A DNA stretch of 64,000 nucleotides. Origin: Gluconacetobacter johannae. Its GTDB lineage: Bacteria > Pseudomonadota > Alphaproteobacteria > Acetobacterales > Acetobacteraceae. Made by a program: the position numbers and the translations under genes. Shown here piece by piece: positions 1 through 64,000 of this stretch (position 1 is its first letter; every line of letters begins with the position of its first letter). The stretch is taken from NCBI RefSeq assembly GCF_014174305.1, contig NZ_JABEQH010000021.1:1-64000 (forward strand), given 5' to 3'. The notes below the pieces were generated by a model that was not told the DNA's origin, ran no database searches, and was given only the letters and a program-made list of their open reading frames with translations.

Positions 1-957
1 GCCCGCCGGACGCCGCGCCGCGCCCGCCGGAGCGAGCGTCGGCGCCGCTCCCCCGTCGCCCACCCTTTTGGCGCCGGAGCGCCGCCGCGCCGGCGGGGGC
101 GTCGGGCCGGCCCGGGAATCGCGCGCCCGGAAGGCCAGCGTGCCGGGAAAGGTCACCATGTCGAGGAATCCGCCACAATCCGCGACCGGGTCGGAATGGC
201 CCAGCAGCAGCCATCCGCGCGGCGACAGCCGGTCGGCCAGTTGGTGGATCAGGTCCTGCGCCTGGGCCGTCTCGAAATAGATCAGCACGTTACGGCACAG
301 GATCAGGTCGAACGGCCCCGCCGGTCCGCCGCCATGCGGCAGGTCCATGATGTTCCCGTATTCGAAACGCACCATCCGCCGGTATTCGGGGCGCAGGGTC
401 CAGTGCCGGTCGGTCGCCGTGGGCTGGAACCACAGGCTTCGTTCCGCCTGCCCGATATCGCGCAGGGACCACGCCCCGTATTCCGCCCCCCGCGCGCGCT
501 CCAGCGCCTGGGTGCTGATATCGGTGCCCAGGATCTCGATCGTCCAGTCCTGTTCCCCGCGTTCCGCCAGCAGGCGGCTCAGCAGGATCGCCAGCGAATA
601 GGGCTCGGCCCCGTTGGCGCAGCCGACGCTCCAGATCCGCAGGGTCCGCAGCGGGCGCAGGCGGCGCAGCAGATCGGGCAGGATCGTCGTTTCCAGCGCA
701 TGGAACTGCTCGGCATAGCGGAAGAAGAACGTCTCGCCGATCGTCACCGCCGATTCCAGCGCCCGCCATTCCGCCACCCCTTCGCACGGGTCGGACAGCA
801 GCGACAGATAATCCGACGGACGGACGCACGAGCAGGCCTCCATCCGCCGCGCCAGGATCATGTCCAGCAGATCCATCTTGTCGGCATAGTAATACAGCCC
901 GGTCCGCGCGACGATTCGCGCCGCCAGCCGCTCGAGGGCGCGCCGCCGTTCAGGCAT
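1..957 (-). CDS. cheR: CheR-type chemotaxis protein methyltransferase (3' end outside window)
   Basis: SAM-dependent O-methyltransferase that methylates glutamates of chemoreceptors. The frame is open from the ATG at 957 to the left window edge (319 codons, no stop), so the protein is incomplete. Visible motifs in order are ETFFFR (CheR N-terminal region), VGCANGAEPYSLAI (SAM-binding loop, with an alanine where CheR usually has S/T), EILGTDIS, LILCRNVLIYF and WLLLGHSD, a full CheR catalytic domain by about residue 255. The remainder is a Pro/Ala/Arg-rich tail that may lead into a TPR or other extension. The start overlaps the stop of the upstream cheW-like gene by 8 bp, indicating one operon. 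Confidence 0.9.
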   Translation of the reverse strand, partial: MPERRRALERLAARIVARTGLYYYADKMDLLDMILARRMEACSCVRPSDYLSLLSDPCEGVAEWRALESAVTIGETFFFRYAEQFHALETTILPDLLRRLRPLRTLRIWSVGCANGAEPYSLAILLSRLLAERGEQDWTIEILGTDISTQALERARGAEYGAWSLRDIGQAERSLWFQPTATDRHWTLRPEYRRMVRFEYGNIMDLPHGGGPAGPFDLILCRNVLIYFETAQAQDLIHQLADRLSPRGWLLLGHSDPVADCGGFLDMVTFPGTLAFRARDSRAGPTPPPARRRSGAKRVGDGGAAPTLAPAGAARRPAG

Positions 958-1507
958 CCGTCCCCTCCCACAGCGCGTCGCGTTCCTGCAGGGCCGACAG
1001 CAGATGGTCGATCCGCTGGCGTTCGCGCGCCATCAGCAGGCGGTCCGGATCCATCAGTTGCGCCGTGCATCCCCCGCCCAGGTCGAGTTCCCCCACCAGC
1101 CAGTCGCCCGCCGTCGCGCTATCGCACGGCGCGGCGACCGGTCCGGAGACGTGGCGCACGTCCAGCACGCCGTCCACCATGTAGGCCACGCGCGCGCCCT
1201 CCCCTTCCGGGCCGAGCAGCAGCGGACGGTACAGGGTTTCGGCTCCCGCCTGGTCCACGGCCCGCCACGGGCGCAGGCCCAGCAGCACGGCCAGGTCGAT
1301 CGCCACCACCCGTTCGGCCCCCAGCCGGAAATAGCCCAGCACCGGCGCGGGCGTTCCCGGCGGGCGGAACAGCGCGGGCATCGGCACGCATTCGCGCACC
1401 GCCGGCAGCGGCAGCGCGTAGCGGACGTCCGCAAGCTGGAAAATGACGACGGCCCCAGGCACGAAGAACAATTCTCCCGACAGTTTGCCGAACCGGCGGC
1501 CCGCCAC
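950..1507 (-). CDS. cheW: CheW-like chemotaxis coupling protein
   Basis: Scaffold linking chemoreceptors to the CheA kinase. 185 aa with a single CheW (SH3-like) domain. It begins with FFVPGAVVIFQLADVRYALPL, continues through VPMPALFRPPGTPAPVLGYF and VVAIDLAVLLGL, and ends with VAYMVDGVLDV. A C-terminal 40-residue helix-rich tail follows. It overlaps cheR by 8 bp and is transcribed away from the ftsEX operon. The first 12 residues (MAGRRFGKLSGE) are not typical, so translation may start slightly downstream. Codon use matches the genome. Could equally be a CheW domain of a Frz/Wsp-like pathway. Confidence 0.82.
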   Translation of the reverse strand: MAGRRFGKLSGELFFVPGAVVIFQLADVRYALPLPAVRECVPMPALFRPPGTPAPVLGYFRLGAERVVAIDLAVLLGLRPWRAVDQAGAETLYRPLLLGPEGEGARVAYMVDGVLDVRHVSGPVAAPCDSATAGDWLVGELDLGGGCTAQLMDPDRLLMARERQRIDHLLSALQERDALWEGTDA

Positions 1508-1635
1508 GGGCGGCCGACGTTCCCGATACTGTGTCTGCCGAAGATTGCATTTAATACAAGTGACGGCTACCTCGGGCAGGGATGCGTTCCCGACAGGCCG
1601 GGCACGCCCAGCATCCGTTGCCGGAGACCATCGCC

Positions 1636-2046
1636 ATGGACAGCTTCAACGGGGACCGGGCCGCAAACCGGTTCCTCCCGCCCGAGGGGGGCCCGTCGTC
1701 CCGCTTTTCCGTTGCCCGCCTGGTGCGCGTGGCCGCCTGCGCCGTGTTCTATTTCCTGTTCTATTTCGTCCAGCAGGTCACCGAACTGCTGGCCCCGCTG
1801 CTGCTGATCCTGGGGGTGGGATGGGGCGTCCTGCCGCATCTGATCGGCGCCATCAGCACGACGGCGGCATCGGCCGACCCCCAGACCCGCGATATCGTCA
1901 GCCACGTCGCCAGCACCATTCCGCAACAGGTCGCAATCGGGTCCCACGTCTTCACCGCCGGATCGCTGGTCATGGACGGCCTGCTGATGATGGCGGCGGC
2001 GGCGCTGTGCGCCACCCTGGCCGCCATCGCCGCGCGCGAGATGTAA
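1636..2046 (+). CDS. small membrane protein upstream of ftsEX
   Basis: 136 aa of unknown function. The start at 1636 is chosen because a GGAGA lies 8 nt upstream; an in-frame ATG at 1582 would add a charged leader with no clear ribosome site. Two hydrophobic stretches are visible: a long double segment around residues 30-72 (AACAVFYFLFYFVQQV, then LLAPLLLILGVGWGVLPHLIGAI) and one at the C-terminus (VMDGLLMMAAAALCATLAAIAA). The intervening loop is polar. It ends 9 bp before ftsE, so it is probably co-transcribed with ftsEX and may be envelope-associated. I do not recognise the family. Confidence 0.6.
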   Translation: MDSFNGDRAANRFLPPEGGPSSRFSVARLVRVAACAVFYFLFYFVQQVTELLAPLLLILGVGWGVLPHLIGAISTTAASADPQTRDIVSHVASTIPQQVAIGSHVFTAGSLVMDGLLMMAAAALCATLAAIAAREM

Positions 2047-2055
2047 CCCGGCCCC

Positions 2056-2728
<673 letters not shown>

Positions 2729-2736
<8 letters not shown>

Positions 2737-3715
2737 CCGGCCGGTCCCGGCGCGCCGGGGCGCAAGCTGGTCGCAGGCACGCCGCGCCGACGGCCTGGCC
2801 CTGCGCCGCGCCATCCCGGACCGGCTGCTGCCGGTGCTGGTGGCCGCCATGGCGGTGCTGGCGGCAATGGCCCTGGCCGGGGCCACCGGCGCGCGCGTCC
2901 TGTCGGCCCGCTGGACCACCGGAGCGGCGTCCATCGTCACGGTGCAGGTCCCCCGGCCCGACGACCCCGCCCGGCCGGGCAACGGGACACCGCCGCCCCT
3001 GTCGCGCGCCGACGCCGTGCTGGCGGCGCTGGCCGACGTGCCGGGCGCGTCGCGCGTCCACCGGCTGGACAAGGCGGAACTGGAAGCCCTGCTGTCGCCC
3101 TGGCTGGGCCACGACGGAGACTTCGCCCTGGCGCTGCCCGCCGTGATCGAACTGCACCTCGATCGCGCCGGCACGGTGGATGCCGACACCCTCGCCGCCC
3201 GGCTGAATGCCCGCGCGCCGGACACGCTGGTGGAACGCAACAGCCTGTGGAGCGACCGGCTGGGCGACCTGGCGCGCAGCCTGCAGACCTGCGCCATCCT
3301 GGCCGTGCTGATCGTCGTCGCGGTGGCCGCCGCCACCATCGCCGCGACGACGCACGCCGGCCTGGGCGCGCGGCGGCAGGCCATCGAGCTGATCCACTCC
3401 CTGGGCGCGACCGACGGCTACATCGCCGGGCGCTTCGCCCGGCGCACGGCCATGCTGGCCTTCACCGGCGGGCTGATCGGCAGCCTGCTGGCGCTGCCAT
3501 TGCTGGTGCTGCTGTCGCGCCTGGCCGCCCCCTTCGCCGGCGCCACGCCCCCCGCCATGGCGACACTTCCCGACGCATCCCGCTGGGCCAGCCTGCTGGA
3601 CGCGCTGCCGGTACCGCTGGCGGTGACGCTGCTGTCGCTTGCCCCGGCGGCGGCGCTGATCGGCTGGCTGACCACGCAGGTCACCGTCCGGACATGGCTG
3701 CGCCGCCTGCCATGA
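2729..3715 (+). CDS. ftsX: cell division protein FtsX (permease-like)
   Basis: Membrane partner of FtsE. 328 aa from the ATG that overlaps the ftsE stop; upstream in-frame starts lie inside ftsE and are unlikely. Arg-rich cytoplasmic N-terminus, TM1 about residues 30-50, a periplasmic domain of roughly 120 residues (the region that binds the murein-hydrolase activator), then three TM segments (AILAVLIVVAVAAATIAATT; AMLAFTGGLIGSLLALPLLVLL; a C-terminal segment). The ELIHSLGATDGYIAGRF stretch between TM2 and TM3 is the conserved FtsX loop. Overlaps the next gene by ATGA. Confidence 0.93.
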
Positions 3716-4344
3716 GGCGCGCCGCGCGGGGGGCGCCGTCGGCCCCGGCGATTTTCCTGCGCGGCCTGCTGTGCGGCCTGCTGGTCTGCGGCGCGGCCTG
3801 GGGCATCGGCTTCGCGTGGTTCTTCCATGACGCCCTGCGGCCGGCCGGCCCGCTCCCCACGGCCGACGGGATCGTCGCGCTGACCGGCGGCCAGGGACGG
3901 ATCGAGGCCTCGCTGGAGCTGCTGATGCAGGGGCACGGGCGGCAATTGCTGATTTCGGGCGTCGACGCGCACGCCACGGTCGCCGCCGTGGCCGCCCGGA
4001 TGCAGGCCCCCCTGCCCCAGGACATCCGGGCCCGCGTCACGCTGGGGCGGCGCGCGACCTCGACCATCGGCAACGCGGACGAAACCGCGGACTGGGCGCG
4101 CGCGCATGCCATCCGGTCGCTGATCGTCGTGACGGCGGGCTATCATATCCGGCGGGCGATGATGGAAATCGGCCGGACCCTGCCGGATGTCACCCTGTAT
4201 CCCTGCCCCATCCTGCCCCCGGCGCTGCGCCACCCCTGGCGCGCGGCCTCCCTCCGGCTGATGGCGACGGAATATGACAAATGGCTCATGGCCAGCCTGG
4301 GCCTGGCCCGCGACATGGGCAGGCAGACACAGACAAAGGCGTGA
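3712..4344 (+). CDS. YdcF/DUF218 family membrane-anchored protein
   Basis: 210 aa. One N-terminal TM helix (residues about 18-40) is followed by a DUF218/YdcF fold: ADGIVALTGGQGRIEASLELL, QLLISGVD, SIIGNADETADWA-like SAM/nucleotide-type region and IVVTAGYHIRRAMMEI. Members of this family (SanA/ElyC/YdcF) are linked to envelope and peptidoglycan homeostasis, though the chemistry is unresolved. The ATG overlaps the ftsX TGA (ATGA), so it is in the ftsEX operon, which fits an envelope role. No catalytic assignment is made. Confidence 0.85.
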   Translation: MRRAARGAPSAPAIFLRGLLCGLLVCGAAWGIGFAWFFHDALRPAGPLPTADGIVALTGGQGRIEASLELLMQGHGRQLLISGVDAHATVAAVAARMQAPLPQDIRARVTLGRRATSTIGNADETADWARAHAIRSLIVVTAGYHIRRAMMEIGRTLPDVTLYPCPILPPALRHPWRAASLRLMATEYDKWLMASLGLARDMGRQTQTKA

Positions 4345-4421
4345 CCCGACGGCCTTTCTGGTGTAGGGCGGCGCGTCGCGCGCCACTGGCGCCTGTTCTG
4401 TCCGGGATGGTCCTGCCTGCC

Positions 4422-5192
4422 ATGACGCTGATCCGCGCATGCCTGTTCAATGTCTACTTCGTGGTGCTGACGATCGTGCTCGGGGTCGCGGCCCTGCCGA
4501 TCCGCCTGTTCGCCCGGCCGCTGGCGCTGCCCTACGCCAAGCTGTGGACACGGCTGTCCATCGCGGGCCTGCGCGCGATCTGCGGGATCGACATCATCGT
4601 CACGGGGCGCGAGCATCTGCCGGCGGGGCCCTGCCTGCTGGCGTCGCAGCACCAGTCGGCGTTCGACACGCTGGTGTGGATGAATCTGGTGGACCGGCCG
4701 TCCTATGTTATGAAGGAGGAACTGACCCGCCTCCCGCTGGTCGGGCCGATGCTGCTGCTGGCGGGAATGATCCCGGTCCGCCGCGCCGACGGGGCGAAGG
4801 CGCTGCGCGCCCTGCTGGCCGCAACGCAGCACGCCGCCGACGACGGGCGACAGATCATCATCTTCCCCGAGGGCACGCGCACCCGACCGGGCGAAACGGT
4901 CCGCCTGCAACCGGGGATTGCAGCGATGGCGGCCCATACCGGCCTGCCGGTTATTCCGGTGGCGACCGATTCCGGCCTGCGCTGGTCGCGCAACGCCTTC
5001 GTCAAGCATCCCGGCCCGATCCATATCGCCATCGGCCCCGCCCTGCCGCCGGGCCTGGGCCGGGCGAGGATTCTACCCGCGATTTCAGGAACATGGGAGA
5101 GCCTGACGCGTGATTTCGGAAGCGCGGCGCCGGGGGACGGATCTGTGGATAACTCTGTGGGCGTCCCTGTAGAAACGGGACACGCGCATTGA
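4422..5192 (+). CDS. plsC: 1-acyl-sn-glycerol-3-phosphate acyltransferase (PlsC family)
   Basis: Transfers an acyl chain to lysophosphatidic acid to form phosphatidic acid at the inner membrane. 256 aa from ATG 4422 (MTLIRACLFNVYF, a typical N-terminus); an ATG at 4407 is the alternative. N-terminal TM helix, then the acyltransferase blocks: HQSAFDT (HX4D catalytic motif), GMIPVRR, FPEGTRTRPGE (glycerophosphate binding) and VIPVATDSG. It follows the YdcF-like gene after about 80 bp. The last 15 codons are low in conserved character and contain a DnaA-box-like site (see 5144). Confidence 0.92.
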   Translation: MTLIRACLFNVYFVVLTIVLGVAALPIRLFARPLALPYAKLWTRLSIAGLRAICGIDIIVTGREHLPAGPCLLASQHQSAFDTLVWMNLVDRPSYVMKEELTRLPLVGPMLLLAGMIPVRRADGAKALRALLAATQHAADDGRQIIIFPEGTRTRPGETVRLQPGIAAMAAHTGLPVIPVATDSGLRWSRNAFVKHPGPIHIAIGPALPPGLGRARILPAISGTWESLTRDFGSAAPGDGSVDNSVGVPVETGHAH

Positions 5193-5456
5193 GGTCCCAT
5201 TCCGCCACGGCGCACGCCGTACCCTCACATGGGCCGGCGGCGAAATAGGGCGAAACTGGGGCATACCTCAAAACGCCTGATAAAATCTTCATTTTTTCGG
5301 TTTTCTCTATCGAGCCGGCAGGCCACCCCGGTCGCCGCGCCCCCGCGCGCGCCTGGCCTCCGGGGCCTTGCCGCGCGCCGCGCATCCAGCCTGTGGACAA
5401 GTTGCGCTTTCCCGATTTTGTCCCCTGGAGACGGCCTGTGTGAAAGATTTATGAAT
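5144..5456. other. gene-free stretch with DnaA-box-like sites and an AT-rich core (possible origin or DnaA target)
   Basis: The gap 5193-5499 holds no gene. Within and just before it are TGTGGATAA at 5144-5152 (exact reverse of the consensus DnaA box TTATCCACA), a nearby TGTGGG at 5156, TGTGGACAA at 5392-5400 (one change from consensus) and TGTGTGAAA near 5438. A strikingly AT-rich run (about 5270-5312, including ATTTTTTCGGTTTTC) and a tandem GCGAAAnnGG pair (5240-5259) lie between them. One GAATC (GANTC, CcrM-type) occurs at about 5453. This arrangement resembles a small oriC or a DnaA-regulated promoter, but the box count is low. Confidence 0.35.
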
Positions 5457-5499
5457 CAGCGCCTTCGCCGCCATCCGCAAAGTGTTTTATCAAGGCCGC

Positions 5500-6615
5500 A
5501 TGCCCCTCCTTCCGCTCCTGTCCGGCCCCTTGCGCCACGCGCGGCGAACGCGCGCCCTGGGGCTGGCGCTGCTGTGCCTGGCGGCGGCGGACGGGGTGGC
5601 GTGGCTGGCCGCGCAACGCCTGCTCGATGACGCGCTGCGGGGCTGGACGCAGGGCCTGGCAGCGCAGGGCTGGACCGTCCAGCCCGGCCCGCGGCGGCGC
5701 GGCGGCTCGATCCTGACGGCCCGGATCACACTGACCTCCCCCCGTCTGTTCGGCCGGATCGGGACGCCGGCGGGCGGGTCGAGGACCGTTTTGTGGGGCG
5801 GGGACAGGCTGACCCTGTCGCTGTCGGCGCTGCATCCCCTGTCCCTGCGCCTCGGCCTGGAAGGCCCGCAGGCCCTGCACCTGTCCGACCCGTCCCGTCC
5901 GGGGCAGGACATGGCCGTGCGCTGGCAGGGCCGGGATGTGCTGGGCTGGTTTCCGCTCGGCATGGTCCCGGCGGGGCAATCGGGCCGCGCCATCTGGTCC
6001 GCCGCCCTGCTGGATCTTCAGATCCTGGGCCCCGGCGGGCAGGACGCCGCCTTCCGCCTGCGGGACGTGGCCGGACATGGGCTGTGGAACGGCGCCGCCG
6101 GTCCGCAGGGCAGCCGCCTGGCCCTGGCGATGACCTGCGCGCGGATCGACCTGCCGCTGTCCTGGCCGATGCCGCCGGGGCTGCCGGACGCGCGATCCCT
6201 CCGCGATGCCGGCCTTGTCGTGGCGATCCCCGGCCGGGCGGACACACACACGGCGGCCGCGCCGACGACGGTGCTGGTGCAGGACGCCCGGACCAGATGG
6301 TCGACGCTGGCGCTGCATGCCGTGGGACGCGCCGACCTGCCCCCTGACGGCGCACCCGTCGGGGAGGCCACGCTGTCGGTCGAAGGGGTGGGCGACACGA
6401 TCCGCACCCTGGCGCAGGCCGGATCGCTATCGCCGGATATCGGGCGGGTGGCGGCCGCCATCGACCACTGGGCCGCGATCGTGGCCGGCCCGCCGGGCCG
6501 CCCCGACGCCCCGGCCCTGACCGACCGGCGCATCACCCTGCCGCTGCGGCTGCGCGCCGGCGCGCTGTTCATCGGGGCGGTGCCCGTCGCCACCCTGTCG
6601 ACGGGCGGGCCGTGA
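5500..6615 (+). CDS. DUF2125-like periplasmic/membrane-anchored protein
   Basis: 371 aa of unknown function. ATG 5500 is preferred because AAGG lies 6 nt upstream; a GTG at 5482 is in frame. It has an Arg-rich leader and a hydrophobic signal/anchor (ALGLALLCLAAADGVAWLAAQ, residues 18-38), then a long beta-rich soluble region with phrases such as GGDRLTLSLSALHPLSLRLGLEGPQ and GEATLSVEGVG. This layout matches the alphaproteobacterial DUF2125 family (assignment from memory of family layout, not a motif test). Converges with phaR, with 7 bp between stops. Confidence 0.6.
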   Translation: MPLLPLLSGPLRHARRTRALGLALLCLAAADGVAWLAAQRLLDDALRGWTQGLAAQGWTVQPGPRRRGGSILTARITLTSPRLFGRIGTPAGGSRTVLWGGDRLTLSLSALHPLSLRLGLEGPQALHLSDPSRPGQDMAVRWQGRDVLGWFPLGMVPAGQSGRAIWSAALLDLQILGPGGQDAAFRLRDVAGHGLWNGAAGPQGSRLALAMTCARIDLPLSWPMPPGLPDARSLRDAGLVVAIPGRADTHTAAAPTTVLVQDARTRWSTLALHAVGRADLPPDGAPVGEATLSVEGVGDTIRTLAQAGSLSPDIGRVAAAIDHWAAIVAGPPGRPDAPALTDRRITLPLRLRAGALFIGAVPVATLSTGGP

Positions 6616-6622
6616 CCCCGGC

Positions 6623-7309
6623 CTACCGCTGCTTCGACGCCTCCGGCGCCACCTGCGCGTCGCGCAGTTCCGCAAGTTCGCGCCGCAGGCGGGCCAGTTC
6701 CTGTTCCATCGTCTCGCCGTCCGTCGCGGCGCCCGGCGTCTCGGGGGCCGCAGCCTCCTCCGGCGCGATGTGACCGTTCCCACCTGCCGGGGCATCGCCC
6801 CGTGAAACGTCATCGGGCGGGGCATCCTCGGGCATCGGCTGGTACATCGACGAGAACATGGACATCGCCCTGTCCATCATCGCCATGTTCTGCCGCCCGA
6901 CCTCCTCCATGCCGGGCGGAAGGAAGGTTTCCATGGTCCGCTGCATGGTGGCGCGGATCTGCTTCTGGCTGGCGGCGAACTGCTCCATCATCTGGTCCAG
7001 ATAGTCGGGCACCAGCCCCTGCATGCTGTCGCCGTAGAAGCGGATCAACTGGCGCAGGAACGTCGCGGGCAGCATGGCGCGGCCCTTCGTCTCCTCCTCC
7101 ATGATGATCTGGGTCAGGACGGACCGCGTGATGTCGTCGCCCGTACGCGCGTCGAAGATCACGAACTCCTTGCCACGACGCACCATATCGGCCAGCGTGT
7201 CGAGGGTGATGTAGATCGAGCTTTCGGTATCGTACAGACGCCGGTTCGCGTATTTCTTGATGACGATCGGGGTGACCGGGCTGTTGGCATCCGGCAAGAT
7301 ACCCTCCAT
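6623..7309 (-). CDS. phaR: polyhydroxyalkanoate synthesis repressor PhaR
   Basis: DNA- and PHA-binding repressor of phasin/PHA genes. About 228 aa. The N-terminal PHB/PHA accumulation regulator domain is clear: PIVIKKYANRRLYDTESS, YITLDTLADMV, FVIFDARTGDDITRSVLTQII and LRQLIRFYGDSMQ. A Met-rich amphipathic region and a coiled-coil C-terminus (EQELARLRRELAEL) follow. The start at 7309 precedes the conserved domain by 13 residues; ATG 7339 would add 10 residues and neither has a strong ribosome site. It is divergent from the phasin-like/phaC-like genes, so the roughly 50-80 bp between them is the expected operator region. Confidence 0.92.
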   Translation of the reverse strand: MEGILPDANSPVTPIVIKKYANRRLYDTESSIYITLDTLADMVRRGKEFVIFDARTGDDITRSVLTQIIMEEETKGRAMLPATFLRQLIRFYGDSMQGLVPDYLDQMMEQFAASQKQIRATMQRTMETFLPPGMEEVGRQNMAMMDRAMSMFSSMYQPMPEDAPPDDVSRGDAPAGGNGHIAPEEAAAPETPGAATDGETMEQELARLRRELAELRDAQVAPEASKQR

Positions 7310-7390
7310 CAGCGTGGCTAGGACCGACGAGGATAGCATGACCCGAAGGCCGATGCACAGATTGCCGTTTTCCAGCCCCCTGCCCCCGCC

Positions 7391-7828
7391 ATGACCGCGA
7401 CCGATCCCCCCGATCCGGCGACGCTGATGCGCGACTGGATGGCCATCTGGCAGAGCGAGGCCGCCGCCCTGCGCCTGGACCGTGAAATGGCCGACGCCGC
7501 GCGCCGCATGACCGACCTGTGGGCCGCCGGCTTCGCCGCCGCCGCGCGCGCCACTCCCAGCGCGACCCAGGGCGCGACCCAGGACGCCCCCCCGGCCGGA
7601 ACAGACCATGGAACGCAGGATGGGGACCATATCGCAACCGCCGCCTCGCCCGACCTCCCGCCCGGACGCGCCGGGGCCGATGCTGCGCCGGGGGCCGCGC
7701 CCGCTGGCGATGCATCTGCTCTGCGCGCCGACATCGCCGCCCTCGGCCGGCAGCTCGACCGCATCGAACGACGCCTCGCCCGGCTGGAATCCCGGATCGG
7801 CGACGCCCCCCCTTCCGCCGGGGATTGA
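7391..7828 (+). CDS. phasin-like/PhaE-like coiled-coil protein, possibly the N-terminal part of a frameshifted phaC
   Basis: 145 aa. The N-terminal amphipathic helices (TLMRDWMAIWQSEAAALRLD, MADAARRMTDLWAAGF) resemble phasins or PhaE-type synthase subunits. An Ala/Pro/Thr linker with an ATQGATQ repeat follows, then a heptad-rich coiled coil (LRADIAALGRQLDRIERRLA). Its 3' end overlaps the phaC-like frame. A C7 run at 7806-7812 is where a one-base shift would continue this protein directly into PhaC (see findings), so it may be a domain rather than a separate protein. Confidence 0.6.
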   Translation: MTATDPPDPATLMRDWMAIWQSEAAALRLDREMADAARRMTDLWAAGFAAAARATPSATQGATQDAPPAGTDHGTQDGDHIATAASPDLPPGRAGADAAPGAAPAGDASALRADIAALGRQLDRIERRLARLESRIGDAPPSAGD

Positions 7829-8819
7829 TCCCGCCTTCATCGCCGGGGTGGCGGCCTACCGCCGGCACCCGTACCGGCGGGCCGACCCCGGCCCGACGCC
7901 GGTGCTGTGGTCGTGCGGCGAAATGCGGGTCCTCGATTACGGGCGGCCGGGGGACAGGCCCGTCCTGTTCGTGCCCAGCCTGATAAATCGCGGCTATATC
8001 CTGGACCTGATGCCGGGACGCTCGATGCTGCGCCACCTGGCGGCGCAGGGCCTGCGGCCGCTGCTGCTGGAATGGGGCTGGCCGGGCGAGGACGAACGCG
8101 CGCTGGATGTCGGCGGCTATGTCCAGGCACGGCTGGAACCGGCGCTGGCCGACATCGCAGGCCAGTGCGGGCAGGCCGTCACCCTGGCCGGATACTGCAT
8201 GGGCGGCCTGCTGGCCCTGGCGGCGGCGCAGCGCCGTCCCGACCTGGTCCGGGCGCTGGCGCTGCTGGCGACACCGTGGGATTTCGGCGCCGCGTCGCCC
8301 GAGGCCCTCCGGGCCCTGTCGCGCCTGCTGGCGCCGCATGCCGCGATGATGGCGCTGACCGGCACCCTGCCGGTCGATGCGTTGCAGACCGCCTTCGCCG
8401 CCGTCGATCCGGCCTCGATCATCCGGAAATTCCGCGATTTCGGGGCCATGCCGCAGGATGACCCGCGCACGGCTCTGTATGTCGCCATGGAAGACTGGCT
8501 GAGCGACGGCGTGCCGCTGGCCGCCCCGGTCGCCGTGGAATGCGTCCGGGACTGGTACGGCGCCAACCTGCCGATGCAGGGCGCATGGCAGGTGGGTGGG
8601 ACCCCGATCCACCCGCGGCGCCTCTCCCTGCCCACCCTGGTCGCGGTGCCGGCCCGCGACCGCATCGTGCCGCCCGGCAGCGCGCTGCCGCTGGCCGGCC
8701 TGATCCCCGGCGCGACCCTGCTGCAGGTCGCGGGCGGCCATGTCGGGATGGTCGCCGGCCCCCGGGCCGAGGGGCTGCTGTGGGCGCCGCTGACGGCGTG
8801 GCTGCAACGGCACGCCTGA
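7710..8819 (+). CDS. phaC: PHA synthase-like alpha/beta hydrolase (PhaC family)
   Basis: Polymerises 3-hydroxyacyl-CoA into PHA on the granule surface. The recognisable protein begins near 7824 (IDPAFIAGVAAYRRHPY) and includes GYCMGG with the synthase-type cysteine nucleophile (lipases have serine), the Asp loop VPARDRIVPP and a C-terminal GGHVGM histidine. It is short and resembles class III-type catalytic subunits. The start is unresolved: ATGs at 7680/7710 lie in low-complexity sequence overlapping the phasin-like frame, GTG 7848 falls inside the conserved region, and a fusion through the C7 run is plausible. phaB follows after 74 bp. Confidence 0.78.
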   Translation: MHLLCAPTSPPSAGSSTASNDASPGWNPGSATPPLPPGIDPAFIAGVAAYRRHPYRRADPGPTPVLWSCGEMRVLDYGRPGDRPVLFVPSLINRGYILDLMPGRSMLRHLAAQGLRPLLLEWGWPGEDERALDVGGYVQARLEPALADIAGQCGQAVTLAGYCMGGLLALAAAQRRPDLVRALALLATPWDFGAASPEALRALSRLLAPHAAMMALTGTLPVDALQTAFAAVDPASIIRKFRDFGAMPQDDPRTALYVAMEDWLSDGVPLAAPVAVECVRDWYGANLPMQGAWQVGGTPIHPRRLSLPTLVAVPARDRIVPPGSALPLAGLIPGATLLQVAGGHVGMVAGPRAEGLLWAPLTAWLQRHA

Positions 8820-8893
8820 CGCGCCCCCCGACAAAGCGGGTGGAAGCGCCGGGCCGATCCTGTAAGATCGCGTCAAAACATACAGGAAACGTC

Positions 8894-9637
8894 ATGATGT
8901 CTGCCCTGGCCCAAACATCGCGCGTCGCCCTGGTGACCGGTGGCACGCGAGGGATCGGGGCGGCCGTCAGCCGCGCGCTGCACGCGGCGGGGCACCGGGT
9001 CGTCGCCTCCTACGGATCGAACGTGGCCGAGGCGCGCGCCTTCGAAACCGCGACGGGCATCCGCACCATGGCCTTCGACGCCGCGGCGTTCGAGGCCTGC
9101 GCCGAGGCGATGGAGCGGATCGCCGGGGCCGAAGGCCCGGTGACCATCCTGGTCAACAATGCCGGCATCACCCGCGATTCGACCGTGGGCCGCATGACCC
9201 GCGCGGCGTGGGACGCCGTCATCGACACCAATCTGGGCGCGGCCTTCAACCTGTGCCGCCTGGCCATGCCGGTCATGCGGGCCGAGGGGTTCGGGCGGAT
9301 CGTGAACATGGCCAGCATCAACGGCCAGACCGGCCAGTTCGGCCAGGCGAACTATGCCGCGTCGAAGGCCGGGTTGCAGGGCCTGACCCGCGCGCTGGCG
9401 CTGGAGGGCGCGCGGCACAACATCACCGTCAACACCATCGCCCCCGGCTACATCGACACCGCCATGCTGGAAACCGTGCCGCCCCAGATCATGGCCGACA
9501 TCGTCGCGCGCATCCCGGTCGGCCGCCTGGGCACGCCCGACGAGGTGGCCCGCGCCGTCACCTTCCTGACGGCGGAGGACGCCGGCTTCATCACCGGCAG
9601 CACGCTGTCCATAAACGGCGGCCAGCACATGCCCTGA
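8894..9637 (+). CDS. phaB: acetoacetyl-CoA reductase (SDR family)
   Basis: NADPH-dependent reduction of acetoacetyl-CoA to (R)-3-hydroxybutyryl-CoA, the PHA monomer. 247 aa. Rossmann motif TGGTRGIG near residue 15, NNAG near 88, catalytic Ser (MASINGQ), YAASK (Tyr/Lys pair) and the terminal GSTLSINGGQHM typical of PhaB. The ATG at 8894 (or the adjacent 8897) follows AGGAAAC, a good ribosome site. No beta-ketothiolase (phaA) is in the window, so acetoacetyl-CoA must come from a gene elsewhere. Could be named FabG by similarity; the PHA context favours PhaB. Confidence 0.88.
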   Translation: MMSALAQTSRVALVTGGTRGIGAAVSRALHAAGHRVVASYGSNVAEARAFETATGIRTMAFDAAAFEACAEAMERIAGAEGPVTILVNNAGITRDSTVGRMTRAAWDAVIDTNLGAAFNLCRLAMPVMRAEGFGRIVNMASINGQTGQFGQANYAASKAGLQGLTRALALEGARHNITVNTIAPGYIDTAMLETVPPQIMADIVARIPVGRLGTPDEVARAVTFLTAEDAGFITGSTLSINGGQHMP

Positions 9638-9664
9638 GCGGATTCGGGATCAGGCTCGGCATGG

Positions 9665-10273
9665 TCACGGCGCGGACACCGCCGTGCGGGCCAGGCAGTC
9701 GTGGCGGCTGGCCGCTTCATACCACGCCGCCAGGGCCGGGCGCTGGTCGCGCCACGGGTCGTCGGCGAAGCGGACGTCGAGATAGCCCAACGCGCAGGCC
9801 ACCGACAGGATGCCCACATCGACCGGACCGGCCGGCGACACCGCCGCCGGCGGCGCGGCCTCCAGCCGGTCGAGGCTGCGCCGGATGGCGGCGGCCTGCC
9901 GCTGGGTCAGCGGATCGTCCCGGTCCAGCCCCGCCCCCGCCAGGCCGCGCCACAGCACGGCCGCGTCCGCAATCCCGTCGCCCAGCGCCTGAAGGCGCAA
10001 CGCGCGCCAGCGTTCGGGCCCCGCCGCCGGAATCACCCCGCCGCCGGCCAGCGCGTCCAGATATTCGACGATCACCGGGCTGTCGTACATCCCCTCGCCC
10101 TCGGCGATCTCCAGCGTCGGAATCTTGCACAGCGGGTTCGCCGCCAGGACATCGGGCGGCGAGGCCGAGATATTCACCACCACCTCCTCGATCCGGTCCT
10201 CCAGGCCCAGGGCGATGACGGCGGCCCTGACCTTGCGGGCAAACGGGCTGAGGGGGGCGTGATACAGCTTCAC
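9665..10273 (-). CDS. glutathione S-transferase family protein
   Basis: 202 aa, starting at a GTG (10273) that overlaps the gloB stop (GTGA). The thioredoxin-like N-terminal half shows KLYHAPLSPFARKVR (S-P-F-x-R glutathione-site motif of bacterial GSTs), NPLCKIPTLEI and YDSPVIVEYLDAL (glutathione-binding Asp-Ser-x-Ile). A helical C-terminal half follows, with VGILSVACALGYLDVRF. The substrate is unknown. Coupling to glyoxalase II suggests glutathione-dependent detoxification. Confidence 0.87.
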   Translation of the reverse strand: MKLYHAPLSPFARKVRAAVIALGLEDRIEEVVVNISASPPDVLAANPLCKIPTLEIAEGEGMYDSPVIVEYLDALAGGGVIPAAGPERWRALRLQALGDGIADAAVLWRGLAGAGLDRDDPLTQRQAAAIRRSLDRLEAAPPAAVSPAGPVDVGILSVACALGYLDVRFADDPWRDQRPALAAWYEAASRHDCLARTAVSAP

Positions 10274-10998
10274 CGAAAGGCATCCTTTTGTTGTCGCAAT
10301 CTGGCGAACGTCCCGACATCGGGGGCCAGCAGGAACGGGTTGGTCCGCTTTTCCAGGCCCAGCGTCACCGGCACCGTCGGCCGCGCCTCGGCGCGCAGGG
10401 TCTCGATTTCGGCGACGCGGGCATGCAGGGCGAAATTGTCGGGCTCGACCTCCAAAGCGAAGCGGGTGTTCGCCAGCGTATATTCATGCCCGCAGCAGAT
10501 CAGCGTCGAATCCGGCAGCGCCGCGATCCGGCGCAGCGAGTGGAACATCTCCTCCGCCGTGCCCTCGAACAATCGTCCGCATCCCAGGCTGAACAGGGTG
10601 TCGCCGCAGAACAGGGCGGGGGTGGCGGAAAAATAGAAGGCGATATGGCCGCGCGTGTGTCCGGGCGTCTCCATCACCGTGCCGATCGCGCCCCCCACGG
10701 CGATGGCGTCGCCGTCCACCACCGCGCGGTCCAGCATCGGCAGGCGATAGGCGTCCGCCGCCGCCCCGGTGACGATCGAGCCGTAGCGCTTGCGTAGGGC
10801 GTCGGTCGCCACCACGTGATCGGCATGATGATGTGTCAGGAAGATCTGGTCCAGGCGTCCTCCGGCCTCCTCCACCGCCTCGACCAGGGGGGCTTCCTCG
10901 GCGGGATCCACCAGCGCCGTCGCGCCGCTTTCGCCGTCGCGGAGGAACCAGGCGTAATTGTCGTTCAGGATGGGAACCGGTCGGATCGAAAGGGCCAT
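10270..10998 (-). CDS. gloB: hydroxyacylglutathione hydrolase (glyoxalase II)
   Basis: Hydrolyses S-D-lactoylglutathione to D-lactate and glutathione, completing methylglyoxal detoxification. 242 aa metallo-beta-lactamase fold. THHHADH (binuclear metal site), ETPGHTRGHIAFYF, FCGDTLFSLGCGRLFEGTA and GHEYTLANTRFA are all intact. The C-terminal HAGH domain ends NPFLLAPD. The ATG at 10998 is preceded by ACGGAGA. It is divergent from the methyltransferase at 11110, an arrangement I recall as common in alphaproteobacteria. Confidence 0.95.
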   Translation of the reverse strand: MALSIRPVPILNDNYAWFLRDGESGATALVDPAEEAPLVEAVEEAGGRLDQIFLTHHHADHVVATDALRKRYGSIVTGAAADAYRLPMLDRAVVDGDAIAVGGAIGTVMETPGHTRGHIAFYFSATPALFCGDTLFSLGCGRLFEGTAEEMFHSLRRIAALPDSTLICCGHEYTLANTRFALEVEPDNFALHARVAEIETLRAEARPTVPVTLGLEKRTNPFLLAPDVGTFARLRQQKDAFR

Positions 10999-11109
10999 GA
11001 TCTGTCTCCGTCTGCTGCGACGCGCGCCATCGGACCGCGGTCCGCGTGCCTCCCCGATTCGTCCGGCGCCGGGGATACGCCGCTCTCCAACAGTTTGTGC
11101 TAATCGGGC

Positions 11110-11835
11110 ATGATGCAAGACGACATCCGCGCCGCGTCCAGATTCTATGCCAGCCGGCCGGGGGAAAACACCGCCCATCTGCTGCGCCAGCGGCTGCATG
11201 CGTTCTGGCCCGACACCGGGGCCGACCGGGTGCTGGGGCTGGGCTACACGCTGCCGTACCTGTCGCTGTGGTCCCGCCCGGCGGGGGGCCTGTGCCTCTC
11301 GGGCCGCCTCGACACCCATGTGACGCGCGACGCGCCGCGCGATATCGGACCGGCGGCGCGGGACTGCGTGGTGGCGGAAGACCGGCTGCCCTTCCCCGAA
11401 CTGCATTTCGACCGCGTGGTCCTGATCCACGCACTGGAAACCACCGACCGGCCGGACGACCTGCTGCGGTCGGTGTGGAAGGTCATGAAGGACGACGGGC
11501 GTCTGCTGCTGGTGGTGCCGAACCGGGCGGGCCTGTGGGCCCATTCCGACGGCACCCCCTTCGGGCAGGGCGCCCCCTTTTCTCCCCGGCAGATCGCCCG
11601 CCGGCTGTCGCACGCCTTCCTGCGCGCCGAACGCCACGACGGCGCGCTGTTCCTGCCGCCCATGGGGGCCGCGCACCGACGCATCGCCGCCACCATCGAG
11701 GCCGCCTGCCACATGGTCGTGCCCGGACTGGGCGGCGTCTTCGTCGTCGAGGCGGTCAAGGACGTCTATGCCGGCGTCCCCACCCCGACGCCGGCCCTGA
11801 TCCGCGCCCCCCGGCGCATCTACGAACCCGGCTGA
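11110..11835 (+). CDS. class I SAM-dependent methyltransferase
   Basis: 241 aa. Rossmann-type methyltransferase with a degenerate motif I ([16 protein letters not shown]), acidic loop [24 protein letters not shown], and post-motif [36 protein letters not shown]-type region, which matches the methyltransferase usually found beside gloB in alphaproteobacteria. The substrate is unknown. Starts at the double ATG 11110/11113; the 111-bp gap to gloB must hold both divergent promoters. Confidence 0.82.
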
Positions 11836-11908
11836 CCAGGCGCGCGATCCGTGCCACACTGGCCCCACGCTTGACCGCCGGACCCGAACCCTCCATGAAC
11901 CTCGGCCC

Positions 11909-12586
11909 ATGTCTCTGATCCAGTCCCTGAAACTTGTGATGGCCCGGCCGCATCCGGCCGCCCGTCCCTTCCTTCTGGCCTCCGGCGCCGGCGCGCTCGC
12001 CGGGCGGGCCCTTCCCTGGCGTCCGGCGAAATGGCTGGGTACGGCCAGCGGCCTGTTCTTCGGGTTCTGCCTGTATTTCTTCCGCGACCCCGAACGCGTC
12101 ACCCCCGCCGACGCCCATCTGGCGGTCGCCCCGGCCGACGGCCGGGTGGTGTCGGTCGAAAAGGTCGCGCCCCCGGCGGAACTGGACATGGGCGACACGC
12201 CGGTCTGGCGCATCGCCACCTTCCTGTCGGTGCTGGACGTCCATGTGAACCGCATGCCGGCCGCCGGCACGGTGACGCGCGTCGCCTACCATCCGGGCCA
12301 GTTCCTGAATGCCAGCCTGGACAAGGCGTCGGAGCTGAACGAACGCAACGCGCTGCGCCTGACGCTGCCGGACGGGCGCAACCTGGCGGTCGTGCAGATC
12401 GCCGGCCTGATCGCCCGCCGCATCCTGTGCGACGCCGAGGAAGGCATGACCTTCGAGGCCGGCGAACGCTTCGGCCTGATCCGCTTCGGCTCGCGGACCG
12501 ACCTGTACCTGCCCCCCGGGGTCGAACCGCTGGTATCGGCCGGCCAGACGATGATCGGCGGCGAAACGGTCATGGCGCGCCTCTGA
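11909..12586 (+). CDS. psd: phosphatidylserine decarboxylase proenzyme (short type)
   Basis: Converts phosphatidylserine to phosphatidylethanolamine at the inner membrane. 225 aa, the short form. It has an N-terminal hydrophobic hairpin (about residues 20-60), then [32 protein letters not shown] and a C-terminal [11 protein letters not shown]. The Gly-Ser of FGSR is the self-cleavage site that makes the pyruvoyl cofactor. It is 5 bp upstream of pssA, so the two consecutive enzymes of PE synthesis are co-transcribed. Confidence 0.94.
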
Positions 12587-12591
12587 CCGCC

Positions 12592-13491
12592 ATGGACGCC
12601 ACCGACCCGCTGCCTGCCGGCCCGCGCCCGACTGAAACGCCCATCGCCGCCGCACCGCCGCGCCGGCGGCGGCAGGCGCGGCGGCGTCCGCGGGTCCGGG
12701 GTCCGTCCTTCAACCGGCTGATCCCCAACATCATGACGATGCTGGGCCTGTGCGCCGGGCTGACGGGCATGCGCCTGGCGCTGGAAAACCGCTTCGGCGA
12801 CGCGGCGGTGGCGCTGCTGATCGCGGCGTGCATCGACGGGCTGGACGGCCGGATCGCACGGCTGCTGCGCGGCACCAGCCGCTTCGGCGCGGAATTCGAC
12901 AGCCTGTCCGACTTCCTGTGCTTCGGCGTGGCGCCCGGCTTCGTGCTGTACCTGTGGGCGCTGCGCGACGCCGGGCGCTACGGCTACCTGCCCTGCATCA
13001 TGTTCACGGTCTGCATGGCCCTGCGGCTGGCGCGCTTCAACGCCAGCCTGGACGATACCGACAAGCCGAAATACGCCAGCAATTTCTTCACGGGCGTGCC
13101 CGCCCCGGCCGGCGCGGGCCTGGCGATGTTTCCGCTGTTCCTGGGGCTGGAGGCCCGCAAGCTGGGGTGGGAGGGCATCTATGCCCTGACCCGCCTGCCG
13201 CTGCTGCCCGCCCTGACGCTGAGCGGCACCGCCTTCCTGCTGGTGTCCACCCTGCCGGTCTGGTCGTTCAAGAACTTCAAGGTGCCGGCGGTCTATGTCC
13301 TGCCCCTGATGCTGGGAACCGGGGCCTATGCCGCCGTCCTGGTGGCCGACCCATGGGGCGCGCTGGCCGCCGCCGGGGTCATCTACATCGCCCTTCTGCC
13401 GCTGAGCCGCCGCAGCTTCCGCCGGCTGAAGGCCGAAGCCCAGAACCTCCAGGCCGAGGACGACACGCCCGAGGCCGCCCCCCGGACATAA
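12592..13491 (+). CDS. pssA: CDP-diacylglycerol-serine O-phosphatidyltransferase
   Basis: Makes phosphatidylserine from CDP-diacylglycerol and L-serine. 299 aa from ATG 12592. The CDP-alcohol phosphatidyltransferase signature D-G-x2-A-R-x8-G-x3-D-x3-D is present at about residues 82-104 (DGLDGRIARLL, then GAEFDSLSD). About eight TM segments follow, with ARFNASLDD and FFTGVPAPAGA typical of the membrane-bound PssA subfamily. A basic Arg-rich N-terminal extension (residues 18-35) precedes the first TM. Follows psd with a 5-bp spacer. Confidence 0.94.
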   Translation: MDATDPLPAGPRPTETPIAAAPPRRRRQARRRPRVRGPSFNRLIPNIMTMLGLCAGLTGMRLALENRFGDAAVALLIAACIDGLDGRIARLLRGTSRFGAEFDSLSDFLCFGVAPGFVLYLWALRDAGRYGYLPCIMFTVCMALRLARFNASLDDTDKPKYASNFFTGVPAPAGAGLAMFPLFLGLEARKLGWEGIYALTRLPLLPALTLSGTAFLLVSTLPVWSFKNFKVPAVYVLPLMLGTGAYAAVLVADPWGALAAAGVIYIALLPLSRRSFRRLKAEAQNLQAEDDTPEAAPRT

Positions 13492-13496
13492 GGGCC

Positions 13497-13540
13497 GATC
13501 ACGGGTTCAACGCCACCGGCATGAGGGTGTGATCGAACCC
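13497..13540. repeat. interleaved inverted repeats (pseudoknot-like) after pssA
   Basis: Two 6-nt arms lie side by side, GATCAC (13497-13502) and GGGTTC (13503-13508). Their complements follow in the same order, GTGATC (13529-13534) and GAACCC (13535-13540). The A-B...A'-B' order means both stems can only form together as an H-type pseudoknot in RNA. It starts 6 bp after the pssA stop and about 100 bp before the MFS gene. It could be a 3'-end structure of psd-pssA mRNA or a leader element for the MFS gene. Confidence 0.4.
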
Positions 13541-13638
13541 GGCGAGGCGAACCGCGCTTCTCCCTGGCGCCCTGGCTGCCCTCGTCGTCCACGCGGCGCG
13601 CAAAGCCGTTGGCCCCACGATCGCCGGGAGCAGCGCCG

Positions 13639-14886
13639 ATGGACATGAAGCCTCCTCCCGCCCCGGCGTCACCGTCGGCGCACTGGCTCAACCGGACGGT
13701 TGCCGGCGCCGGACTGACCAGCGCGCTGGGCGATTTCTGCTACGAAACGACGACGGTCATCCTGCCGGGCTTCCTCGCCGTCCTTGGCGTCCCGGCGGCC
13801 GCCCTTGGACTGATCGAGGGGACCGCCGACGCGGTCGCCAGCTTCACCAAAATGGCCGCGGGATATATCGCCGACAGGTTCGGCCACCGGAAAGGCCTGG
13901 TCGTCGTCGGATACGGCCTGACCCCCGTGGGGCAGGCCCTGATCGCACTCGCGGGCGGATGGCCGCTGGTGCTGCTCGGGCGTGTCGTGTCCTGGTTCGG
14001 CAAGGGCCTTCGCGGCCCGTTGCGCGACGTCATCGTCATCCAGTCCATCACGGCCGGGACACGGGGCCGGGCATTCGGCTTTCATCGGGCGATGGACACG
14101 CTGGGCGCGGTCATCGGGCCCCTGCTGGGCGTCATGCTGCTCGGGTGGGCACGGGGTCGTGGTTCCGGGATGCCGGCCGAACCGTTCCGTCTGGTGTTCT
14201 GGCTGACCCTGATCCCCGGCATGCTGGCGGTCCTGGCGTTCCTGACCCTCGTCGTCGATCCCGGACACGCGTCCAATCCCGCCCTTCGGTTCCTTTCGAC
14301 GTTACGCGGCCTGCCCGCGTCGTTCCGGCGCTATCTCGCCGCCGTGGGTGTCTTCGGCCTGGGCGATTTCTCGCACAGCCTGCTGATCCTGGCGGCCACC
14401 CAGCTTCTGACGCCTTCGACCGGCGTCATCAGGGCCGCCCAGATCGCGGGGCTGCTCTATGTCGGGCGCAACGTGACCCAGCTTGTCGCCTCCTATCCCG
14501 CGGGCGCGCTGGCGGACCGTTTCGGTCACAGGGCCGTCCTGGTCTCGGGCTACGCCTCGGGGGTCATCGCAGCCGGGCTGACGTCGCTTGCATTCGCCGC
14601 CCGTGCAAACAGCATTGTCCTGCTGGCCGCCATATTCTTCATCGCCGGAGTATACGTCGCCGTTCAGGAGGCCCTGGAATCGACGGTCGCGGCGGAGATG
14701 GTCGGGCAGGATACGCTGGCGACCAGCTATGGCGCCCTGGGCACGACGAACGGCGTTGCGAAATTCATCTCGAGTTCCGCCGTCGGTCTCGTCTGGACGG
14801 CCATGTCGCCGGCCTTCGGGTTCGCCCTCGCGGCGCTGACGATGGCCGCTGGCACGCTGCTCCTCCTGCGGCTTCGGCCACAGTGA
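13639..14886 (+). CDS. major facilitator superfamily transporter
   Basis: 415 aa with about 12 hydrophobic segments; substrate unknown. The MFS loop motif appears twice, as GYIADRFGHRKGLVVVGYG (residues about 75-95) and as ALADRFGHRAVLVSGY in the second half. Other features are SWFGKGLRGPLRDVIV and GFHRAMDTLGAVIGPLLG, reminiscent of MFS proteins that follow heavy-metal or antibiotic clusters. ATG 13639 has GGAG 10 nt upstream. Codon choice looks slightly less GC-biased than its neighbours. It ends 4 bp from the convergent hyfI-like gene. Confidence 0.88.
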   Translation: MDMKPPPAPASPSAHWLNRTVAGAGLTSALGDFCYETTTVILPGFLAVLGVPAAALGLIEGTADAVASFTKMAAGYIADRFGHRKGLVVVGYGLTPVGQALIALAGGWPLVLLGRVVSWFGKGLRGPLRDVIVIQSITAGTRGRAFGFHRAMDTLGAVIGPLLGVMLLGWARGRGSGMPAEPFRLVFWLTLIPGMLAVLAFLTLVVDPGHASNPALRFLSTLRGLPASFRRYLAAVGVFGLGDFSHSLLILAATQLLTPSTGVIRAAQIAGLLYVGRNVTQLVASYPAGALADRFGHRAVLVSGYASGVIAAGLTSLAFAARANSIVLLAAIFFIAGVYVAVQEALESTVAAEMVGQDTLATSYGALGTTNGVAKFISSSAVGLVWTAMSPAFGFALAALTMAAGTLLLLRLRPQ

Positions 14887-14890
14887 CTCC

Positions 14891-15349
14891 CTAGCCGCCC
14901 AGCAGACCGACCAGCCCCGACAGGATCGCCGCCGGCGAGGGCGGACAGCCGGCAATGGCCAGGTCGATCGGCGCGCGGCCTTCCAGTCCGCCCAGCACCG
15001 CGTAATTTTCCGAAAACGGGCCCCCGTCGATCGCGCAGGCCCCGACGGCGACCAGCGCGCGCGGTTCGGGCATGGCGTGCCACGCGGCCTCCAGCACCGG
15101 GGCCATCACCCGCGTCAGCGGCCCCGTGACCAGCAGCACCTCGGCCAGGCGGGGGGTGGTGACGAACGCGATCCCGGTGGCCGCCAGGCCGTAGGCCGCC
15201 CCGTCCAGCGCCGCCAGTTCCATCGCGCACCCCTCGCACCCGCCGGTCTCGATATGAAAGACCGGCAGCGGCCGCACCGCCGCCACCGGCACGCGCGCGG
15301 GGGCATGCCCCCCGGTCGCGGCGGTCAGGATCGCCCGCAGGATCGCCAT
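14891..15349 (-). CDS. hyfI: HyfI/NuoB-like Fe-S subunit of a group-4 hydrogenase-type complex
   Basis: 152 aa. Four cysteines in the NuoB/hydrogenase small-subunit spacing are kept: Cys38 and Cys41 (ETGGCEGCAMEL), Cys105 (VGACAIDGGPF) and Cys135 (AGCPPSP), which would bind one [4Fe-4S] cluster equivalent to the proximal/N2 cluster. It has a strong ribosome site (GAGGGGAAACG). It is separated from hyfG by 141 bp where hyfH (the NuoI-like ferredoxin subunit) lies in classical hyf operons. It contains no lysine. The gene symbol is by homology only; electron-carrying function is likely, hydrogenase function is not. Confidence 0.82.
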   Translation of the reverse strand: MAILRAILTAATGGHAPARVPVAAVRPLPVFHIETGGCEGCAMELAALDGAAYGLAATGIAFVTTPRLAEVLLVTGPLTRVMAPVLEAAWHAMPEPRALVAVGACAIDGGPFSENYAVLGGLEGRAPIDLAIAGCPPSPAAILSGLVGLLGG

Positions 15350-15490
15350 CGTTTCCCCTCGCTCTCATGACTGGCCGCCCTCTTCCCCAGCGGCCGAGGC
15401 GGCCTGTCCCGCTCCGATCCGCGCATACCCGTCACGGATACCCTCATCACTCTCGATTTGAGGAGCACATCGGCCCCTCACGACCCACTC

Positions 15491-17005
15491 CTATAAATCG
15501 GCGGCGGCGGCGGACAGGCCGAACGAGCGGACGATCAGGTCCGCGTCCTCGGGGTCCGCCCCGTCCAGCACATGTTCCAGCGCCGCCACATGCGCCAGGG
15601 CGGGATCGCGCGGGAATGCGGCCTGCACCGCGCCGTCGGCCACGCGCACCCAGTACCAGACCGCCCCGCGCGGCCCCTCGGCGCAGCCGATGCCCTCGCC
15701 CGCGCGCTCGCGCACGGCGCTACGCGGCGCGCCGTCGGGCACCCAGTCCCGGCGCGCCGCCGCCAGCATCCGGCAACTGCCGCCGATCTCGGCCAGGCGC
15801 TGGTCGATCCGGGCGGCGACGTCGCCGTCGCCCCGGACGCCGCTATCCAGCCATTCGCGCCGATAGCCGGGCTCCAGCCGGCGCACGTCGTCCTCGCGCG
15901 CCGAGGCCCGCCCCACCACGCCGCCCACGCCCAGCGCGCGGGCCATGGCCTCGGTCAGGGTGCCGCAGCCCCGCACCCGCCCGGCCAGGCCGGGCCAGGC
16001 CAGATGACGGCGGATCTCGCGCAGCATGTCGTCCCCCCTGCCGGCAACCTGCCCCGCCACCGCGCCGATCGTCGCGACATCGCCCTCCAGCATGCCGCCC
16101 GGCACGACCAGATCCATCAGCATCCGGTGTCCGAACATCCGGCCGCACAGATGCAAGGTCTCCTCGCGCAGGCGTTCGCAGCAGGCCGCCAGCGCCGATG
16201 CCCCCGCCGCCCGGCCGATGCGCGACAGATCATGCAGATGGGTGGCGATCCGCTCGATCTCCGCCAGGATCACCCGGCAGCGCACGGCGTCCGCGCCGAT
16301 CGCGGTGTCGGTCGCGGCCTCGATCGCGCGGCACAGGGCCGCCTGATGCGCGACCGACGCCCCGGCGGCCGCCCGCCCGGCCAGCCGTGCCGCCGCCGCC
16401 GGTTCCATCCCGCACAGGCGGGCGACCAGGCCCCGATGGGCATAGCCCAGCCGCCACTCCGCCCCCGCGATCCCACCGCCGGCCAGCCCCAGTCGCAGAT
16501 GACCGGGCGCCTGCGGCAGGCCGTCGGCGGGGCCGATGCCCTGGACCATCCCGCCCGCGCGGGCCACCGCCGGAACCGGGCGGAATTCGGGGGGATCGGG
16601 CGGCCAGGACACCGGCCCCGGCCGCGCGCCCAGCGGCCAGGTGCTGGTCCACACGCCATGATCCAGCCACGGGCGGACGTCGCGGGCGTCCATCGCCGCG
16701 ATCCCCCACAGGTCATGCAGGCAGCGTTCCGGCAGGGACGCCGCCGGACGGACGGACGACAGGCCGAGATAGCGCCCGGTCTCCGGCGCGACGCTGGCGA
16801 CCAGCGGATGCGCGCCGCCGTCCAGGAACAGGGCATGGACGTCCCGCCCGTCCGACCACAGGCCGACAAACGGCAGGGGATCGTCCCGCAACGCGTCCAC
16901 CAGGCCGCGCCAGCCGTCCTCGTCCAGCCGGAAGCGCCACGTCCCGGCCTCGGCCTCGCCCCGGCGGATCAGGGCGGCCGCCGCCCCGTTCGCCCCATTC
17001 CTCAT
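15491..17005 (-). CDS. hyfG: HyfG/HycE-like (NuoC-NuoD fusion) large subunit lacking the Ni-Fe ligands
   Basis: 504 aa. The N-terminal ~140 residues are NuoC-like (HALFLDGGAHPLVASVAPETGR; ERCLHDLWGIAAMDARDVRPW) and the rest is NuoD/hydrogenase-large-subunit-like (LGYAHRGLVARL near 187; EIERIATHLHDL). Hydrogenases bind Ni-Fe through R-x-C-G-x-C and, near the C-terminus, S-F-D-P-C-x-x-C. Here the aligned positions are Ala213/Ala216 (RAAAGAS) and Ser498/Ala501 (IVRSFGLSAAAA), so all four cysteines are gone. The start overlaps the hyfF stop (ATGA). No lysine. A catalytic hydrogenase role is excluded; a quinone/proton-coupling or structural role is inference. Confidence 0.82.
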   Translation of the reverse strand: MRNGANGAAAALIRRGEAEAGTWRFRLDEDGWRGLVDALRDDPLPFVGLWSDGRDVHALFLDGGAHPLVASVAPETGRYLGLSSVRPAASLPERCLHDLWGIAAMDARDVRPWLDHGVWTSTWPLGARPGPVSWPPDPPEFRPVPAVARAGGMVQGIGPADGLPQAPGHLRLGLAGGGIAGAEWRLGYAHRGLVARLCGMEPAAAARLAGRAAAGASVAHQAALCRAIEAATDTAIGADAVRCRVILAEIERIATHLHDLSRIGRAAGASALAACCERLREETLHLCGRMFGHRMLMDLVVPGGMLEGDVATIGAVAGQVAGRGDDMLREIRRHLAWPGLAGRVRGCGTLTEAMARALGVGGVVGRASAREDDVRRLEPGYRREWLDSGVRGDGDVAARIDQRLAEIGGSCRMLAAARRDWVPDGAPRSAVRERAGEGIGCAEGPRGAVWYWVRVADGAVQAAFPRDPALAHVAALEHVLDGADPEDADLIVRSFGLSAAAADL

Positions 17006-18204
17006 CTCCCGGCCCCGTCCGCCATCGCGACGACCGTCAGGACCACCATGCCCGCCAGCAGCAGCGCGACAGCCACCCACGCGGGCCGGTCGCGAACGGC
17101 GGAGGCCCCATCGCCCGGCCTGTCCGCCCCAGGTCCGGCCCGCATGCATCCGGGCGCCAGCCCCAGCAACAACGGACCGACCAGAAGCGGGGCCGCGTCA
17201 CAGACCGCCAGCACCGCCAGCACCAGCCCCCCGAACGGCAGGAACGGCGGGCGAAGCGCCAGCGCGGCCCGCAGCCACCGTACGGCCACGCCACCGGACC
17301 CGGAGGCCCCCACCAGCGGCCCCAGCAGCGCCACCGACACCAGCAGCGCAACCGCCCCCGCCGGCCCGGCCCGGCCGCCCGCCCCGGCGGCCACCGCCGC
17401 CAGCCCGATGAGCATGCCCAGCGCCAGCCGATCCCGGCGGCGGGCCGGCGCGGCCCGCATCGGCAGGACCACCAGCCATATCGTCGCAATCCCCAGCATC
17501 ATCGTGTCCCACTGGCTCGCCCCCACCACCGCGAGGTGACGCAGGACCGGGACGGCCGTCATGACCGGCGCCAGCGCGGCGGGCATGGCATACTCCTCGG
17601 CCGCCAGCACGACCGGGGCGGCCGGCCCCAGCCCGGCGACCGCCCCCAGCCCCACGGACAGCAACACACCGCCCAGCCCGTCCAGCCGGCCGGCGCCGGC
17701 CGGCGCCGCGCTCAGCAGCATCGCCCCCGGCACGGCCAGCAGAATGCCGGAGAGGCCCAGCCGGAACAGGTCCCACCCGGCACGCGCCGCGCCGCGCGCC
17801 GTCGCGACGGCCAACGCCGCCAGCACCGCGACACCCCCGATGGCCACCGCGCCGGACAGCGGGTCGGTGCAGGCGGTCGCCACCGTCGCCCCGCCGGCCA
17901 GACCATGCGTCAAGGCCCCACCCGCCCGCTGCCCCGGCGTGCCCCCGGCCGGCGACAGGACGCAGGACAGGCACAGCGTCAGCAGCGGCAACGGCAGCAG
18001 CGCGCGCAGCACGCCGGGCGGCGCCATCAGGGGCGTGCCGGCCCAGCCGCCGCCCGCGCAGGCCGCCAGCACCGCCAGGCCCAGACCAGTCGCGGACAGG
18101 CCGATCCCGGCCGACCGCGCCGAGGCCTGCGGACAGGCCGCCAGCACCGCCATCGACAGGAACGGCCAGCACAGCGCGGCCGGAAGCAGAAACGGCAGGG
18201 TCAT
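17002..18204 (-). CDS. hyfF: HyfF-like antiporter-type membrane subunit (NuoM/N-like)
   Basis: 400 aa, shorter than the roughly 500 aa of classical HyfF. About 12-14 hydrophobic segments, very rich in Ala/Gly/Leu/Val. Identity rests on position in the gene order B-C-E-F-G and on faint antiporter features such as VVLAAEEYAMPAALAPVMTAVPVLRHLAVVGAS. The His-Ala-x-F-K segment that carries the central pump lysine is not present, and the protein has no lysine. Overlaps hyfE and hyfG by ATGA. It may also be described as NuoL/M/N-like. Confidence 0.68.
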   Translation of the reverse strand: MTLPFLLPAALCWPFLSMAVLAACPQASARSAGIGLSATGLGLAVLAACAGGGWAGTPLMAPPGVLRALLPLPLLTLCLSCVLSPAGGTPGQRAGGALTHGLAGGATVATACTDPLSGAVAIGGVAVLAALAVATARGAARAGWDLFRLGLSGILLAVPGAMLLSAAPAGAGRLDGLGGVLLSVGLGAVAGLGPAAPVVLAAEEYAMPAALAPVMTAVPVLRHLAVVGASQWDTMMLGIATIWLVVLPMRAAPARRRDRLALGMLIGLAAVAAGAGGRAGPAGAVALLVSVALLGPLVGASGSGGVAVRWLRAALALRPPFLPFGGLVLAVLAVCDAAPLLVGPLLLGLAPGCMRAGPGADRPGDGASAVRDRPAWVAVALLLAGMVVLTVVAMADGAGR

Positions 18205-18761
18205 TCCGCGACGCGCCCCCAGGCCAGGCGCCGCAGGCAGACGAACGCCACCAGCATCGTCGCCCCCAGCAGCATGACCGCCCCGGCCAGCATCGCGCCG
18301 CGCCCCGACAGGCCGGCCAGCAGCATCAACCCGTCCAGGGCGCAGGCCAGCCCGGCACACTGCCCCACCACCGACCGCCGCGCGGCGGCGGCCAGCACGC
18401 CGCACAGGATCACGGCCAGCGCGGCGATCAGGTCCAGCCGGGCCGCTTCCTCCACCATGCCCTGCGGCACCGCGATCACGGCCAGGACCGTCAGCACCAG
18501 CCCGCCGCCCATGCACACCGCCCGTTCCCGCGCGGACGGGGGCACGTCCTCCAGCCGGCCCAGCCCCCAGGCCAGGGGCACGATCGCGGCCACGACCGCC
18601 ACCGCCGCCAGGCACGGCGGCAGCGGGTCCGCCGCGTCGCGGGCGGCGGCCAGCAAAGCCGCCGCGACCAGCCCGCCATGCCACAGAAGCGGCCAGCCGC
18701 GCATGCCCGACAGGATGACCGACAGGAAAATCAGCAGGCCCAGCAGCAGCGACAGCATCAT
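18201..18761 (-). CDS. hyfE: HyfE-like (NuoK-related) membrane subunit
   Basis: 186 aa with about seven hydrophobic segments, starting at a double ATG (18761) that overlaps the hyfC stop. Classical HyfE is about 216 aa and membrane-embedded. A single conserved-looking acidic pair occurs in GMVEEAARLDLIAALAVILCG, comparable with the buried glutamates of NuoK/HyfE. No lysine. Identity is inferred mainly from order and size. Confidence 0.68.
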   Translation of the reverse strand: MMLSLLLGLLIFLSVILSGMRGWPLLWHGGLVAAALLAAARDAADPLPPCLAAVAVVAAIVPLAWGLGRLEDVPPSARERAVCMGGGLVLTVLAVIAVPQGMVEEAARLDLIAALAVILCGVLAAAARRSVVGQCAGLACALDGLMLLAGLSGRGAMLAGAVMLLGATMLVAFVCLRRLAWGRVAE

Positions 18762-19711
18762 CCGAACTCCCGCCCCGCGAACAGCACCACCACCGCCAGC
18801 ACCCCGAACAGCATCGCCACCCCCAGGCGCGCCCGCAGCCCCCGGTCCAGCGACAGGACGACGACCCGCGCCGCCACCAGGCCGGCGCACAGCACCGCCG
18901 TACGCAGCAGCCACGCCCCCAGTCCGGCCAGCAACGCCGTCGGCGCGGGCGGCAGCGCCCCCTCCGCCATCGCCAGGCCGCCGGGCCAGATCATGTCGCC
19001 GGCCAGCGTCATCCAGACCAGCACCGCCAGGTCGCGCGCCAGTTCCAGCGCCGCACGATCGGGGCCGCCCACGTTTGCCAGCATGTCGGCCGCCTGGGCC
19101 TCGGCGCCGCCCCAGGCATCGTCCAGCCCGGCGATCAGCAGCGCCATGGCCGCCAGCACCAGCGGCGTCTGCAATCCGGCGACGTCCGCATCGTGCATCC
19201 GCGCCAGCAGCCCGTCGATGCCGGTGACGCCGGTCGCCAGCCCGGCCACCGCAATGACCACCGGCATCACCGCCTGCATCATCGCAAGGCCCGTCGCCCC
19301 GCTGACCGCCGCCCGCCCCGCCCGCGCCACACCCGGCCCCAGCGCCGTCACCACCAGCCCCAGCCGCACCAGCCCGAGCAACCCCGCGACCACCAGCAGG
19401 TCGGACAGGCCCGCCCCCGGCAGGCCGAGTGCCGCGGACGGCACCAGGCAACAGGCCGCAAGGGCCGCGGCCAGCGTCGCGCCGCAGGCCGCGCCGGTCG
19501 CCGCCGTCCCGGCCGCGCGCAGCCCGCGCCGGCGCGCCAGCGCCACGATCCACCGCCAGCGCATCAGGACGGAAGGGGCGCCGCGCCCGGCAAGACCCGC
19601 CACGCACCAGTCCACCACCCCGCGCACCACCGGGGCCATCGCGACCATCAGCGCCAGATGAAGGCCCAGCAGCGGCAGGCCGAGGACACAGGCCAGGACG
19701 TCCCGCATCAT
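18758..19711 (-). CDS. hyfC: HyfC-like (NuoH-related) membrane subunit
   Basis: 317 aa from the ATG at 19711 that overlaps the hyfB TGA; an ATG at 19720 would add three residues. About eight TM segments. In NuoH/HyfC the subunit anchors the peripheral arm and shapes the quinone site using conserved Glu/Arg residues. Here only a weak trace is visible (LLIAGLDDAWGGAEAQAADML; GPDRAALELARDLAVLVWMT). No lysine. Assignment relies on operon position plus overall topology. Confidence 0.7.
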   Translation of the reverse strand: MMRDVLACVLGLPLLGLHLALMVAMAPVVRGVVDWCVAGLAGRGAPSVLMRWRWIVALARRRGLRAAGTAATGAACGATLAAALAACCLVPSAALGLPGAGLSDLLVVAGLLGLVRLGLVVTALGPGVARAGRAAVSGATGLAMMQAVMPVVIAVAGLATGVTGIDGLLARMHDADVAGLQTPLVLAAMALLIAGLDDAWGGAEAQAADMLANVGGPDRAALELARDLAVLVWMTLAGDMIWPGGLAMAEGALPPAPTALLAGLGAWLLRTAVLCAGLVAARVVVLSLDRGLRARLGVAMLFGVLAVVVLFAGREFG

Positions 19712-21402
19712 CCGGCCCATATCCGGACCAGGGACGCGATGACAATCCAGGCCAGGACCAGCACCATCGCATGCCGCGCCGTCAGCGCCGCCGCGCGATC
19801 ATTGATCGCCGCCCCCCACCGCCCCGCCCGCCGAACGGCCCCGATCAGCCGGCGCACCGCCCCCCGGAGCAGCCGCGTCAGGCCCAGGACCGCATCCAGC
19901 CGGCCGACGAACAGGCCCGGCCCCACCTGGGTCGCCGGGTCGCCGAACGGCATCCAGGGCGGCGACGGGGGCGCGCCCTCGGTCCATGCCGCCGCCGGCC
20001 GGGCGGGCAGGCCCCCACCCAGGCGGGACAGGACCAGCACCACGCCCCCACACAGGCCGAACAGCAGCACGATGCCCGACGGAGAGAACGTCCCGGTCCC
20101 CCCCGCCGCCGACAGCCACAGCAGGGACGGCCGCGCGCCCTCCGGCGCCGCACCCAGGGCCGCAACCTGCCAGCCCGCCGCCCGCGTCAGCCACAGCCAT
20201 AGGCCGGGCAGGACCGAGACCACGCCCGCGACGCCGAGGCAGGACAGCACCGCCATCAGGCGCGCCGGCGGCAGGTCGGTCGCGGCGGCGCAGCGCGGCG
20301 TGCGCGGCCGCCCCAGCAACAGGATCGCCCCCATCCGGACCCCGGCCAGCAGCAGCAGGCCCGACACCACCCCGCCGCCGCACAGGGCCAGCAGCGACGG
20401 GATCTCGCCAGCCAGGCCGTCGGCGCGCGGCAGGGCCAGCAGCGACTGCACCAGAAGCCACAGCACCGCGAAGCCGGCCAGCGGCGGCAGGCCGCAGGCG
20501 ACGGCCAGCGCCAGCGCCAGGGTCGCGCCCGCGCGCGGCATCAGCGCCGCCAGCCCGCCTGCCCGCGCCAGCACCAGCGGCCCGGCCTCGCGCGCGATGT
20601 GGCTGGCCGTCAGGATCGCCGCCAGGACCGCCATCCCGACCCCGGCCGGCAGCAGAAACAGCGTCCGGGCCGCGCCCAGCGCCAGCAGCGGCAGATCGTC
20701 GGCCCGGCCGACCACGGCCAGCCCCGCCAGCAGCATGGCCACCCCGCCCCAGGCCGCCAGCATCCCCGCCAGCACGCGCGGCGCGTCGCCCGCCGTCAGC
20801 GCCCGCGCCCCCCCCGCCATGGCCAGCAGCAGACCGATGCCCCCGACACCCATGCCCCACGGCGCGCCGATCCGCCCCGCCGGCCAGTCGACCAGCATCC
20901 GGACCAGCAGGCAGCAGCCGAGCACGAAGCCGGCCAGATCCCCGGCCCCGGCAGGCCGGACATGCCGCGCGCCCGACAGCGGCCGCGGCGACAGGCCCAT
21001 CAGGACGGTGGCGAACAGCAGGACAGGCGCCGGCAGGATCGCCAGCCGCCATCCCCCCATGGCGGCCCCGCCACCGTCCGCCAGCAGGGCCGTGGCCACG
21101 GCACCGGCCAGCACGCCCAACGCCACGCCCCGGCCGGCGCGGATCATCGGCAGCACCGTCGCGGCCCCCACCCCGAACAGGACCGGATTGCCCGTCGTCG
21201 CGGCCAAGGCGGCACAGGCCAGGGCGGCACAGGCCAGGGTCGAGGGGCTTTCCGCCGTGCCCGACGCCAGCCCGACCGCCGCGATCACCACGACGAACGG
21301 CACGGACAGCGCATCGACCCGCACGACGGCTGGCAGCGCGTGAAGCGGAACGGACGCCAGCGCCGGCACGCACGCCATCGCCAGCCCCAGGACCAGCACC
21401 AT
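19708..21402 (-). CDS. hyfB: HyfB-like antiporter-type membrane subunit (NuoL-like)
   Basis: 564 aa from ATG 21402, with some 14-16 hydrophobic segments. The middle contains ALALAVACGLPPLAGFAVLWLLVQSLLAL, matching the antiporter-subunit phrase around LPPLxGF, and a C-terminal amphipathic region like NuoL/HyfB. The preceding segment normally carrying H-A-x-F-K reads GAARTLFLLPAG, so the pump lysine is absent, as are all lysines. The 50 codons upstream of the ATG stay open and encode a further hydrophobic stretch with no ATG/GTG/TTG, so the true N-terminus is unsure. First gene of the complex operon. Confidence 0.75.
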   Translation of the reverse strand: MVLVLGLAMACVPALASVPLHALPAVVRVDALSVPFVVVIAAVGLASGTAESPSTLACAALACAALAATTGNPVLFGVGAATVLPMIRAGRGVALGVLAGAVATALLADGGGAAMGGWRLAILPAPVLLFATVLMGLSPRPLSGARHVRPAGAGDLAGFVLGCCLLVRMLVDWPAGRIGAPWGMGVGGIGLLLAMAGGARALTAGDAPRVLAGMLAAWGGVAMLLAGLAVVGRADDLPLLALGAARTLFLLPAGVGMAVLAAILTASHIAREAGPLVLARAGGLAALMPRAGATLALALAVACGLPPLAGFAVLWLLVQSLLALPRADGLAGEIPSLLALCGGGVVSGLLLLAGVRMGAILLLGRPRTPRCAAATDLPPARLMAVLSCLGVAGVVSVLPGLWLWLTRAAGWQVAALGAAPEGARPSLLWLSAAGGTGTFSPSGIVLLFGLCGGVVLVLSRLGGGLPARPAAAWTEGAPPSPPWMPFGDPATQVGPGLFVGRLDAVLGLTRLLRGAVRRLIGAVRRAGRWGAAINDRAAALTARHAMVLVLAWIVIASLVRIWAG

Positions 21403-21552
21403 GGCCCACCCGGCCCGGATCGCCGGTTCCGGAACCGGTATCAGGGACGCGACAAGAATCCCGGACAGGACAAGCAGAAGAAGAATCGGAAGGATGCGGA
21501 GATTCCCTGGATATCTGACCGGACCTGGCCGCGCGACATCAAACCATGCCGG

Positions 21553-22404
21553 TCAGATCATGGCGAGGGGAACCTTGCGCCGGGGCGGCGGCATCGACCG
21601 GTCGATCGCGGCCAGATCCGCCTCGGTCAGCACGATGTCCGCCGCCGCCACGTTCTGGCGCTGATGCGGCAGGCTGGCGGCCTTGGGAATCGCCAGCAGG
21701 TTGGGCTGGCGCAGCACCCAGGCCAGCGCGACCTGCGCCGGCGTGGCCGGTCCCAGCGCCGTTTCGTGCCGCGCCGCGATCCGCGCCAGCACCGGCGCGC
21801 GCAGCAGTTCCCCGCCCTGGCCCAGCGGCGAATAGGCCATGGTCACCACCGATTGCCTGCGGTCGTCCTCCAGCAGGTCGTATTCCACCCCGCGATAATC
21901 GAGGCTGTAGAGAATCTGGTTGGCCAGGCAGCCGTCCGGCGCAATGCGGTACAGATCCGCCATGTCGTCCACATCGAAATTGGACACGCCCCAGGCTCCG
22001 ATCAGCCCTTCGGCCTTCAGCCGCTCGAACGCCTCGATCGTTTCCTCCAGCGGCACCGCGCCGGGCCAGTGCAGCAGGTACAGGTCGATCCGCTCGGTGC
22101 CCAGCCGGCGCAGCGACGCCCGGCAGCTTTCCGCCACCCCCCGGCGGGACGCGTTCGAGGGCAGGATCTTGCTCACCAGGAACACCTCGTCGCGCCGGCC
22201 GGCGATCGCCTGCCCGACCAGCGTCTCGGACCGGCCGCCCCCGTACATCTCGGCGGTGTCGATCACCCGCAGCCCCAGGTCCAGCCCGGCGCGCAGGCTT
22301 TCGACCTCCTGCGCGCGACGGTCGGCACGGTCGCCGATAGTCCACGTCCCCATGCCCAATGCCGGAACCTGCGTGCCATCGGAAAACGTGACGCTGCCCA
22401 CCAT
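21553..22404 (-). CDS. aldo/keto reductase
   Basis: 283 aa NADPH-dependent oxidoreductase of the AKR superfamily. Catalytic tetrad motifs are visible: GLRVIDTAEMYGGG (Asp and Tyr), VSKILPSNASRRG (Lys), DLYLLHWPG (His). NFDVDDMADL, AYSPLGQGG and IPKAASLPHQRQN (cofactor region) follow. It ends at the stop codon from which the hyfB frame continues open, 150 bp before the hyfB ATG. The substrate is unknown. It contains several lysines, unlike the adjacent complex genes. Confidence 0.92.
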   Translation of the reverse strand: MVGSVTFSDGTQVPALGMGTWTIGDRADRRAQEVESLRAGLDLGLRVIDTAEMYGGGRSETLVGQAIAGRRDEVFLVSKILPSNASRRGVAESCRASLRRLGTERIDLYLLHWPGAVPLEETIEAFERLKAEGLIGAWGVSNFDVDDMADLYRIAPDGCLANQILYSLDYRGVEYDLLEDDRRQSVVTMAYSPLGQGGELLRAPVLARIAARHETALGPATPAQVALAWVLRQPNLLAIPKAASLPHQRQNVAAADIVLTEADLAAIDRSMPPPRRKVPLAMI

Positions 22405-22449
22405 GCGGATCTGCCCTCCCAGTACGTGTACGTGCTCCGGCCCCGGCCT

Positions 22450-22896
22450 TTAGGCTTTGCGGGTCCATCCTTTCGCCTGCTGTTGCCAGTAGACAAGGCT
22501 ATGCCCCGCGTCGCGGCAGGCCGCCCAGCGGCGGCGCGCCCCGGCCACCGCCTCCGGGTCGCCGCCATCGAACAGGTCGAAGATGCGCTCGAACGGTTGC
22601 GGATCGGCGCAGGCGGCTCCGTCGACCAGGAACAGGTAGGTCGCGCCATTGGGGGCATCCTCCCCCTCGGTCAGCCAGATGGGCTGGAGCGCCGCATGCC
22701 CCAGCGCCGCCGTGCCGTGCGGCAGCCAGACCGGCTCGGCCGCCCGCCACAGCGCGTCGTCCAGCTCTTTCACCCGGCCCGCGTCGGCGCAGCGCACCAC
22801 CGCGCGCCGTCCGGCGTCCAGCGTGCGCCCCAGCAGGGGCGGCAACGCCTGTTCCAGCGACGATCGCGTCAGATGATAGAACCCGATTTCCGCCAT
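22450..22896 (-). CDS. holC: DNA polymerase III chi subunit
   Basis: Clamp-loader accessory subunit that contacts SSB. 148 aa: AEIGFYHLTRSSLEQALPPLL at the start, RAVVRCADAGRVKELDDALW and FLVDGA in the core, IFDLFDGGDPEAV, then ARRRWAACRDAGHSLVYWQQ. All are typical of alphaproteobacterial HolC. It lies 24 bp downstream of pepA, the common pepA-holC pairing. Confidence 0.93.
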   Translation of the reverse strand: MAEIGFYHLTRSSLEQALPPLLGRTLDAGRRAVVRCADAGRVKELDDALWRAAEPVWLPHGTAALGHAALQPIWLTEGEDAPNGATYLFLVDGAACADPQPFERIFDLFDGGDPEAVAGARRRWAACRDAGHSLVYWQQQAKGWTRKA

Positions 22897-22920
22897 GGTG
22901 CCCCAACCGTGTTCCCTGGT

Positions 22921-24390
22921 TCAGCCTTCGTAATGTTCGCGGACGAACTGGTCCAGCAGGCGCACGCCGAAGCCCGACGCGCCCTTGGGCGTGCAGGGCG
23001 CCGCCTTCTTGGCCCAGGCGGTGCCGGCGATGTCCAGATGCGCCCAGGGCACCTGGTTGACGAAATATTCCAGGAATTTCGCCGCCGTGATCGCCCCCGC
23101 CGGACGACCGCCGACATTCTTCAGGTCCGCGATGTCCGAGCGCAGCGCCTCGCGATAAGCATCGGCCAGCGGCATGCGCCACAGGCGCTCGCCCGTTTCC
23201 TCGCCCGCCGCCGACAGGCGCTGCGCCAGCGCGTCGTCGTTCGCGAACAGGCCCGCGTACTCATGCCCCAGGCCCACGACGATGGCGCCGGTCAGGGTCG
23301 CCAGATCGACCATCAGGCGCGGCCGGAAGCGGTCCTGCACGTACCAGAGCACATCCGCCAGGACCAGCCGCCCTTCGGCATCGGTGTTGATGACCTCGAT
23401 CGTCTGCCCCGAACAGGTCCGCACCACGTCGCCGGGGCGCTGGGCGTTGCCCGCCAGCATGTTTTCGACCAGCCCGACCGCGCCGACGACATTGACGCGC
23501 GCCTTGCGGCCCGCCAGGGCCGCCATCAGCCCCACCACGGCGGCGGCGCCGGCCATGTCGGTCTTCATCTCCTCCATCCCGCCGGCCGGCTTGATCGAGA
23601 TCCCGCCCGAATCGAAGGTCACCCCCTTGCCGATGAAGGCCAGCGGGGCCTCGTCGGTCCCGGCGCCATTCCAGCGCATCAGCACCGTCCGGGGCGGGGC
23701 GTCGCTGCCCTGCGCCACGCCCAGCAGCGCGCCGAACCCCAGTTCGGCCATCGCCGCGCCATCCAGCACCTCGACCTCGACCCCCAGTTCGCGCAGGGCC
23801 TCGATCCGCTGGGCGAATTCGGGGGGGCGCAGGGCGTTCGCGGGTTCGCTGACCAGGTCGCGGGTCAGGCAGACGCCGCGCGTCACCGCCGACAGCCCCG
23901 TCCACGCCGCCGCCGCATGCGCCGCCGCCGGCGTCAGGATGTCCAGCCTGTCCAGCCGCCAGCGGGCATCTTCGGGCGTGCGGGTCTGGTAATGGTCGAA
24001 CCTGTACGCGGCCAGCGTCCCCCCGTGGGCGACATGGGCCACCAGGGCGCCGGGCACCCCGTCGGCGGCGATGGTCGCGGCCTCGGCCAGCTTGCCCAGC
24101 GCCGTCACGGCCGCGCCGGCGGCGGCCTCGACCGTGCGGACGCCGATCTCGGCGCTCTTGCCCAGCCCGACCAGCAGGATGCGGTCGAAACCCCCACCGG
24201 GGGCAAGGATCATGCAGGTCCGTCCGCTGCCGAACCCGAACGCCGCCGCCGCGACGGCGCGCGACAGCGCCCCGCCGGTCGCCGCGTCGGCGGCCGCGAA
24301 CAGGGGCGGGCGCGGCCCGTCCTCGGGCGTCAGAAGGGCCAACACCCCGCCGGCAGGCAGGTCGGCGGCGGAAAACTGTATCTGCAGCAT
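22921..24390 (-). CDS. pepA: leucyl aminopeptidase (M17 family)
   Basis: Cytosolic binuclear-metal aminopeptidase. 489 aa. The catalytic C-terminal domain shows GKGVTFDSGGISIKP (metal/catalytic Lys and Asp), KTDMAGAAAVVG, NTDAEGRLVLAD (the M17 signature) and DLATLTGAIVVGLG. The N-terminal domain is the macro-like fold of the family. It carries 11 lysines, a useful contrast to the lysine-free hyf-like genes next door. Pairs with holC downstream. Confidence 0.96.
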   Translation of the reverse strand: MLQIQFSAADLPAGGVLALLTPEDGPRPPLFAAADAATGGALSRAVAAAAFGFGSGRTCMILAPGGGFDRILLVGLGKSAEIGVRTVEAAAGAAVTALGKLAEAATIAADGVPGALVAHVAHGGTLAAYRFDHYQTRTPEDARWRLDRLDILTPAAAHAAAAWTGLSAVTRGVCLTRDLVSEPANALRPPEFAQRIEALRELGVEVEVLDGAAMAELGFGALLGVAQGSDAPPRTVLMRWNGAGTDEAPLAFIGKGVTFDSGGISIKPAGGMEEMKTDMAGAAAVVGLMAALAGRKARVNVVGAVGLVENMLAGNAQRPGDVVRTCSGQTIEVINTDAEGRLVLADVLWYVQDRFRPRLMVDLATLTGAIVVGLGHEYAGLFANDDALAQRLSAAGEETGERLWRMPLADAYREALRSDIADLKNVGGRPAGAITAAKFLEYFVNQVPWAHLDIAGTAWAKKAAPCTPKGASGFGVRLLDQFVREHYEG

Positions 24391-24503
24391 GGGGCGATCG
24401 CTCCGCTATCAAGTCTCGGGAGGGAACGGCACGGTCCCCTGAAATATCTGCCCAGAATGGCGCATGCGCGCCCGTCTGTCCAAAATCCAATGCAGAAACA
24501 CGC

Positions 24504-25334
24504 ATGACGCCGAACGACGAGTGGGTTAAGTCGGATGGCATGAACACACCCTCCCTCCTCCACCCCGGCGACCGGGACCTGCTGGACCTCGCCACCCGCC
24601 TGGCCGATGAAGCCGCGGAACTGATCCGCACGATCCGCGCCCGGGGGTTCCAGACCGTCACGAAATCCGACTCCTCCCCGGTGACCGAGGCCGACCACGC
24701 GGCGGAGGCCCATATCCTGGCCGGCCTGCGCGCCGCGGCCCCGCACATTCCCGTCATTGCCGAGGAGGAGGCCGCCGCCGGCATCCAGATCGCGCACGAG
24801 GGTGTCTTCTGGCTGGTCGACCCGCTGGACGGCACGCGGGAATTCGCCGCCGGCCGTGACGACTTCACGGTGAACATCGGCCTGGTCCGCGACGGCCGCG
24901 CCGTGCTGGGCGCGGTGGCGCTGCCGGCCTATCACGAGTTGTATGCGGCCCATGTCGCCGACGGCGCGCGCCGATTCGACCGGGACGGCGAACACGCCAT
25001 CCAGGCCCGCCCCGCACCGGCCGAGGGCCTGACCGTCCTGGCGTCGCGCCATTACGCCGACGATCCGCGGCTGGCGACGTTCCTGGGCGGGCATCCCATC
25101 GCGTCGCTGGGCAACATCGGGTCGGCGGCCAAGTTCATCCGCGTGGCCGAAGGCCGCGCCGACCTGTATCCCCGGCTGGGTCCGACCATGGAATGGGACA
25201 CCGCCGCCCCCCAGGCGGTCGTCGAAGCCGCCGGCGGAACCGTCACCCTGCTGGATGGTTCTCCCCTGCGCTACGGCAAGCCGCAGTGGCGCAATCCGCA
25301 GTTCATCTGCGCGGGAAAGCGGGAGCATTCCTGA
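24504..25334 (+). CDS. cysQ: 3'(2'),5'-bisphosphate nucleotidase CysQ
   Basis: Hydrolyses PAP (a by-product of sulfate assimilation) to AMP and phosphate. 276 aa from ATG 24504; ATG 24540 would remove 12 poorly conserved residues. Inositol-monophosphatase fold with VTKSDSSPVTEADHAAE, AEEEAA, the metal motif DPLDGTREFAAGRDDFTVNIGL and the C-terminal WDTAAPQAVVEAAGG, a complete set of metal-binding residues. Divergent from pepA across 113 bp. Confidence 0.94.
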   Translation: MTPNDEWVKSDGMNTPSLLHPGDRDLLDLATRLADEAAELIRTIRARGFQTVTKSDSSPVTEADHAAEAHILAGLRAAAPHIPVIAEEEAAAGIQIAHEGVFWLVDPLDGTREFAAGRDDFTVNIGLVRDGRAVLGAVALPAYHELYAAHVADGARRFDRDGEHAIQARPAPAEGLTVLASRHYADDPRLATFLGGHPIASLGNIGSAAKFIRVAEGRADLYPRLGPTMEWDTAAPQAVVEAAGGTVTLLDGSPLRYGKPQWRNPQFICAGKREHS

Positions 25335-25437
25335 CGAGGTCAGGCTATGATCCCGCCTGACGTCCGGCATGACCGGGCAGGCCCGGACGCGGGCCGGAGC
25401 AGTGACTACAGGGCAAGTGACGGGTAACGGAGACAGG

Positions 25438-26409
25438 ATGACAGAGCGTCTGGACGCAAGCGCCGCCGGGATCGCCCGGGCGGCCGACCTGCTGCGGGCG
25501 GGCCGGCTGGTCGCCTTCGGGACCGAGACCGTCTACGGGCTGGGCGCGGACGCGACCGACGACGCCGCCGTCGCGCGCATCTTCGCGGCCAAGGAACGCC
25601 CGCGCTTCAACCCGCTCATCAGCCATTTCCCCGACGCCGAGGCCGCGTTCCGCGAAGGCGTGCCCAACGGCCTGGCCCGCCGCCTGGCCGAACGGTTCTG
25701 GCCCGGCCCGCTGACGCTGGTGCTGCCGCGCCAGCCCGGCGGCACCGTCTCGGACCTTGCGGCGGCGGGCCTGCCGTCGGTCGCGGTGCGTGTGCCGCGC
25801 GGCGCCGTCACCACCGAACTGCTGCGCGCCGTCGGCCGCCCGGTCGCGGCGCCATCGGCCAACCTGTCGGGCAAGGTCAGCCCGTCCGACGCCTATCACG
25901 TGCTGCGCGGCCTTGAGGGACGCATCGACGCGGTGCTGGATTCCGGCCCCTGCCCGGTCGGGGTGGAAAGCACGGTCCTGGACCTGACCGGCACGTCGCC
26001 GGTGCTGCTGCGGCCCGGCGGCATCACGGTGGAAGCGCTGGAGGAGGTCTGCGGCCCGATCTCCCACCCCGACGATTACGCCCACACCCTGCCCACCTCG
26101 CCGGGGCAACTGGCGTCGCATTACGCGCCGGGCCTGCCCGTGCGCCTGGACGCGCAGGATGTCACCCCCGACGAGGCCCTGCTGGCCTTCGGGCCGGAAA
26201 TCCCAGGGGCGGGCCTGGTCTGGAACCTCAGCCCCGAAGGACGGCTGGACGAGGCCGCGGCCCGCCTGTTCGCCGGCCTGCGCTTCCTGGACAGCGAAGG
26301 CGCGCGGCGCGGACTGTCGCGCATCGCGGCGATGCCCATCCCCCGCGTGGGCCTGGGCCGGGCCATCCGCGACCGCCTGCGCCGCGCCGCCTCCCCCCGG
26401 CCGATATGA
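25438..26409 (+). CDS. threonylcarbamoyl-AMP synthase (Sua5/YwlC type)
   Basis: Makes L-threonylcarbamoyladenylate for the t6A37 modification of ANN-decoding tRNAs. 323 aa, the long Sua5 form. YrdC domain: VAFGTETVYGLGADATDD, AAKERPRFNPLISH, FWPGPLTLVLPRQ, VAAPSANLSGKVSPSDAYHV and ESTVLDL. A C-terminal Sua5 domain begins at SPGQLASHYAPG. ATG 25438 has GGAGA 8 nt upstream; the frame stays open further upstream without a good start. Confidence 0.95.
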   Translation: MTERLDASAAGIARAADLLRAGRLVAFGTETVYGLGADATDDAAVARIFAAKERPRFNPLISHFPDAEAAFREGVPNGLARRLAERFWPGPLTLVLPRQPGGTVSDLAAAGLPSVAVRVPRGAVTTELLRAVGRPVAAPSANLSGKVSPSDAYHVLRGLEGRIDAVLDSGPCPVGVESTVLDLTGTSPVLLRPGGITVEALEEVCGPISHPDDYAHTLPTSPGQLASHYAPGLPVRLDAQDVTPDEALLAFGPEIPGAGLVWNLSPEGRLDEAAARLFAGLRFLDSEGARRGLSRIAAMPIPRVGLGRAIRDRLRRAASPRPI

Positions 26410-26437
26410 CGCCCCCTGTTCCCCTCCCCGCTGACGC

Positions 26438-26980
26438 ATGGCCATGAGCAACGCCTTCGACCCCAAGGAACTGAAGATCCTGTCGGACATCCTGGCCCTG
26501 GTCCTGGAGGACCAGCCGGGACAGTCCGCCAACGCGCTGGAGGCCATCCGCAACCGCGCGCGCCGCAACGCCGTAACCGGCGGCGCGCTGAAGAACCTGT
26601 TCACGGCGATCGCGCCCAATCCGCCCCCCCGGGCCCAGCCCCGCCCCCGCGCCTCGCGCGCCGGCGCCGGCGCCGGCGCGGCCGAGATGCAGGTCGCCCG
26701 CGCCCGTATCGCGCAGTTGACCGAAAGCCTGAACAAGCTCGACCTCGACCTGCGTAGCGCCCGCGCCCGGACCGAGGAGCTACGCTCGCAGCTCTATCTG
26801 ACGCAGCAGGCCCGCGCGGAAACCCAGGCCGCCCTGTCGGTCATGCAGGCCCGCCCGGCGAAGCGACGACCGGTCATCGTCCTGGCCGTCACCGTCGGCG
26901 CCCTTGCCGGGATCGCCGGAACCAGCCTGTATCATGCCTTCGACACGCCCGCGCCGGGCATCGCGGCCCCCCTGCGCTGA
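26438..26980 (+). CDS. hypothetical coiled-coil protein with C-terminal membrane anchor
   Basis: 180 aa of unknown function. The helical N-terminus (ELKILSDILALVLEDQPG, ALEAIRNRARRNAVTGGALKNLF) is followed by a basic Ala/Gly/Pro linker encoded by a GGCGCC tandem (about 26,660-26,680). A coiled coil (residues about 88-132, ARIAQLTESLNKLDLDLRSA) and one TM helix near residues 145-165 come next. It sits between sua5 and an FAD dehydrogenase on the same strand. A tail-anchored cytoplasmic coiled coil is the most one can say. Confidence 0.62.
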   Translation: MAMSNAFDPKELKILSDILALVLEDQPGQSANALEAIRNRARRNAVTGGALKNLFTAIAPNPPPRAQPRPRASRAGAGAGAAEMQVARARIAQLTESLNKLDLDLRSARARTEELRSQLYLTQQARAETQAALSVMQARPAKRRPVIVLAVTVGALAGIAGTSLYHAFDTPAPGIAAPLR

Positions 26981-27044
26981 TCCCGCGTCCACGGGGCGCC
27001 GCGCACCGGGCCGCCGCCTTGAAACTGCCACGGAACCGACTGCC

Positions 27045-28520
27045 ATGCCTGCCTTCCCCGCACTGAACGCCCCCTCCGCCGCGCTGCTGTCCCGCCTCGC
27101 CGCCCTGCTGGGGCCGGCCGGCCTGCTGACCGAGCGCTCGGACGTCGAGCCGTTCTGCACCGACTGGCGCGCGCTGTATCACGGACACGCGGCGGCGGTG
27201 CTGCGCCCGGCGAACACGGCGGAACTGGCCGAGGCGGTGGCGCTGTGCGCCCGCGAGGGCGTCGCCATGGTGCCGCAGGGCGGCAATACCAGCATGGTGG
27301 GCGGCGCCACGCCCGATGCCTCGGGCCGGGCGATCGTCATCTGCCTGTCGCGCATGAACCGGGTGCGGCGGATCGACCCGGTCGATCAGACGATGGAGGT
27401 CGAGGCCGGGGTGACGCTGAAGGCCGCGCAGGACGCGGCGCGGGACGCCGGGCTGATGCTGCCGCTGTCGATCTCGTCCGAGGGTTCGGCGCAGATCGGC
27501 GGCGTGCTGGCGACGAATGCCGGCGGCAACAACACCGTCCGCTACGGCAACGCGCGCGAACTGGTCCTGGGGCTCGAGGCCGTCCTGCCGGACGGTCAGG
27601 TGTTCCATGGCCTGCGTCGGCTACGCAAGGACAATACCGGCTACGCCCTGCGGCAGCTTTTCGTGGGGTCGGAAGGCACGCTGGGCATCATCAGCACCGC
27701 CATCCTGCAATTGCAGCCGCAGCCCCGCGCCGTCGAGGCCGCGTTGTGCGCGGTGGCCGACGCGGCGGCGGCGCTGGCCCTGTTCGCGGCCTTCCGCGCG
27801 CAGGACCCGGCCCTGATCCAGGCGTTCGAATACATGTCGGGCGCGGGCATGGAGCTGGTCACCACCCTGGTGCCGGGCGCCAGCCTGCCCCTGTCCGAAC
27901 CCGCCCCGGCCTACGTGCTGGTCGAACTCGCCACCCCCCGGCCGAACGCCGACCTGCGCGCGGCGCTGGAGGAGGTCCTGGGGGCCGCGCTGGAAGACGG
28001 CACGGTCAGCGACGCCGTCATCGCCGAAAGCGAGGGCCAGCGCCTGGCGCTGTGGAAACTGCGCGAGGAACATGCCGAGGCGCAGCGCCGCGCCGGGGCC
28101 AGCGTGAAGAACGACGTGTCGGTCCCCGTCTCGCACGTGCCGGAACTGATCGCACGGGCCTCGGCCGCCTGCGCGGCCCTGGTGCCGGGCATCCGCCCCG
28201 CGCCGTTCGGCCACATCGGCGACGGCAACATCCATTTCAACCTCGTGCAGCCCGAAGGCATGGACCCGGCCGCCTTCCTGGCGATGGACCACCGAATCAT
28301 GGACACGGTGGCCGACATCGTCCGCGACCTCGACGGCTCGTTCTCCGCCGAACACGGGGTGGGCCGGCTGAAGCCCTACATGATGCCGGACTGGCGCGGC
28401 GGCGCCGAACTGGCGACCATGCGGCGGATCAAGGCGGCCATCGACCCGCGCGGCGTGATGAATCCGGGCGCCATCTTCCCGCCCGACGATCTGCCGGACA
28501 GCCCGGCCCACCCATCTTGA
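27045..28520 (+). CDS. FAD-binding dehydrogenase (GlcD/D-2-hydroxyglutarate dehydrogenase-like)
   Basis: 491 aa. FAD-binding PCMH domain: VPQGGNTSMVGGATPD, LSRMNRVRRIDPVDQTMEVEAGVTL, SEGSAQIGGVLATNAGGNN, LRKDNTGY and FVGSEGTLGII. The FAD-oxidase C-terminal domain includes HIGDGNIHFNLVQP and the terminal FSAEHGVGRLK plus DPRGVMNPGAIFP. Oxidises a D-2-hydroxyacid (D-2-hydroxyglutarate, D-lactate or similar), passing electrons onward. The exact substrate cannot be read. Start taken at ATG 27045, which immediately precedes the conserved region. Confidence 0.9.
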   Translation: MPAFPALNAPSAALLSRLAALLGPAGLLTERSDVEPFCTDWRALYHGHAAAVLRPANTAELAEAVALCAREGVAMVPQGGNTSMVGGATPDASGRAIVICLSRMNRVRRIDPVDQTMEVEAGVTLKAAQDAARDAGLMLPLSISSEGSAQIGGVLATNAGGNNTVRYGNARELVLGLEAVLPDGQVFHGLRRLRKDNTGYALRQLFVGSEGTLGIISTAILQLQPQPRAVEAALCAVADAAAALALFAAFRAQDPALIQAFEYMSGAGMELVTTLVPGASLPLSEPAPAYVLVELATPRPNADLRAALEEVLGAALEDGTVSDAVIAESEGQRLALWKLREEHAEAQRRAGASVKNDVSVPVSHVPELIARASAACAALVPGIRPAPFGHIGDGNIHFNLVQPEGMDPAAFLAMDHRIMDTVADIVRDLDGSFSAEHGVGRLKPYMMPDWRGGAELATMRRIKAAIDPRGVMNPGAIFPPDDLPDSPAHPS

Positions 28521-28574
28521 GCAGGCCGGAGGGAAGACGATCCGCCTCCATAACAGTCGCATAGCACCTATGCC

Positions 28575-28592
28575 GCGGGGCTTTCACCCCGC
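28575..28592 (+). other. short GC hairpin upstream of lptF
   Basis: GCGGGG-CTTTCA-CCCCGC, a perfect 6-bp stem with a 6-nt loop, lies 24 nt before the lptF ATG and 55 nt after the dehydrogenase stop. No U-run follows, so a strong intrinsic terminator is unlikely; it may limit readthrough or structure the lptF leader. Confidence 0.35.
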
Positions 28593-28615
28593 CCCGTGGA
28601 AAGCTACACAGGCAT

Positions 28616-29797
28616 ATGTCGTTCGCCCGGTCCGTCACCAGCCTGTCGCCGAGATCGCGCCTGCCGATGCTGGACCGCTATGTCCTGCGGCAATTGCTCC
28701 TGGCCCTGGTGGCGACCACGGGCGGCCTGTCGGCGCTGATCTGGCTGACGCAATCGCTTCGCTTCGTCTCGCTGGTGGTCGAGCGGGGCCTGTCGCTGCG
28801 GGTCTTCATCGGGCTGACCGGCCTGCTGGTCCCGTCCTTCGTCGCCGTCATCCTGCCGATCACCACCTTCGTGGTGGTGCAGTTCGTCTACCAGCGCCTG
28901 GCCGGCGACCGCGAACTGACGGTCATGCGGGCGGCCGGCCTGTCGCCCTTCTTCATCGCCCGGCCGGGGCTGGCCTGTACCGGCCTGTCGGTCGCGGCGT
29001 GCTTCCTGCTGAACCTGTGGATCGTCCCGATGTCGTACCACGCCTTCCGGCAGTACGAATTCCAGATCCGCAACCGCATGGCCGCCTTCATGCTGCAGGA
29101 AGGCGTCTTCACCCCGGTGTCCGACACCATGACGGTCTATATCCGCTCGCGCGACCGGGACGGCACCCTGCACGGCATCATGGTCGAGGATGACCGCCAG
29201 CCCGCCAGCCAGGCCACGATCCTGGCCGAACACGGCACGATGCTGGTGATCGACAACCAGCCGCGCGTCGTCCTGTTCAACGGCTCGCGCGAGGAAATCG
29301 ACCGCAAGACCGGCCGGCTGAACGTCCTGACGTTCCAGCGCAACACCATCGACCTGACCTCGTCGCGCGGCGACCAGGCCCGCTTTCGCGACGCCACCGA
29401 ACTGTCCCTGCACGAATTGCTGCACCCCAACCCGCAGGAGGTCCCGGAACGCGATCGCGGAAAGTTCGCCGTCGAGGCCTGGCGGCGGCTGACCTCGCCG
29501 TTCACCGCCTTCTCGTTCGCGATGATCGGCCTTCTCAGCGTGCTGCGCGGCGCATTCTCGCGCCATGGCAGCATCCTTCGCCCGGCGGTGGCGATCATGA
29601 GCGTCGTGGGCCTGCTGGCCCTCAGCCTGCTGGTGCAGAACCTCGCGAGCCGGACCCCCGGCCTGATCCCGCTGATGTGGGTCGAGGCCATCCTGCCCGG
29701 CGTCGTCTGCGCCGCGGTCCTGTTCCTGCCCGAATGGCGCTGTGCCCGGCAGCGGCATGCCGGCCTGCCCGGCGCGATGGGGCCGTCGCGCCCATGA
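28616..29797 (+). CDS. lptF: LPS export ABC transporter permease LptF
   Basis: Inner-membrane permease of the LptB2FG complex that extracts LPS. 393 aa from ATG 28616; ATG 28667 (MLDRYVLRQ) is an alternative and matches the usual LptF start. TM helices lie at the N-terminus (LLLALVATTGGLSALIWL; VAVILPITTFVVVQFVY) and C-terminus (SILRPAVAIMSVVGLLALSLLVQNL). The central periplasmic jellyroll domain spans about residues 140-290. Overlaps lptG by ATGA. Confidence 0.94.
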   Translation: MSFARSVTSLSPRSRLPMLDRYVLRQLLLALVATTGGLSALIWLTQSLRFVSLVVERGLSLRVFIGLTGLLVPSFVAVILPITTFVVVQFVYQRLAGDRELTVMRAAGLSPFFIARPGLACTGLSVAACFLLNLWIVPMSYHAFRQYEFQIRNRMAAFMLQEGVFTPVSDTMTVYIRSRDRDGTLHGIMVEDDRQPASQATILAEHGTMLVIDNQPRVVLFNGSREEIDRKTGRLNVLTFQRNTIDLTSSRGDQARFRDATELSLHELLHPNPQEVPERDRGKFAVEAWRRLTSPFTAFSFAMIGLLSVLRGAFSRHGSILRPAVAIMSVVGLLALSLLVQNLASRTPGLIPLMWVEAILPGVVCAAVLFLPEWRCARQRHAGLPGAMGPSRP

Positions 29798-30906
29798 CCG
29801 TCTCGGTCACGCTGTCGTTCTACATCGCCCGCCAGTTCATGCTGGCGGTCATGGCGATGATCCTGTCGCTGACCGGGCTGGTGTCGCTGTTCGACTTCAT
29901 CGACCTGCTGCGGCGGGCCGCGACCCGCCCCAACGTGCCGGCCTCGCTGGTCAGCGAAATCGCGGTCCTGCACGTCCCTTATTTCATGATCGAGATCCTG
30001 CCGTTCGGGGTCCTCCTGGGGGGCATCGTCTGCTTCTGGCGGCTGACCCGCTCGTCCGAACTGATCGTGGCGCGCGCCGCCGGCATTTCCGCCTGGCAGT
30101 TCCTGACCGGCCCCCTGTCCTGCGCCCTGCTGATCGGCGCCCTGGCCACCGGGGCGCTGTCGCCGCTGTCGTCGATGATGTTCCGCCGCGCCGAAACGCT
30201 GGACCATGTCTACCTGCGTAACGGCGGCGGGCCGCTCGACCTCGCCGCCGGGGCGCTGTGGATCCGTCAGGCCGACAGCGCCCTCACCCCGCACGGGGTG
30301 GCCATCCTGCATGCCCGCTCGGTGCATCTGCAAGGCAAGGTCCTGCAGATCGGCGGCATCAGCCTGTTCCGGCTGGACGAGACCGATCATCTGATCGTCC
30401 GCATCGAGGCCCCGCGCGGCCATCTGGCCAAGGGCAGATGGGTCTTCGAGGACGCGCGCAGCGTCCATCCCGACCGCCTGCCGGTCGCGGTGGGCGATTT
30501 CGACCTGCCGACCGACCTGACGGTGCCGCGCGTGCAGGACAGCTTCGCCTCGCCCGATACGCTGTCGGTCTGGGCGCTGCCGGGTTTCATCGCGCTGCTG
30601 GAGCGTTCGGGATTTTCATCCATCCGCCACCGGCTGCATTTCCAGACCCTGCTGACCCTGCCGATCCTGTCGGGCACCATGGCGCTGGTGGCGGCGGGAT
30701 TCTCGATGCGCCCGACGCGGCGCGGCGGCGTCGCACGCATGATCGGCAGCGGAATCGCCGCCGGTTTCGCCCTGTTCACCATTTCCAAGGTCGCCGCCCA
30801 GTTCGGCGATTCCGGCGCCATGCCACCCGTCCTGGCGGCCTGGGCCCCGACGGGGGCGGGACTCTGCCTTGCAGTTTCTCTGCTGCTTCATCTAGAAGAC
30901 GGATGA
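29794..30906 (+). CDS. lptG: LPS export ABC transporter permease LptG
   Basis: Partner permease of LptF. 370 aa from the ATG overlapping the lptF stop. TM segments are FMLAVMAMILSLTGLVSLFDF, VPYFMIEILPFGVLLGGIVCF and SCALLIGALATGALSPL, then the periplasmic beta domain and three C-terminal TMs ending near the stop. LTRSSELIVARAAGISAWQ is the conserved coupling-helix region. It overlaps lptD (ATGATG), so lptF-lptG-lptD-surA form one operon. Confidence 0.94.
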   Translation: MTVSVTLSFYIARQFMLAVMAMILSLTGLVSLFDFIDLLRRAATRPNVPASLVSEIAVLHVPYFMIEILPFGVLLGGIVCFWRLTRSSELIVARAAGISAWQFLTGPLSCALLIGALATGALSPLSSMMFRRAETLDHVYLRNGGGPLDLAAGALWIRQADSALTPHGVAILHARSVHLQGKVLQIGGISLFRLDETDHLIVRIEAPRGHLAKGRWVFEDARSVHPDRLPVAVGDFDLPTDLTVPRVQDSFASPDTLSVWALPGFIALLERSGFSSIRHRLHFQTLLTLPILSGTMALVAAGFSMRPTRRGGVARMIGSGIAAGFALFTISKVAAQFGDSGAMPPVLAAWAPTGAGLCLAVSLLLHLEDG

Positions 30907-33260
30907 TGCCGAATCCACAACCCTGCCGCCTGCTTCGCCCTGTCCGCGGCCTTGTCCGGGGCCGGCACCCACCGGCGCGCGGCACGCTGCTGGCCGCCAC
31001 GATGCTGGCCGGCACGCTGGTCGGCGCGGCCGTGCAGACCCACCGCGCCCGCGCGCAGGTCCGGCCCCTCCATGTCGATCTGGGCGGCCCGATGTCCGAC
31101 AAGGACCCGGTGACCTTCCAGTCCGACAGCGTCAACTACGACAATCCCAACGGCATCGTGACCTGGTCGGGCAACGTCCAGATCTGGCAGAACGACCACG
31201 TCCTGCGCGCCGACACCGTGACCTACGACCGCAATACCGGCGTCGCCGCCGCGTCGGGCCATGTCGCGATCGTCGAATCCGACGGCACGGTGCTGTTCAC
31301 CGACTATGCCGAACTGAGCCACGGCATGCGCGACGGCATCAGCACGCGCCTGCATATCCTGATGACCGACAACGCGAAGCTGGCGGCCAACGGCATGCGC
31401 CGGGTGGGCGGGCGGGTGAACGACCTGGCCCGCGCGGTCTATACGGCGTGCGAGATCTGCGCGAAACATCCGCAACGCCCGCCCTTCTGGCAGTTGCGCG
31501 CCTATGACGCGACCCACGACACCGAACACAAGCGCATAGATTTCCGCGACGCCTATGTGGACATGCTGGGCATCCCCATCATGTATCTGCCTGCGTTCTC
31601 GATGTCCGATCCGACCGTCAAGCGGCAGAGCGGGTTCCTCACCCCCGGAATCACGCCGCACGACCGCTATCTGGGCGCCTACTTCACCATTCCCTACTAC
31701 TGGGTGATCGACCGGCAGTCCGACCTGACGGTCCAGGGCCTGGTGTCGACCCGCACCGGGCCGCAGATCAGCACCCAGTACCGCAACATCATGAATTTCG
31801 GCACCCTGAACATCGTGGGCGGCGTCGCCTACGACACCCACCGCCAGGGATCCTACGTCAACACATTCGGCAACACGGCCGAATCGACCAACGACCACGG
31901 CATCCAGGGCTATGTCTTCGCGCAGGGCCAGGCCTCGATCTCGCGGAACTGGCGCGTGGGCGCCAACATCAACCTGGCCAGTTCGGCGAACTACATGCGG
32001 GACTACCGCATTTCCGGCTACGGCCAGGAAACGCTGTCGTCCAACGTCTATCTCGAAGGGTTCGGCACCGGCGCCTATTCGCGGATCGACGCACAGGCCT
32101 ACCAGGGCCTGAACCAGGGCGTCATCCGCAACAGCGACCTGCCCTGGGTGCTGCCCCGCTATACCTACAGCTATTTCGGGCAGCCCGACGCGCTGGGCGG
32201 GCGCTTCGGCCTCGACACCACCGATTTCTACGTCTACCGCGCCAACGGCGTATCGGACCAGCGCGGACAGCTCGCGCTGAACTGGGACCGCCCCTTCCAC
32301 AACCGGCTGGGGCAGCTCTGGATGCTGACCCTGCATCTCGACTCTGCAATCCACCGGGCAACGGCCCTGAACGAACAGCCGCTCTATGCCCCCACCATGC
32401 GCCAGCAGGTCACCGGGCAGGTCCTGCCGACCGTCGCGCTGAAGATGAACTGGCCCTTCCTGCGTACCTTCAACCGGGGCGCCGGCACGCAGATCCTCGA
32501 GCCGATCGCCCAGATCATCGCGGCGCCCAACACCGGAAACGGGCGGAGCAGCTACCTGCCGAACGAAGACAGCCTCAGCTATGAATTCACCGATTCCACG
32601 CTGTTCTCGCTGAACCGCTATCCGGGAACGGACCGGCTGGACGGCGGCTTGCGCGGCAATTTCGGCGTCCATGGCAACTGGACCTGGAACGGGCATGAAA
32701 TCGACACCCTGGTCGGCGAAAGCATCCAGGAACATATCGAGCACGACCGCATTCCCTATTCGGGACTGAACCACCATCTGTCGGACGTCGTCGCCCGCGC
32801 GCGCATCGCGCCCAGCCGCTTCATCGACGTCACGGGCCGCATGCGCGTCGATCCCTACGCCGGGCGGATCGACTTCGGCGACGGGCTCATCAGCACCGGG
32901 GTCCAGCATTTCCGCGTCACCGGCGGCTATGTCTACGAACCCGTGACGCCCTATTATTACTACGCCACCAACATCCAGACCGGCGCGCCGCCGGCGGCCT
33001 ACGACGCGCAGATGAACGAACTGACGCTCGGCGCCTCGACCAACTGGCAGAATTACCACCTGTCGGGCTTCGTCCGTCGCAGCCTGGCGCGGCAGCAATT
33101 CGTCGCGATGGGCGGTGACGCGGGCTACCAGAATGACTGCTTCGCCTTCGATATCATGTATATCAAGCAGTACACGTCGATCGGCGGCCAGCAGCGCAAT
33201 TCGACCATCATGTTCACGCTGACCTTCAAGACCATCGGGTCCTTTGGTATCCATGGCTGA
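30903..33260 (+). CDS. lptD: LPS-assembly protein LptD (outer-membrane barrel)
   Basis: Outer-membrane translocon for LPS. 785 aa. Signal peptide over residues about 1-55 (LLAATMLAGTLVGAAV before a RARAQV cleavage region). OstA/LptA-like jellyroll around residues 70-170 (VTFQSDSVNYDNPNGIVTW; YDRNTGVAAASGHVAIVE). A C-terminal beta-barrel follows, ending in alternating aromatic strands (TIMFTLTFKTIGSFGIHG). YTACEICAKHPQRPPFWQL is the typical alphaproteobacterial LptD hinge with its Cys pair. Overlaps surA by 8 bp. Confidence 0.94.
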   Translation: MMPNPQPCRLLRPVRGLVRGRHPPARGTLLAATMLAGTLVGAAVQTHRARAQVRPLHVDLGGPMSDKDPVTFQSDSVNYDNPNGIVTWSGNVQIWQNDHVLRADTVTYDRNTGVAAASGHVAIVESDGTVLFTDYAELSHGMRDGISTRLHILMTDNAKLAANGMRRVGGRVNDLARAVYTACEICAKHPQRPPFWQLRAYDATHDTEHKRIDFRDAYVDMLGIPIMYLPAFSMSDPTVKRQSGFLTPGITPHDRYLGAYFTIPYYWVIDRQSDLTVQGLVSTRTGPQISTQYRNIMNFGTLNIVGGVAYDTHRQGSYVNTFGNTAESTNDHGIQGYVFAQGQASISRNWRVGANINLASSANYMRDYRISGYGQETLSSNVYLEGFGTGAYSRIDAQAYQGLNQGVIRNSDLPWVLPRYTYSYFGQPDALGGRFGLDTTDFYVYRANGVSDQRGQLALNWDRPFHNRLGQLWMLTLHLDSAIHRATALNEQPLYAPTMRQQVTGQVLPTVALKMNWPFLRTFNRGAGTQILEPIAQIIAAPNTGNGRSSYLPNEDSLSYEFTDSTLFSLNRYPGTDRLDGGLRGNFGVHGNWTWNGHEIDTLVGESIQEHIEHDRIPYSGLNHHLSDVVARARIAPSRFIDVTGRMRVDPYAGRIDFGDGLISTGVQHFRVTGGYVYEPVTPYYYYATNIQTGAPPAAYDAQMNELTLGASTNWQNYHLSGFVRRSLARQQFVAMGGDAGYQNDCFAFDIMYIKQYTSIGGQQRNSTIMFTLTFKTIGSFGIHG

Positions 33261-34644
33261 CCACATGCATAAGAGACCGAACCGCATGCGAGCCCGCTTT
33301 TCCAAGACCGCGTTCCCCCCGCACGTCAGCAGGCGCGGCCATCGTGCCCTGTCGTTCGCCCTGACGGCCGGACTTGCGGCCTGCGTCGGCGGCGCGGCGC
33401 TGGCCGCCCCGCCGGCGCCGGTTGCGGACGATGCGCCGGTCCATCAGGATTCGATCGTCGCAGTCATCAACGGCACGGTGCTGACCCGCCGCGACGTCGA
33501 CAATCGCGGCCGCCTGTTCGCCCTGTCATCCGGCCTGAATGTCAGCGACGAGGTCATGGCCCGCCTGCGCCCGCAGATCGTCCGGCAGCTGATCGACGAG
33601 CGCCTGCGCCAGCAGGAAATGCTCTCGCGGCACATCAACGTCCCGCCCGAGCAGATCGCAGCCTCGATCGCCGATATCGAGCACCGCAACGGCATGCCCC
33701 AGAACGCGTTGCGCGACCGGCTGGCGCAGGACGGCATCTCGCTGACCACGCTGATCGACCAGATCCGCGTGCAACTGGGCTGGACGCAGGTCCTGCGCGA
33801 GGAAATGGGGTCGCGCGGGCGCACCACCGCCGCCGAAATCGCCCAGCGCGAAGAAGCGCTGCGGCACGAGGACGGCAAGCCGCAGTACATGATTAGCGAA
33901 ATCTTCGTCCCGGTCGACGATCCCCGCCATACCGAAAACGAGCTGAAATTCACCGAGACGGTCATCCAGGAACTGCGTAACGGCGCGCCCTTCCCCATCG
34001 TCGCCGCCCAGTTCTCGCAAAACCAGTCGGCGCTGGACGGCGGCATGATGGGCTGGGTGCAGGAAGACAGCCTCGATCCGCAGGTCGTGGCGGTGGTCCG
34101 GCAGATGCCGATCGGCGCCATCTCCAACCCCATCCGGGTGGCGGGCGGTTTCGTCATCGCAACCCTGGAGGGCCGCCGCACCGTCGGCCATCAGATGGGC
34201 ACGGTGCTGTCGCTGCGTCAGGCCTTCCTGCCGTTCACGACGCAGTTGAACCCCCAGAACCCGACCGAGCAGCAGCGGGCGACCCTGCAGCAGGCGACGC
34301 AGCTCTCGAGCAGCGCGCATTCGTGCGACGACCTGGAGGCCGCCAATCGCAAATACGGCGAAAAGCGCCCGTCCAACCCCGGCGAGCTGGTGCTGGAGCG
34401 GATCAATCCGCAGATGCAGCAGGTCCTGGCCGGCCTGTCCGCCGGCAAGGCCAGCCGCCCCCTGGTCTCGACGGAAGGAATCGAGGTCCTGATGGTCTGC
34501 GGCCGCCAGCAGAAGAATTTCGCCCAGCAGACCCCCAGCGAGATCGCGGACCAGTTGCTGAACGAACGCGTCGAACAGACGTCGCGGCAGTTGAACCGCG
34601 ACCTGCATCGCCGCGCCGTCATCGAAATGCGCTCGAAGGCATGA
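33253..34644 (+). CDS. surA: periplasmic peptidyl-prolyl isomerase/chaperone SurA
   Basis: Chaperone for outer-membrane proteins, including LptD. 463 aa from ATG 33253, overlapping lptD; ATGs at 33268 and 33286 are alternatives. Signal peptide LSFALTAGLAACVGGAALA. SurA N-terminal domain begins at DSIVAVINGTVLTRRDVDNR. One parvulin (PPIC) domain runs from YMISEIFVPVDD to GGFVIATLEGRR (about residues 215-315), with FSQNQSALDGGMMGWV typical. A C-terminal helical region follows. Co-transcribed with lptFGD, as expected from function. Confidence 0.93.
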   Translation: MADHMHKRPNRMRARFSKTAFPPHVSRRGHRALSFALTAGLAACVGGAALAAPPAPVADDAPVHQDSIVAVINGTVLTRRDVDNRGRLFALSSGLNVSDEVMARLRPQIVRQLIDERLRQQEMLSRHINVPPEQIAASIADIEHRNGMPQNALRDRLAQDGISLTTLIDQIRVQLGWTQVLREEMGSRGRTTAAEIAQREEALRHEDGKPQYMISEIFVPVDDPRHTENELKFTETVIQELRNGAPFPIVAAQFSQNQSALDGGMMGWVQEDSLDPQVVAVVRQMPIGAISNPIRVAGGFVIATLEGRRTVGHQMGTVLSLRQAFLPFTTQLNPQNPTEQQRATLQQATQLSSSAHSCDDLEAANRKYGEKRPSNPGELVLERINPQMQQVLAGLSAGKASRPLVSTEGIEVLMVCGRQQKNFAQQTPSEIADQLLNERVEQTSRQLNRDLHRRAVIEMRSKA

Positions 34645-34654
34645 GGACGGGCTC

Positions 34655-35494
34655 CTGACCGCTCTCGAACCGCTGCGCGAGGTCATCGCCCGGCACGGGC
34701 TGGATGCGCGCAAGTCGCTGGGGCAGCATTTCCTGCTGGACCCGGGCATCACCACACGCATCGCCGCCCTGGCCGGCGACCTGGCGGGCCGTCATGTCGT
34801 CGAGGTCGGGCCCGGCCCCGGCGGTCTGACCCGCGCCCTGCTGGACAGCCCCGCCGAAACCGTCACGGCAGTGGAGATCGACCCGCGCGCCGTCGCCGTG
34901 ATCGGCGAACTCGCCGCCCTGTTCCCCCAGCGCCTGCGCCTGGTCGAAGCCGACGCCACCCGCCAGGACCTGGCCATGCTGTGCCCGGCGCCGCGCCAGG
35001 TCGTGGCCAACCTGCCCTACAATGTCGGAACGCCGCTGCTGGTCGGCTGGCTGCGGCAGGCGGCCCAGTGGGAACGGCTGACCCTGATGTTCCAGATGGA
35101 GGTGGCCGAACGGATCTGCGCCGCCCCGGACACGCCGCATTATGGTCGCCTGGCGGTCCTGGCGCAGTGGACCAGCGTGTGCGCGCTGGTGATGCGGATC
35201 CCGCCCGGCGCGTTCTCGCCGCCCCCCAAGGTCTATTCCGCCGTCGTCAGCCTGACCCCCCACGCGACCCAGCCCGACCCCGCCCTGTTTCGCGCCATGG
35301 AGCAGGTCACGGCCGCCGCTTTCGGCCAGCGGCGCAAGATGCTGCGCGGGGCCCTGCGCCCGCTGGGCGGCGAAGCCCTGCTGGCGGCCGCCGGCATCGG
35401 TGGCGAACGCCGGGCCGAAACGCTGGACATCACCGAATTCGACCGTCTGGCGCGCTGCCACCTTGCGCGGATCGGCGGACGCGCGGACGGCTGA
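34655..35494 (+). CDS. rsmA: 16S rRNA (adenine1518-N6/adenine1519-N6)-dimethyltransferase, probable CUG start
   Basis: KsgA; dimethylates two adenosines of helix 45 late in 30S assembly. 279 aa if read from CTG 34655. Essential N-terminal motif ARKSLGQHFLLDPG, SAM motif VEVGPGPGGLTRALL, EIDPRA, and catalytic NLPYNVGTPLL are intact. No ATG, GTG or TTG occurs in frame between the in-frame stop at 34592 and the SLGQHFL motif. A GAGGA lies 8 nt before the CTG. The first in-frame ATG is past motif I, so a non-canonical start (or a one-base indel after the ATG at 34641) is needed. Ends 6 bp from convergent cfa. Confidence 0.9.
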   Translation: MTALEPLREVIARHGLDARKSLGQHFLLDPGITTRIAALAGDLAGRHVVEVGPGPGGLTRALLDSPAETVTAVEIDPRAVAVIGELAALFPQRLRLVEADATRQDLAMLCPAPRQVVANLPYNVGTPLLVGWLRQAAQWERLTLMFQMEVAERICAAPDTPHYGRLAVLAQWTSVCALVMRIPPGAFSPPPKVYSAVVSLTPHATQPDPALFRAMEQVTAAAFGQRRKMLRGALRPLGGEALLAAAGIGGERRAETLDITEFDRLARCHLARIGGRADG

Positions 35495-35500
35495 TCCCGT

Positions 35501-36784
35501 TCAGCCCGCCTTCGCCGCCTTCCGGCGTCGGGCGGGCGCCTTGCCGCCGGTCGCCAGGGCCTCCTCGCCGGGCGGGGACGCCGCGCGTTCGGCCTCGAAC
35601 ATGTAGTCGCGCGTCAGCGGCACGGCGTCGATCGACCGGGTGATCTGAAGCTGGAAATTCATGTGCCCCTGCACCCGGAACGACAGTTCCGCGCCGACCA
35701 GATAGAATTCGAACATCCGGCAGAACCGTTCGTCATACATGGCGGCGACCCGCGCGCGGTTGGCGGCGAAGCGTTCGCGCCACAGGGCGATGGTCTTCGC
35801 ATAATGCAGGCGCAGCACCTCGCAGTCCGTGACCCACAGGCCCGATTTCTCGATCGCCGCGAAGGTCTCGCTCAGCGAGGGTGAGTACCCGCCGGGGAAG
35901 ATGTAGCGGTCGATCCAGGGGTTGGTCGATCCGGGGCCGTCATTGCGCCCGATGGAATGCAGCAGCATCACGCCGTCCTCGGCCAGCACGTCGCGCACGA
36001 TACCGAAGAACTGCCGGTAATGGCCGATTCCCACATGTTCGAACATGCCCACCGACACGATGCGGTCGTATCGCCGGGTCACCGCGCGATAATCCAGCAG
36101 TTCGAAACGAACGCGATCGGCCAGGCCTTCCTCGGCCGCGCGCCGGCGCGCGACGCCCAGCTGTTCCTCCGACAGGGTGATCCCGGTGACCCGCGCGCCA
36201 TAATCCCGCGCCAGGGTCAGCGCCATGCCACCCCAGCCACAGCCGATATCCAGGACCTCCAGGTCCGGCCGGTCCAGGCGCAGCTTGGCGGCGATGTGTC
36301 GCTTCTTGGCCTCCTGGGCCTCCTCCAGCGTCTCGTCCCCGCGCGGGAAATAGGCGCAGGAATATTGGCGGTCCCGGTCGAGGAACAGGTCGTACAGCGC
36401 GCCGTTCAGATCGTAATGGTGGGCGACGTTGCGCCGCGACCGCGACGCCGGGTTGAACTGCGTCCAGGTTCGCTTGCCGTAGCGCACCACGGCCGCGACC
36501 ATCTCGCCGACATGACCTGTCCCCATGCTGTTGGTCATCAGCAGGTCCAGCAGGTCGTACAGCGTGCAGCCGTCGGGTACGACGGCGCCGTCCATGTAGG
36601 CTTCGCCGAACGCCAGGCCGGGATTGAAGATCAGCCGGCGCTCGACCGACGGGTGCAGAATCCGCATCGCCGCCACCGGTCCCGGCGCGCCGACATAGGT
36701 ACGGCGCGTTCCGTCGGCAAAGACGACGTCCAGCCGCCCTCGGGAGATGAAACTGCGAAAGACCCTGTCGATTACGGGCGTCAT
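35501..36784 (-). CDS. cfa: cyclopropane-fatty-acyl-phospholipid synthase
   Basis: Adds a methylene from SAM to unsaturated acyl chains of membrane lipids, a stress adaptation useful in acid. 427 aa from ATG 36784 (GGAGAG just upstream). The N-terminal lipid-binding domain is followed by NVAHHYDLNGALYDLFLD, YSCAYFPRGDETLEEAQ, SAM motif VLDIGCGWGGMAL, GITLSEEQL, SVGMFEHVGIGHY and HSIGRNDGPGSTNPWIDRYIFPGGY. A basic Ala/Lys tail closes the protein. The start codon lies 97 bp from the rplI terminator. Confidence 0.96.
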   Translation of the reverse strand: MTPVIDRVFRSFISRGRLDVVFADGTRRTYVGAPGPVAAMRILHPSVERRLIFNPGLAFGEAYMDGAVVPDGCTLYDLLDLLMTNSMGTGHVGEMVAAVVRYGKRTWTQFNPASRSRRNVAHHYDLNGALYDLFLDRDRQYSCAYFPRGDETLEEAQEAKKRHIAAKLRLDRPDLEVLDIGCGWGGMALTLARDYGARVTGITLSEEQLGVARRRAAEEGLADRVRFELLDYRAVTRRYDRIVSVGMFEHVGIGHYRQFFGIVRDVLAEDGVMLLHSIGRNDGPGSTNPWIDRYIFPGGYSPSLSETFAAIEKSGLWVTDCEVLRLHYAKTIALWRERFAANRARVAAMYDERFCRMFEFYLVGAELSFRVQGHMNFQLQITRSIDAVPLTRDYMFEAERAASPPGEEALATGGKAPARRRKAAKAG

Positions 36785-36880
36785 TGGCGGCTCTCCATGC
36801 AGGTCGCGTGGCAAACATGACCGCTGGATGACGATCCGTAAAGAACCGGAATCGGGACTTTCCCCTGCCTTTCCAAAGAC

Positions 36881-36914
36881 AAAGGCCCGGGGGAGCATCC
36901 TCCCCCGGGCCTTT
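36881..36914 (-). terminator. perfect 15-bp hairpin terminating rpsF-rpsR-rplI
   Basis: AAAGGCCCGGGGGAG (36881-36895), a CATC loop, then the exact complement CTCCCCCGGGCCTTT (36900-36914). On the minus strand it lies 44 bp after the rplI stop; the stem ends in UUU and is followed by GUCUUUGG, fitting an intrinsic terminator. Symmetry means it could also stop transcription from the plus strand. Confidence 0.85.
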
Positions 36915-36958
36915 GCAACCGTCTGCCGCGCGAAGCGCGCGGCAGAATGTCCGATGGA

Positions 36959-37531
36959 TCAGGCTTCCGCCGCGTCCTCGGCCACCGTCTCCTCGACGAG
37001 GGCTTCCTCGACGAAGCCCGACGGCTCGTCGTCCTCGACGCCGATGGCCTCGCCGCGCGCCTGGCGCTCGGCCTCTTCTTCCGAACGGGCCACGTTCACG
37101 GTGACGGGGATCGACACTTCCGGATGCAGGGCAACGCGGACCTCATACAGGCCAAGCTGCTTGATCGGATCGGCCAGCACCACCTGCGAACGCGCGACGG
37201 TCAGGCCGGCGGCGGTCGTCGCCTCGGCGATGTCGCGGGTCGTGACCGACCCGTACAGGCTGCCGCTGTCGCCGGCCTGGCGGATCAGCACGACGACCAG
37301 GCCGTGCATCCGCTCGGACAGGCGCTCGGCCTCCTCGCGACGCTTGATGTTCAGCGCCTCAAGCTGCACGCGCTCGCGCTCGAAGCGCTCGCGGTTCAGG
37401 GCGTTGGCGCGAATGGCCTTGCCCTGCGGCAGCAGGTAGTTGCGCGCGTAACCCGGCTTGACCTTCACGATCTCGCCCATCTGGCCCAGCTTCTCGACGC
37501 GCTGGAGCAGGATCAGTTCTACTGCGGACAT
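36959..37531 (-). CDS. rplI: 50S ribosomal protein bL9
   Basis: 190 aa. The N-terminal domain reads [37 protein letters not shown] (family signature), then the connecting helix and a C-terminal RNA-binding domain through [19 protein letters not shown]. It carries an acidic C-terminal extension of about 35 residues ([19 protein letters not shown] and on), longer than E. coli bL9 (149 aa). Third gene of the rpsF-rpsR-rplI operon. Confidence 0.98.
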
Positions 37532-37542
37532 GACCTGTCTCC

Positions 37543-37818
37543 TCAGCCGACGATATAGGGCAGAAGGGACAGGAAGCGGGCCCGCTTGATCGCCTGGGCC
37601 AGCTCACGCTGCTTCTTCGCGGACACCGCGGTGATGCGGCTGGGGACGATCTTGCCACGCTCGGACAGGAAGCGGCTCAGCAGGCGCACGTCCTTGTAGT
37701 CGATCTTCGGCGCGTTCGGGCCGGAGAACGGGCAGGACTTGCGACGGCGATAGAACGGCCGGCGGGCGCCCACGGCCACGCGGCGGGCGGCGGGATTGAT
37801 CTCGGTGGTGTCGGACAT
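37543..37818 (-). CDS. rpsR: 30S ribosomal protein bS18
   Basis: 91 aa. [26 protein letters not shown] and [43 protein letters not shown] cover the whole conserved protein. The single Cys fits the family. Lies 6 bp after rpsF and 11 bp before rplI. Confidence 0.98.
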
Positions 37819-37824
37819 GGATTC

Positions 37825-38316
37825 TTACTCCGCTTCGCCGTCGGTGTCGCGCGCGTCTTCACGCTCGCCGCGCGCCCGGAACTCCTCGCGATCGTCGTAG
37901 CTGCGACGGCCACCGCCGCCACCGCTGCCGCCGCGTCCGCTCTCGAACCGGCCAGCGGGCTTCGGACCACGGAAGCCGCGCTCGCGCTCGTCGCCCTTGC
38001 GGGACAGGATCACGGACGGCGCCTCGTCGATCTCGTCGACGCGCAGGGTCAGGACGCGCATCACGTCCTCGTTCAGGCTCAGCTGACGCTCGATTTCCTT
38101 GATCGTCTCGGACTTCGCATCGAGACCCAGAAGCATGTAATGCCCCTTGCGGTTCTTCTTGATGCGATAGGCCAGGCTGCGCAGGCCCCAATATTCGCGC
38201 TTCTTGACGGCGCCGCCTTCGGCTTCCAGCAGGCTGGCGATCCCGTCGGCGACGGCCTCGACCTGCTGCTGCGACACGTCATTACGCGCGATGAACACAG
38301 TTTCATATAACGGCAT
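37825..38316 (-). CDS. rpsF: 30S ribosomal protein bS6
   Basis: 163 aa. MPLYETVFIARNDVSQQQVE, REYWGLRSLAYRIKKNRKGHYMLLGLDAKSE and NEDVMRVLTLRVDE are standard bS6 features. The C-terminal ~60 residues form a Gly/Arg/Asp-rich tail (GRGGSGGGGGRRSYDDREEF) of the kind seen in long alphaproteobacterial S6 proteins. First gene of the operon, with a GGGAG ribosome site and a structured leader. Confidence 0.98.
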   Translation of the reverse strand: MPLYETVFIARNDVSQQQVEAVADGIASLLEAEGGAVKKREYWGLRSLAYRIKKNRKGHYMLLGLDAKSETIKEIERQLSLNEDVMRVLTLRVDEIDEAPSVILSRKGDERERGFRGPKPAGRFESGRGGSGGGGGRRSYDDREEFRARGEREDARDTDGEAE

Positions 38317-38371
38317 GGGAACTCCCTTCGGATAAAATCAACCCGACCGCGCCGGACACGGTCCGCACGGC

Positions 38372-38420
38372 GCCCCTCCCGTGGGGCATGGGTATAGCCG
38401 GGGCGATGCCGCGCCCCGGC
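38372..38420 (-). promoter_or_regulatory. structured leader upstream of rpsF
   Basis: Two hairpins precede rpsF: GCCGGGGCG/CGCCCCGGC (38397-38405 with 38412-38420, 9 bp, 6-nt loop) and GCCCC/GGGGC (38372-38376 with 38383-38387). S6:S18 complexes bind a leader hairpin in many bacteria to repress the operon. A short GC hairpin with CCG-type loop could be formed just upstream (about 38340-38370), but I cannot confirm the motif. Confidence 0.35.
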
Positions 38421-38479
38421 AGGGAAGGAGGGGTGTGAAGCACGAACCCCGCCCCGCCACAAGGAAAAACTATGCCACG

Positions 38480-38495
38480 GGCCGAAAAATCGGCC
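38480..38495 (-). terminator. weak hairpin after the GNAT gene
   Basis: GGCCGA-AAAA-TCGGCC on the plus strand, i.e. GGCCGA-UUUU-UCGGCC in the minus-strand transcript, beginning immediately after the GNAT stop codon. A U-run (AGUUUUUCC) occurs about 12 nt further on. It would end the yqeY-dnaG-rpoD-GNAT transcript before the ribosomal operon. Confidence 0.45.
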
Positions 38496-39074
38496 TCAGA
38501 GGCGCAACGCGGCGGGAACGACCAGCCCCAGCGCGTCGGGAATGTCCCAGATTTCGCGCATGGTGCGGACCTGCCGGAAGCCCGCGCGCACATAGGCGTC
38601 CAGCGCACGCGGATGGTCGGCCGAGCAGGTATTCACCCGCACGCTGGCCGGCTGGAACGCCCAGGCGGCGTCGATCGCGGCGCGCAGGAAGGCCCGCCCC
38701 ACCCCGCGCCCGATCTGGTCGGGCATCAGGCCGAAATAGGCCAGGTTCACCTCCCCGGCCACGCGGCAGTCCAGTTCGAAGAACCCGGCGATCCGCTCGC
38801 CCTGCCACAGCACGTTCACCCCGATGGCGGGGTCGCGCAGCAGCGCCCCCAGTTCGGCGTCCGGCATCGTCCGGCGCAGCCACCAGCAGTAATCCTGCCC
38901 GACCCCGTCATACAGGCGGCGATAGAACGCGATGTCGGGGGCCGGATGGCGGACGATGCGATACCCGTCCGGCAGCGCCGGCGCCGGGCCGGCGGGCGGA
39001 CGGTCCATGCACAGGAACGTCACGACCACCGCCGCGCGGGTGGTCGGCCCGGTGGTCCGGTTCAGGGCGCCCAT
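38496..39074 (-). CDS. GNAT family N-acetyltransferase
   Basis: 192 aa. The acetyl-CoA-binding region is [27 protein letters not shown] (R/Q-x-x-G-x-G/A motif as QIGRGVG), followed by [26 protein letters not shown]. The substrate is unknown. It starts 9 bp after rpoD and is probably co-transcribed. An internal ATG near 39008 ([10 protein letters not shown]) is an alternative start that would drop an unconserved leader. Confidence 0.88.
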
Positions 39075-39083
39075 GAGACCGGA

Positions 39084-41045
<1,962 letters not shown>

Positions 41046-41258
41046 CGCCTGCCTAATCCCTACCTGCTACGCTGCCGCGGCGTCCGCCCCGCGACGACAT
41101 GAAGGCCCGTTCCGGCATGCCGGCGCCGCGCCCATGGGACATGGCGCGCGAACGGACACGAAACGGCCATTCTATCGCATCTGACAATTTACAGTGTCGT
41201 GCAGGTGGTCGATTCGAGCGGTGAAGTCAAGGGCCGGCGCCCCGCGGCACGAAAAACC

Positions 41259-43100
41259 TCAGCCTGCGTCCGGGTCGATTTCGCCGCGCCGCAGGGCCTC
41301 CCACGCCAGCAGGCGCGTACGCAGGCTGCTCCAGGCCCGTTCGTCCAGCGTGCCGGTGCACAGGCGCTCGGTATCGGCGCGGATGTCCTCGCCGAACTGC
41401 CGGACATTCAGCAGCGCGTAGAAATGCCACCATTCCTGGCCGACCTCAACGTCCATCAGGCTGTCCGGCGCGCTCACCGACAGCGGCATCGGCTGGGTGG
41501 CCAGCGCGGCCTCGCGTTCGTCGCGCAGGCCGGCCGCGTCCAGGCCGGCGGCCAGCGCGCCCGCATCCGGCAGGTCGCCGGCGGCCGCCAGGTCCATCAG
41601 CCCGGCGCGCACCCGCGCCAGCCCCGCCGGCAGGTCCAGCCGGCAATAGGCGTCCTCGACCTCCGGCAGCAGGTTCGGATGGCGCAGCAGGATGGCGGTC
41701 AGGATACGCATGCGCTCATGCATCGTCGCCTGCGCGTCCAGCGGCGGGCGTTCCGCGATCCGGACCGGGCGCGGCGCGGCGCCCGCGCCCTTGCCCCCTC
41801 GCCCCCCCTGGCCGGGACGACGGCGGAAGGTCTCGAAGAACCGGTCCAGCAGGGTGCTGCGATATTCCGCCGCCAGCCCCTTGTCGCCGATCAGGGCGGC
41901 GGCCTCGGTCAGGCGGCGACGCAGCGCCGCGCGCTGTTCCGGCCCCGGATCGCGCACGCCTTCGGTCAGCAGGTCGAACAGCACCTCGCCCACCGGCCGG
42001 GCGCCCTCCAGCAGGGTCGCGACCGCCCGCCCGCCCTGGCGGCGCAGCAGGCTGTCCGGGTCCTCGCCCTCCGGCAGGGCGCAGAAGCGCAGCGTCCGGT
42101 TCAGGTCCAGCAGCGGCAGCCCGGTTTCCGCCGCCTTCACCGCCGCGCGCCGCCCGGCCGCGTCGCCGTCGAAGCACAGGACCGGCGCGGCCGACACCTG
42201 CCACAGGGCCTCCATCTGCTCGGGGGTCAGGGCGGTGCCCAGCGGCGCCACGGCGCCGGGAAAGCCGCCCTGGTGCAGGGCGATGACGTCCATGTACCCC
42301 TCGACCACCACCAGCTCGACCGGCGGCGCTCCCCGTGGGCGGGCCGCCCGCACCGCCGTCCGGGCACGATCGAGTCCGAACAGGGTCCGCCGCTTGGAAA
42401 ACAGCGCGGTCTCGGGGCCGTTCAGATATTTCGGCTGCCCGTCGCCCAGGATCCGCCCGCCGAACGACACCAGCGCGCCGCGCCGGTCGCGAATCGGAAA
42501 GGTCACGCGGTTGAAGAACAATTCGCCCTTCGGCCGCCCGTCCTCGTCCAGCCGCATCAGCCCGGCCTCGGCCATCAGGCCGGGCGCGATGCCCTGCGCC
42601 TGCAATTCGGCCAGCACCCCGCCCCGCCCGTCGCCCGACCAGCCCAGGCCGAAACCCGCGATCGTCTCGTCGGTCAGCCCCCGGTCGCGCAGATAGGCCA
42701 GGCCCGCGCGCCCCTCCGGCGCGTGCAGGCGCCGGGCCCACGCGGCCTGCACGGCCTCCAGCACATCGGACAGGGTCCTGGAGCGTTGCTCGGCCTGGCG
42801 CTGGGCGGGGCCGGGGCGCGGCACCTCCAGCCCGGCCTCGCCCGCCAGTTCGGCGACCGCCTCGGGGAACGAACGGCCTTCGCTCTGCATGACGAAGGAA
42901 ATGACGTCGCCATGCGCGCCGCAGCCGAAGCAGTGGAAATGATCGTCATAGACATAGAAAGAGGGCGTCTTTTCCCCGTGGAAAGGGCAGCACGCCTTCC
43001 AGTTCCGTCCCGAACGGGCCAGCTTCGTCCGCCGCCCGATCACCGAGGCGATGGGCGTGCGGGCGCGAAGCTCCTCCAGGAAGGCGGGATCGAGGGCCAA
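41259..43100 (-). CDS. dnaG: DNA primase
   Basis: Synthesises RNA primers at the replication fork. 613 aa from TTG 43100 (MALDPAFLEELRARTP, the usual N-terminus); an ATG at 43154 would add 18 residues and overlap yqeY by 47 bp. CHC2 zinc finger CCPFHGEKTPSF...HCFGCGAHGD near residues 35-65. TOPRIM motifs VEGYMDVIALHQ and CFDGDAAGRRA in the middle. A DnaB-interacting helical domain forms the C-terminus. Seven bp from the yqeY stop. Confidence 0.96.
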   Translation of the reverse strand: MALDPAFLEELRARTPIASVIGRRTKLARSGRNWKACCPFHGEKTPSFYVYDDHFHCFGCGAHGDVISFVMQSEGRSFPEAVAELAGEAGLEVPRPGPAQRQAEQRSRTLSDVLEAVQAAWARRLHAPEGRAGLAYLRDRGLTDETIAGFGLGWSGDGRGGVLAELQAQGIAPGLMAEAGLMRLDEDGRPKGELFFNRVTFPIRDRRGALVSFGGRILGDGQPKYLNGPETALFSKRRTLFGLDRARTAVRAARPRGAPPVELVVVEGYMDVIALHQGGFPGAVAPLGTALTPEQMEALWQVSAAPVLCFDGDAAGRRAAVKAAETGLPLLDLNRTLRFCALPEGEDPDSLLRRQGGRAVATLLEGARPVGEVLFDLLTEGVRDPGPEQRAALRRRLTEAAALIGDKGLAAEYRSTLLDRFFETFRRRPGQGGRGGKGAGAAPRPVRIAERPPLDAQATMHERMRILTAILLRHPNLLPEVEDAYCRLDLPAGLARVRAGLMDLAAAGDLPDAGALAAGLDAAGLRDEREAALATQPMPLSVSAPDSLMDVEVGQEWWHFYALLNVRQFGEDIRADTERLCTGTLDERAWSSLRTRLLAWEALRRGEIDPDAG

Positions 43101-43107
43101 GGCCGCG

Positions 43108-43566
43108 TCAGGCGGCCAGCAGGGACTTGACCACCGCGCTGGCGCGGCCGGCATCCAGCACCGCGCCGAAACGGGTCTTCAGCTCGGCCATGACGCGGCC
43201 CATGTCCTTCATGCCCGTGGCGCCCACGCCGGCGATCGCCTCGCGCGCCGCCGCCTCCAGCGTCGCCGCATCCAGTTCGGCCGGCAGGTAGGCGCGGATC
43301 GTCGCGATCTCGGCCTCCTCCTTCTCGGCCAGTTCGGCCCGGCCGCCCTGGCGGTACAGCGTGGCCGATTCGACGCGCGACTTAATCATGCCGCGCAGGG
43401 CGGCCACCACCTCGTCATCGTCGATTTTGTCCACACCACGGGGCCGGGCGGCGATGTCGGCATCCTTTATTTTCGCCGAAATCATCCGCAGCGTGCCGAC
43501 GCGCCCGGCGTCACCCGCCTTCATCGCCGCCTTGAGGTCATCCATGAAACGCGCGCGCAGCGACAT
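43108..43566 (-). CDS. GatB/YqeY domain protein
   Basis: 152 aa, with the whole protein consisting of the YqeY fold found as the tail of GatB: RARFMDDLKAAMKAGDAGRVGTLRMISAKIKDADI, VVAALRGMIKSRVES, AEIATIRAYLPAELD and GATGMKDMGRVMAELK. Possibly tRNA-binding, function not settled. ATG 43566 has AGGAGA upstream. First gene of the dnaG-rpoD operon, divergent from carA. Confidence 0.93.
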   Translation of the reverse strand: MSLRARFMDDLKAAMKAGDAGRVGTLRMISAKIKDADIAARPRGVDKIDDDEVVAALRGMIKSRVESATLYRQGGRAELAEKEEAEIATIRAYLPAELDAATLEAAAREAIAGVGATGMKDMGRVMAELKTRFGAVLDAGRASAVVKSLLAA

Positions 43567-43612
43567 GATCCCGTATCTCCTGCAAATCCGGCGGCCGGTG
43601 GGACCGCCCGCG

Positions 43613-43666
43613 CGGAATATTCTTCCCACATCTTCCGTCCGAAACCGGGTGGGAATTTTCTTCCCA
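43613..43666. promoter_or_regulatory. two near-identical dyad operators between yqeY and carA
   Basis: GGAATATTCTTCCCA (43614-43628) and GGAATTTTCTTCCCA (43652-43666) are direct copies with one mismatch, 38 bp apart. Each is also a dyad: GGAA-N5-TTCC and TGGGAA-N5-TTCCCA (43650-43666). A looser relative, GGAAAAATTCTCCA (43702-43715), covers the carA start region. The AT-rich sites stand out in a GC-rich region. They are good candidates for binding by the HTH domain fused to CarA. Confidence 0.6.
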
Positions 43667-43714
43667 GCCCCTCCGGACGCTGGTAGGAGATAATCCCGGA
43701 AGGAAAAATTCTCC

Positions 43715-45121
43715 ATGCCGATGACGGTTGAAAACATCATTGAACGCCTGGGCGGCGCGGACAACGCGGCCCGCCTGGCCGGCGTCAGCACCGAAGCCAT
43801 CCGCAAATGGCGACAGGCCCGTGCGATTCCACCCAAGCACTGGACGGTCATCCTGCGCCAGACCGGCCTGGCCCTTTCCGACCTGCAACCCGACAGCGCG
43901 TCCGACCGAGCGGAGACCCAGATGACTGCCTCCCCCCCTTCCGCCCCCAGCGCCGCGCCGCCGGCCGGCGCCACCGCCGCCCTGGTCCTGGCGGACGGCA
44001 CCGTCCTGTGGGGGCGCGGATTCGGCGCGCACACACCCGCCCAGGGCGCCGCGATCGGCGAGCTGTGCTTTTCCACCGGCATGACGGGGTATCAGGAAAC
44101 ACTGACCGACCCGTCGTTCGCCGGCCAGATCATCACCTTCACCTTCCCCCATATCGGCAATGTCGGCACCAATGACGAGGACGACGAGGCCGCGCGCATC
44201 GCCGCCCGGGGCCTGGTGGTCAAGCAGGACCTGACCGAACCCGCAAGTTGGCGCGCCGCCCGGCCGCTCGGCGCCTGGCTGGCCACGCAGGGGGTGCCGG
44301 GCATCTGCGGCGTCGATACCCGCGCCCTCACCCTGCGCCTGCGCGCCGGCGGACCGCAGACCGCCATCCTGGCCTATCCCGCCGACGGTCTGTTCGACCT
44401 GGACGACCTGCGCGCGCGGGCCGTCGCCTGGCCGGGGCTGGAGGGCATGGACCTGGCGAAGGACGTCACCTGCGCCGCCGCCTATTCCTGGGACCAGGGC
44501 ACCTGGACCTGGCCGCACGGCACGCAGGCGCCGCCCGCGCGTCGCCGCCGCGTCGTCGCGGTCGATTACGGGGCCAAGCGCAACATCCTGCGCTGCCTGG
44601 TCAGCGCCGGATGCGACGTGACCATCGTCCCGGCCACCGCGACGGCAGCGGAAATCCTGTCCCACGACCCCGAGGGCGTGTTCCTGTCGAACGGCCCCGG
44701 CGACCCGGCGGCGACCGCCGCATACGCCGTGCCGGCCATCCGGGGCGTGCTGGACGCCGGCAAGCCGGTCTTCGGCATCTGCCTGGGCCACCAGCTTCTG
44801 GCCCTGGCGCTGGGCGCACGGACCTACAAGCTGGCGCGCGGCCATCGCGGCGCCAACCAGCCGGTCAAGGACCTGTCCACCGGCCGGGTGGAGATCACCA
44901 GCCAGAACCACGGCTTCGCAGTGGACGAGGCCAGCCTGCCCGAAGGCGTGCGCGTGACGCACACCAGCCTGTTCGACGGATCGAACGAAGGCCTCGCCTC
45001 GGACCGGCTGCCGGCTTTCTCGGTCCAGTACCACCCCGAGGCCAGCCCCGGCCCGTCGGACAGTTTCTACCTGTTCGAACGCTTCGTCGCCCTGATCGAC
45101 CGCACCACCCCGACCGCCTGA
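43715..45121 (+). CDS. carA: carbamoyl-phosphate synthase small subunit with N-terminal HTH domain
   Basis: Glutaminase subunit supplying NH3 to CarB for arginine and pyrimidine synthesis. 468 aa from ATG 43715 (strong GGAAGGA site). Residues 1-60 form a helix-turn-helix ([36 protein letters not shown]), not part of CarA. The enzyme proper begins about residue 84 ([19 protein letters not shown]), with [32 protein letters not shown] (catalytic Cys about 356) and [11 protein letters not shown]. An in-frame ATG at 43922 with GGAG 6 nt upstream would make a normal 399-aa CarA. The HTH resembles the small domain named 'carph-isopro' (recalled, unchecked). Confidence 0.93.
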
Positions 45122-45132
45122 AAGCCGAGCCC

Positions 45133-48387
<3,255 letters not shown>

Positions 48388-48400
48388 GCGTACCGCACCG

Positions 48401-48442
48401 ACGCCGGGGCGGGGACCGGTCCTCCGGCCCCTGCCCCGGCGT
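48401..48442 (+). terminator. large GC hairpin after carB
   Basis: Arms ACGCCGGGGC (48401-48410) and GCCCCGGCGT (48433-48442) pair perfectly over 10 bp; inside, GGGG/CCCC and CCGG-TCCT-CCGG extend the stem. It lies 13 bp after the carB stop. No immediate U-run follows, though a TTTTT occurs 30 nt later, so it may act as an mRNA 3'-end stabiliser or Rho-assisted terminator. Confidence 0.55.
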
Positions 48443-48481
48443 GCTCGGTCTATGCGGGATGCTCTTGTGGCAATTTTTCAA

Positions 48482-48499
48482 GTCAGTCGCATGACTGAC
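48482..48499 (+). promoter_or_regulatory. hairpin/dyad in the greA leader
   Basis: GTCAGTC-GCAT-GACTGAC, a perfect 7-bp dyad, ends 19 nt before the greA TTG start. It could be an operator or a leader hairpin; E. coli greA is known to have a regulatory leader, but no sequence relation is claimed. Confidence 0.35.
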
Positions 48500-48518
48500 C
48501 TTCACCCGGGGATGCGCC

Positions 48519-48992
48519 TTGCAGAAATTTCCGATGACAGGCAAAGGCCTGCAGCGGCTGGAAGAAGAACTTCGCAGGCTCAAGAGTGAGGAACGCCCGG
48601 CCATCATCCGTGCGATCGCGGAAGCACGCAGCCATGGCGACCTGTCCGAAAACGCCGAATACCACGCCGCGCGCGAACGCCAGTCCTTCACCGAGGGCCG
48701 CATCCTCGAACTGGAGGACATCGTCTCGGCCGCCGAGGTGATCGACCCGGCGACCCTGTCGGGCGACCAGGTGAAATTCGGCGCCCAGGTCAGCCTGGTC
48801 GATGAGGAAACCGACAAGGAAGCGACCTACCAGATCGTCGGCGTGCACGAGGCCGACATCAAGCAGGGCCTGCTGTCCATTTCCTCGCCGCTGGCCAAGT
48901 CCCTGATCGGCAAGCGGATCGGTGATTCGGTGTCCGTCCCGGCCCCCGGCGGGGATCGAACCTACGAGATCCTGGCCGTCACCTACGGCTGA
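48519..48992 (+). CDS. greA: transcription elongation factor GreA
   Basis: Rescues backtracked RNA polymerase by stimulating transcript cleavage. 157 aa from a TTG start: [22 protein letters not shown] is the conserved N-terminus, so the later ATG 48534 would truncate it. Coiled-coil tip [15 protein letters not shown] carries the catalytic acidic residues. The C-terminal domain is [17 protein letters not shown] and [21 protein letters not shown]. Lies after carB, as in many alphaproteobacteria. Confidence 0.96.
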
Positions 48993-49019
48993 GGACACGG
49001 ACAAGGCAATGCTGGGGAC

Positions 49020-50222
49020 ATGGGCATGATTACCCTGGACGACGTTCGCGCGGCCGCGTCCCGCATCGAGGGGCGCATCCTGCGGACGCCCACCGTGCCG
49101 TCGCACGCCCTGTCGAAGGCGACGGGCGCGGATGTCGTGCTCAAGCTCGACAACCTGCAGGCGGTGGGGTCGTTCAAGGAACGCGGCGCCGCCAACAAGC
49201 TGGCGCTGCTGACCCCGGCCGAGCGCGAACGCGGCGTCATCACCGTCTCCGCCGGCAACCACGCCCAGGGCGTGGCCCGCCACGCCGCCCTGCTGGGGAT
49301 CGACGCGGTGATCGTGATGCCGCGCTTCACCCCGGCCGCCAAGGTGACGCGCACCGCCGCCTGGGGCGCGCGCGTGGTGCTGGAAGGCAGCAGCTTCGCC
49401 GAGGCCACGGCCCACGCCAACGCCCTGTGCCAGCGCGAGGGACGCGTGTTCGTCCACCCGTATGACGATCCGGCGGTCATGGCCGGCCAGGGCACCTTCG
49501 CGCTGGAGCTGTTCGAGGATGCCGGGCCGCTGGACATGTTCGTCGGCCCGATCGGCGGCGGCGGCCTGCTGTCGGGCTGCGCGGTCGCGGCGGCCGCCCT
49601 TCGGCCGGGCATGGACATCGTGGGCGTGCAGGTCGAAAGCCATTCGTCCCTGTCCGCCTTTCCCGGCGACGAGGTCATGCCGCCCGGCGGCGCCACCATC
49701 GCCGAGGGCATCGCCGTCCTGCAGATCGGCCGCCAGCCGCTAGAGGTCATCCGCCAGCATGTCTCGCGCGTGCTGGTGGTGCCCGAACGCGCGGTCGAGG
49801 ACGCGATCACGCTGATGGCCGAGGGCGCCAAGCAGGTCAGCGAGGGCGCGGGCGCCACCGCGCTGGCGGCCGTGCTGACCTATCCGGAACTGTTCCAGGG
49901 CAAACGGGTCGCCCTGCCGGTGACCGGCGGCAATATCGACAGCCGCATCCTGGCCAACACCCTGCTGCGCTCGCTGCTGCGCGACGGGCGGCTGCTGTGC
50001 CTGAAGATGGAAATCCCCGACCGGCCGGGCATCCTGGCCGATATCTCGCGCACCATCGGCGAGGCCGGGGGCAACATCATCGAGGTCTCGCACCAGCGCC
50101 TGTTCACCGCCCCCAGCGTCCAGGCGGCGGAACTGGAAGTGATGATCGAAGCCCGCGACCCGTCGCACGCCCTCGATATCATGGGCGAGCTGTCGAAGAC
50201 CTACATCGTCCGACGGGTCTGA
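49020..50222 (+). CDS. threonine ammonia-lyase (catabolic type, with ACT domain)
   Basis: PLP enzyme converting threonine to 2-oxobutanoate and ammonia. 400 aa. PLP lysine in LQAVGSFKERGA near residue 55, SAGNHAQGVARHA, phosphate-cup GPIGGGGLLSG near 180 and SEGAGATALAAVL. A C-terminal ACT domain (LKMEIPDRPGILADISRTIGEAGGNIIEVSHQR) suggests allosteric control. Length and single ACT match the shorter TdcB-like class, not the 514-aa biosynthetic IlvA. Follows greA closely, with 27 bp between. Confidence 0.93.
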   Translation: MGMITLDDVRAAASRIEGRILRTPTVPSHALSKATGADVVLKLDNLQAVGSFKERGAANKLALLTPAERERGVITVSAGNHAQGVARHAALLGIDAVIVMPRFTPAAKVTRTAAWGARVVLEGSSFAEATAHANALCQREGRVFVHPYDDPAVMAGQGTFALELFEDAGPLDMFVGPIGGGGLLSGCAVAAAALRPGMDIVGVQVESHSSLSAFPGDEVMPPGGATIAEGIAVLQIGRQPLEVIRQHVSRVLVVPERAVEDAITLMAEGAKQVSEGAGATALAAVLTYPELFQGKRVALPVTGGNIDSRILANTLLRSLLRDGRLLCLKMEIPDRPGILADISRTIGEAGGNIIEVSHQRLFTAPSVQAAELEVMIEARDPSHALDIMGELSKTYIVRRV

Positions 50223-50257
50223 AACGCGGGGCGCCGCCCGCCTGCCTGGCCGCCCGC

Positions 50258-50470
50258 TCAGGTTTCGTCGAGGGTAAAGCCCACCTTCAGCGTGACCTGA
50301 TAATGGCTGACCTTGCCATCGACGACATGGCCGCGCGTTCCCACCACCTCGAACCAGCGCAGGGAATGCAGCGTCTCGGACGCGCGGGCCAGGGCGTTGG
50401 AAATCGCGCCCTCGATCGTGTCGGGCGACGACCCGACCAGTTCGAGAACCTTATAGACATGGCCGGACAT
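50258..50470 (-). CDS. dodecin (flavin-binding protein)
   Basis: 70 aa; assembles as a dodecamer that stores flavin. [42 protein letters not shown] and [13 protein letters not shown] are family features; the Trp (RWFEVV) that stacks on flavin is present, and a Gln in [10 protein letters not shown] matches. ATG 50470 has GGGGAG 9 nt upstream. Converges with the threonine ammonia-lyase gene. Confidence 0.93.
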
Positions 50471-50537
50471 CGTTTTTCTCCCCCGATCCTGTGGAACGGG
50501 AAACGATGCCCGGCGGCGCCGGTTCCGGCGCGGCTGC

Positions 50538-51191
50538 CTATTTGGTGCCGAACAGGCGGTCGCCGGCATCGCCCAGGCCGGGGCGGATATAGCCGTGATC
50601 GTCCAGTTCGCGATCGATCGAACAGGTGACGATCTTCACGTCCGGATGCGCCTTCGACAGGAACGCCACCCCTTCGGGGGCCGCCAGCAGGCAGACGAAC
50701 ACCAGTTGCCGGGCGCCCGCGTGCTTCAGCCGGTCGATCGCGGCGGCGGCGCTGTGCCCGGTCGCCAGCATCGGATCGACGACGATGCAGACGCGCTCGC
50801 CGATATCCTCGGGCAGCTTCATGTAGTATTCGACCGGCTCCAGCGTCGCCGGATCGCGGAACAGGCCGATATGCCCCACGCGGGCGGCGGGCACCAGGTC
50901 GAGCATCCCGTCCAGGATCCCGTTGCCGGCCCGCAGGATCGACACCAGGCAAAGCTTCTTGCCCGACAGCAGATGCCCGTGGGTCCATTCCAGCGGCGTT
51001 TCGATTTCCACCGTTTCCAGCGGCAGGTCGCGCGTGGCCTCATAGGCCATCAGCAGGCTGAGTTCCCGCGTCAGGCGCCGGAACCCCGCCGTGGAGGTCT
51101 CCTTCTGGCGCAGGCGCGTCAGCTTGTGCTGGACGAGCGGATGGTCGAGCACGACCACGGAGGAAGGGTGGGATGTCTTTCGTTCGGTCAT
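50538..51191 (-). CDS. upp: uracil phosphoribosyltransferase
   Basis: Salvages uracil to UMP using PRPP. 217 aa. N-terminal [59 protein letters not shown] loop [19 protein letters not shown] and the C-terminal uracil-binding [16 protein letters not shown] are complete. It lies downstream of msrB on the same strand with a roughly 50-bp gap. Confidence 0.97.
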
Positions 51192-51222
51192 GGCACCCCT
51201 TCTAGATCAGGCCGGGCGGCAC

Positions 51223-51254
51223 GGCTATTGCGTATCCGGGCTATTGCGTATCGG
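51223..51254. repeat. tandem 16-bp duplication at the msrB stop codon
   Basis: GGCTATTGCGTATCCG (51223-51238) and GGCTATTGCGTATCGG (51239-51254) are back-to-back copies with one mismatch. On the minus strand each copy contains the DTQ-stop codons of msrB, so the gene's last residues and stop are duplicated in the 3' untranslated region. Confidence 0.8.
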
Positions 51255-51636
51255 GTACGAAATCAAGCGCCACGCCGTTCATGCAGTAACGCTGCCCGGT
51301 CGGACGCGGCCCGTCGGGAAAGACATGGCCCAGATGCCCCTTGCAGGACGCGCAATGCACCTCGACGCGGACCATGCCGTGGCTGGTGTCCACCGTGGTC
51401 TCGACCGCCCCCGGCAGCGCGTCGAAATAGGATGGCCAGCCGCTGCCGCTTTCATACTTGGTTTCGGACCGGAACAGCGGCGTCCCGCAGGCCGCGCACC
51501 GGTACAGGCCGGCACGCTTCTCATCGTTCAGGGGGCTGGAGCCCGGACGTTCGGTCCCGTGCTCGCGCATCACGCGAACCTGCTCGGGCGTCAGGACGGC
51601 GCATCCCGCGCCGCAGCCCGGCTTATCCTGTTCCAT
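51241..51636 (-). CDS. msrB: peptide-methionine (R)-S-oxide reductase
   Basis: Repairs methionine-R-sulfoxide in proteins. 131 aa from ATG 51636 (GGGAGA upstream); the frame is open further upstream but lacks conserved sequence. Two zinc CxxC pairs ([25 protein letters not shown]), [12 protein letters not shown] and catalytic Cys in [13 protein letters not shown]. The N-terminal CGAGCAVL segment adds two cysteines. Ends in a tandemly duplicated 16-bp unit. Confidence 0.96.
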
Positions 51637-51770
51637 CTGCCTGTCTCCCGCATGGTCGGTGGAAAAATGGCGGGCATCCACCACCCATCGCACGTTTGTA
51701 TCGACAAGACATTTCGCAAGTCCGTCGTTTGGTGCCATCATGGACGACAAAATCACGGGAGAGAATACCC

Positions 51771-53336
51771 ATGTCCGACCAGATTTCCTCCACCCAGGGC
51801 GCTCCGCAGGCCCGGCGCCCCGTCATGCTGGCCATCCTCGATGGTTTCGGATGGCGGGAAGACGTGTCGGACAACGCCGTGCACGCCGCCTACACCCCGG
51901 GCTTCGACCGGCTGTGGCAGGAGGGGCCGCGCGCCTTCCTCAAGACCAGCGGCGAGGATGTCGGGCTGCCGGACGGGCAGATGGGCAATTCCGAGGTCGG
52001 GCACCTCAATATCGGCGCGGGCCGGGTGGTGATGCAGGAACTGCCGCGCATCTTCCGCGCCATCCGCGACGGCAGCCTGGCGGCCAATCCGGTGCTGACC
52101 GGCCTCATCGCCACGCTGAAAGCCAGCGGCGGCACCTGCCACCTGATGGGCCTGGTCTCGCCCGGCGGCGTGCATGCCCACCAGGACCACGCGGTGGCGC
52201 TGGCCAAAATCCTGGTCGAGGCCGGGGTGCCGGTGGCCTTCCACGTCTTCACCGACGGCCGCGACACCCCGCCGCATTCGGGCCGGGACTATCTCGCGCG
52301 CCTGCGCGCGGACCTGCCGGATACGGTTGCCATCGCCACCGTCTCGGGCCGTTATTTCGCCATGGACCGCGACCGGCGCTGGGACCGCGTGACGAAGGCG
52401 TATGACGCCATCGTCTCGGCCAGGGGGCCGCACGGCGACGATCCGCTGGCGGTGCTGGACGCCGCCTATAAGGAGGGCGTCACCGACGAATTCCTGCCGC
52501 CCACCGTCATCGGGCCGTATGCCGGCATGAAGGACGGCGATGGCATCCTGTCCTTCAATTTCCGCGCCGACCGCATCCGCCAGTTGCTGGACGCGCTGCT
52601 GGAGCCGAATTTCGAGGGATTCGCCCGCGAGCAGGTGATTCATTTCGCCGCCGCGGTGGGCATGACGCGCTACAGCGACCGGCTGGCGGCGCTGATCGGC
52701 GTGCTCTTTCCCCCGCAGTCGCTGGACGATCTGCTGGGCGAGGTCGTCTCGCGCGCCGGGCGGCGGCAGCTCCGCATGGCCGAGACCGAGAAATACCCCC
52801 ACGTCACCTACTTCCTGAACGGCGGCAAGGAAGACCAGTTGCCCGGCGAGGACCGGATCATGGTCCCCTCGCCCAAGGTGGCGACCTATGACCTGCAACC
52901 CGAAATGTCGGCCCCGGAACTGACGGCGAAGGCCGTGGCGGCGATCGAGAGCGGCAAGTACGACCTGATCGTCCTGAACTACGCCAACCCCGACATGGTC
53001 GGCCATACCGGCGTGTTCAGCGCCGCCGTCAAGGCCGTCGAGGCCGTGGACCGGGGGCTGCGGCAGTTGGTCGAGGCCATCCATCGCCAGCGCGGCGCCC
53101 TGCTGGTCACCGCCGATCACGGCAATGCCGAGACGATGTTCGACCCCGCGACCGGCGGCCCACATACCGCCCACACGCTCAACGTCGTGCCGGTGGTGCT
53201 GACCGGGGTGCCCGAGGCACGGTTGCATAACGGGCGACTGGCCGACCTGGCGCCGACGCTGCTGGCCCTGATGGGCCTGCCGCAGCCGGCCGCGATGACC
53301 GGGACCTCGCTGCTGGGCGAGAAGCGGGCATCCTGA
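51771..53336 (+). CDS. gpmI: 2,3-bisphosphoglycerate-independent phosphoglycerate mutase
   Basis: Glycolytic/gluconeogenic interconversion of 3- and 2-phosphoglycerate with Mn ions. 521 aa from ATG 51771 (GGGAGAG). [14 protein letters not shown] (metal Asp), [19 protein letters not shown] (catalytic Ser), [40 protein letters not shown] and [11 protein letters not shown] (metal His/Asp) are all present. The stop overlaps a possible CTG start of the envC-like gene. Confidence 0.97.
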
Positions 53337-53374
53337 ACCGCCGCCGTCGTCCGGCCGGGCCGGCGGGTCCCGCC

Positions 53375-54727
53375 TTGCCGGCCTGCCTGCTGGCCGCCTG
53401 CCTGCCCGCCCTCGGCGCCCCGGCGTGGGGCGAGTCCCACGGGACGGCCCGCCGCGCCCCCGCACACGCGGCCGCCAACCACCATCCGTCCGGCCATGCG
53501 GCGACACCCCGCGCGGACGCCGCCGCCAGTGCCGCACGGCGCGAAGTCGAACGCGCCCGCGCGCAGCAACAGGCCCTGATCGCCCGGCAACAGCAGCAGG
53601 CCCGCGACCTGCAGGCCCGCACCGAGGCGCGCAACTCCGCCCAGGCGCGCGCGCGGCAGGACATCGCCCGCGCCGCCGCCCTGTCGGCCGAAACCGTGGA
53701 CGCCACCGCCCGGTTGCAGGACACCGAACAGCGGACGGCCGACCTGGCCGACCGGGTCGCCGCCCTGCAGGCCGAACAGGCCCGTCTGCGCGCCGCGCTG
53801 GACCGGGATTCGGCGGACATCGCACCCACCCTGCCGCTGGCGGCGCGGCTGGCGCGCTATCCCGCCGATACGCTGCTGGCCGCCCCCCTGCCGCCCGACC
53901 GCGCGATCACCGGCCTGCTGGTGGTGCGGGGCCTCTCGGCGCGGCTGGAGCAGCAGGCCGGGGCGATTCGCCTCCGGCGCGCCGAACTGGCCCGGCTGGA
54001 CGACGACCTGACGCGGCAGGGCGCGCGCCTGGCGGATTTGCGGCAGCAACAGGCCGCCCAGCGCGACATCGTGGCCGGCGCGGCCCAGCGCGCGCGCGCC
54101 GCCCAGCGCCAGTCCAGTTCCGCCGCCACCCTGGCCGACCGGCAGGTCGAGGACGCCGCGCGCCAGGCCTCCAGCCTCCAGGACGCCGTCGCCCGGATCG
54201 AGGCGCTGGAGCAGGCCGCCGAAGACCGGCTGGAACGCGCGGCGCAGCAGGCCGCCCGCGCCCACCGCGCCGACGAGGCCGCCACCGCCCACGCCCGCGC
54301 GCAGGCCATCGCCCAGGGGCCCGGCCCCGGCCTGACGGCCCCCCCGGCCGGCACGCCCGCCGGACGCGGCGCGCCGGTGCCGGGCGCCATCGTCACCGCC
54401 TGGGGCAGCGGCACCGAGGCCGGACCCGCCACCGGCATCACCTACGCCCCGCCATCGGACGCCACCGTGCGGGCCCCCTGCGCCGGACAGGTCGATTTCG
54501 CCGGGCCGTTCCGGTCGTACGGGCAGATGGCCATCGTGGATTGCGGGCGGCATTACCGCTTCGTGCTGGCGGGGCTGGGCGCGCTCGCCATCTCCACCGG
54601 GCAGACGCTGGCCAGGGGCGCACCCGTCGGCCGCATGCCCGGCTGGACGGGCCAGGGCGGCCGGCCGACCCTGTTCGTGCAGTTGCGCCACGGCGGCACG
54701 GCGATCGACCCGGCCCCGTTTCTCTAG
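53375..54727 (+). CDS. EnvC-like murein hydrolase activator (coiled coil + degenerate LytM domain)
   Basis: 450 aa from TTG 53375. Secreted: hydrophobic CLLAACLPALGAPAWG. Long Gln/Arg/Ala coiled coil, about residues 48-310. C-terminal LytM/M23-type domain (TVRAPCAGQVDFAGPFRSYGQMAIVDCGRHY... and RPTLFVQLRHGGTAIDPAPF), in which the peptidase His-x-His and His-x3-Asp zinc ligands are not seen, as in EnvC activators. The TTG start lacks a basic n-region. In-frame CTG 53333, overlapping the gpmI stop (CTGA), would give NRRRRPAG before the signal core and may be the real start. The FtsEX complex (2 kb) is the probable partner; ctpA follows. Confidence 0.83.
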   Translation: MPACLLAACLPALGAPAWGESHGTARRAPAHAAANHHPSGHAATPRADAAASAARREVERARAQQQALIARQQQQARDLQARTEARNSAQARARQDIARAAALSAETVDATARLQDTEQRTADLADRVAALQAEQARLRAALDRDSADIAPTLPLAARLARYPADTLLAAPLPPDRAITGLLVVRGLSARLEQQAGAIRLRRAELARLDDDLTRQGARLADLRQQQAAQRDIVAGAAQRARAAQRQSSSAATLADRQVEDAARQASSLQDAVARIEALEQAAEDRLERAAQQAARAHRADEAATAHARAQAIAQGPGPGLTAPPAGTPAGRGAPVPGAIVTAWGSGTEAGPATGITYAPPSDATVRAPCAGQVDFAGPFRSYGQMAIVDCGRHYRFVLAGLGALAISTGQTLARGAPVGRMPGWTGQGGRPTLFVQLRHGGTAIDPAPFL

Positions 54728-54896
54728 ACGGCTTCTCTGGACAGTTTTCGCTTGAACCAAGTTCGGTATAAGATCATCGGATGATGACGGATAAGCGGCT
54801 CCCCTCGGGTCCGGTTTTCCTTGCGCCACCTATGCCGCACGGCATGCAGGCCGACAGCGATATCCGGCACGGCCGGCACTCAGGAGACGACACGGC

Positions 54897-56315
54897 ATGA
54901 AGTTCCGCACCGGCCTGCTGCTTGGAACCGCCTTTCTGGCAGGCATCGCGGCGGGGCCGCAGATCGCGCATTTCTCCGGCCCCTGGAACGGCGAAATCAC
55001 CTCGCACGCCCTGGCCGAGAGCCTGGCGAAAGACAGCGACTCGCCCGCCGAGAACTATCGCCTGCTGTCGCTGTTCGGCCATGTCCTGGAACAGGTGAAG
55101 GCGAACTACGTCGATCCGGTCTCCAACCGCGACCTGATCGTCAATGCGCTGAACGGCATGCTGAGCGGCCTGGACCCGCACAGCTCCTACATGACCGAAA
55201 AACAGTACGCCGACCTCCAGACCCGGACCAAGGGCGAATTCGGCGGTCTGGGGCTGGAGATTCATGGCGAGGACAATCACATCCGCGTCGTCTCGCCGAT
55301 CGACGACACGCCGGCGGCCCGCGCGGGCATCAAGCCCGGCGACTATATCGTCGCCATCGACGGTAAGAACATCGACGGCCTGCCGCAGGACGAGGCGGTG
55401 GAGCGGATGCGCGGCAAGCCGGACACCAAGATCACCCTGACCATCATCCGTGAAAAGACGCCCAAGCCCATCACCGTGACCATGACCCGGGCGATCATCC
55501 ATATCCAGGTCATCCGCTCGGCGCTGTACGACACCATCGGCTATATCCGCGTCTCGGAGTTCAACGAGGAAACCGGTCCGGGGCTGGAGGCCGCGTTCCG
55601 CAAGCTGAAGGACCAGTCGCACGGCAAGCTGGCCGGCCTGGTGCTGGATCTGCGGTCCGACCCCGGCGGCCTGCTGAACCAGGCGATCGAGGTCAGTTCC
55701 GACTTCATCCGCAACGGCCAGATCGTGTCCACCCGCGCCCGCCATTCCCAGGAAAGCCAGCGCTGGGACGCCCATGGCGCCGACATCACCGGCGGCCTGC
55801 CCATGGTGGTGCTGATAAATGGCGGATCGGCCTCGGCCAGCGAAATCGTGGCCGGCGCCTTGCAGGACCATCAGCGCGCCATCCTGGTGGGCGAGAAATC
55901 GTTCGGCAAGGGATCGGTCCAGACCATCCTGCCCATTCCGGGCAACGGCGCGCTGCGCCTGACCACCGCGCGGTACTACACGCCCTCGGGCCGGTCGATC
56001 CAGGGCCTGGGCATCGTGCCCGACGTCGCGGTGCGCGAAACGCGCGAGGATCCGGGCTACAGCATCCGCGAAGCCGACCTGGCCCACATCATCAAGAACC
56101 AGGGCGGCAACACCGCCAAGCCCCCCGCGCGGACCGACATGCCGGTGATGGCCACGTCCATTCCCGACCAGCCGCCCGCCAACTGGCCTTCCTTCGACCC
56201 CACCAAGCCCGCGACCGACTTCCAGCTCCAGCAGGGGCTGAAGATCGTCCGCGCCATGGCCGATCATCCCGTGGCGGCCCAGGCCATGCTCCACACCGCG
56301 CCGCGCAACGACTGA
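54897..56315 (+). CDS. ctpA: C-terminal processing peptidase (S41 family)
   Basis: Periplasmic serine protease. 472 aa with an N-terminal signal/anchor (GLLLGTAFLAGIAAGPQIA). S41 N-terminal helix YVDPVSNRDLIVNALNGMLSGLDPHSSYM; PDZ domain EFGGLGLEIHGEDNHIRVVSPIDDTPAARAGIKPGD; catalytic Ser in INGGSASASEIVAGALQDH and Lys in GEKSFGKGSVQT. The envC-like gene upstream and this protease form a common envelope pair. A 169-bp spacer before it may hold a promoter. Confidence 0.95.
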   Translation: MKFRTGLLLGTAFLAGIAAGPQIAHFSGPWNGEITSHALAESLAKDSDSPAENYRLLSLFGHVLEQVKANYVDPVSNRDLIVNALNGMLSGLDPHSSYMTEKQYADLQTRTKGEFGGLGLEIHGEDNHIRVVSPIDDTPAARAGIKPGDYIVAIDGKNIDGLPQDEAVERMRGKPDTKITLTIIREKTPKPITVTMTRAIIHIQVIRSALYDTIGYIRVSEFNEETGPGLEAAFRKLKDQSHGKLAGLVLDLRSDPGGLLNQAIEVSSDFIRNGQIVSTRARHSQESQRWDAHGADITGGLPMVVLINGGSASASEIVAGALQDHQRAILVGEKSFGKGSVQTILPIPGNGALRLTTARYYTPSGRSIQGLGIVPDVAVRETREDPGYSIREADLAHIIKNQGGNTAKPPARTDMPVMATSIPDQPPANWPSFDPTKPATDFQLQQGLKIVRAMADHPVAAQAMLHTAPRND

Positions 56316-56322
56316 CGCTGGC

Positions 56323-56823
56323 ATGACCGGGATGACGCCCCTGCCCTATCGCCGCAATGTCGGGGCCATGCTGTTCAACGCGGCCGGGCGGGTGCTGATC
56401 GCCCGCCGCACGGACATGGAAGGCGCCGGCGGGCCGCCCGACCAGGGCGTCTGGCAATGTCCCCAGGGCGGGATCGACGCGGACGAACAGCCCGAACAGG
56501 CGGTGCTGCGCGAACTGCACGAGGAAATCGGCACCGACCGGGCCGTCATCCTGGGCGCGCATCCCGACTGGCTGACCTACGACCTGCCGCCGGCGCTGCT
56601 TGGCCGGGCGCTGGGCGGGCGCTATCGCGGGCAGACGCAGAAATGGTTCGCCCTGCGCTTCCTGGGCACGGATGCCGATATCCGGCTGGACACGCACCAG
56701 CCCGCGGAATTCGATCTGTGGCAGTGGGTGGACCTGCCGACGCTGGCCGACCGCAACGTGGGCTTCAAGCGCGAGATCTACCGGACCCTGATCCGCGACT
56801 TCGCCCGATACGCCACCGGCTGA
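56323..56823 (+). CDS. rppH: RNA pyrophosphohydrolase RppH (Nudix)
   Basis: Removes pyrophosphate from 5' triphosphate mRNA to trigger decay. 166 aa. YRRNVGAMLFNAAGRVLIARR, WQCPQGGIDADEQPEQAVLRELHEEIGT (complete Nudix box), YRGQTQKWFALRFLG and EFDLWQWVDLPTL are diagnostic of RppH. Starts 7 bp after ctpA. Confidence 0.95.
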   Translation: MTGMTPLPYRRNVGAMLFNAAGRVLIARRTDMEGAGGPPDQGVWQCPQGGIDADEQPEQAVLRELHEEIGTDRAVILGAHPDWLTYDLPPALLGRALGGRYRGQTQKWFALRFLGTDADIRLDTHQPAEFDLWQWVDLPTLADRNVGFKREIYRTLIRDFARYATG

Positions 56824-56837
56824 GCCGGCGGCAGCCT

Positions 56838-56949
56838 CAGGGCGCTGCCCTGAAACCCGCCAAAGGGCCCAGCCCTTTGGAAACCCAGTCGTTTTATCTT
56901 TGATCGGGGTCCAGGGTCTCAGGCCCTGGTGGGTTCGGGCAACGCCCGA
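56838..56949. repeat. composite of four hairpins (REP/MITE-like intergenic element)
   Basis: The 132-bp gap between rppH and the Nudix gene is almost wholly dyads: CAGGGC/GCCCTG (56838-56852), CCAAAGGGC/GCCCTTTGG (56860-56880), CCAGGG/CCCTGG (56911-56929) and TCGGGC/GCCCGA (56935-56949). AACCCGCC (56854-56861) can also pair with GGTGGGTT (56928-56935), closing the inner two. The pattern fits an interspersed repeat I recall from Gluconacetobacter genomes; it may also terminate both convergent genes. Confidence 0.7.
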
Positions 56950-56955
56950 CGCTGT

Positions 56956-57366
56956 TCAGAGGCCGGATTTCAGCGCCGGCAGCACATGCTGGCGCAACAG
57001 CGGCGCCAGGACCGGTCCACCCGGCGGCGGGTCCAGCGCCAGGTCGAACCACCACATCTCCGCGATTTCCGCCCGGATCTCGGGCGCGCCGTCCAGCACG
57101 CCGCGATAGACGGCCGAGCGCACGATGAATCCGGGCTCGTTGGCGGCCGGGGCCTCGAAACGGCCCAGCAGCCCCGGACTGTCGCCCTGCAGGCGGCAGC
57201 CCAGTTCCTCGTCCAGTTCGCGCGCCAGGGTCTCGATTTCGGACTCGCCGGCCTCCGCCTTGCCGCCGGGCAGCATAAAGGCCGCCGTGCCCCGCTTACG
57301 CACCAGCAACAGCGCGCCCGCCCGCACGATCGCGGCGGAGACGACCCGGATCACCCGGTCGCTCAA
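56956..57366 (-). CDS. Nudix hydrolase (MutT-like)
   Basis: 136 aa. RVVSAAIVRAGALLLVRKR, then LPGGKAEAGESEIETLARELDEELGC, a full Nudix box. Substrate unknown, possibly an oxidised or non-canonical nucleotide. The start overlaps the stop of the emrB-like gene (ATGA, start 57366), so it is the last gene of the emrA-emrB transcript. Confidence 0.9.
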   Translation of the reverse strand: MSDRVIRVVSAAIVRAGALLLVRKRGTAAFMLPGGKAEAGESEIETLARELDEELGCRLQGDSPGLLGRFEAPAANEPGFIVRSAVYRGVLDGAPEIRAEIAEMWWFDLALDPPPGGPVLAPLLRQHVLPALKSGL

Positions 57367-58973
57367 TGCCCCCCACCCGGGCTCTTGCTGCCCCCGCGGA
57401 TCGGCGACAGCAGGAAGCAGAACGGCACCACCAGGAACGCGCCGATGCCCAGGATCATGAACACCTCGTTATAGGCAAGGATCGAGATCTGGCGGGTATA
57501 TTCGACGAACAGCCGGTGCTGCGCCACCGCGTCCAGCGCCGTCGAGGCGACGCCACGGTTCGACGCCACCTGCCGCGCCCGCGCCAGATAATCGACATAC
57601 GGCTGATGGAACGGCGTCATCCAGTGGACCATCTGCGTCTGATGCGCCTGGCGGATTTCGGTCAGCATCGCCGTGGAACCCGAAATGGCGATCGACCCCA
57701 GGACGTTGCGCGCCATGCTGAACAGGGCCGAGGCATCGGCGTTCAACTCGCGCGGCAGGGTCGCGTAGGTGATGGTGGAAATCGGGACGAACAGGAAGGC
57801 CAGGCTGGCGGTCTGGCTCATGCGGAACAGGACGAGGTGCCGGAAATCCAGCGCCGGGACCAGTTGCGCCGACCAGAACAGGGCCATCCCCATGAAGAAG
57901 AACCCCAGCGCGATCAATGCGCGCAGGGTCATGTATTTCATCGCCCGCCCCACCAGCGGGATCAGGAAGATGACCGCCACGCCGCCCGGCGACAGGATCA
58001 GCCCGGACAGGGTCGCGCTATAGCCCATGACCTGCTGCGCGTATTGCGGCACGATGATCGCGGCGGCGTACAGCAACGCCCCCACCGCGCCGATCAGCAA
58101 TGTGCCGGTCGCGAAATTACGGTCCTTGAACACGCGCAGGTCCACCGCCGGGCGCTTGGTCTTCAGCAGCCAGATGACCGCCCCGCCGATGCCCAGGAAG
58201 GCCAGCACCGCCATGGTGCGGATCATGTCCGAGCCGAACCAGTCCTCGTCCTCGCCCCGGTCGACCGCGACCTCCAGGCAGCCGAAGCCGATGGCGATCA
58301 GGCCGATGCCCACGATGTCCAGCGGGGCCTTCTGCTTCAGCGCCCAGGGCGGGTCCTCGACGACGACCGACACCGCGAAGGTCGCCAGCAGGCCCACCGG
58401 CACGTTGATGAAGAAGATCCAGCGCCAGGAATAATTGTCGGTGATCCAGCCGCCCAGGGACGGGCCGATCACCGGGGCGACGATGGTCGCGATCGCGGTC
58501 AGGCCGAACGCCGCCGCCCGCCGTTCCGGCGGGAACGTGTCCAGGATGATGGACTGCTGGTTCGGTTGCAGCCCCCCGCCGAAAAACCCCTGCATCAGCC
58601 GGAAGACGATCAGTTCAGACAGGCTGCCCGAAATGCCGCACAGGAAGGACGACACCGTGAACATGAAGATGCAGATGATGAAATAGCGCTTGCGCCCCAG
58701 CAGCTTGCCCAGCCAGCCCGAGATGGTGAGCACGATGCCGTTCGCCACCAGGTACGAGGTCAGCGTCCAGGTCGCGTCGTCATAGGTGGACGACAGGCTG
58801 CCGGCGATATGCGGCAGCGAGACGTTGACGATGGTCGTGTCCAGGATTTCCATGAACGCCGACACCGTGACGATGACCGCGATCAGCCACGGGTTGTACT
58901 TGGGCTTCCATGGCTGCTCCACCGGGGGTTGCCCCGCCGGGGCGGCGTCGGTCCCGGCCACGGCCGCACTCAC
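57363..58973 (-). CDS. emrB: DHA2-family multidrug efflux MFS permease (EmrB-like)
   Basis: 536 aa with about 14 TM segments. EILDTTIVNVSLPHIAGSL (motif D1 of the 14-TM drug:H+ antiporters), SGWLGKLLGRKRYFIICIFMFT (motif A), RLMQGFFGGGLQPNQQSII (motif B), APVIGPSLGGWITDNYSWRWIFFINVPVG (motif C). A hydrophilic segment occurs near the C-terminus. Overlaps emrA by ATGA. Forms a tripartite pump with the HlyD-type EmrA; no outer-membrane TolC partner is in the window. Confidence 0.93.
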   Translation of the reverse strand: MSAAVAGTDAAPAGQPPVEQPWKPKYNPWLIAVIVTVSAFMEILDTTIVNVSLPHIAGSLSSTYDDATWTLTSYLVANGIVLTISGWLGKLLGRKRYFIICIFMFTVSSFLCGISGSLSELIVFRLMQGFFGGGLQPNQQSIILDTFPPERRAAAFGLTAIATIVAPVIGPSLGGWITDNYSWRWIFFINVPVGLLATFAVSVVVEDPPWALKQKAPLDIVGIGLIAIGFGCLEVAVDRGEDEDWFGSDMIRTMAVLAFLGIGGAVIWLLKTKRPAVDLRVFKDRNFATGTLLIGAVGALLYAAAIIVPQYAQQVMGYSATLSGLILSPGGVAVIFLIPLVGRAMKYMTLRALIALGFFFMGMALFWSAQLVPALDFRHLVLFRMSQTASLAFLFVPISTITYATLPRELNADASALFSMARNVLGSIAISGSTAMLTEIRQAHQTQMVHWMTPFHQPYVDYLARARQVASNRGVASTALDAVAQHRLFVEYTRQISILAYNEVFMILGIGAFLVVPFCFLLSPIRGGSKSPGGGH

Positions 58974-60061
58974 TTCGTATGCACCGTGGGTTCGACCGAC
59001 AGGCCCAGCGACAGCGGCAGGTCGGCGCGCAGCCCCTCGTCGATCACGATCTTCACCGGCACGCGCTGGACGATCTTCACATAGTTGCCCGTCGCGTTCT
59101 CGGGCGGGAAGGCGCTGAAGGTGGCCCCGGTGCCAAGCTGGATCGAATCCACATGTCCCTTCAGGTCCAGCGACGGGTAGGCGTCGATCGCGATATCGAC
59201 CTTCTGCCCCGGCCGCATGTGCGCCAGCTGCGTTTCCTTGTAGTTGGCGATGACCCAGACCTCGGGCTCGACGACCGAGAACAGCGACTGCCCTTCGTTG
59301 ACGAAGCTGCCGCGCTCGATATTGCGCTGTGAGATCCAGCCGTCATGCGGCGCGCGGATCTCGGTCCAGCCCAGGTTCAGGTCGGCCTGCGCCAGTTCCG
59401 CCCTGGCCTGCGCGGTCTGGGCATCATACTGCCCCACCCGCGTCCCGATGTCCGAGATATTGGCCTCGACTGGCTCGGCCACCTGCAGGCGGCCCTGCGC
59501 CTCGGCCACCCCGGCCTTCGCGGCCTGCAAGGCGGCCGCGGCGTAGTCGATGTCCTGCTGCGTCGTCGCCGCGCGGGCGACCGCATGCTGGCGGCGATAA
59601 TCGGTCTCCGCCCTGAACTGCTGCGCCTGCGCCGCCAGCAACTGCCCCTGCGCCACCTGCAACTGGCCGGGGAAGTTCTTCTGCGCCACCAGCAGGGCAA
59701 AGCGTGTTCCGGCGGCCTGCGACTGCGCCAGGTCCACCGCCGCCGCCGCGCGGTCGCGCGCGGCGCGATAATCGCGGTCGTCGATCCGCGCCAGCAACTG
59801 GCCCGCATGCACGAACTGGTTGTCGTTCACCAGCAGTTCGGTGACGTAGCCCCGCACATGCGGGGCGATCGTCACCGCGCGGCCGGCGGTGAACGCATCG
59901 TCGGTCTCGACATCATGGCGGGTCAGGAACCAGTAGGTACCCGCGCCCACGGCCACGACCGCAAGGAACCCCACCAGCCCGATCCGAAGCATCGGGTTGG
60001 TTTTCTTCTTGCGCGGCTCGTCCGGCGTGCCGGCCGGTGTCGCGCCTTCTTCCTCGGCCAT
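58970..60061 (-). CDS. emrA: HlyD-family periplasmic adaptor (EmrA-like)
   Basis: 363 aa. ATG 60061 chosen for the AGAGGAA upstream; a TTG at 60082 would extend by 7 residues. Cytoplasmic N-terminus, one TM (GLVGFLAVVAVGAGTYWFL), then TDDAFTAGRAVTIAPHVRGYVTELLVNDNQFVHAGQLLARIDDRDY (biotinyl-lipoyl-like), a long alpha hairpin and the beta-barrel DLNLGWTEIRAPHDGWI. Upstream sits a TetR-type dyad (60097-60123). Confidence 0.93.
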   Translation of the reverse strand: MAEEEGATPAGTPDEPRKKKTNPMLRIGLVGFLAVVAVGAGTYWFLTRHDVETDDAFTAGRAVTIAPHVRGYVTELLVNDNQFVHAGQLLARIDDRDYRAARDRAAAAVDLAQSQAAGTRFALLVAQKNFPGQLQVAQGQLLAAQAQQFRAETDYRRQHAVARAATTQQDIDYAAAALQAAKAGVAEAQGRLQVAEPVEANISDIGTRVGQYDAQTAQARAELAQADLNLGWTEIRAPHDGWISQRNIERGSFVNEGQSLFSVVEPEVWVIANYKETQLAHMRPGQKVDIAIDAYPSLDLKGHVDSIQLGTGATFSAFPPENATGNYVKIVQRVPVKIVIDEGLRADLPLSLGLSVEPTVHTK

Positions 60062-60096
60062 ACGGTTCCTCTTGCTTCCCAATCATGCCGCCGGCC

Positions 60097-60123
60097 CGGT
60101 CAAATGACCGAACGGGTCGGTCA
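60097..60123. promoter_or_regulatory. TetR-type operator upstream of emrAB
   Basis: TGACCGA-ACGGG-TCGGTCA (60105-60123) is a perfect 7-bp dyad, preceded by a further half-site CGGTCA (60097-60102) that itself mirrors TGACCG. GACCG/CGGTC dyads are common operators of TetR-family efflux repressors. It lies 36 bp before the emrA ATG. No tetR gene is nearby; the repressor must be elsewhere. Confidence 0.6.
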
Positions 60124-60202
60124 ATTCATGGCACGAAGAACAGGACGCATCAACCGCCCCCCGTCCTCTCCGGCACTAAAGATCGCCCCGCAGGCCCCGT
60201 TT

Positions 60203-62011
60203 TCAGGGCGCGTTTGAAAATGCCTGGGTGCGGACCATGCGCGCATACAGGCCGTCGGCCTCCATCAGTTCGGCATGGGTGCCGCATTCGACGCCCTGCC
60301 CGTCCGCCATCGCCACCACCAGGTCCGCCGACCGCACGGTGGACAGGCGGTGGGCCACGACGATGGTGGTGCGCCCCTTGCGCAGGCTGGCCAGCGCGTC
60401 CTGGACCAGGGCCTCGCTCTCGCTGTCCAGGGCGCTGGTCGCCTCGTCCAGCAGCAGGACGCGCGGATCGCGCAGCAGCGCCCGCGCCAGGGCCACCCGC
60501 TGGCGCTGGCCGCCCGACAGGCGCTGGCCACCGGGGCCGACGCGGGTGCCGAACCCCTCGGGCAATGCGTCGATAAACCCCTCGGCCGCCGCCGCGCGGG
60601 CGGCCGCGCGGATCTCCGCCTCGGTCGCCGACGGGCGGCCGATGCGGATGTTCTCGATCACCGTCAGGTCGAACAGCAGGGTGTCCTGGCTGACATAGGC
60701 AATGGCGTCCCGCAGGTCCGACAGGCGCAGCGCGCGCAGATCGACGCCATCCAGCAAAATCCGCCCGCCGCTGACGTCATGCAGGCGCGGGATCAGCGAC
60801 AGGGCCGTGGACTTGCCCGCCCCGGACGGGCCGACCAGCGCCACCGTCAGGCCGGGCCGGGCCTCGAAGGTCAGGCCGTTCAGCCCGACCCGCCCGTCCG
60901 GGTAGACGAACGACGCGGCGTCAAAGCGCAGATGCCCCTCGCCCGGCGGCAGGGCGCGGGCCTGGGCGGCCTCGGTGATTTCGGGCGGCTCGTCGATGAT
61001 GGCGAAGATCCGCTCCAGCCCCGCCAGCCCCTCCTGCAAGGCGGCGTTCAGCGAACCCAGCGCCCGCAGCGGCCGCGAGGCCAGCAACAGGGCCGCGACG
61101 AAGCCCGAGAAATCGCCCAGCGTCGCGCCGCCCAGTGCCGCGCGCCACCCCGCGAACCCCAGCACCGCGGCGACCGCCGCCCCGCCCAGGACCTCCAGCA
61201 CCGGATCGACCCGCGCGCGCCCCCGCGCGATCCGCAGCAGCGCCTGATGCAGCAGGTCGAGGGTGTGCGCCACCCGCGCCGCCTCGTTCCGTTCCAGGCG
61301 ATAGACCCGCACGGTCCGCGCCTGCGAAAAGCTCTCGGTCAGCAGGGCCGAGGTCTCGCCCATGCGTTCCTGCATGCCGCCCGAGGCGCGGCGCACCTTC
61401 TTCCCCAGCCGCTGGATGGGAATGGCCGCCACGGGATAGAGCACGGCGGCGATCAGGCTCAGCTCCCAGTCCATGTAGAACATGGACACCACCAGGCCGG
61501 CCACCGTCACCACGTCGCCCAGCGCATTGACCGCACGGATCATCGCCTCGCGGATCGACACGGCGTCGGTCGTGAAGCGCGCGCTCAACTGCGCCGGGGC
61601 CTCGCGCTCGATGCGCGAGATGTCGGTATGGACCAGATGCGCGAACATCGTGCCCTGCAGGCCCCGGATCACGATCAGCACCAGGTTCTGCACCGCCACC
61701 GTCTGGCCGTATTGCGACAGCGCCTTGGCGGTGGTTATCAGGAGCACCAGCGCCGGCACCTGGTAGAGAATGCGCGGATCGTGGGCGGCGAACATGTCCA
61801 GCGCCCGCTGGATCACCAGCGGATACAGCCCCGTCAGCAGCGCCATCAGCACCGTCAGCCCGATGACCGAGACGATCCGCCCGCGATGACGCCGCGCCTC
61901 GTCGCGCCACAGGCGACGCAGCAGCGCCGTGCTGCGATCCGGCACGGGGGCCGGACGGGCAGTCGGTTCCGCCGCGCGGATGGGGGGGGACGTGGGCGGA
62001 ATGACGTTCAT
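60203..62011 (-). CDS. MsbA-like ABC exporter (fused permease-ATPase)
   Basis: 602 aa from ATG 62011 (AAAGGG upstream). The N-terminal six-TM exporter domain (LTVLMALLTGLYPLVIQRALDMF... to about residue 320) is followed by the ATPase: [17 protein letters not shown] (Walker A), Q-loop YVSQDTLLFDLTV, LSGGQRQRVALARALL (signature), VLLLDEATSALDSE (Walker B), VAHRLST. Close to the MsbA subfamily exporting lipid A or other hydrophobic molecules. The substrate cannot be proven. Confidence 0.9.
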   Translation of the reverse strand: MNVIPPTSPPIRAAEPTARPAPVPDRSTALLRRLWRDEARRHRGRIVSVIGLTVLMALLTGLYPLVIQRALDMFAAHDPRILYQVPALVLLITTAKALSQYGQTVAVQNLVLIVIRGLQGTMFAHLVHTDISRIEREAPAQLSARFTTDAVSIREAMIRAVNALGDVVTVAGLVVSMFYMDWELSLIAAVLYPVAAIPIQRLGKKVRRASGGMQERMGETSALLTESFSQARTVRVYRLERNEAARVAHTLDLLHQALLRIARGRARVDPVLEVLGGAAVAAVLGFAGWRAALGGATLGDFSGFVAALLLASRPLRALGSLNAALQEGLAGLERIFAIIDEPPEITEAAQARALPPGEGHLRFDAASFVYPDGRVGLNGLTFEARPGLTVALVGPSGAGKSTALSLIPRLHDVSGGRILLDGVDLRALRLSDLRDAIAYVSQDTLLFDLTVIENIRIGRPSATEAEIRAAARAAAAEGFIDALPEGFGTRVGPGGQRLSGGQRQRVALARALLRDPRVLLLDEATSALDSESEALVQDALASLRKGRTTIVVAHRLSTVRSADLVVAMADGQGVECGTHAELMEADGLYARMVRTQAFSNAP

Positions 62012-62063
62012 GCTGCCCTTTAACAACGCGGCCGTGGCAAAGCAAAGCGCCATGCCGCACGCC

Positions 62064-63329
62064 TTATGGGGTGGCGGCCCCCTCCAGGCGCGCCAGGCAC
62101 GCCTTCCGGTCCGCCCGGCACCCCCCCGCCATCCACCAGGCGCGCACCTCCGCCAGGGCCTGGCCGACCCGTGGCCCCGGCGCGACACCCGCCGCCAGCA
62201 GGTCCCGCCCGGCCACGGGAAAGACCGGACGCGGGCGCGCCGCAAGGTCCCGGCGCAGCGCGTCCCACGCCGCCGACGGACGGCCCAGCCGCGCCGCCTG
62301 CCCCACCCAGCTCCGCCGGACCAGGACATCGGCCGGCTCGTCGGCCAGCAGGCGACGGCGCGCGTCATCGTCCATCGCGGGGTCCGGCATCGGGGCCGCC
62401 CCGATCGACGACATGACCGACGACAGGGTCAGGGCCTCGGCCCGCGACAGGCGCAGGCGCGCCGCCAGGGCCCCGGCCTCGCCCCGCGCCAGCACGCCCA
62501 GGCGCAGCACCGCCTCGGCCGGCGCCCCGGTGGCCAGCAGGCACTCCAGCGCCGGCCGGTCCGCGCCTTCCGGCAGCAGGCGCGCCAGCACGCCCGATTG
62601 CGCCATCAGCTCCAGGGTCGGCATCAGCGCCGGGCCGGCCAGGATCCGGCGCAGTTCGGACCAGACCCGTTCGGCGGACAGGCGCGCCAGGCCGTCCGCC
62701 AGCGCGGTGATTGCCGCCATCGCCGCGCCGTCCGGCTCGCCCCGCCCGTAGCGCGCGTGAAACCGGAAGAATCGCAGGATCCGCAACGCATCCTCGTGGA
62801 TGCGGGTGGCGGCGTCGCCGACGAAGCGGACATGCCCGGCCCGCACGTCCGCGCGGCCGCCGAAATAATCATGCACCACCCCGTCGCACCCGCAGGACAT
62901 GGCGTTGATCGTGAAGTCGCGCCGGGCGGCGTCCTCGCGCCAGTCGTCGGTCCAGGCGACGACCGCATGCCGTCCGTCCGTCCGCTCGTCGCGCCGCAGG
63001 GTCGTGACCTCGTACGGGCGGCCCGCCACCACTGCCGTCACCGTGCCGTGCGCCAGCCCCGTCGGCACGACCTTGATCCCGGCCCCGGCCAGCGCCGCCA
63101 TGACCCGGTCGGGCGCCTCGGGCGTCGCCATGTCCATGTCCGACACCGGCCGCCCGGCAATCAGGTCGCGCACCACCCCGCCGACCAGGCGCGCCCAGGG
63201 CAGCACTGCCCAGATCCGCGCCAGCCCCGCCCGCGCCTCGGGCAACGCCTCGGCCAGCCGCTCCAGCAGCCGGTCATCGCGATACCCGTCCGCCGCCATG
63301 CCTCCGCCCAGGCCGGCGTCCCCGCCCAT
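62064..63329 (-). CDS. cca: CCA tRNA nucleotidyltransferase / poly(A) polymerase family
   Basis: Adds or repairs the 3' CCA of tRNAs. About 421 aa from ATG 63329; GTG 63335 overlapping the upstream stop and ATG 63299 are alternatives. Head domain LVGGVVRDLIAGRPVSDMDMATP with the D-x-D metal pair, TTLRRDERTDGRHAVVAWTDDW, EDAARRDFTINAMS and RIHEDALRILRFFRFHARYG are standard class II features. Downstream helices are less conserved, typical of alphaproteobacteria. Co-transcribed with the DUF1285 gene. Confidence 0.92.
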   Translation of the reverse strand: MGGDAGLGGGMAADGYRDDRLLERLAEALPEARAGLARIWAVLPWARLVGGVVRDLIAGRPVSDMDMATPEAPDRVMAALAGAGIKVVPTGLAHGTVTAVVAGRPYEVTTLRRDERTDGRHAVVAWTDDWREDAARRDFTINAMSCGCDGVVHDYFGGRADVRAGHVRFVGDAATRIHEDALRILRFFRFHARYGRGEPDGAAMAAITALADGLARLSAERVWSELRRILAGPALMPTLELMAQSGVLARLLPEGADRPALECLLATGAPAEAVLRLGVLARGEAGALAARLRLSRAEALTLSSVMSSIGAAPMPDPAMDDDARRRLLADEPADVLVRRSWVGQAARLGRPSAAWDALRRDLAARPRPVFPVAGRDLLAAGVAPGPRVGQALAEVRAWWMAGGCRADRKACLARLEGAATP

Positions 63330-63331
63330 TG

Positions 63332-63976
63332 TCACGCCGGGCCGTCCCCCACGGGCAGGCGCGACAGCGGGAAGAAGACATTGCGGCTCCAGACCCCCAG
63401 GCAGGGCACCCCGCGACAGGTGCCGGGAACCGCGAGCGCCGCCAGTTCGTAATAGACCGAACGGGCGATCCGGGCTTCCAGGGCAAAGGCCCCCTCGCCG
63501 TCGCGGACATGCAGATAGGGCACCGGCCCCATCCCGCATCCTTCGGACGGGACATCCCATTCGGCGCGGATCGGATGATCGGGCCCGGCGCAGATCACCA
63601 GGTCCACATTGGTGCGAAAGGACAGAACCTGGTCCCGCCCGCAGCCCTTCCAATCCAGTTCGACCGCGACGAAGGGCGCGTCCTCGACCTCGATGCTGCC
63701 GCTTTCGATGGGGGTCTGCAGCCAGTACGTCCCCTCGTCGTCCCGGCGCAGCACCGACGCGAACAGGCAGACCATCGGCTTTCGCCGGATGGGCGTGCCG
63801 CGATACAGCCACGTCCCGTCGCGCTGGATCACGAACGGCAACCGCCCGCACGACCGCGCTTCGGCCCCGGGCGAAACAAACGGGGGCGAGGCGCAGGGGG
63901 GCGGCGATATGTCCATGCCCGCGCCCGCACGCGCGACGCGCAACTCCCGGAAGTGCGAATCCTGATCGTCAGTCAA
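63332..63976 (-). CDS. DUF1285 family protein
   Basis: 214 aa of unknown function. GRLPFVIQRDGTWLYRGTPIRRKPMVCLFASVL, YWLQTPIESGSIEVEDAPFVAVEL, VLSFRTNVDLVICAG and VPYLHVRDGEGAFALEARIARSVYYELAAL match the DUF1285 layout. The start is uncertain: TTG 63976 is used, the frame stays open to the window edge, and an ATG near 63916 is possible. Adjacent to cca, as often seen for this family in alphaproteobacteria. Confidence 0.85.
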   Translation of the reverse strand: MTDDQDSHFRELRVARAGAGMDISPPPCASPPFVSPGAEARSCGRLPFVIQRDGTWLYRGTPIRRKPMVCLFASVLRRDDEGTYWLQTPIESGSIEVEDAPFVAVELDWKGCGRDQVLSFRTNVDLVICAGPDHPIRAEWDVPSEGCGMGPVPYLHVRDGEGAFALEARIARSVYYELAALAVPGTCRGVPCLGVWSRNVFFPLSRLPVGDGPA

Positions 63977-64000
63977 CTGCGTTACCCGCCTGCTGGACCA

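Follow-up and report, generated by a model that had tools for sequence, protein, structure and literature searches.

The locus

The window (the whole stretch of 64,000 nucleotides of Gluconacetobacter johannae DNA that we analysed) contains a cluster of six open reading frames, hyfB, hyfC, hyfE, hyfF, hyfG and hyfI, that spans positions 14891..21402 of the minus strand. The cluster and its conserved neighbours are listed in Table 1.

Table 1. The hyf cluster and conserved neighbouring genes in the window.
Feature	Position	Strand	Description
psd	11909-12586	+	PF02666; neighbour, hyfI side; name ours
pssA	12592-13491	+	PF01066; neighbour, hyfI side; name ours
hyfI	14891..15349	-	152 aa; NuoB-like; four conserved Cys (C38, C41, C105, C135); 0 Lys
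hyfG	15491..17005	-	504 aa; NuoC+NuoD-like large subunit; 0 Lys
hyfF position	17002..18204	-	400 aa; hydrophobic; 0 Lys
hyfE	18201..18761	-	186 aa; NuoK-like part; 0 Lys
hyfC	18758..19711	-	317 aa; NuoH/HycD-like membrane anchor; 0 Lys
hyfB	19708..21402	-	564 aa; antiporter-like subunit; 0/8 pump columns; TM5 Glu region deleted; 0 Lys
aldo/keto reductase	21553-22404	-	PF00248; neighbour, hyfB side
holC	22450-22896	-	PF04364; neighbour, hyfB side
pepA	22921-24390	-	PF00883; neighbour, hyfB side

HyfG matched PF00346 (6.6e-16) and a family profile (2.4e-106), and HyfI matched PF01058 (2.8e-26) and its profile (1.1e-45). The four cysteines of HyfI presumably bind one [4Fe-4S] cluster. HyfB, HyfC, HyfE and HyfF had no Pfam matches. 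HyfB and HyfC matched profiles built from relatives that retain the pump residues ("pump-intact"; 8.5e-26 and 6.8e-24, respectively), and the match of HyfB to the NCBIfam HyfB model was weak (5.9e-15, far under the cut-off). HyfE was reached by iterating the profile, at 0.24, 1.7e-13 and 5.5e-49 in rounds 1, 2 and 3. HyfF was still unmatched after seven profile rounds from pump-intact HyfF (hhalign probability 2.8%), and this gene was assigned from its position alone, between hyfE and hyfG.

AlphaFold2 (AF2) models of HyfG (pLDDT 89, pTM 0.91) and HyfB (pLDDT 84, pTM 0.87) had as best PDB matches the formate hydrogenlyase (FHL) subunits HycE (7z0s_E, TM 0.85) and HycC (7z0s_C, TM 0.70), respectively. 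The alignment used for HyfB included pump-intact homologues, so its predicted fold is not independent evidence.

Several residues typical of such complexes are missing from the window. In alignments with Escherichia coli HyfG, neither of the [NiFe] CxxC motifs was present in HyfG of the window, its genus or a Rhizobium relative. A histidine and an acidic residue of one HyfG loop (columns H_Q and E_PGHF) are changed in the window. We take this loop to be the quinone or proton-donor loop, and the changes therefore disfavour a canonical quinone site. By alignment, HyfC has no charged loop (the Rhizobium counterpart is IPVDNPATHLELTMVHEAMVLEYSG), and the glutamate of the HyfE ENG motif is replaced.

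Six consecutive genes without lysine

We found that the six open reading frames encode 2,123 amino acids with 157 arginines and not a single lysine. This agrees with the original prediction, made from the sequence by eye, as do the 11 lysines among the 489 residues of pepA and the ATGA overlaps, which the ORF coordinates place at the B/C, C/E, E/F and F/G junctions. We rejected wrong reading frames on the grounds of homology, dN/dS and a gene order shared between species.

We compared the cluster with a sample of 884 kb from this genome. Our own simple gene caller gave 695 genes there, those of the window among them, and lysine made up 1.93% of residues. Outside the cluster, 26 of 585 genes of at least 150 aa were without lysine, as were 9 of 63 membrane-like genes. 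Six genes matched for length and type would be expected to contain ~28 lysines; the product of their zero-lysine frequencies was 9e-8, and none of 200,000 resampling draws gave zero lysine. K/(K+R) was 0/158 in the cluster (with the caller's starts; there are 157 arginines with ours), 0.189 in other genes and 0.140 in membrane-like genes. The cluster exceeds every other lysine-free run of genes in the sample, the longest of which is a single gene of 710 aa. That is, a lone lysine-free membrane protein is not rare in this genome, and six consecutive ones are. Other lysine-free membrane operons, which the original prediction had named as telling against it, were not encountered in the 884 kb.

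Loss of pump residues along one lineage

The cluster very probably represents, on the basis of its sequence, a pump-less branch, under selection, of the six-gene (hyfBCEFGI) family of energy-converting hydrogenase-related complexes. These relatives of hydrogenase-4 form a class named Ehr in a passage of PMC6349859 that cites Marreiros et al. 2013. We sampled 43 loci of this pump-less clade from 28 genus codes, almost wholly inside the window's family (Acetobacteraceae); loci L110-L149 are a non-random set that we chose from search matches. HyfB retained 0-3 of eight pump columns in all 31 pump-less rows that have HyfB, as compared to 7-8 in all 26 pump-intact rows. Of five HyfC loop residues, 0-3 were retained in 42 pump-less rows (0 or 1 in 37 of them) and all five in 27 pump-intact rows. 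The HyfE glutamate was present in 1 of 36 pump-less and 27 of 27 pump-intact rows. These counts use HyfB, HyfC and HyfE alone because profile searches did not support the alignment of the HyfF pump columns in pump-less rows. For 12 of the 43 pump-less rows HyfB was missing and the label came from HyfF; in the 11 of these that include HyfC, 0-2 of five loop residues remain. Rows L127, L130 and L050 were classed as partial, and L055 and L126 are unscored.

The clade had an SH-aLRT support of 96 in a tree of 75 rows (without L047). In a tree of 65 rows (without L047, L127, L126, L058, L133, L130, L055, L041, L043, L044 and E. coli HyfG) its support was 100/97, and it was present in 100% of 200 bootstrap trees. 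Partly eroded members, L050 and L142, lie close to its base.

The absence of pump residues had been predicted, and it holds for HyfB in the window. A substitution of arginine for lysine, proposed as a check, was not what we found: in the clade the pump residues were deleted or replaced mostly by hydrophobic residues, and the channel glutamate, histidine and aspartate were also gone, with deletions. The pump residues were missing from relatives of lower GC content as well, a comparison that had likewise been suggested. L058 (GC 0.45) has 90 lysines, none at the HyfB pump positions, and L117 (GC 0.36) has 65. The prediction had overlooked the earlier loss of the [NiFe] ligands in this family. 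Loss of lysine alone does not prove loss of function, since in the E. coli homologue HycC neither K239A nor K336A significantly reduced H2 production, according to results given in PMC9474812. As read from the alignments and trees, the loss of pump residues along one lineage is the real event.

Selection, conservation and location

Our results indicate purifying selection on the clade, including members whose genomes encode no PF00361 antiporter domain. Median dN/dS values of the hyf genes (by NG86, which is crude at such GC) were 0.15-0.34 in the window's genus, and those of C, E, F, G and I were 0.08-0.14 in g57. HyfG was kept in all 11 g57 genomes of ~2 Mb. It was kept in the reduced genomes G069, G097, G106, G137, G090 and G282, which had no PF00361 match. 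The subunits found had open frames across the 28 genus codes.

The number of window positions kept in at least 85% of rows was 67 in HyfG (43 rows) and 33 in HyfI (38 rows), as well as 9 in HyfC, 8 in HyfE and 10 in HyfF. In HyfB, 46 positions were kept in at least 85% of 26 pump-less rows; ten of these are charged, indicating that the HyfB arm is under some constraint. Of the 38 pump-less rows whose locus includes HyfI, 36 have all four of its cysteines. The exceptions, L122 (three lost) and L136 (one lost), indicate that the HyfI cluster is not needed everywhere. In six searched genomes, including G082 (the unscored row L126), HyfI was absent from the cluster and present elsewhere.

The clade sits mostly at one conserved chromosomal place. 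Of the seven flank genes taken from the window, two or more were near HyfG at 34 of 42 pump-less loci, as compared to none of 25 pump-intact loci; some loci end early at contig ends.

GC pressure and other explanations

The original prediction offered GC-driven purging of lysine codons or abandonment of pumping. Our data support the two acting together, and we reject GC drift as the sole cause. If drift alone were at work, the complex would still pump, with arginine or other residues in place of lysine. The GC3 of the six genes is 0.91-0.95, and lysine counts in pump-less clusters track fourfold-site composition (Spearman 0.65), both as drift would have it. However, six pump-intact clusters whose fourfold GC equals or exceeds that of the window (0.957) kept 18-30 lysines, and the six recognisable antiporter-type (NuoL/M/N-like) genes of this genome have 4-10 each. 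Genome G119 contains both a pump-intact and an eroded copy of similar GC (L141 and L142), with 26 and 7 lysines. These last two observations indicate that drift alone is insufficient. The loss of other channel residues, with deletions, and the missing pump residues in low-GC members also argue against drift alone, and we consider it very improbable. Using fourfold sites to predict lysine content, which presumes that those sites mirror mutation, pump-less clusters had 437 lysines, not far from the 263 predicted (43 clusters), and pump-intact clusters 682 against 24 (25 clusters), a pattern that fits a loss of constraint. When lysine is no longer needed, GC pressure strips out what remains of it. 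The complete absence of lysine is thus a by-product of the lost pump residues plus a GC-rich codon pool.

It is also conceivable that the cluster is non-functional and awaits deletion. In the window's genus, dN/dS of B, C and F was 0.27-0.34, as compared to 0.06-0.18 for five flanking genes; the HyfC and HyfG frames are broken in G012; divergence has been rapid enough to make HyfF unrecognisable; and some family genomes (e.g., G016, G020 and G022) had NuoD-level matches only, so the complex can be lost. In view of the low dN/dS and the HyfG genes in g57, the open frames elsewhere and the retention of HyfI even when unlinked, slow decay seems quite unlikely. A structural relic is a stronger contender, if still a doubtful one: the complex would have no redox job and would stabilise some other membrane enzyme as its scaffold, much as structural roles are proposed, in parts of PMC10715153, for ligand-less respiratory proteins retained in Acetobacteraceae. 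The cysteine losses in L122 and L136 and the near absence of conserved charge from HyfC, HyfE and HyfF fit such a relic. The four cysteines in the remaining 36 of 38 rows are hard to explain without a cluster, and the genes are kept in genomes without a NuoD-level or PF00361 match, where complex I is thus not the client. Finally, an ion path might have been rebuilt through other residues, e.g., HyfB R168, R233, D236, R280 and R356. These charges are present in at least 85% of the 26 HyfB rows, and the structure prediction retains the antiporter fold. Few such charges occur elsewhere (only D104 in HyfC, only R178 in HyfE and none in HyfF), and pump-intact homologues contributed to the predicted fold. 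We regard a rebuilt path as improbable.

A selected, probably non-pumping complex

We are reasonably confident in the overall reading, that this is a pump-less, selected, non-pumping membrane complex with one cluster. HyfG lost its [NiFe] cysteines first, in an older event. Later, in one lineage, HyfB, the NuoH-like HyfC and the NuoK-like HyfE shed their proton-channel charges, with HyfG and the four-cysteine HyfI retained under selection. Lysine codons, none of them needed any more, then drifted out of the GC-rich codon pool. The resulting complex quite likely does no proton translocation and probably has a different job. Tentatively, it may be a membrane-anchored redox module with one cluster. 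Electrons would cross the HyfI [4Fe-4S] cluster between a putative soluble partner and a putative membrane acceptor, for which quinone is our guess, and the hydrophobic arm would serve only as an anchor.

If this reading holds, evolution has done its own experiment, in which the pump was removed from a complex-I-type machine and the remainder was kept. Labels such as "hydrogenase 4 subunit" would then be misleading for the pump-less genes. With the eroded basal members L050 and L142, one can ask in what order the residues were lost and what a bare NuoB/NuoD-like core is able to do. The cluster is also a worked case of the absence of a single amino acid as a mark of lost function.

Comparison with known systems

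The NuoB-, NuoC/D- and NuoH-type subunits are homologous to those of complex I, and HyfB is of the antiporter type. In contrast to complex I, the cluster has lost its pump residues. There were no genes for the NADH module NuoEFG at the locus; two nuo sets occur separately in this genome, and their antiporter genes retain lysines. We somewhat favour the view that the cluster encodes a member of the complex I superfamily minus both the pump machinery and the hydrogenase site, in which a conserved HyfG-HyfI module on an inert membrane arm has taken on a new job. Such a complex would be retained in much of the family and even where a genome has no recognisable antiporter-type subunit.

In their predicted folds, HyfB and HyfG come closest to subunits of hydrogenase-4/formate hydrogenlyase (E. 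coli Hyf and Hyc). However, HyfG of the window lacks the two CxxC motifs of group 4 [NiFe] hydrogenases, and the cluster has lost its pump and E-channel residues. Of the E. coli set hyfA-J, the locus has B, C, E, F, G and I, and hyfA, hyfD, hyfH and hyfJ are absent from it.

The deranged bc1/COX1-like proteins of Acetobacteraceae, as presented in sections of PMC10715153, are likewise respiratory proteins retained after ligand loss in the same family. They belong to a different complex, and the hyf cluster has lost pump residues and mostly keeps the HyfI cysteines. In the accessible text of that paper, hyf and ehr are absent and hydrogenase occurs once; term searches of the available text of PMC10715153, PMC12041372 and PMC5112900 found no mention of the cluster, and our literature searches found no title naming the pump-less form.

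The closest counterparts are the Ehr complexes, with six-gene hyfBCEFGI examples in Cupriavidus metallidurans (Rmet_4666-4671) and C. necator (H16_A2196-2201) given in a portion of PMC2864759. The six genes, their order, the NuoD-like subunit without Ni/Fe-binding cysteines (HyfG) and the NuoB-like subunit with its four cluster cysteines (HyfI) are the same. A NuoH-like anchor and antiporter-like subunits are recognisable through the HyfB and HyfC profiles and the HyfE iteration, with HyfF unmatched. The ion-translocation residues expected in the antiporter-like subunits set the two apart: the 26-27 pump-intact rows keep the charges of HyfB, HyfC and HyfE, and the pump-less clade, with none of eight in HyfB of the window, does not.

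Lysine is absent from the six Hyf proteins

Translation of the six hyf open reading frames of the window gave 0 lysine and 157 arginine residues, in agreement with the original prediction, which had been made by eye. The window belongs to a 66.6 kb contig, C21, and the whole genome measures 3.63 Mb. We compared the cluster to an 884 kb sample of this genome containing 695 genes called with our own gene caller. Lysine made up 1.93% of residues in the sample. Of the 585 genes encoding 150 or more amino acids, 26 had none, as did 9 of the 63 that were membrane-like. The hyf run, 2,126 amino acids with the caller's starts, was by far the longest lysine-free run; ~28 lysines were expected in it from matched genes of the sample. 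The second-longest (710 amino acids) was one gene only. The sample held no unrelated membrane operon equally free of lysine.

Coordinates of the hyf cluster and other features discussed
Feature	Sequence	Positions	Strand	Residues
hyfB, hyfC, hyfE, hyfF, hyfG, hyfI	window	14891-21402	minus	564, 317, 186, 400, 504, 152
MFS transporter gene, between pssA and hyfI	window	13639-14886		
Single lysine-free called gene	window	53375-54727		450
Single lysine-free called gene	locus L076	10044-12176		710
HyfI lacking three of four cluster cysteines	locus L122	10179-10700		
HyfI lacking one cluster cysteine	locus L136	7320-8003		
HyfG with cysteine columns matching E. coli Hyf	locus L127 (G066)	9448-12527		
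Broken HyfC and HyfG frames	locus L047 (G012)	8683-14500		

Identity of the cluster

In a Pfam search, HyfG matched PF00346 and HyfI matched PF01058; none of the four membrane proteins (HyfB, HyfC, HyfE, HyfF) matched a family. The gene order BCEFGI is annotated likewise in Rhizobium leguminosarum, and in an alignment the HyfG of this Rhizobium relative already lacks the [NiFe] cysteines. According to PMC6349859, a NuoD-like subunit without these cysteines is the mark of Ehr (energy-converting hydrogenase-related) complexes, and by that description this is an Ehr complex. The parent family is already known. For the six-gene set of C. metallidurans and C. necator, PMC2864759 considers a role in lithotrophic growth very unlikely. 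Profiles of members that retain the pump residues (pump-intact) matched the window's HyfB (8.5e-26), HyfC (6.8e-24), HyfG (2.4e-106) and HyfI (1.1e-45), and HyfE was picked up in round 2 of an iterated search (1.7e-13). Seven rounds did not reach HyfF, so its name rests on gene position.

Pump and channel residues are lost

We aligned HyfB of the window and genus with E. coli HyfB, NuoL, NuoM and NuoN. The TM5 Glu (deleted at its site), the Lys of TM7 and that of TM8, the charges of DLKR and STIEN, and the NHxxxK motif, which we take to be the pump residues, were all missing, with gaps or mostly hydrophobic residues in their place. The absence of pump residues that had been predicted is thus borne out for HyfB, and the HyfC loop and HyfE Glu are lost as well. 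The charged loop is missing from the window's HyfC in alignment; in its E. coli homologue HycD, changes at Glu138 or Glu199/201/203 lowered H2 production by 98% and 99% (PMC9474812).

Residue scores for 75 loci and references (including three partial and two unscored rows) fell into two classes, pump-intact and pump-less. HyfB retained 7-8 of 8 pump columns in 26 pump-intact rows compared to 0-3 of 8 in 31 pump-less ones. All 5 loop residues of HyfC were found in 27 pump-intact rows compared to 0-3 in 42 pump-less rows, and the HyfE Glu was present in 27/27 compared to 1/36. Three genomes have both a pump-intact and an eroded cluster: G119 (L141, L142), G186 (L138, L139) and G033 (L062, L066), the eroded clusters of the latter two being recovered in part only. 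Separately, the HyfG of L127, from a 1.9 Mb genome of the family, is perhaps a true group 4 hydrogenase, judging from its cysteine columns.

The pump-less form has a single origin

In a HyfG tree of 75 rows, all 43 pump-less rows grouped with one unscored row (SH-aLRT 96). A more careful tree of 65 rows placed its 38 pump-less rows together on the same side of one branch (100/97), which was recovered in all 200 bootstrap trees. L050, a partial row, and L142, the mildest eroded row, were near the base of the clade. Seven genes flank the cluster in the window (psd, pssA, MFS, AKR, holC, pepA and inositol monophosphatase); two or more of them occurred close to HyfG in 34 of the 42 pump-less loci compared to 0 of 25 pump-intact loci, with contig ends shortening some loci. 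Over most of the clade, therefore, the pump-less form has been passed down at a single chromosomal site. The clade as sampled comprises 28 genus codes, all within Acetobacteraceae, with locus GC of 0.36-0.74; sampling was almost wholly within this family. The window's MFS gene has the same arrangement in L036 and no match in the other genus loci searched. Searches of the open literature, from which most subscription papers are missing, turned up no description of this pump-less group.

Why lysine is missing

Eight pump-intact clusters with 4-fold GC of at least 0.95 had 18-30 lysines each, and the window genome's own six antiporter-type genes had 4-10 apiece. (This genome has two separate nuo-like operons, on C9 and C18, and another PF00361 gene on C7.) In G119, which has both forms, L141 had 26 lysines at locus GC 0.72 and L142 had 7 at 0.73. 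K/(K+R) was lower in the cluster than in other called genes of the locus in 33 of 33 pump-less loci, leaving out eight with too few other genes and one that was too short; in L064 (GC 0.61) it was 0.051 compared to 0.366. Summed over 25 pump-intact clusters, 682 lysines were seen and 24 were predicted from composition at 4-fold sites; over 43 pump-less clusters, 437 were seen and 263 predicted. Therefore, selection holds lysine in pump-intact clusters, and its level in pump-less clusters is mostly drift. In the window, where 0.1 was predicted and 0 seen, lysine has simply run out. L058 (GC 0.45) has 90 lysines in its cluster, not one of which falls at a pump column of HyfB.

Retention and function

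Median dN/dS values (NG86) from 12 pairs in the genus were 0.32 (HyfB), 0.34 (HyfC), 0.17 (HyfE), 0.27 (HyfF), 0.24 (HyfG) and 0.15 (HyfI), compared to 0.06-0.18 for five flanking genes. These values indicate that selection on the cluster is purifying but looser than on its neighbors. In g57, a genus with reduced genomes (~2 Mb), medians for five of the subunits were 0.135 (HyfC), 0.077 (HyfE), 0.137 (HyfF), 0.086 (HyfG; 22-23 pairs for each of these) and 0.106 (HyfI; 3 pairs). HyfG was present in 11 of 11 g57 genomes searched, a NuoD-level match was absent in 10 of the 11, and a PF00361 search had no match in six reduced genomes. Against retention are family genomes with NuoD-level matches only (e.g., G016, G020, G022) and the broken frames of L047, a feature that the other 11 loci read in the genus do not share and that may be sequencing error or real loss.

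The pump-less form has lost the HyfB pump, the HyfC loop, the HyfE Glu and the [NiFe] residues, and has kept the HyfG-HyfI core and mostly its four cysteines. All four HyfI cysteines were retained in 36 of 38 pump-less rows; the exceptions (L122, L136) keep their clusters. Six genomes whose cluster is without HyfI (G035, G021, G121, G074, G082, G014) have it unlinked elsewhere. Positions conserved in at least 85% of the clade's rows numbered 67 in HyfG (43 rows), 33 in HyfI (38 rows), 46 in HyfB (26 rows; ten charged), 9 in HyfC, 8 in HyfE and 10 in HyfF. Such a complex would not translocate protons, and could be a single-cluster redox module with a membrane arm serving mainly as an anchor. 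Quinone as its redox partner is only a guess, because in alignments the window's HyfG has an altered form of what we take to be the quinone or proton-donor loop. The main rival is that the complex would have a scaffold role. There is precedent in the same family: PMC10715153 proposes a role of this type for bc1 and COX1-like proteins that are deranged.

Among known systems, the predicted folds are nearest in the PDB to E. coli formate hydrogenlyase. The top matches of the AF2 models, whose input alignments contained pump-intact homologues, were HycC for HyfB (pTM 0.87) and HycE for HyfG (pTM 0.91).
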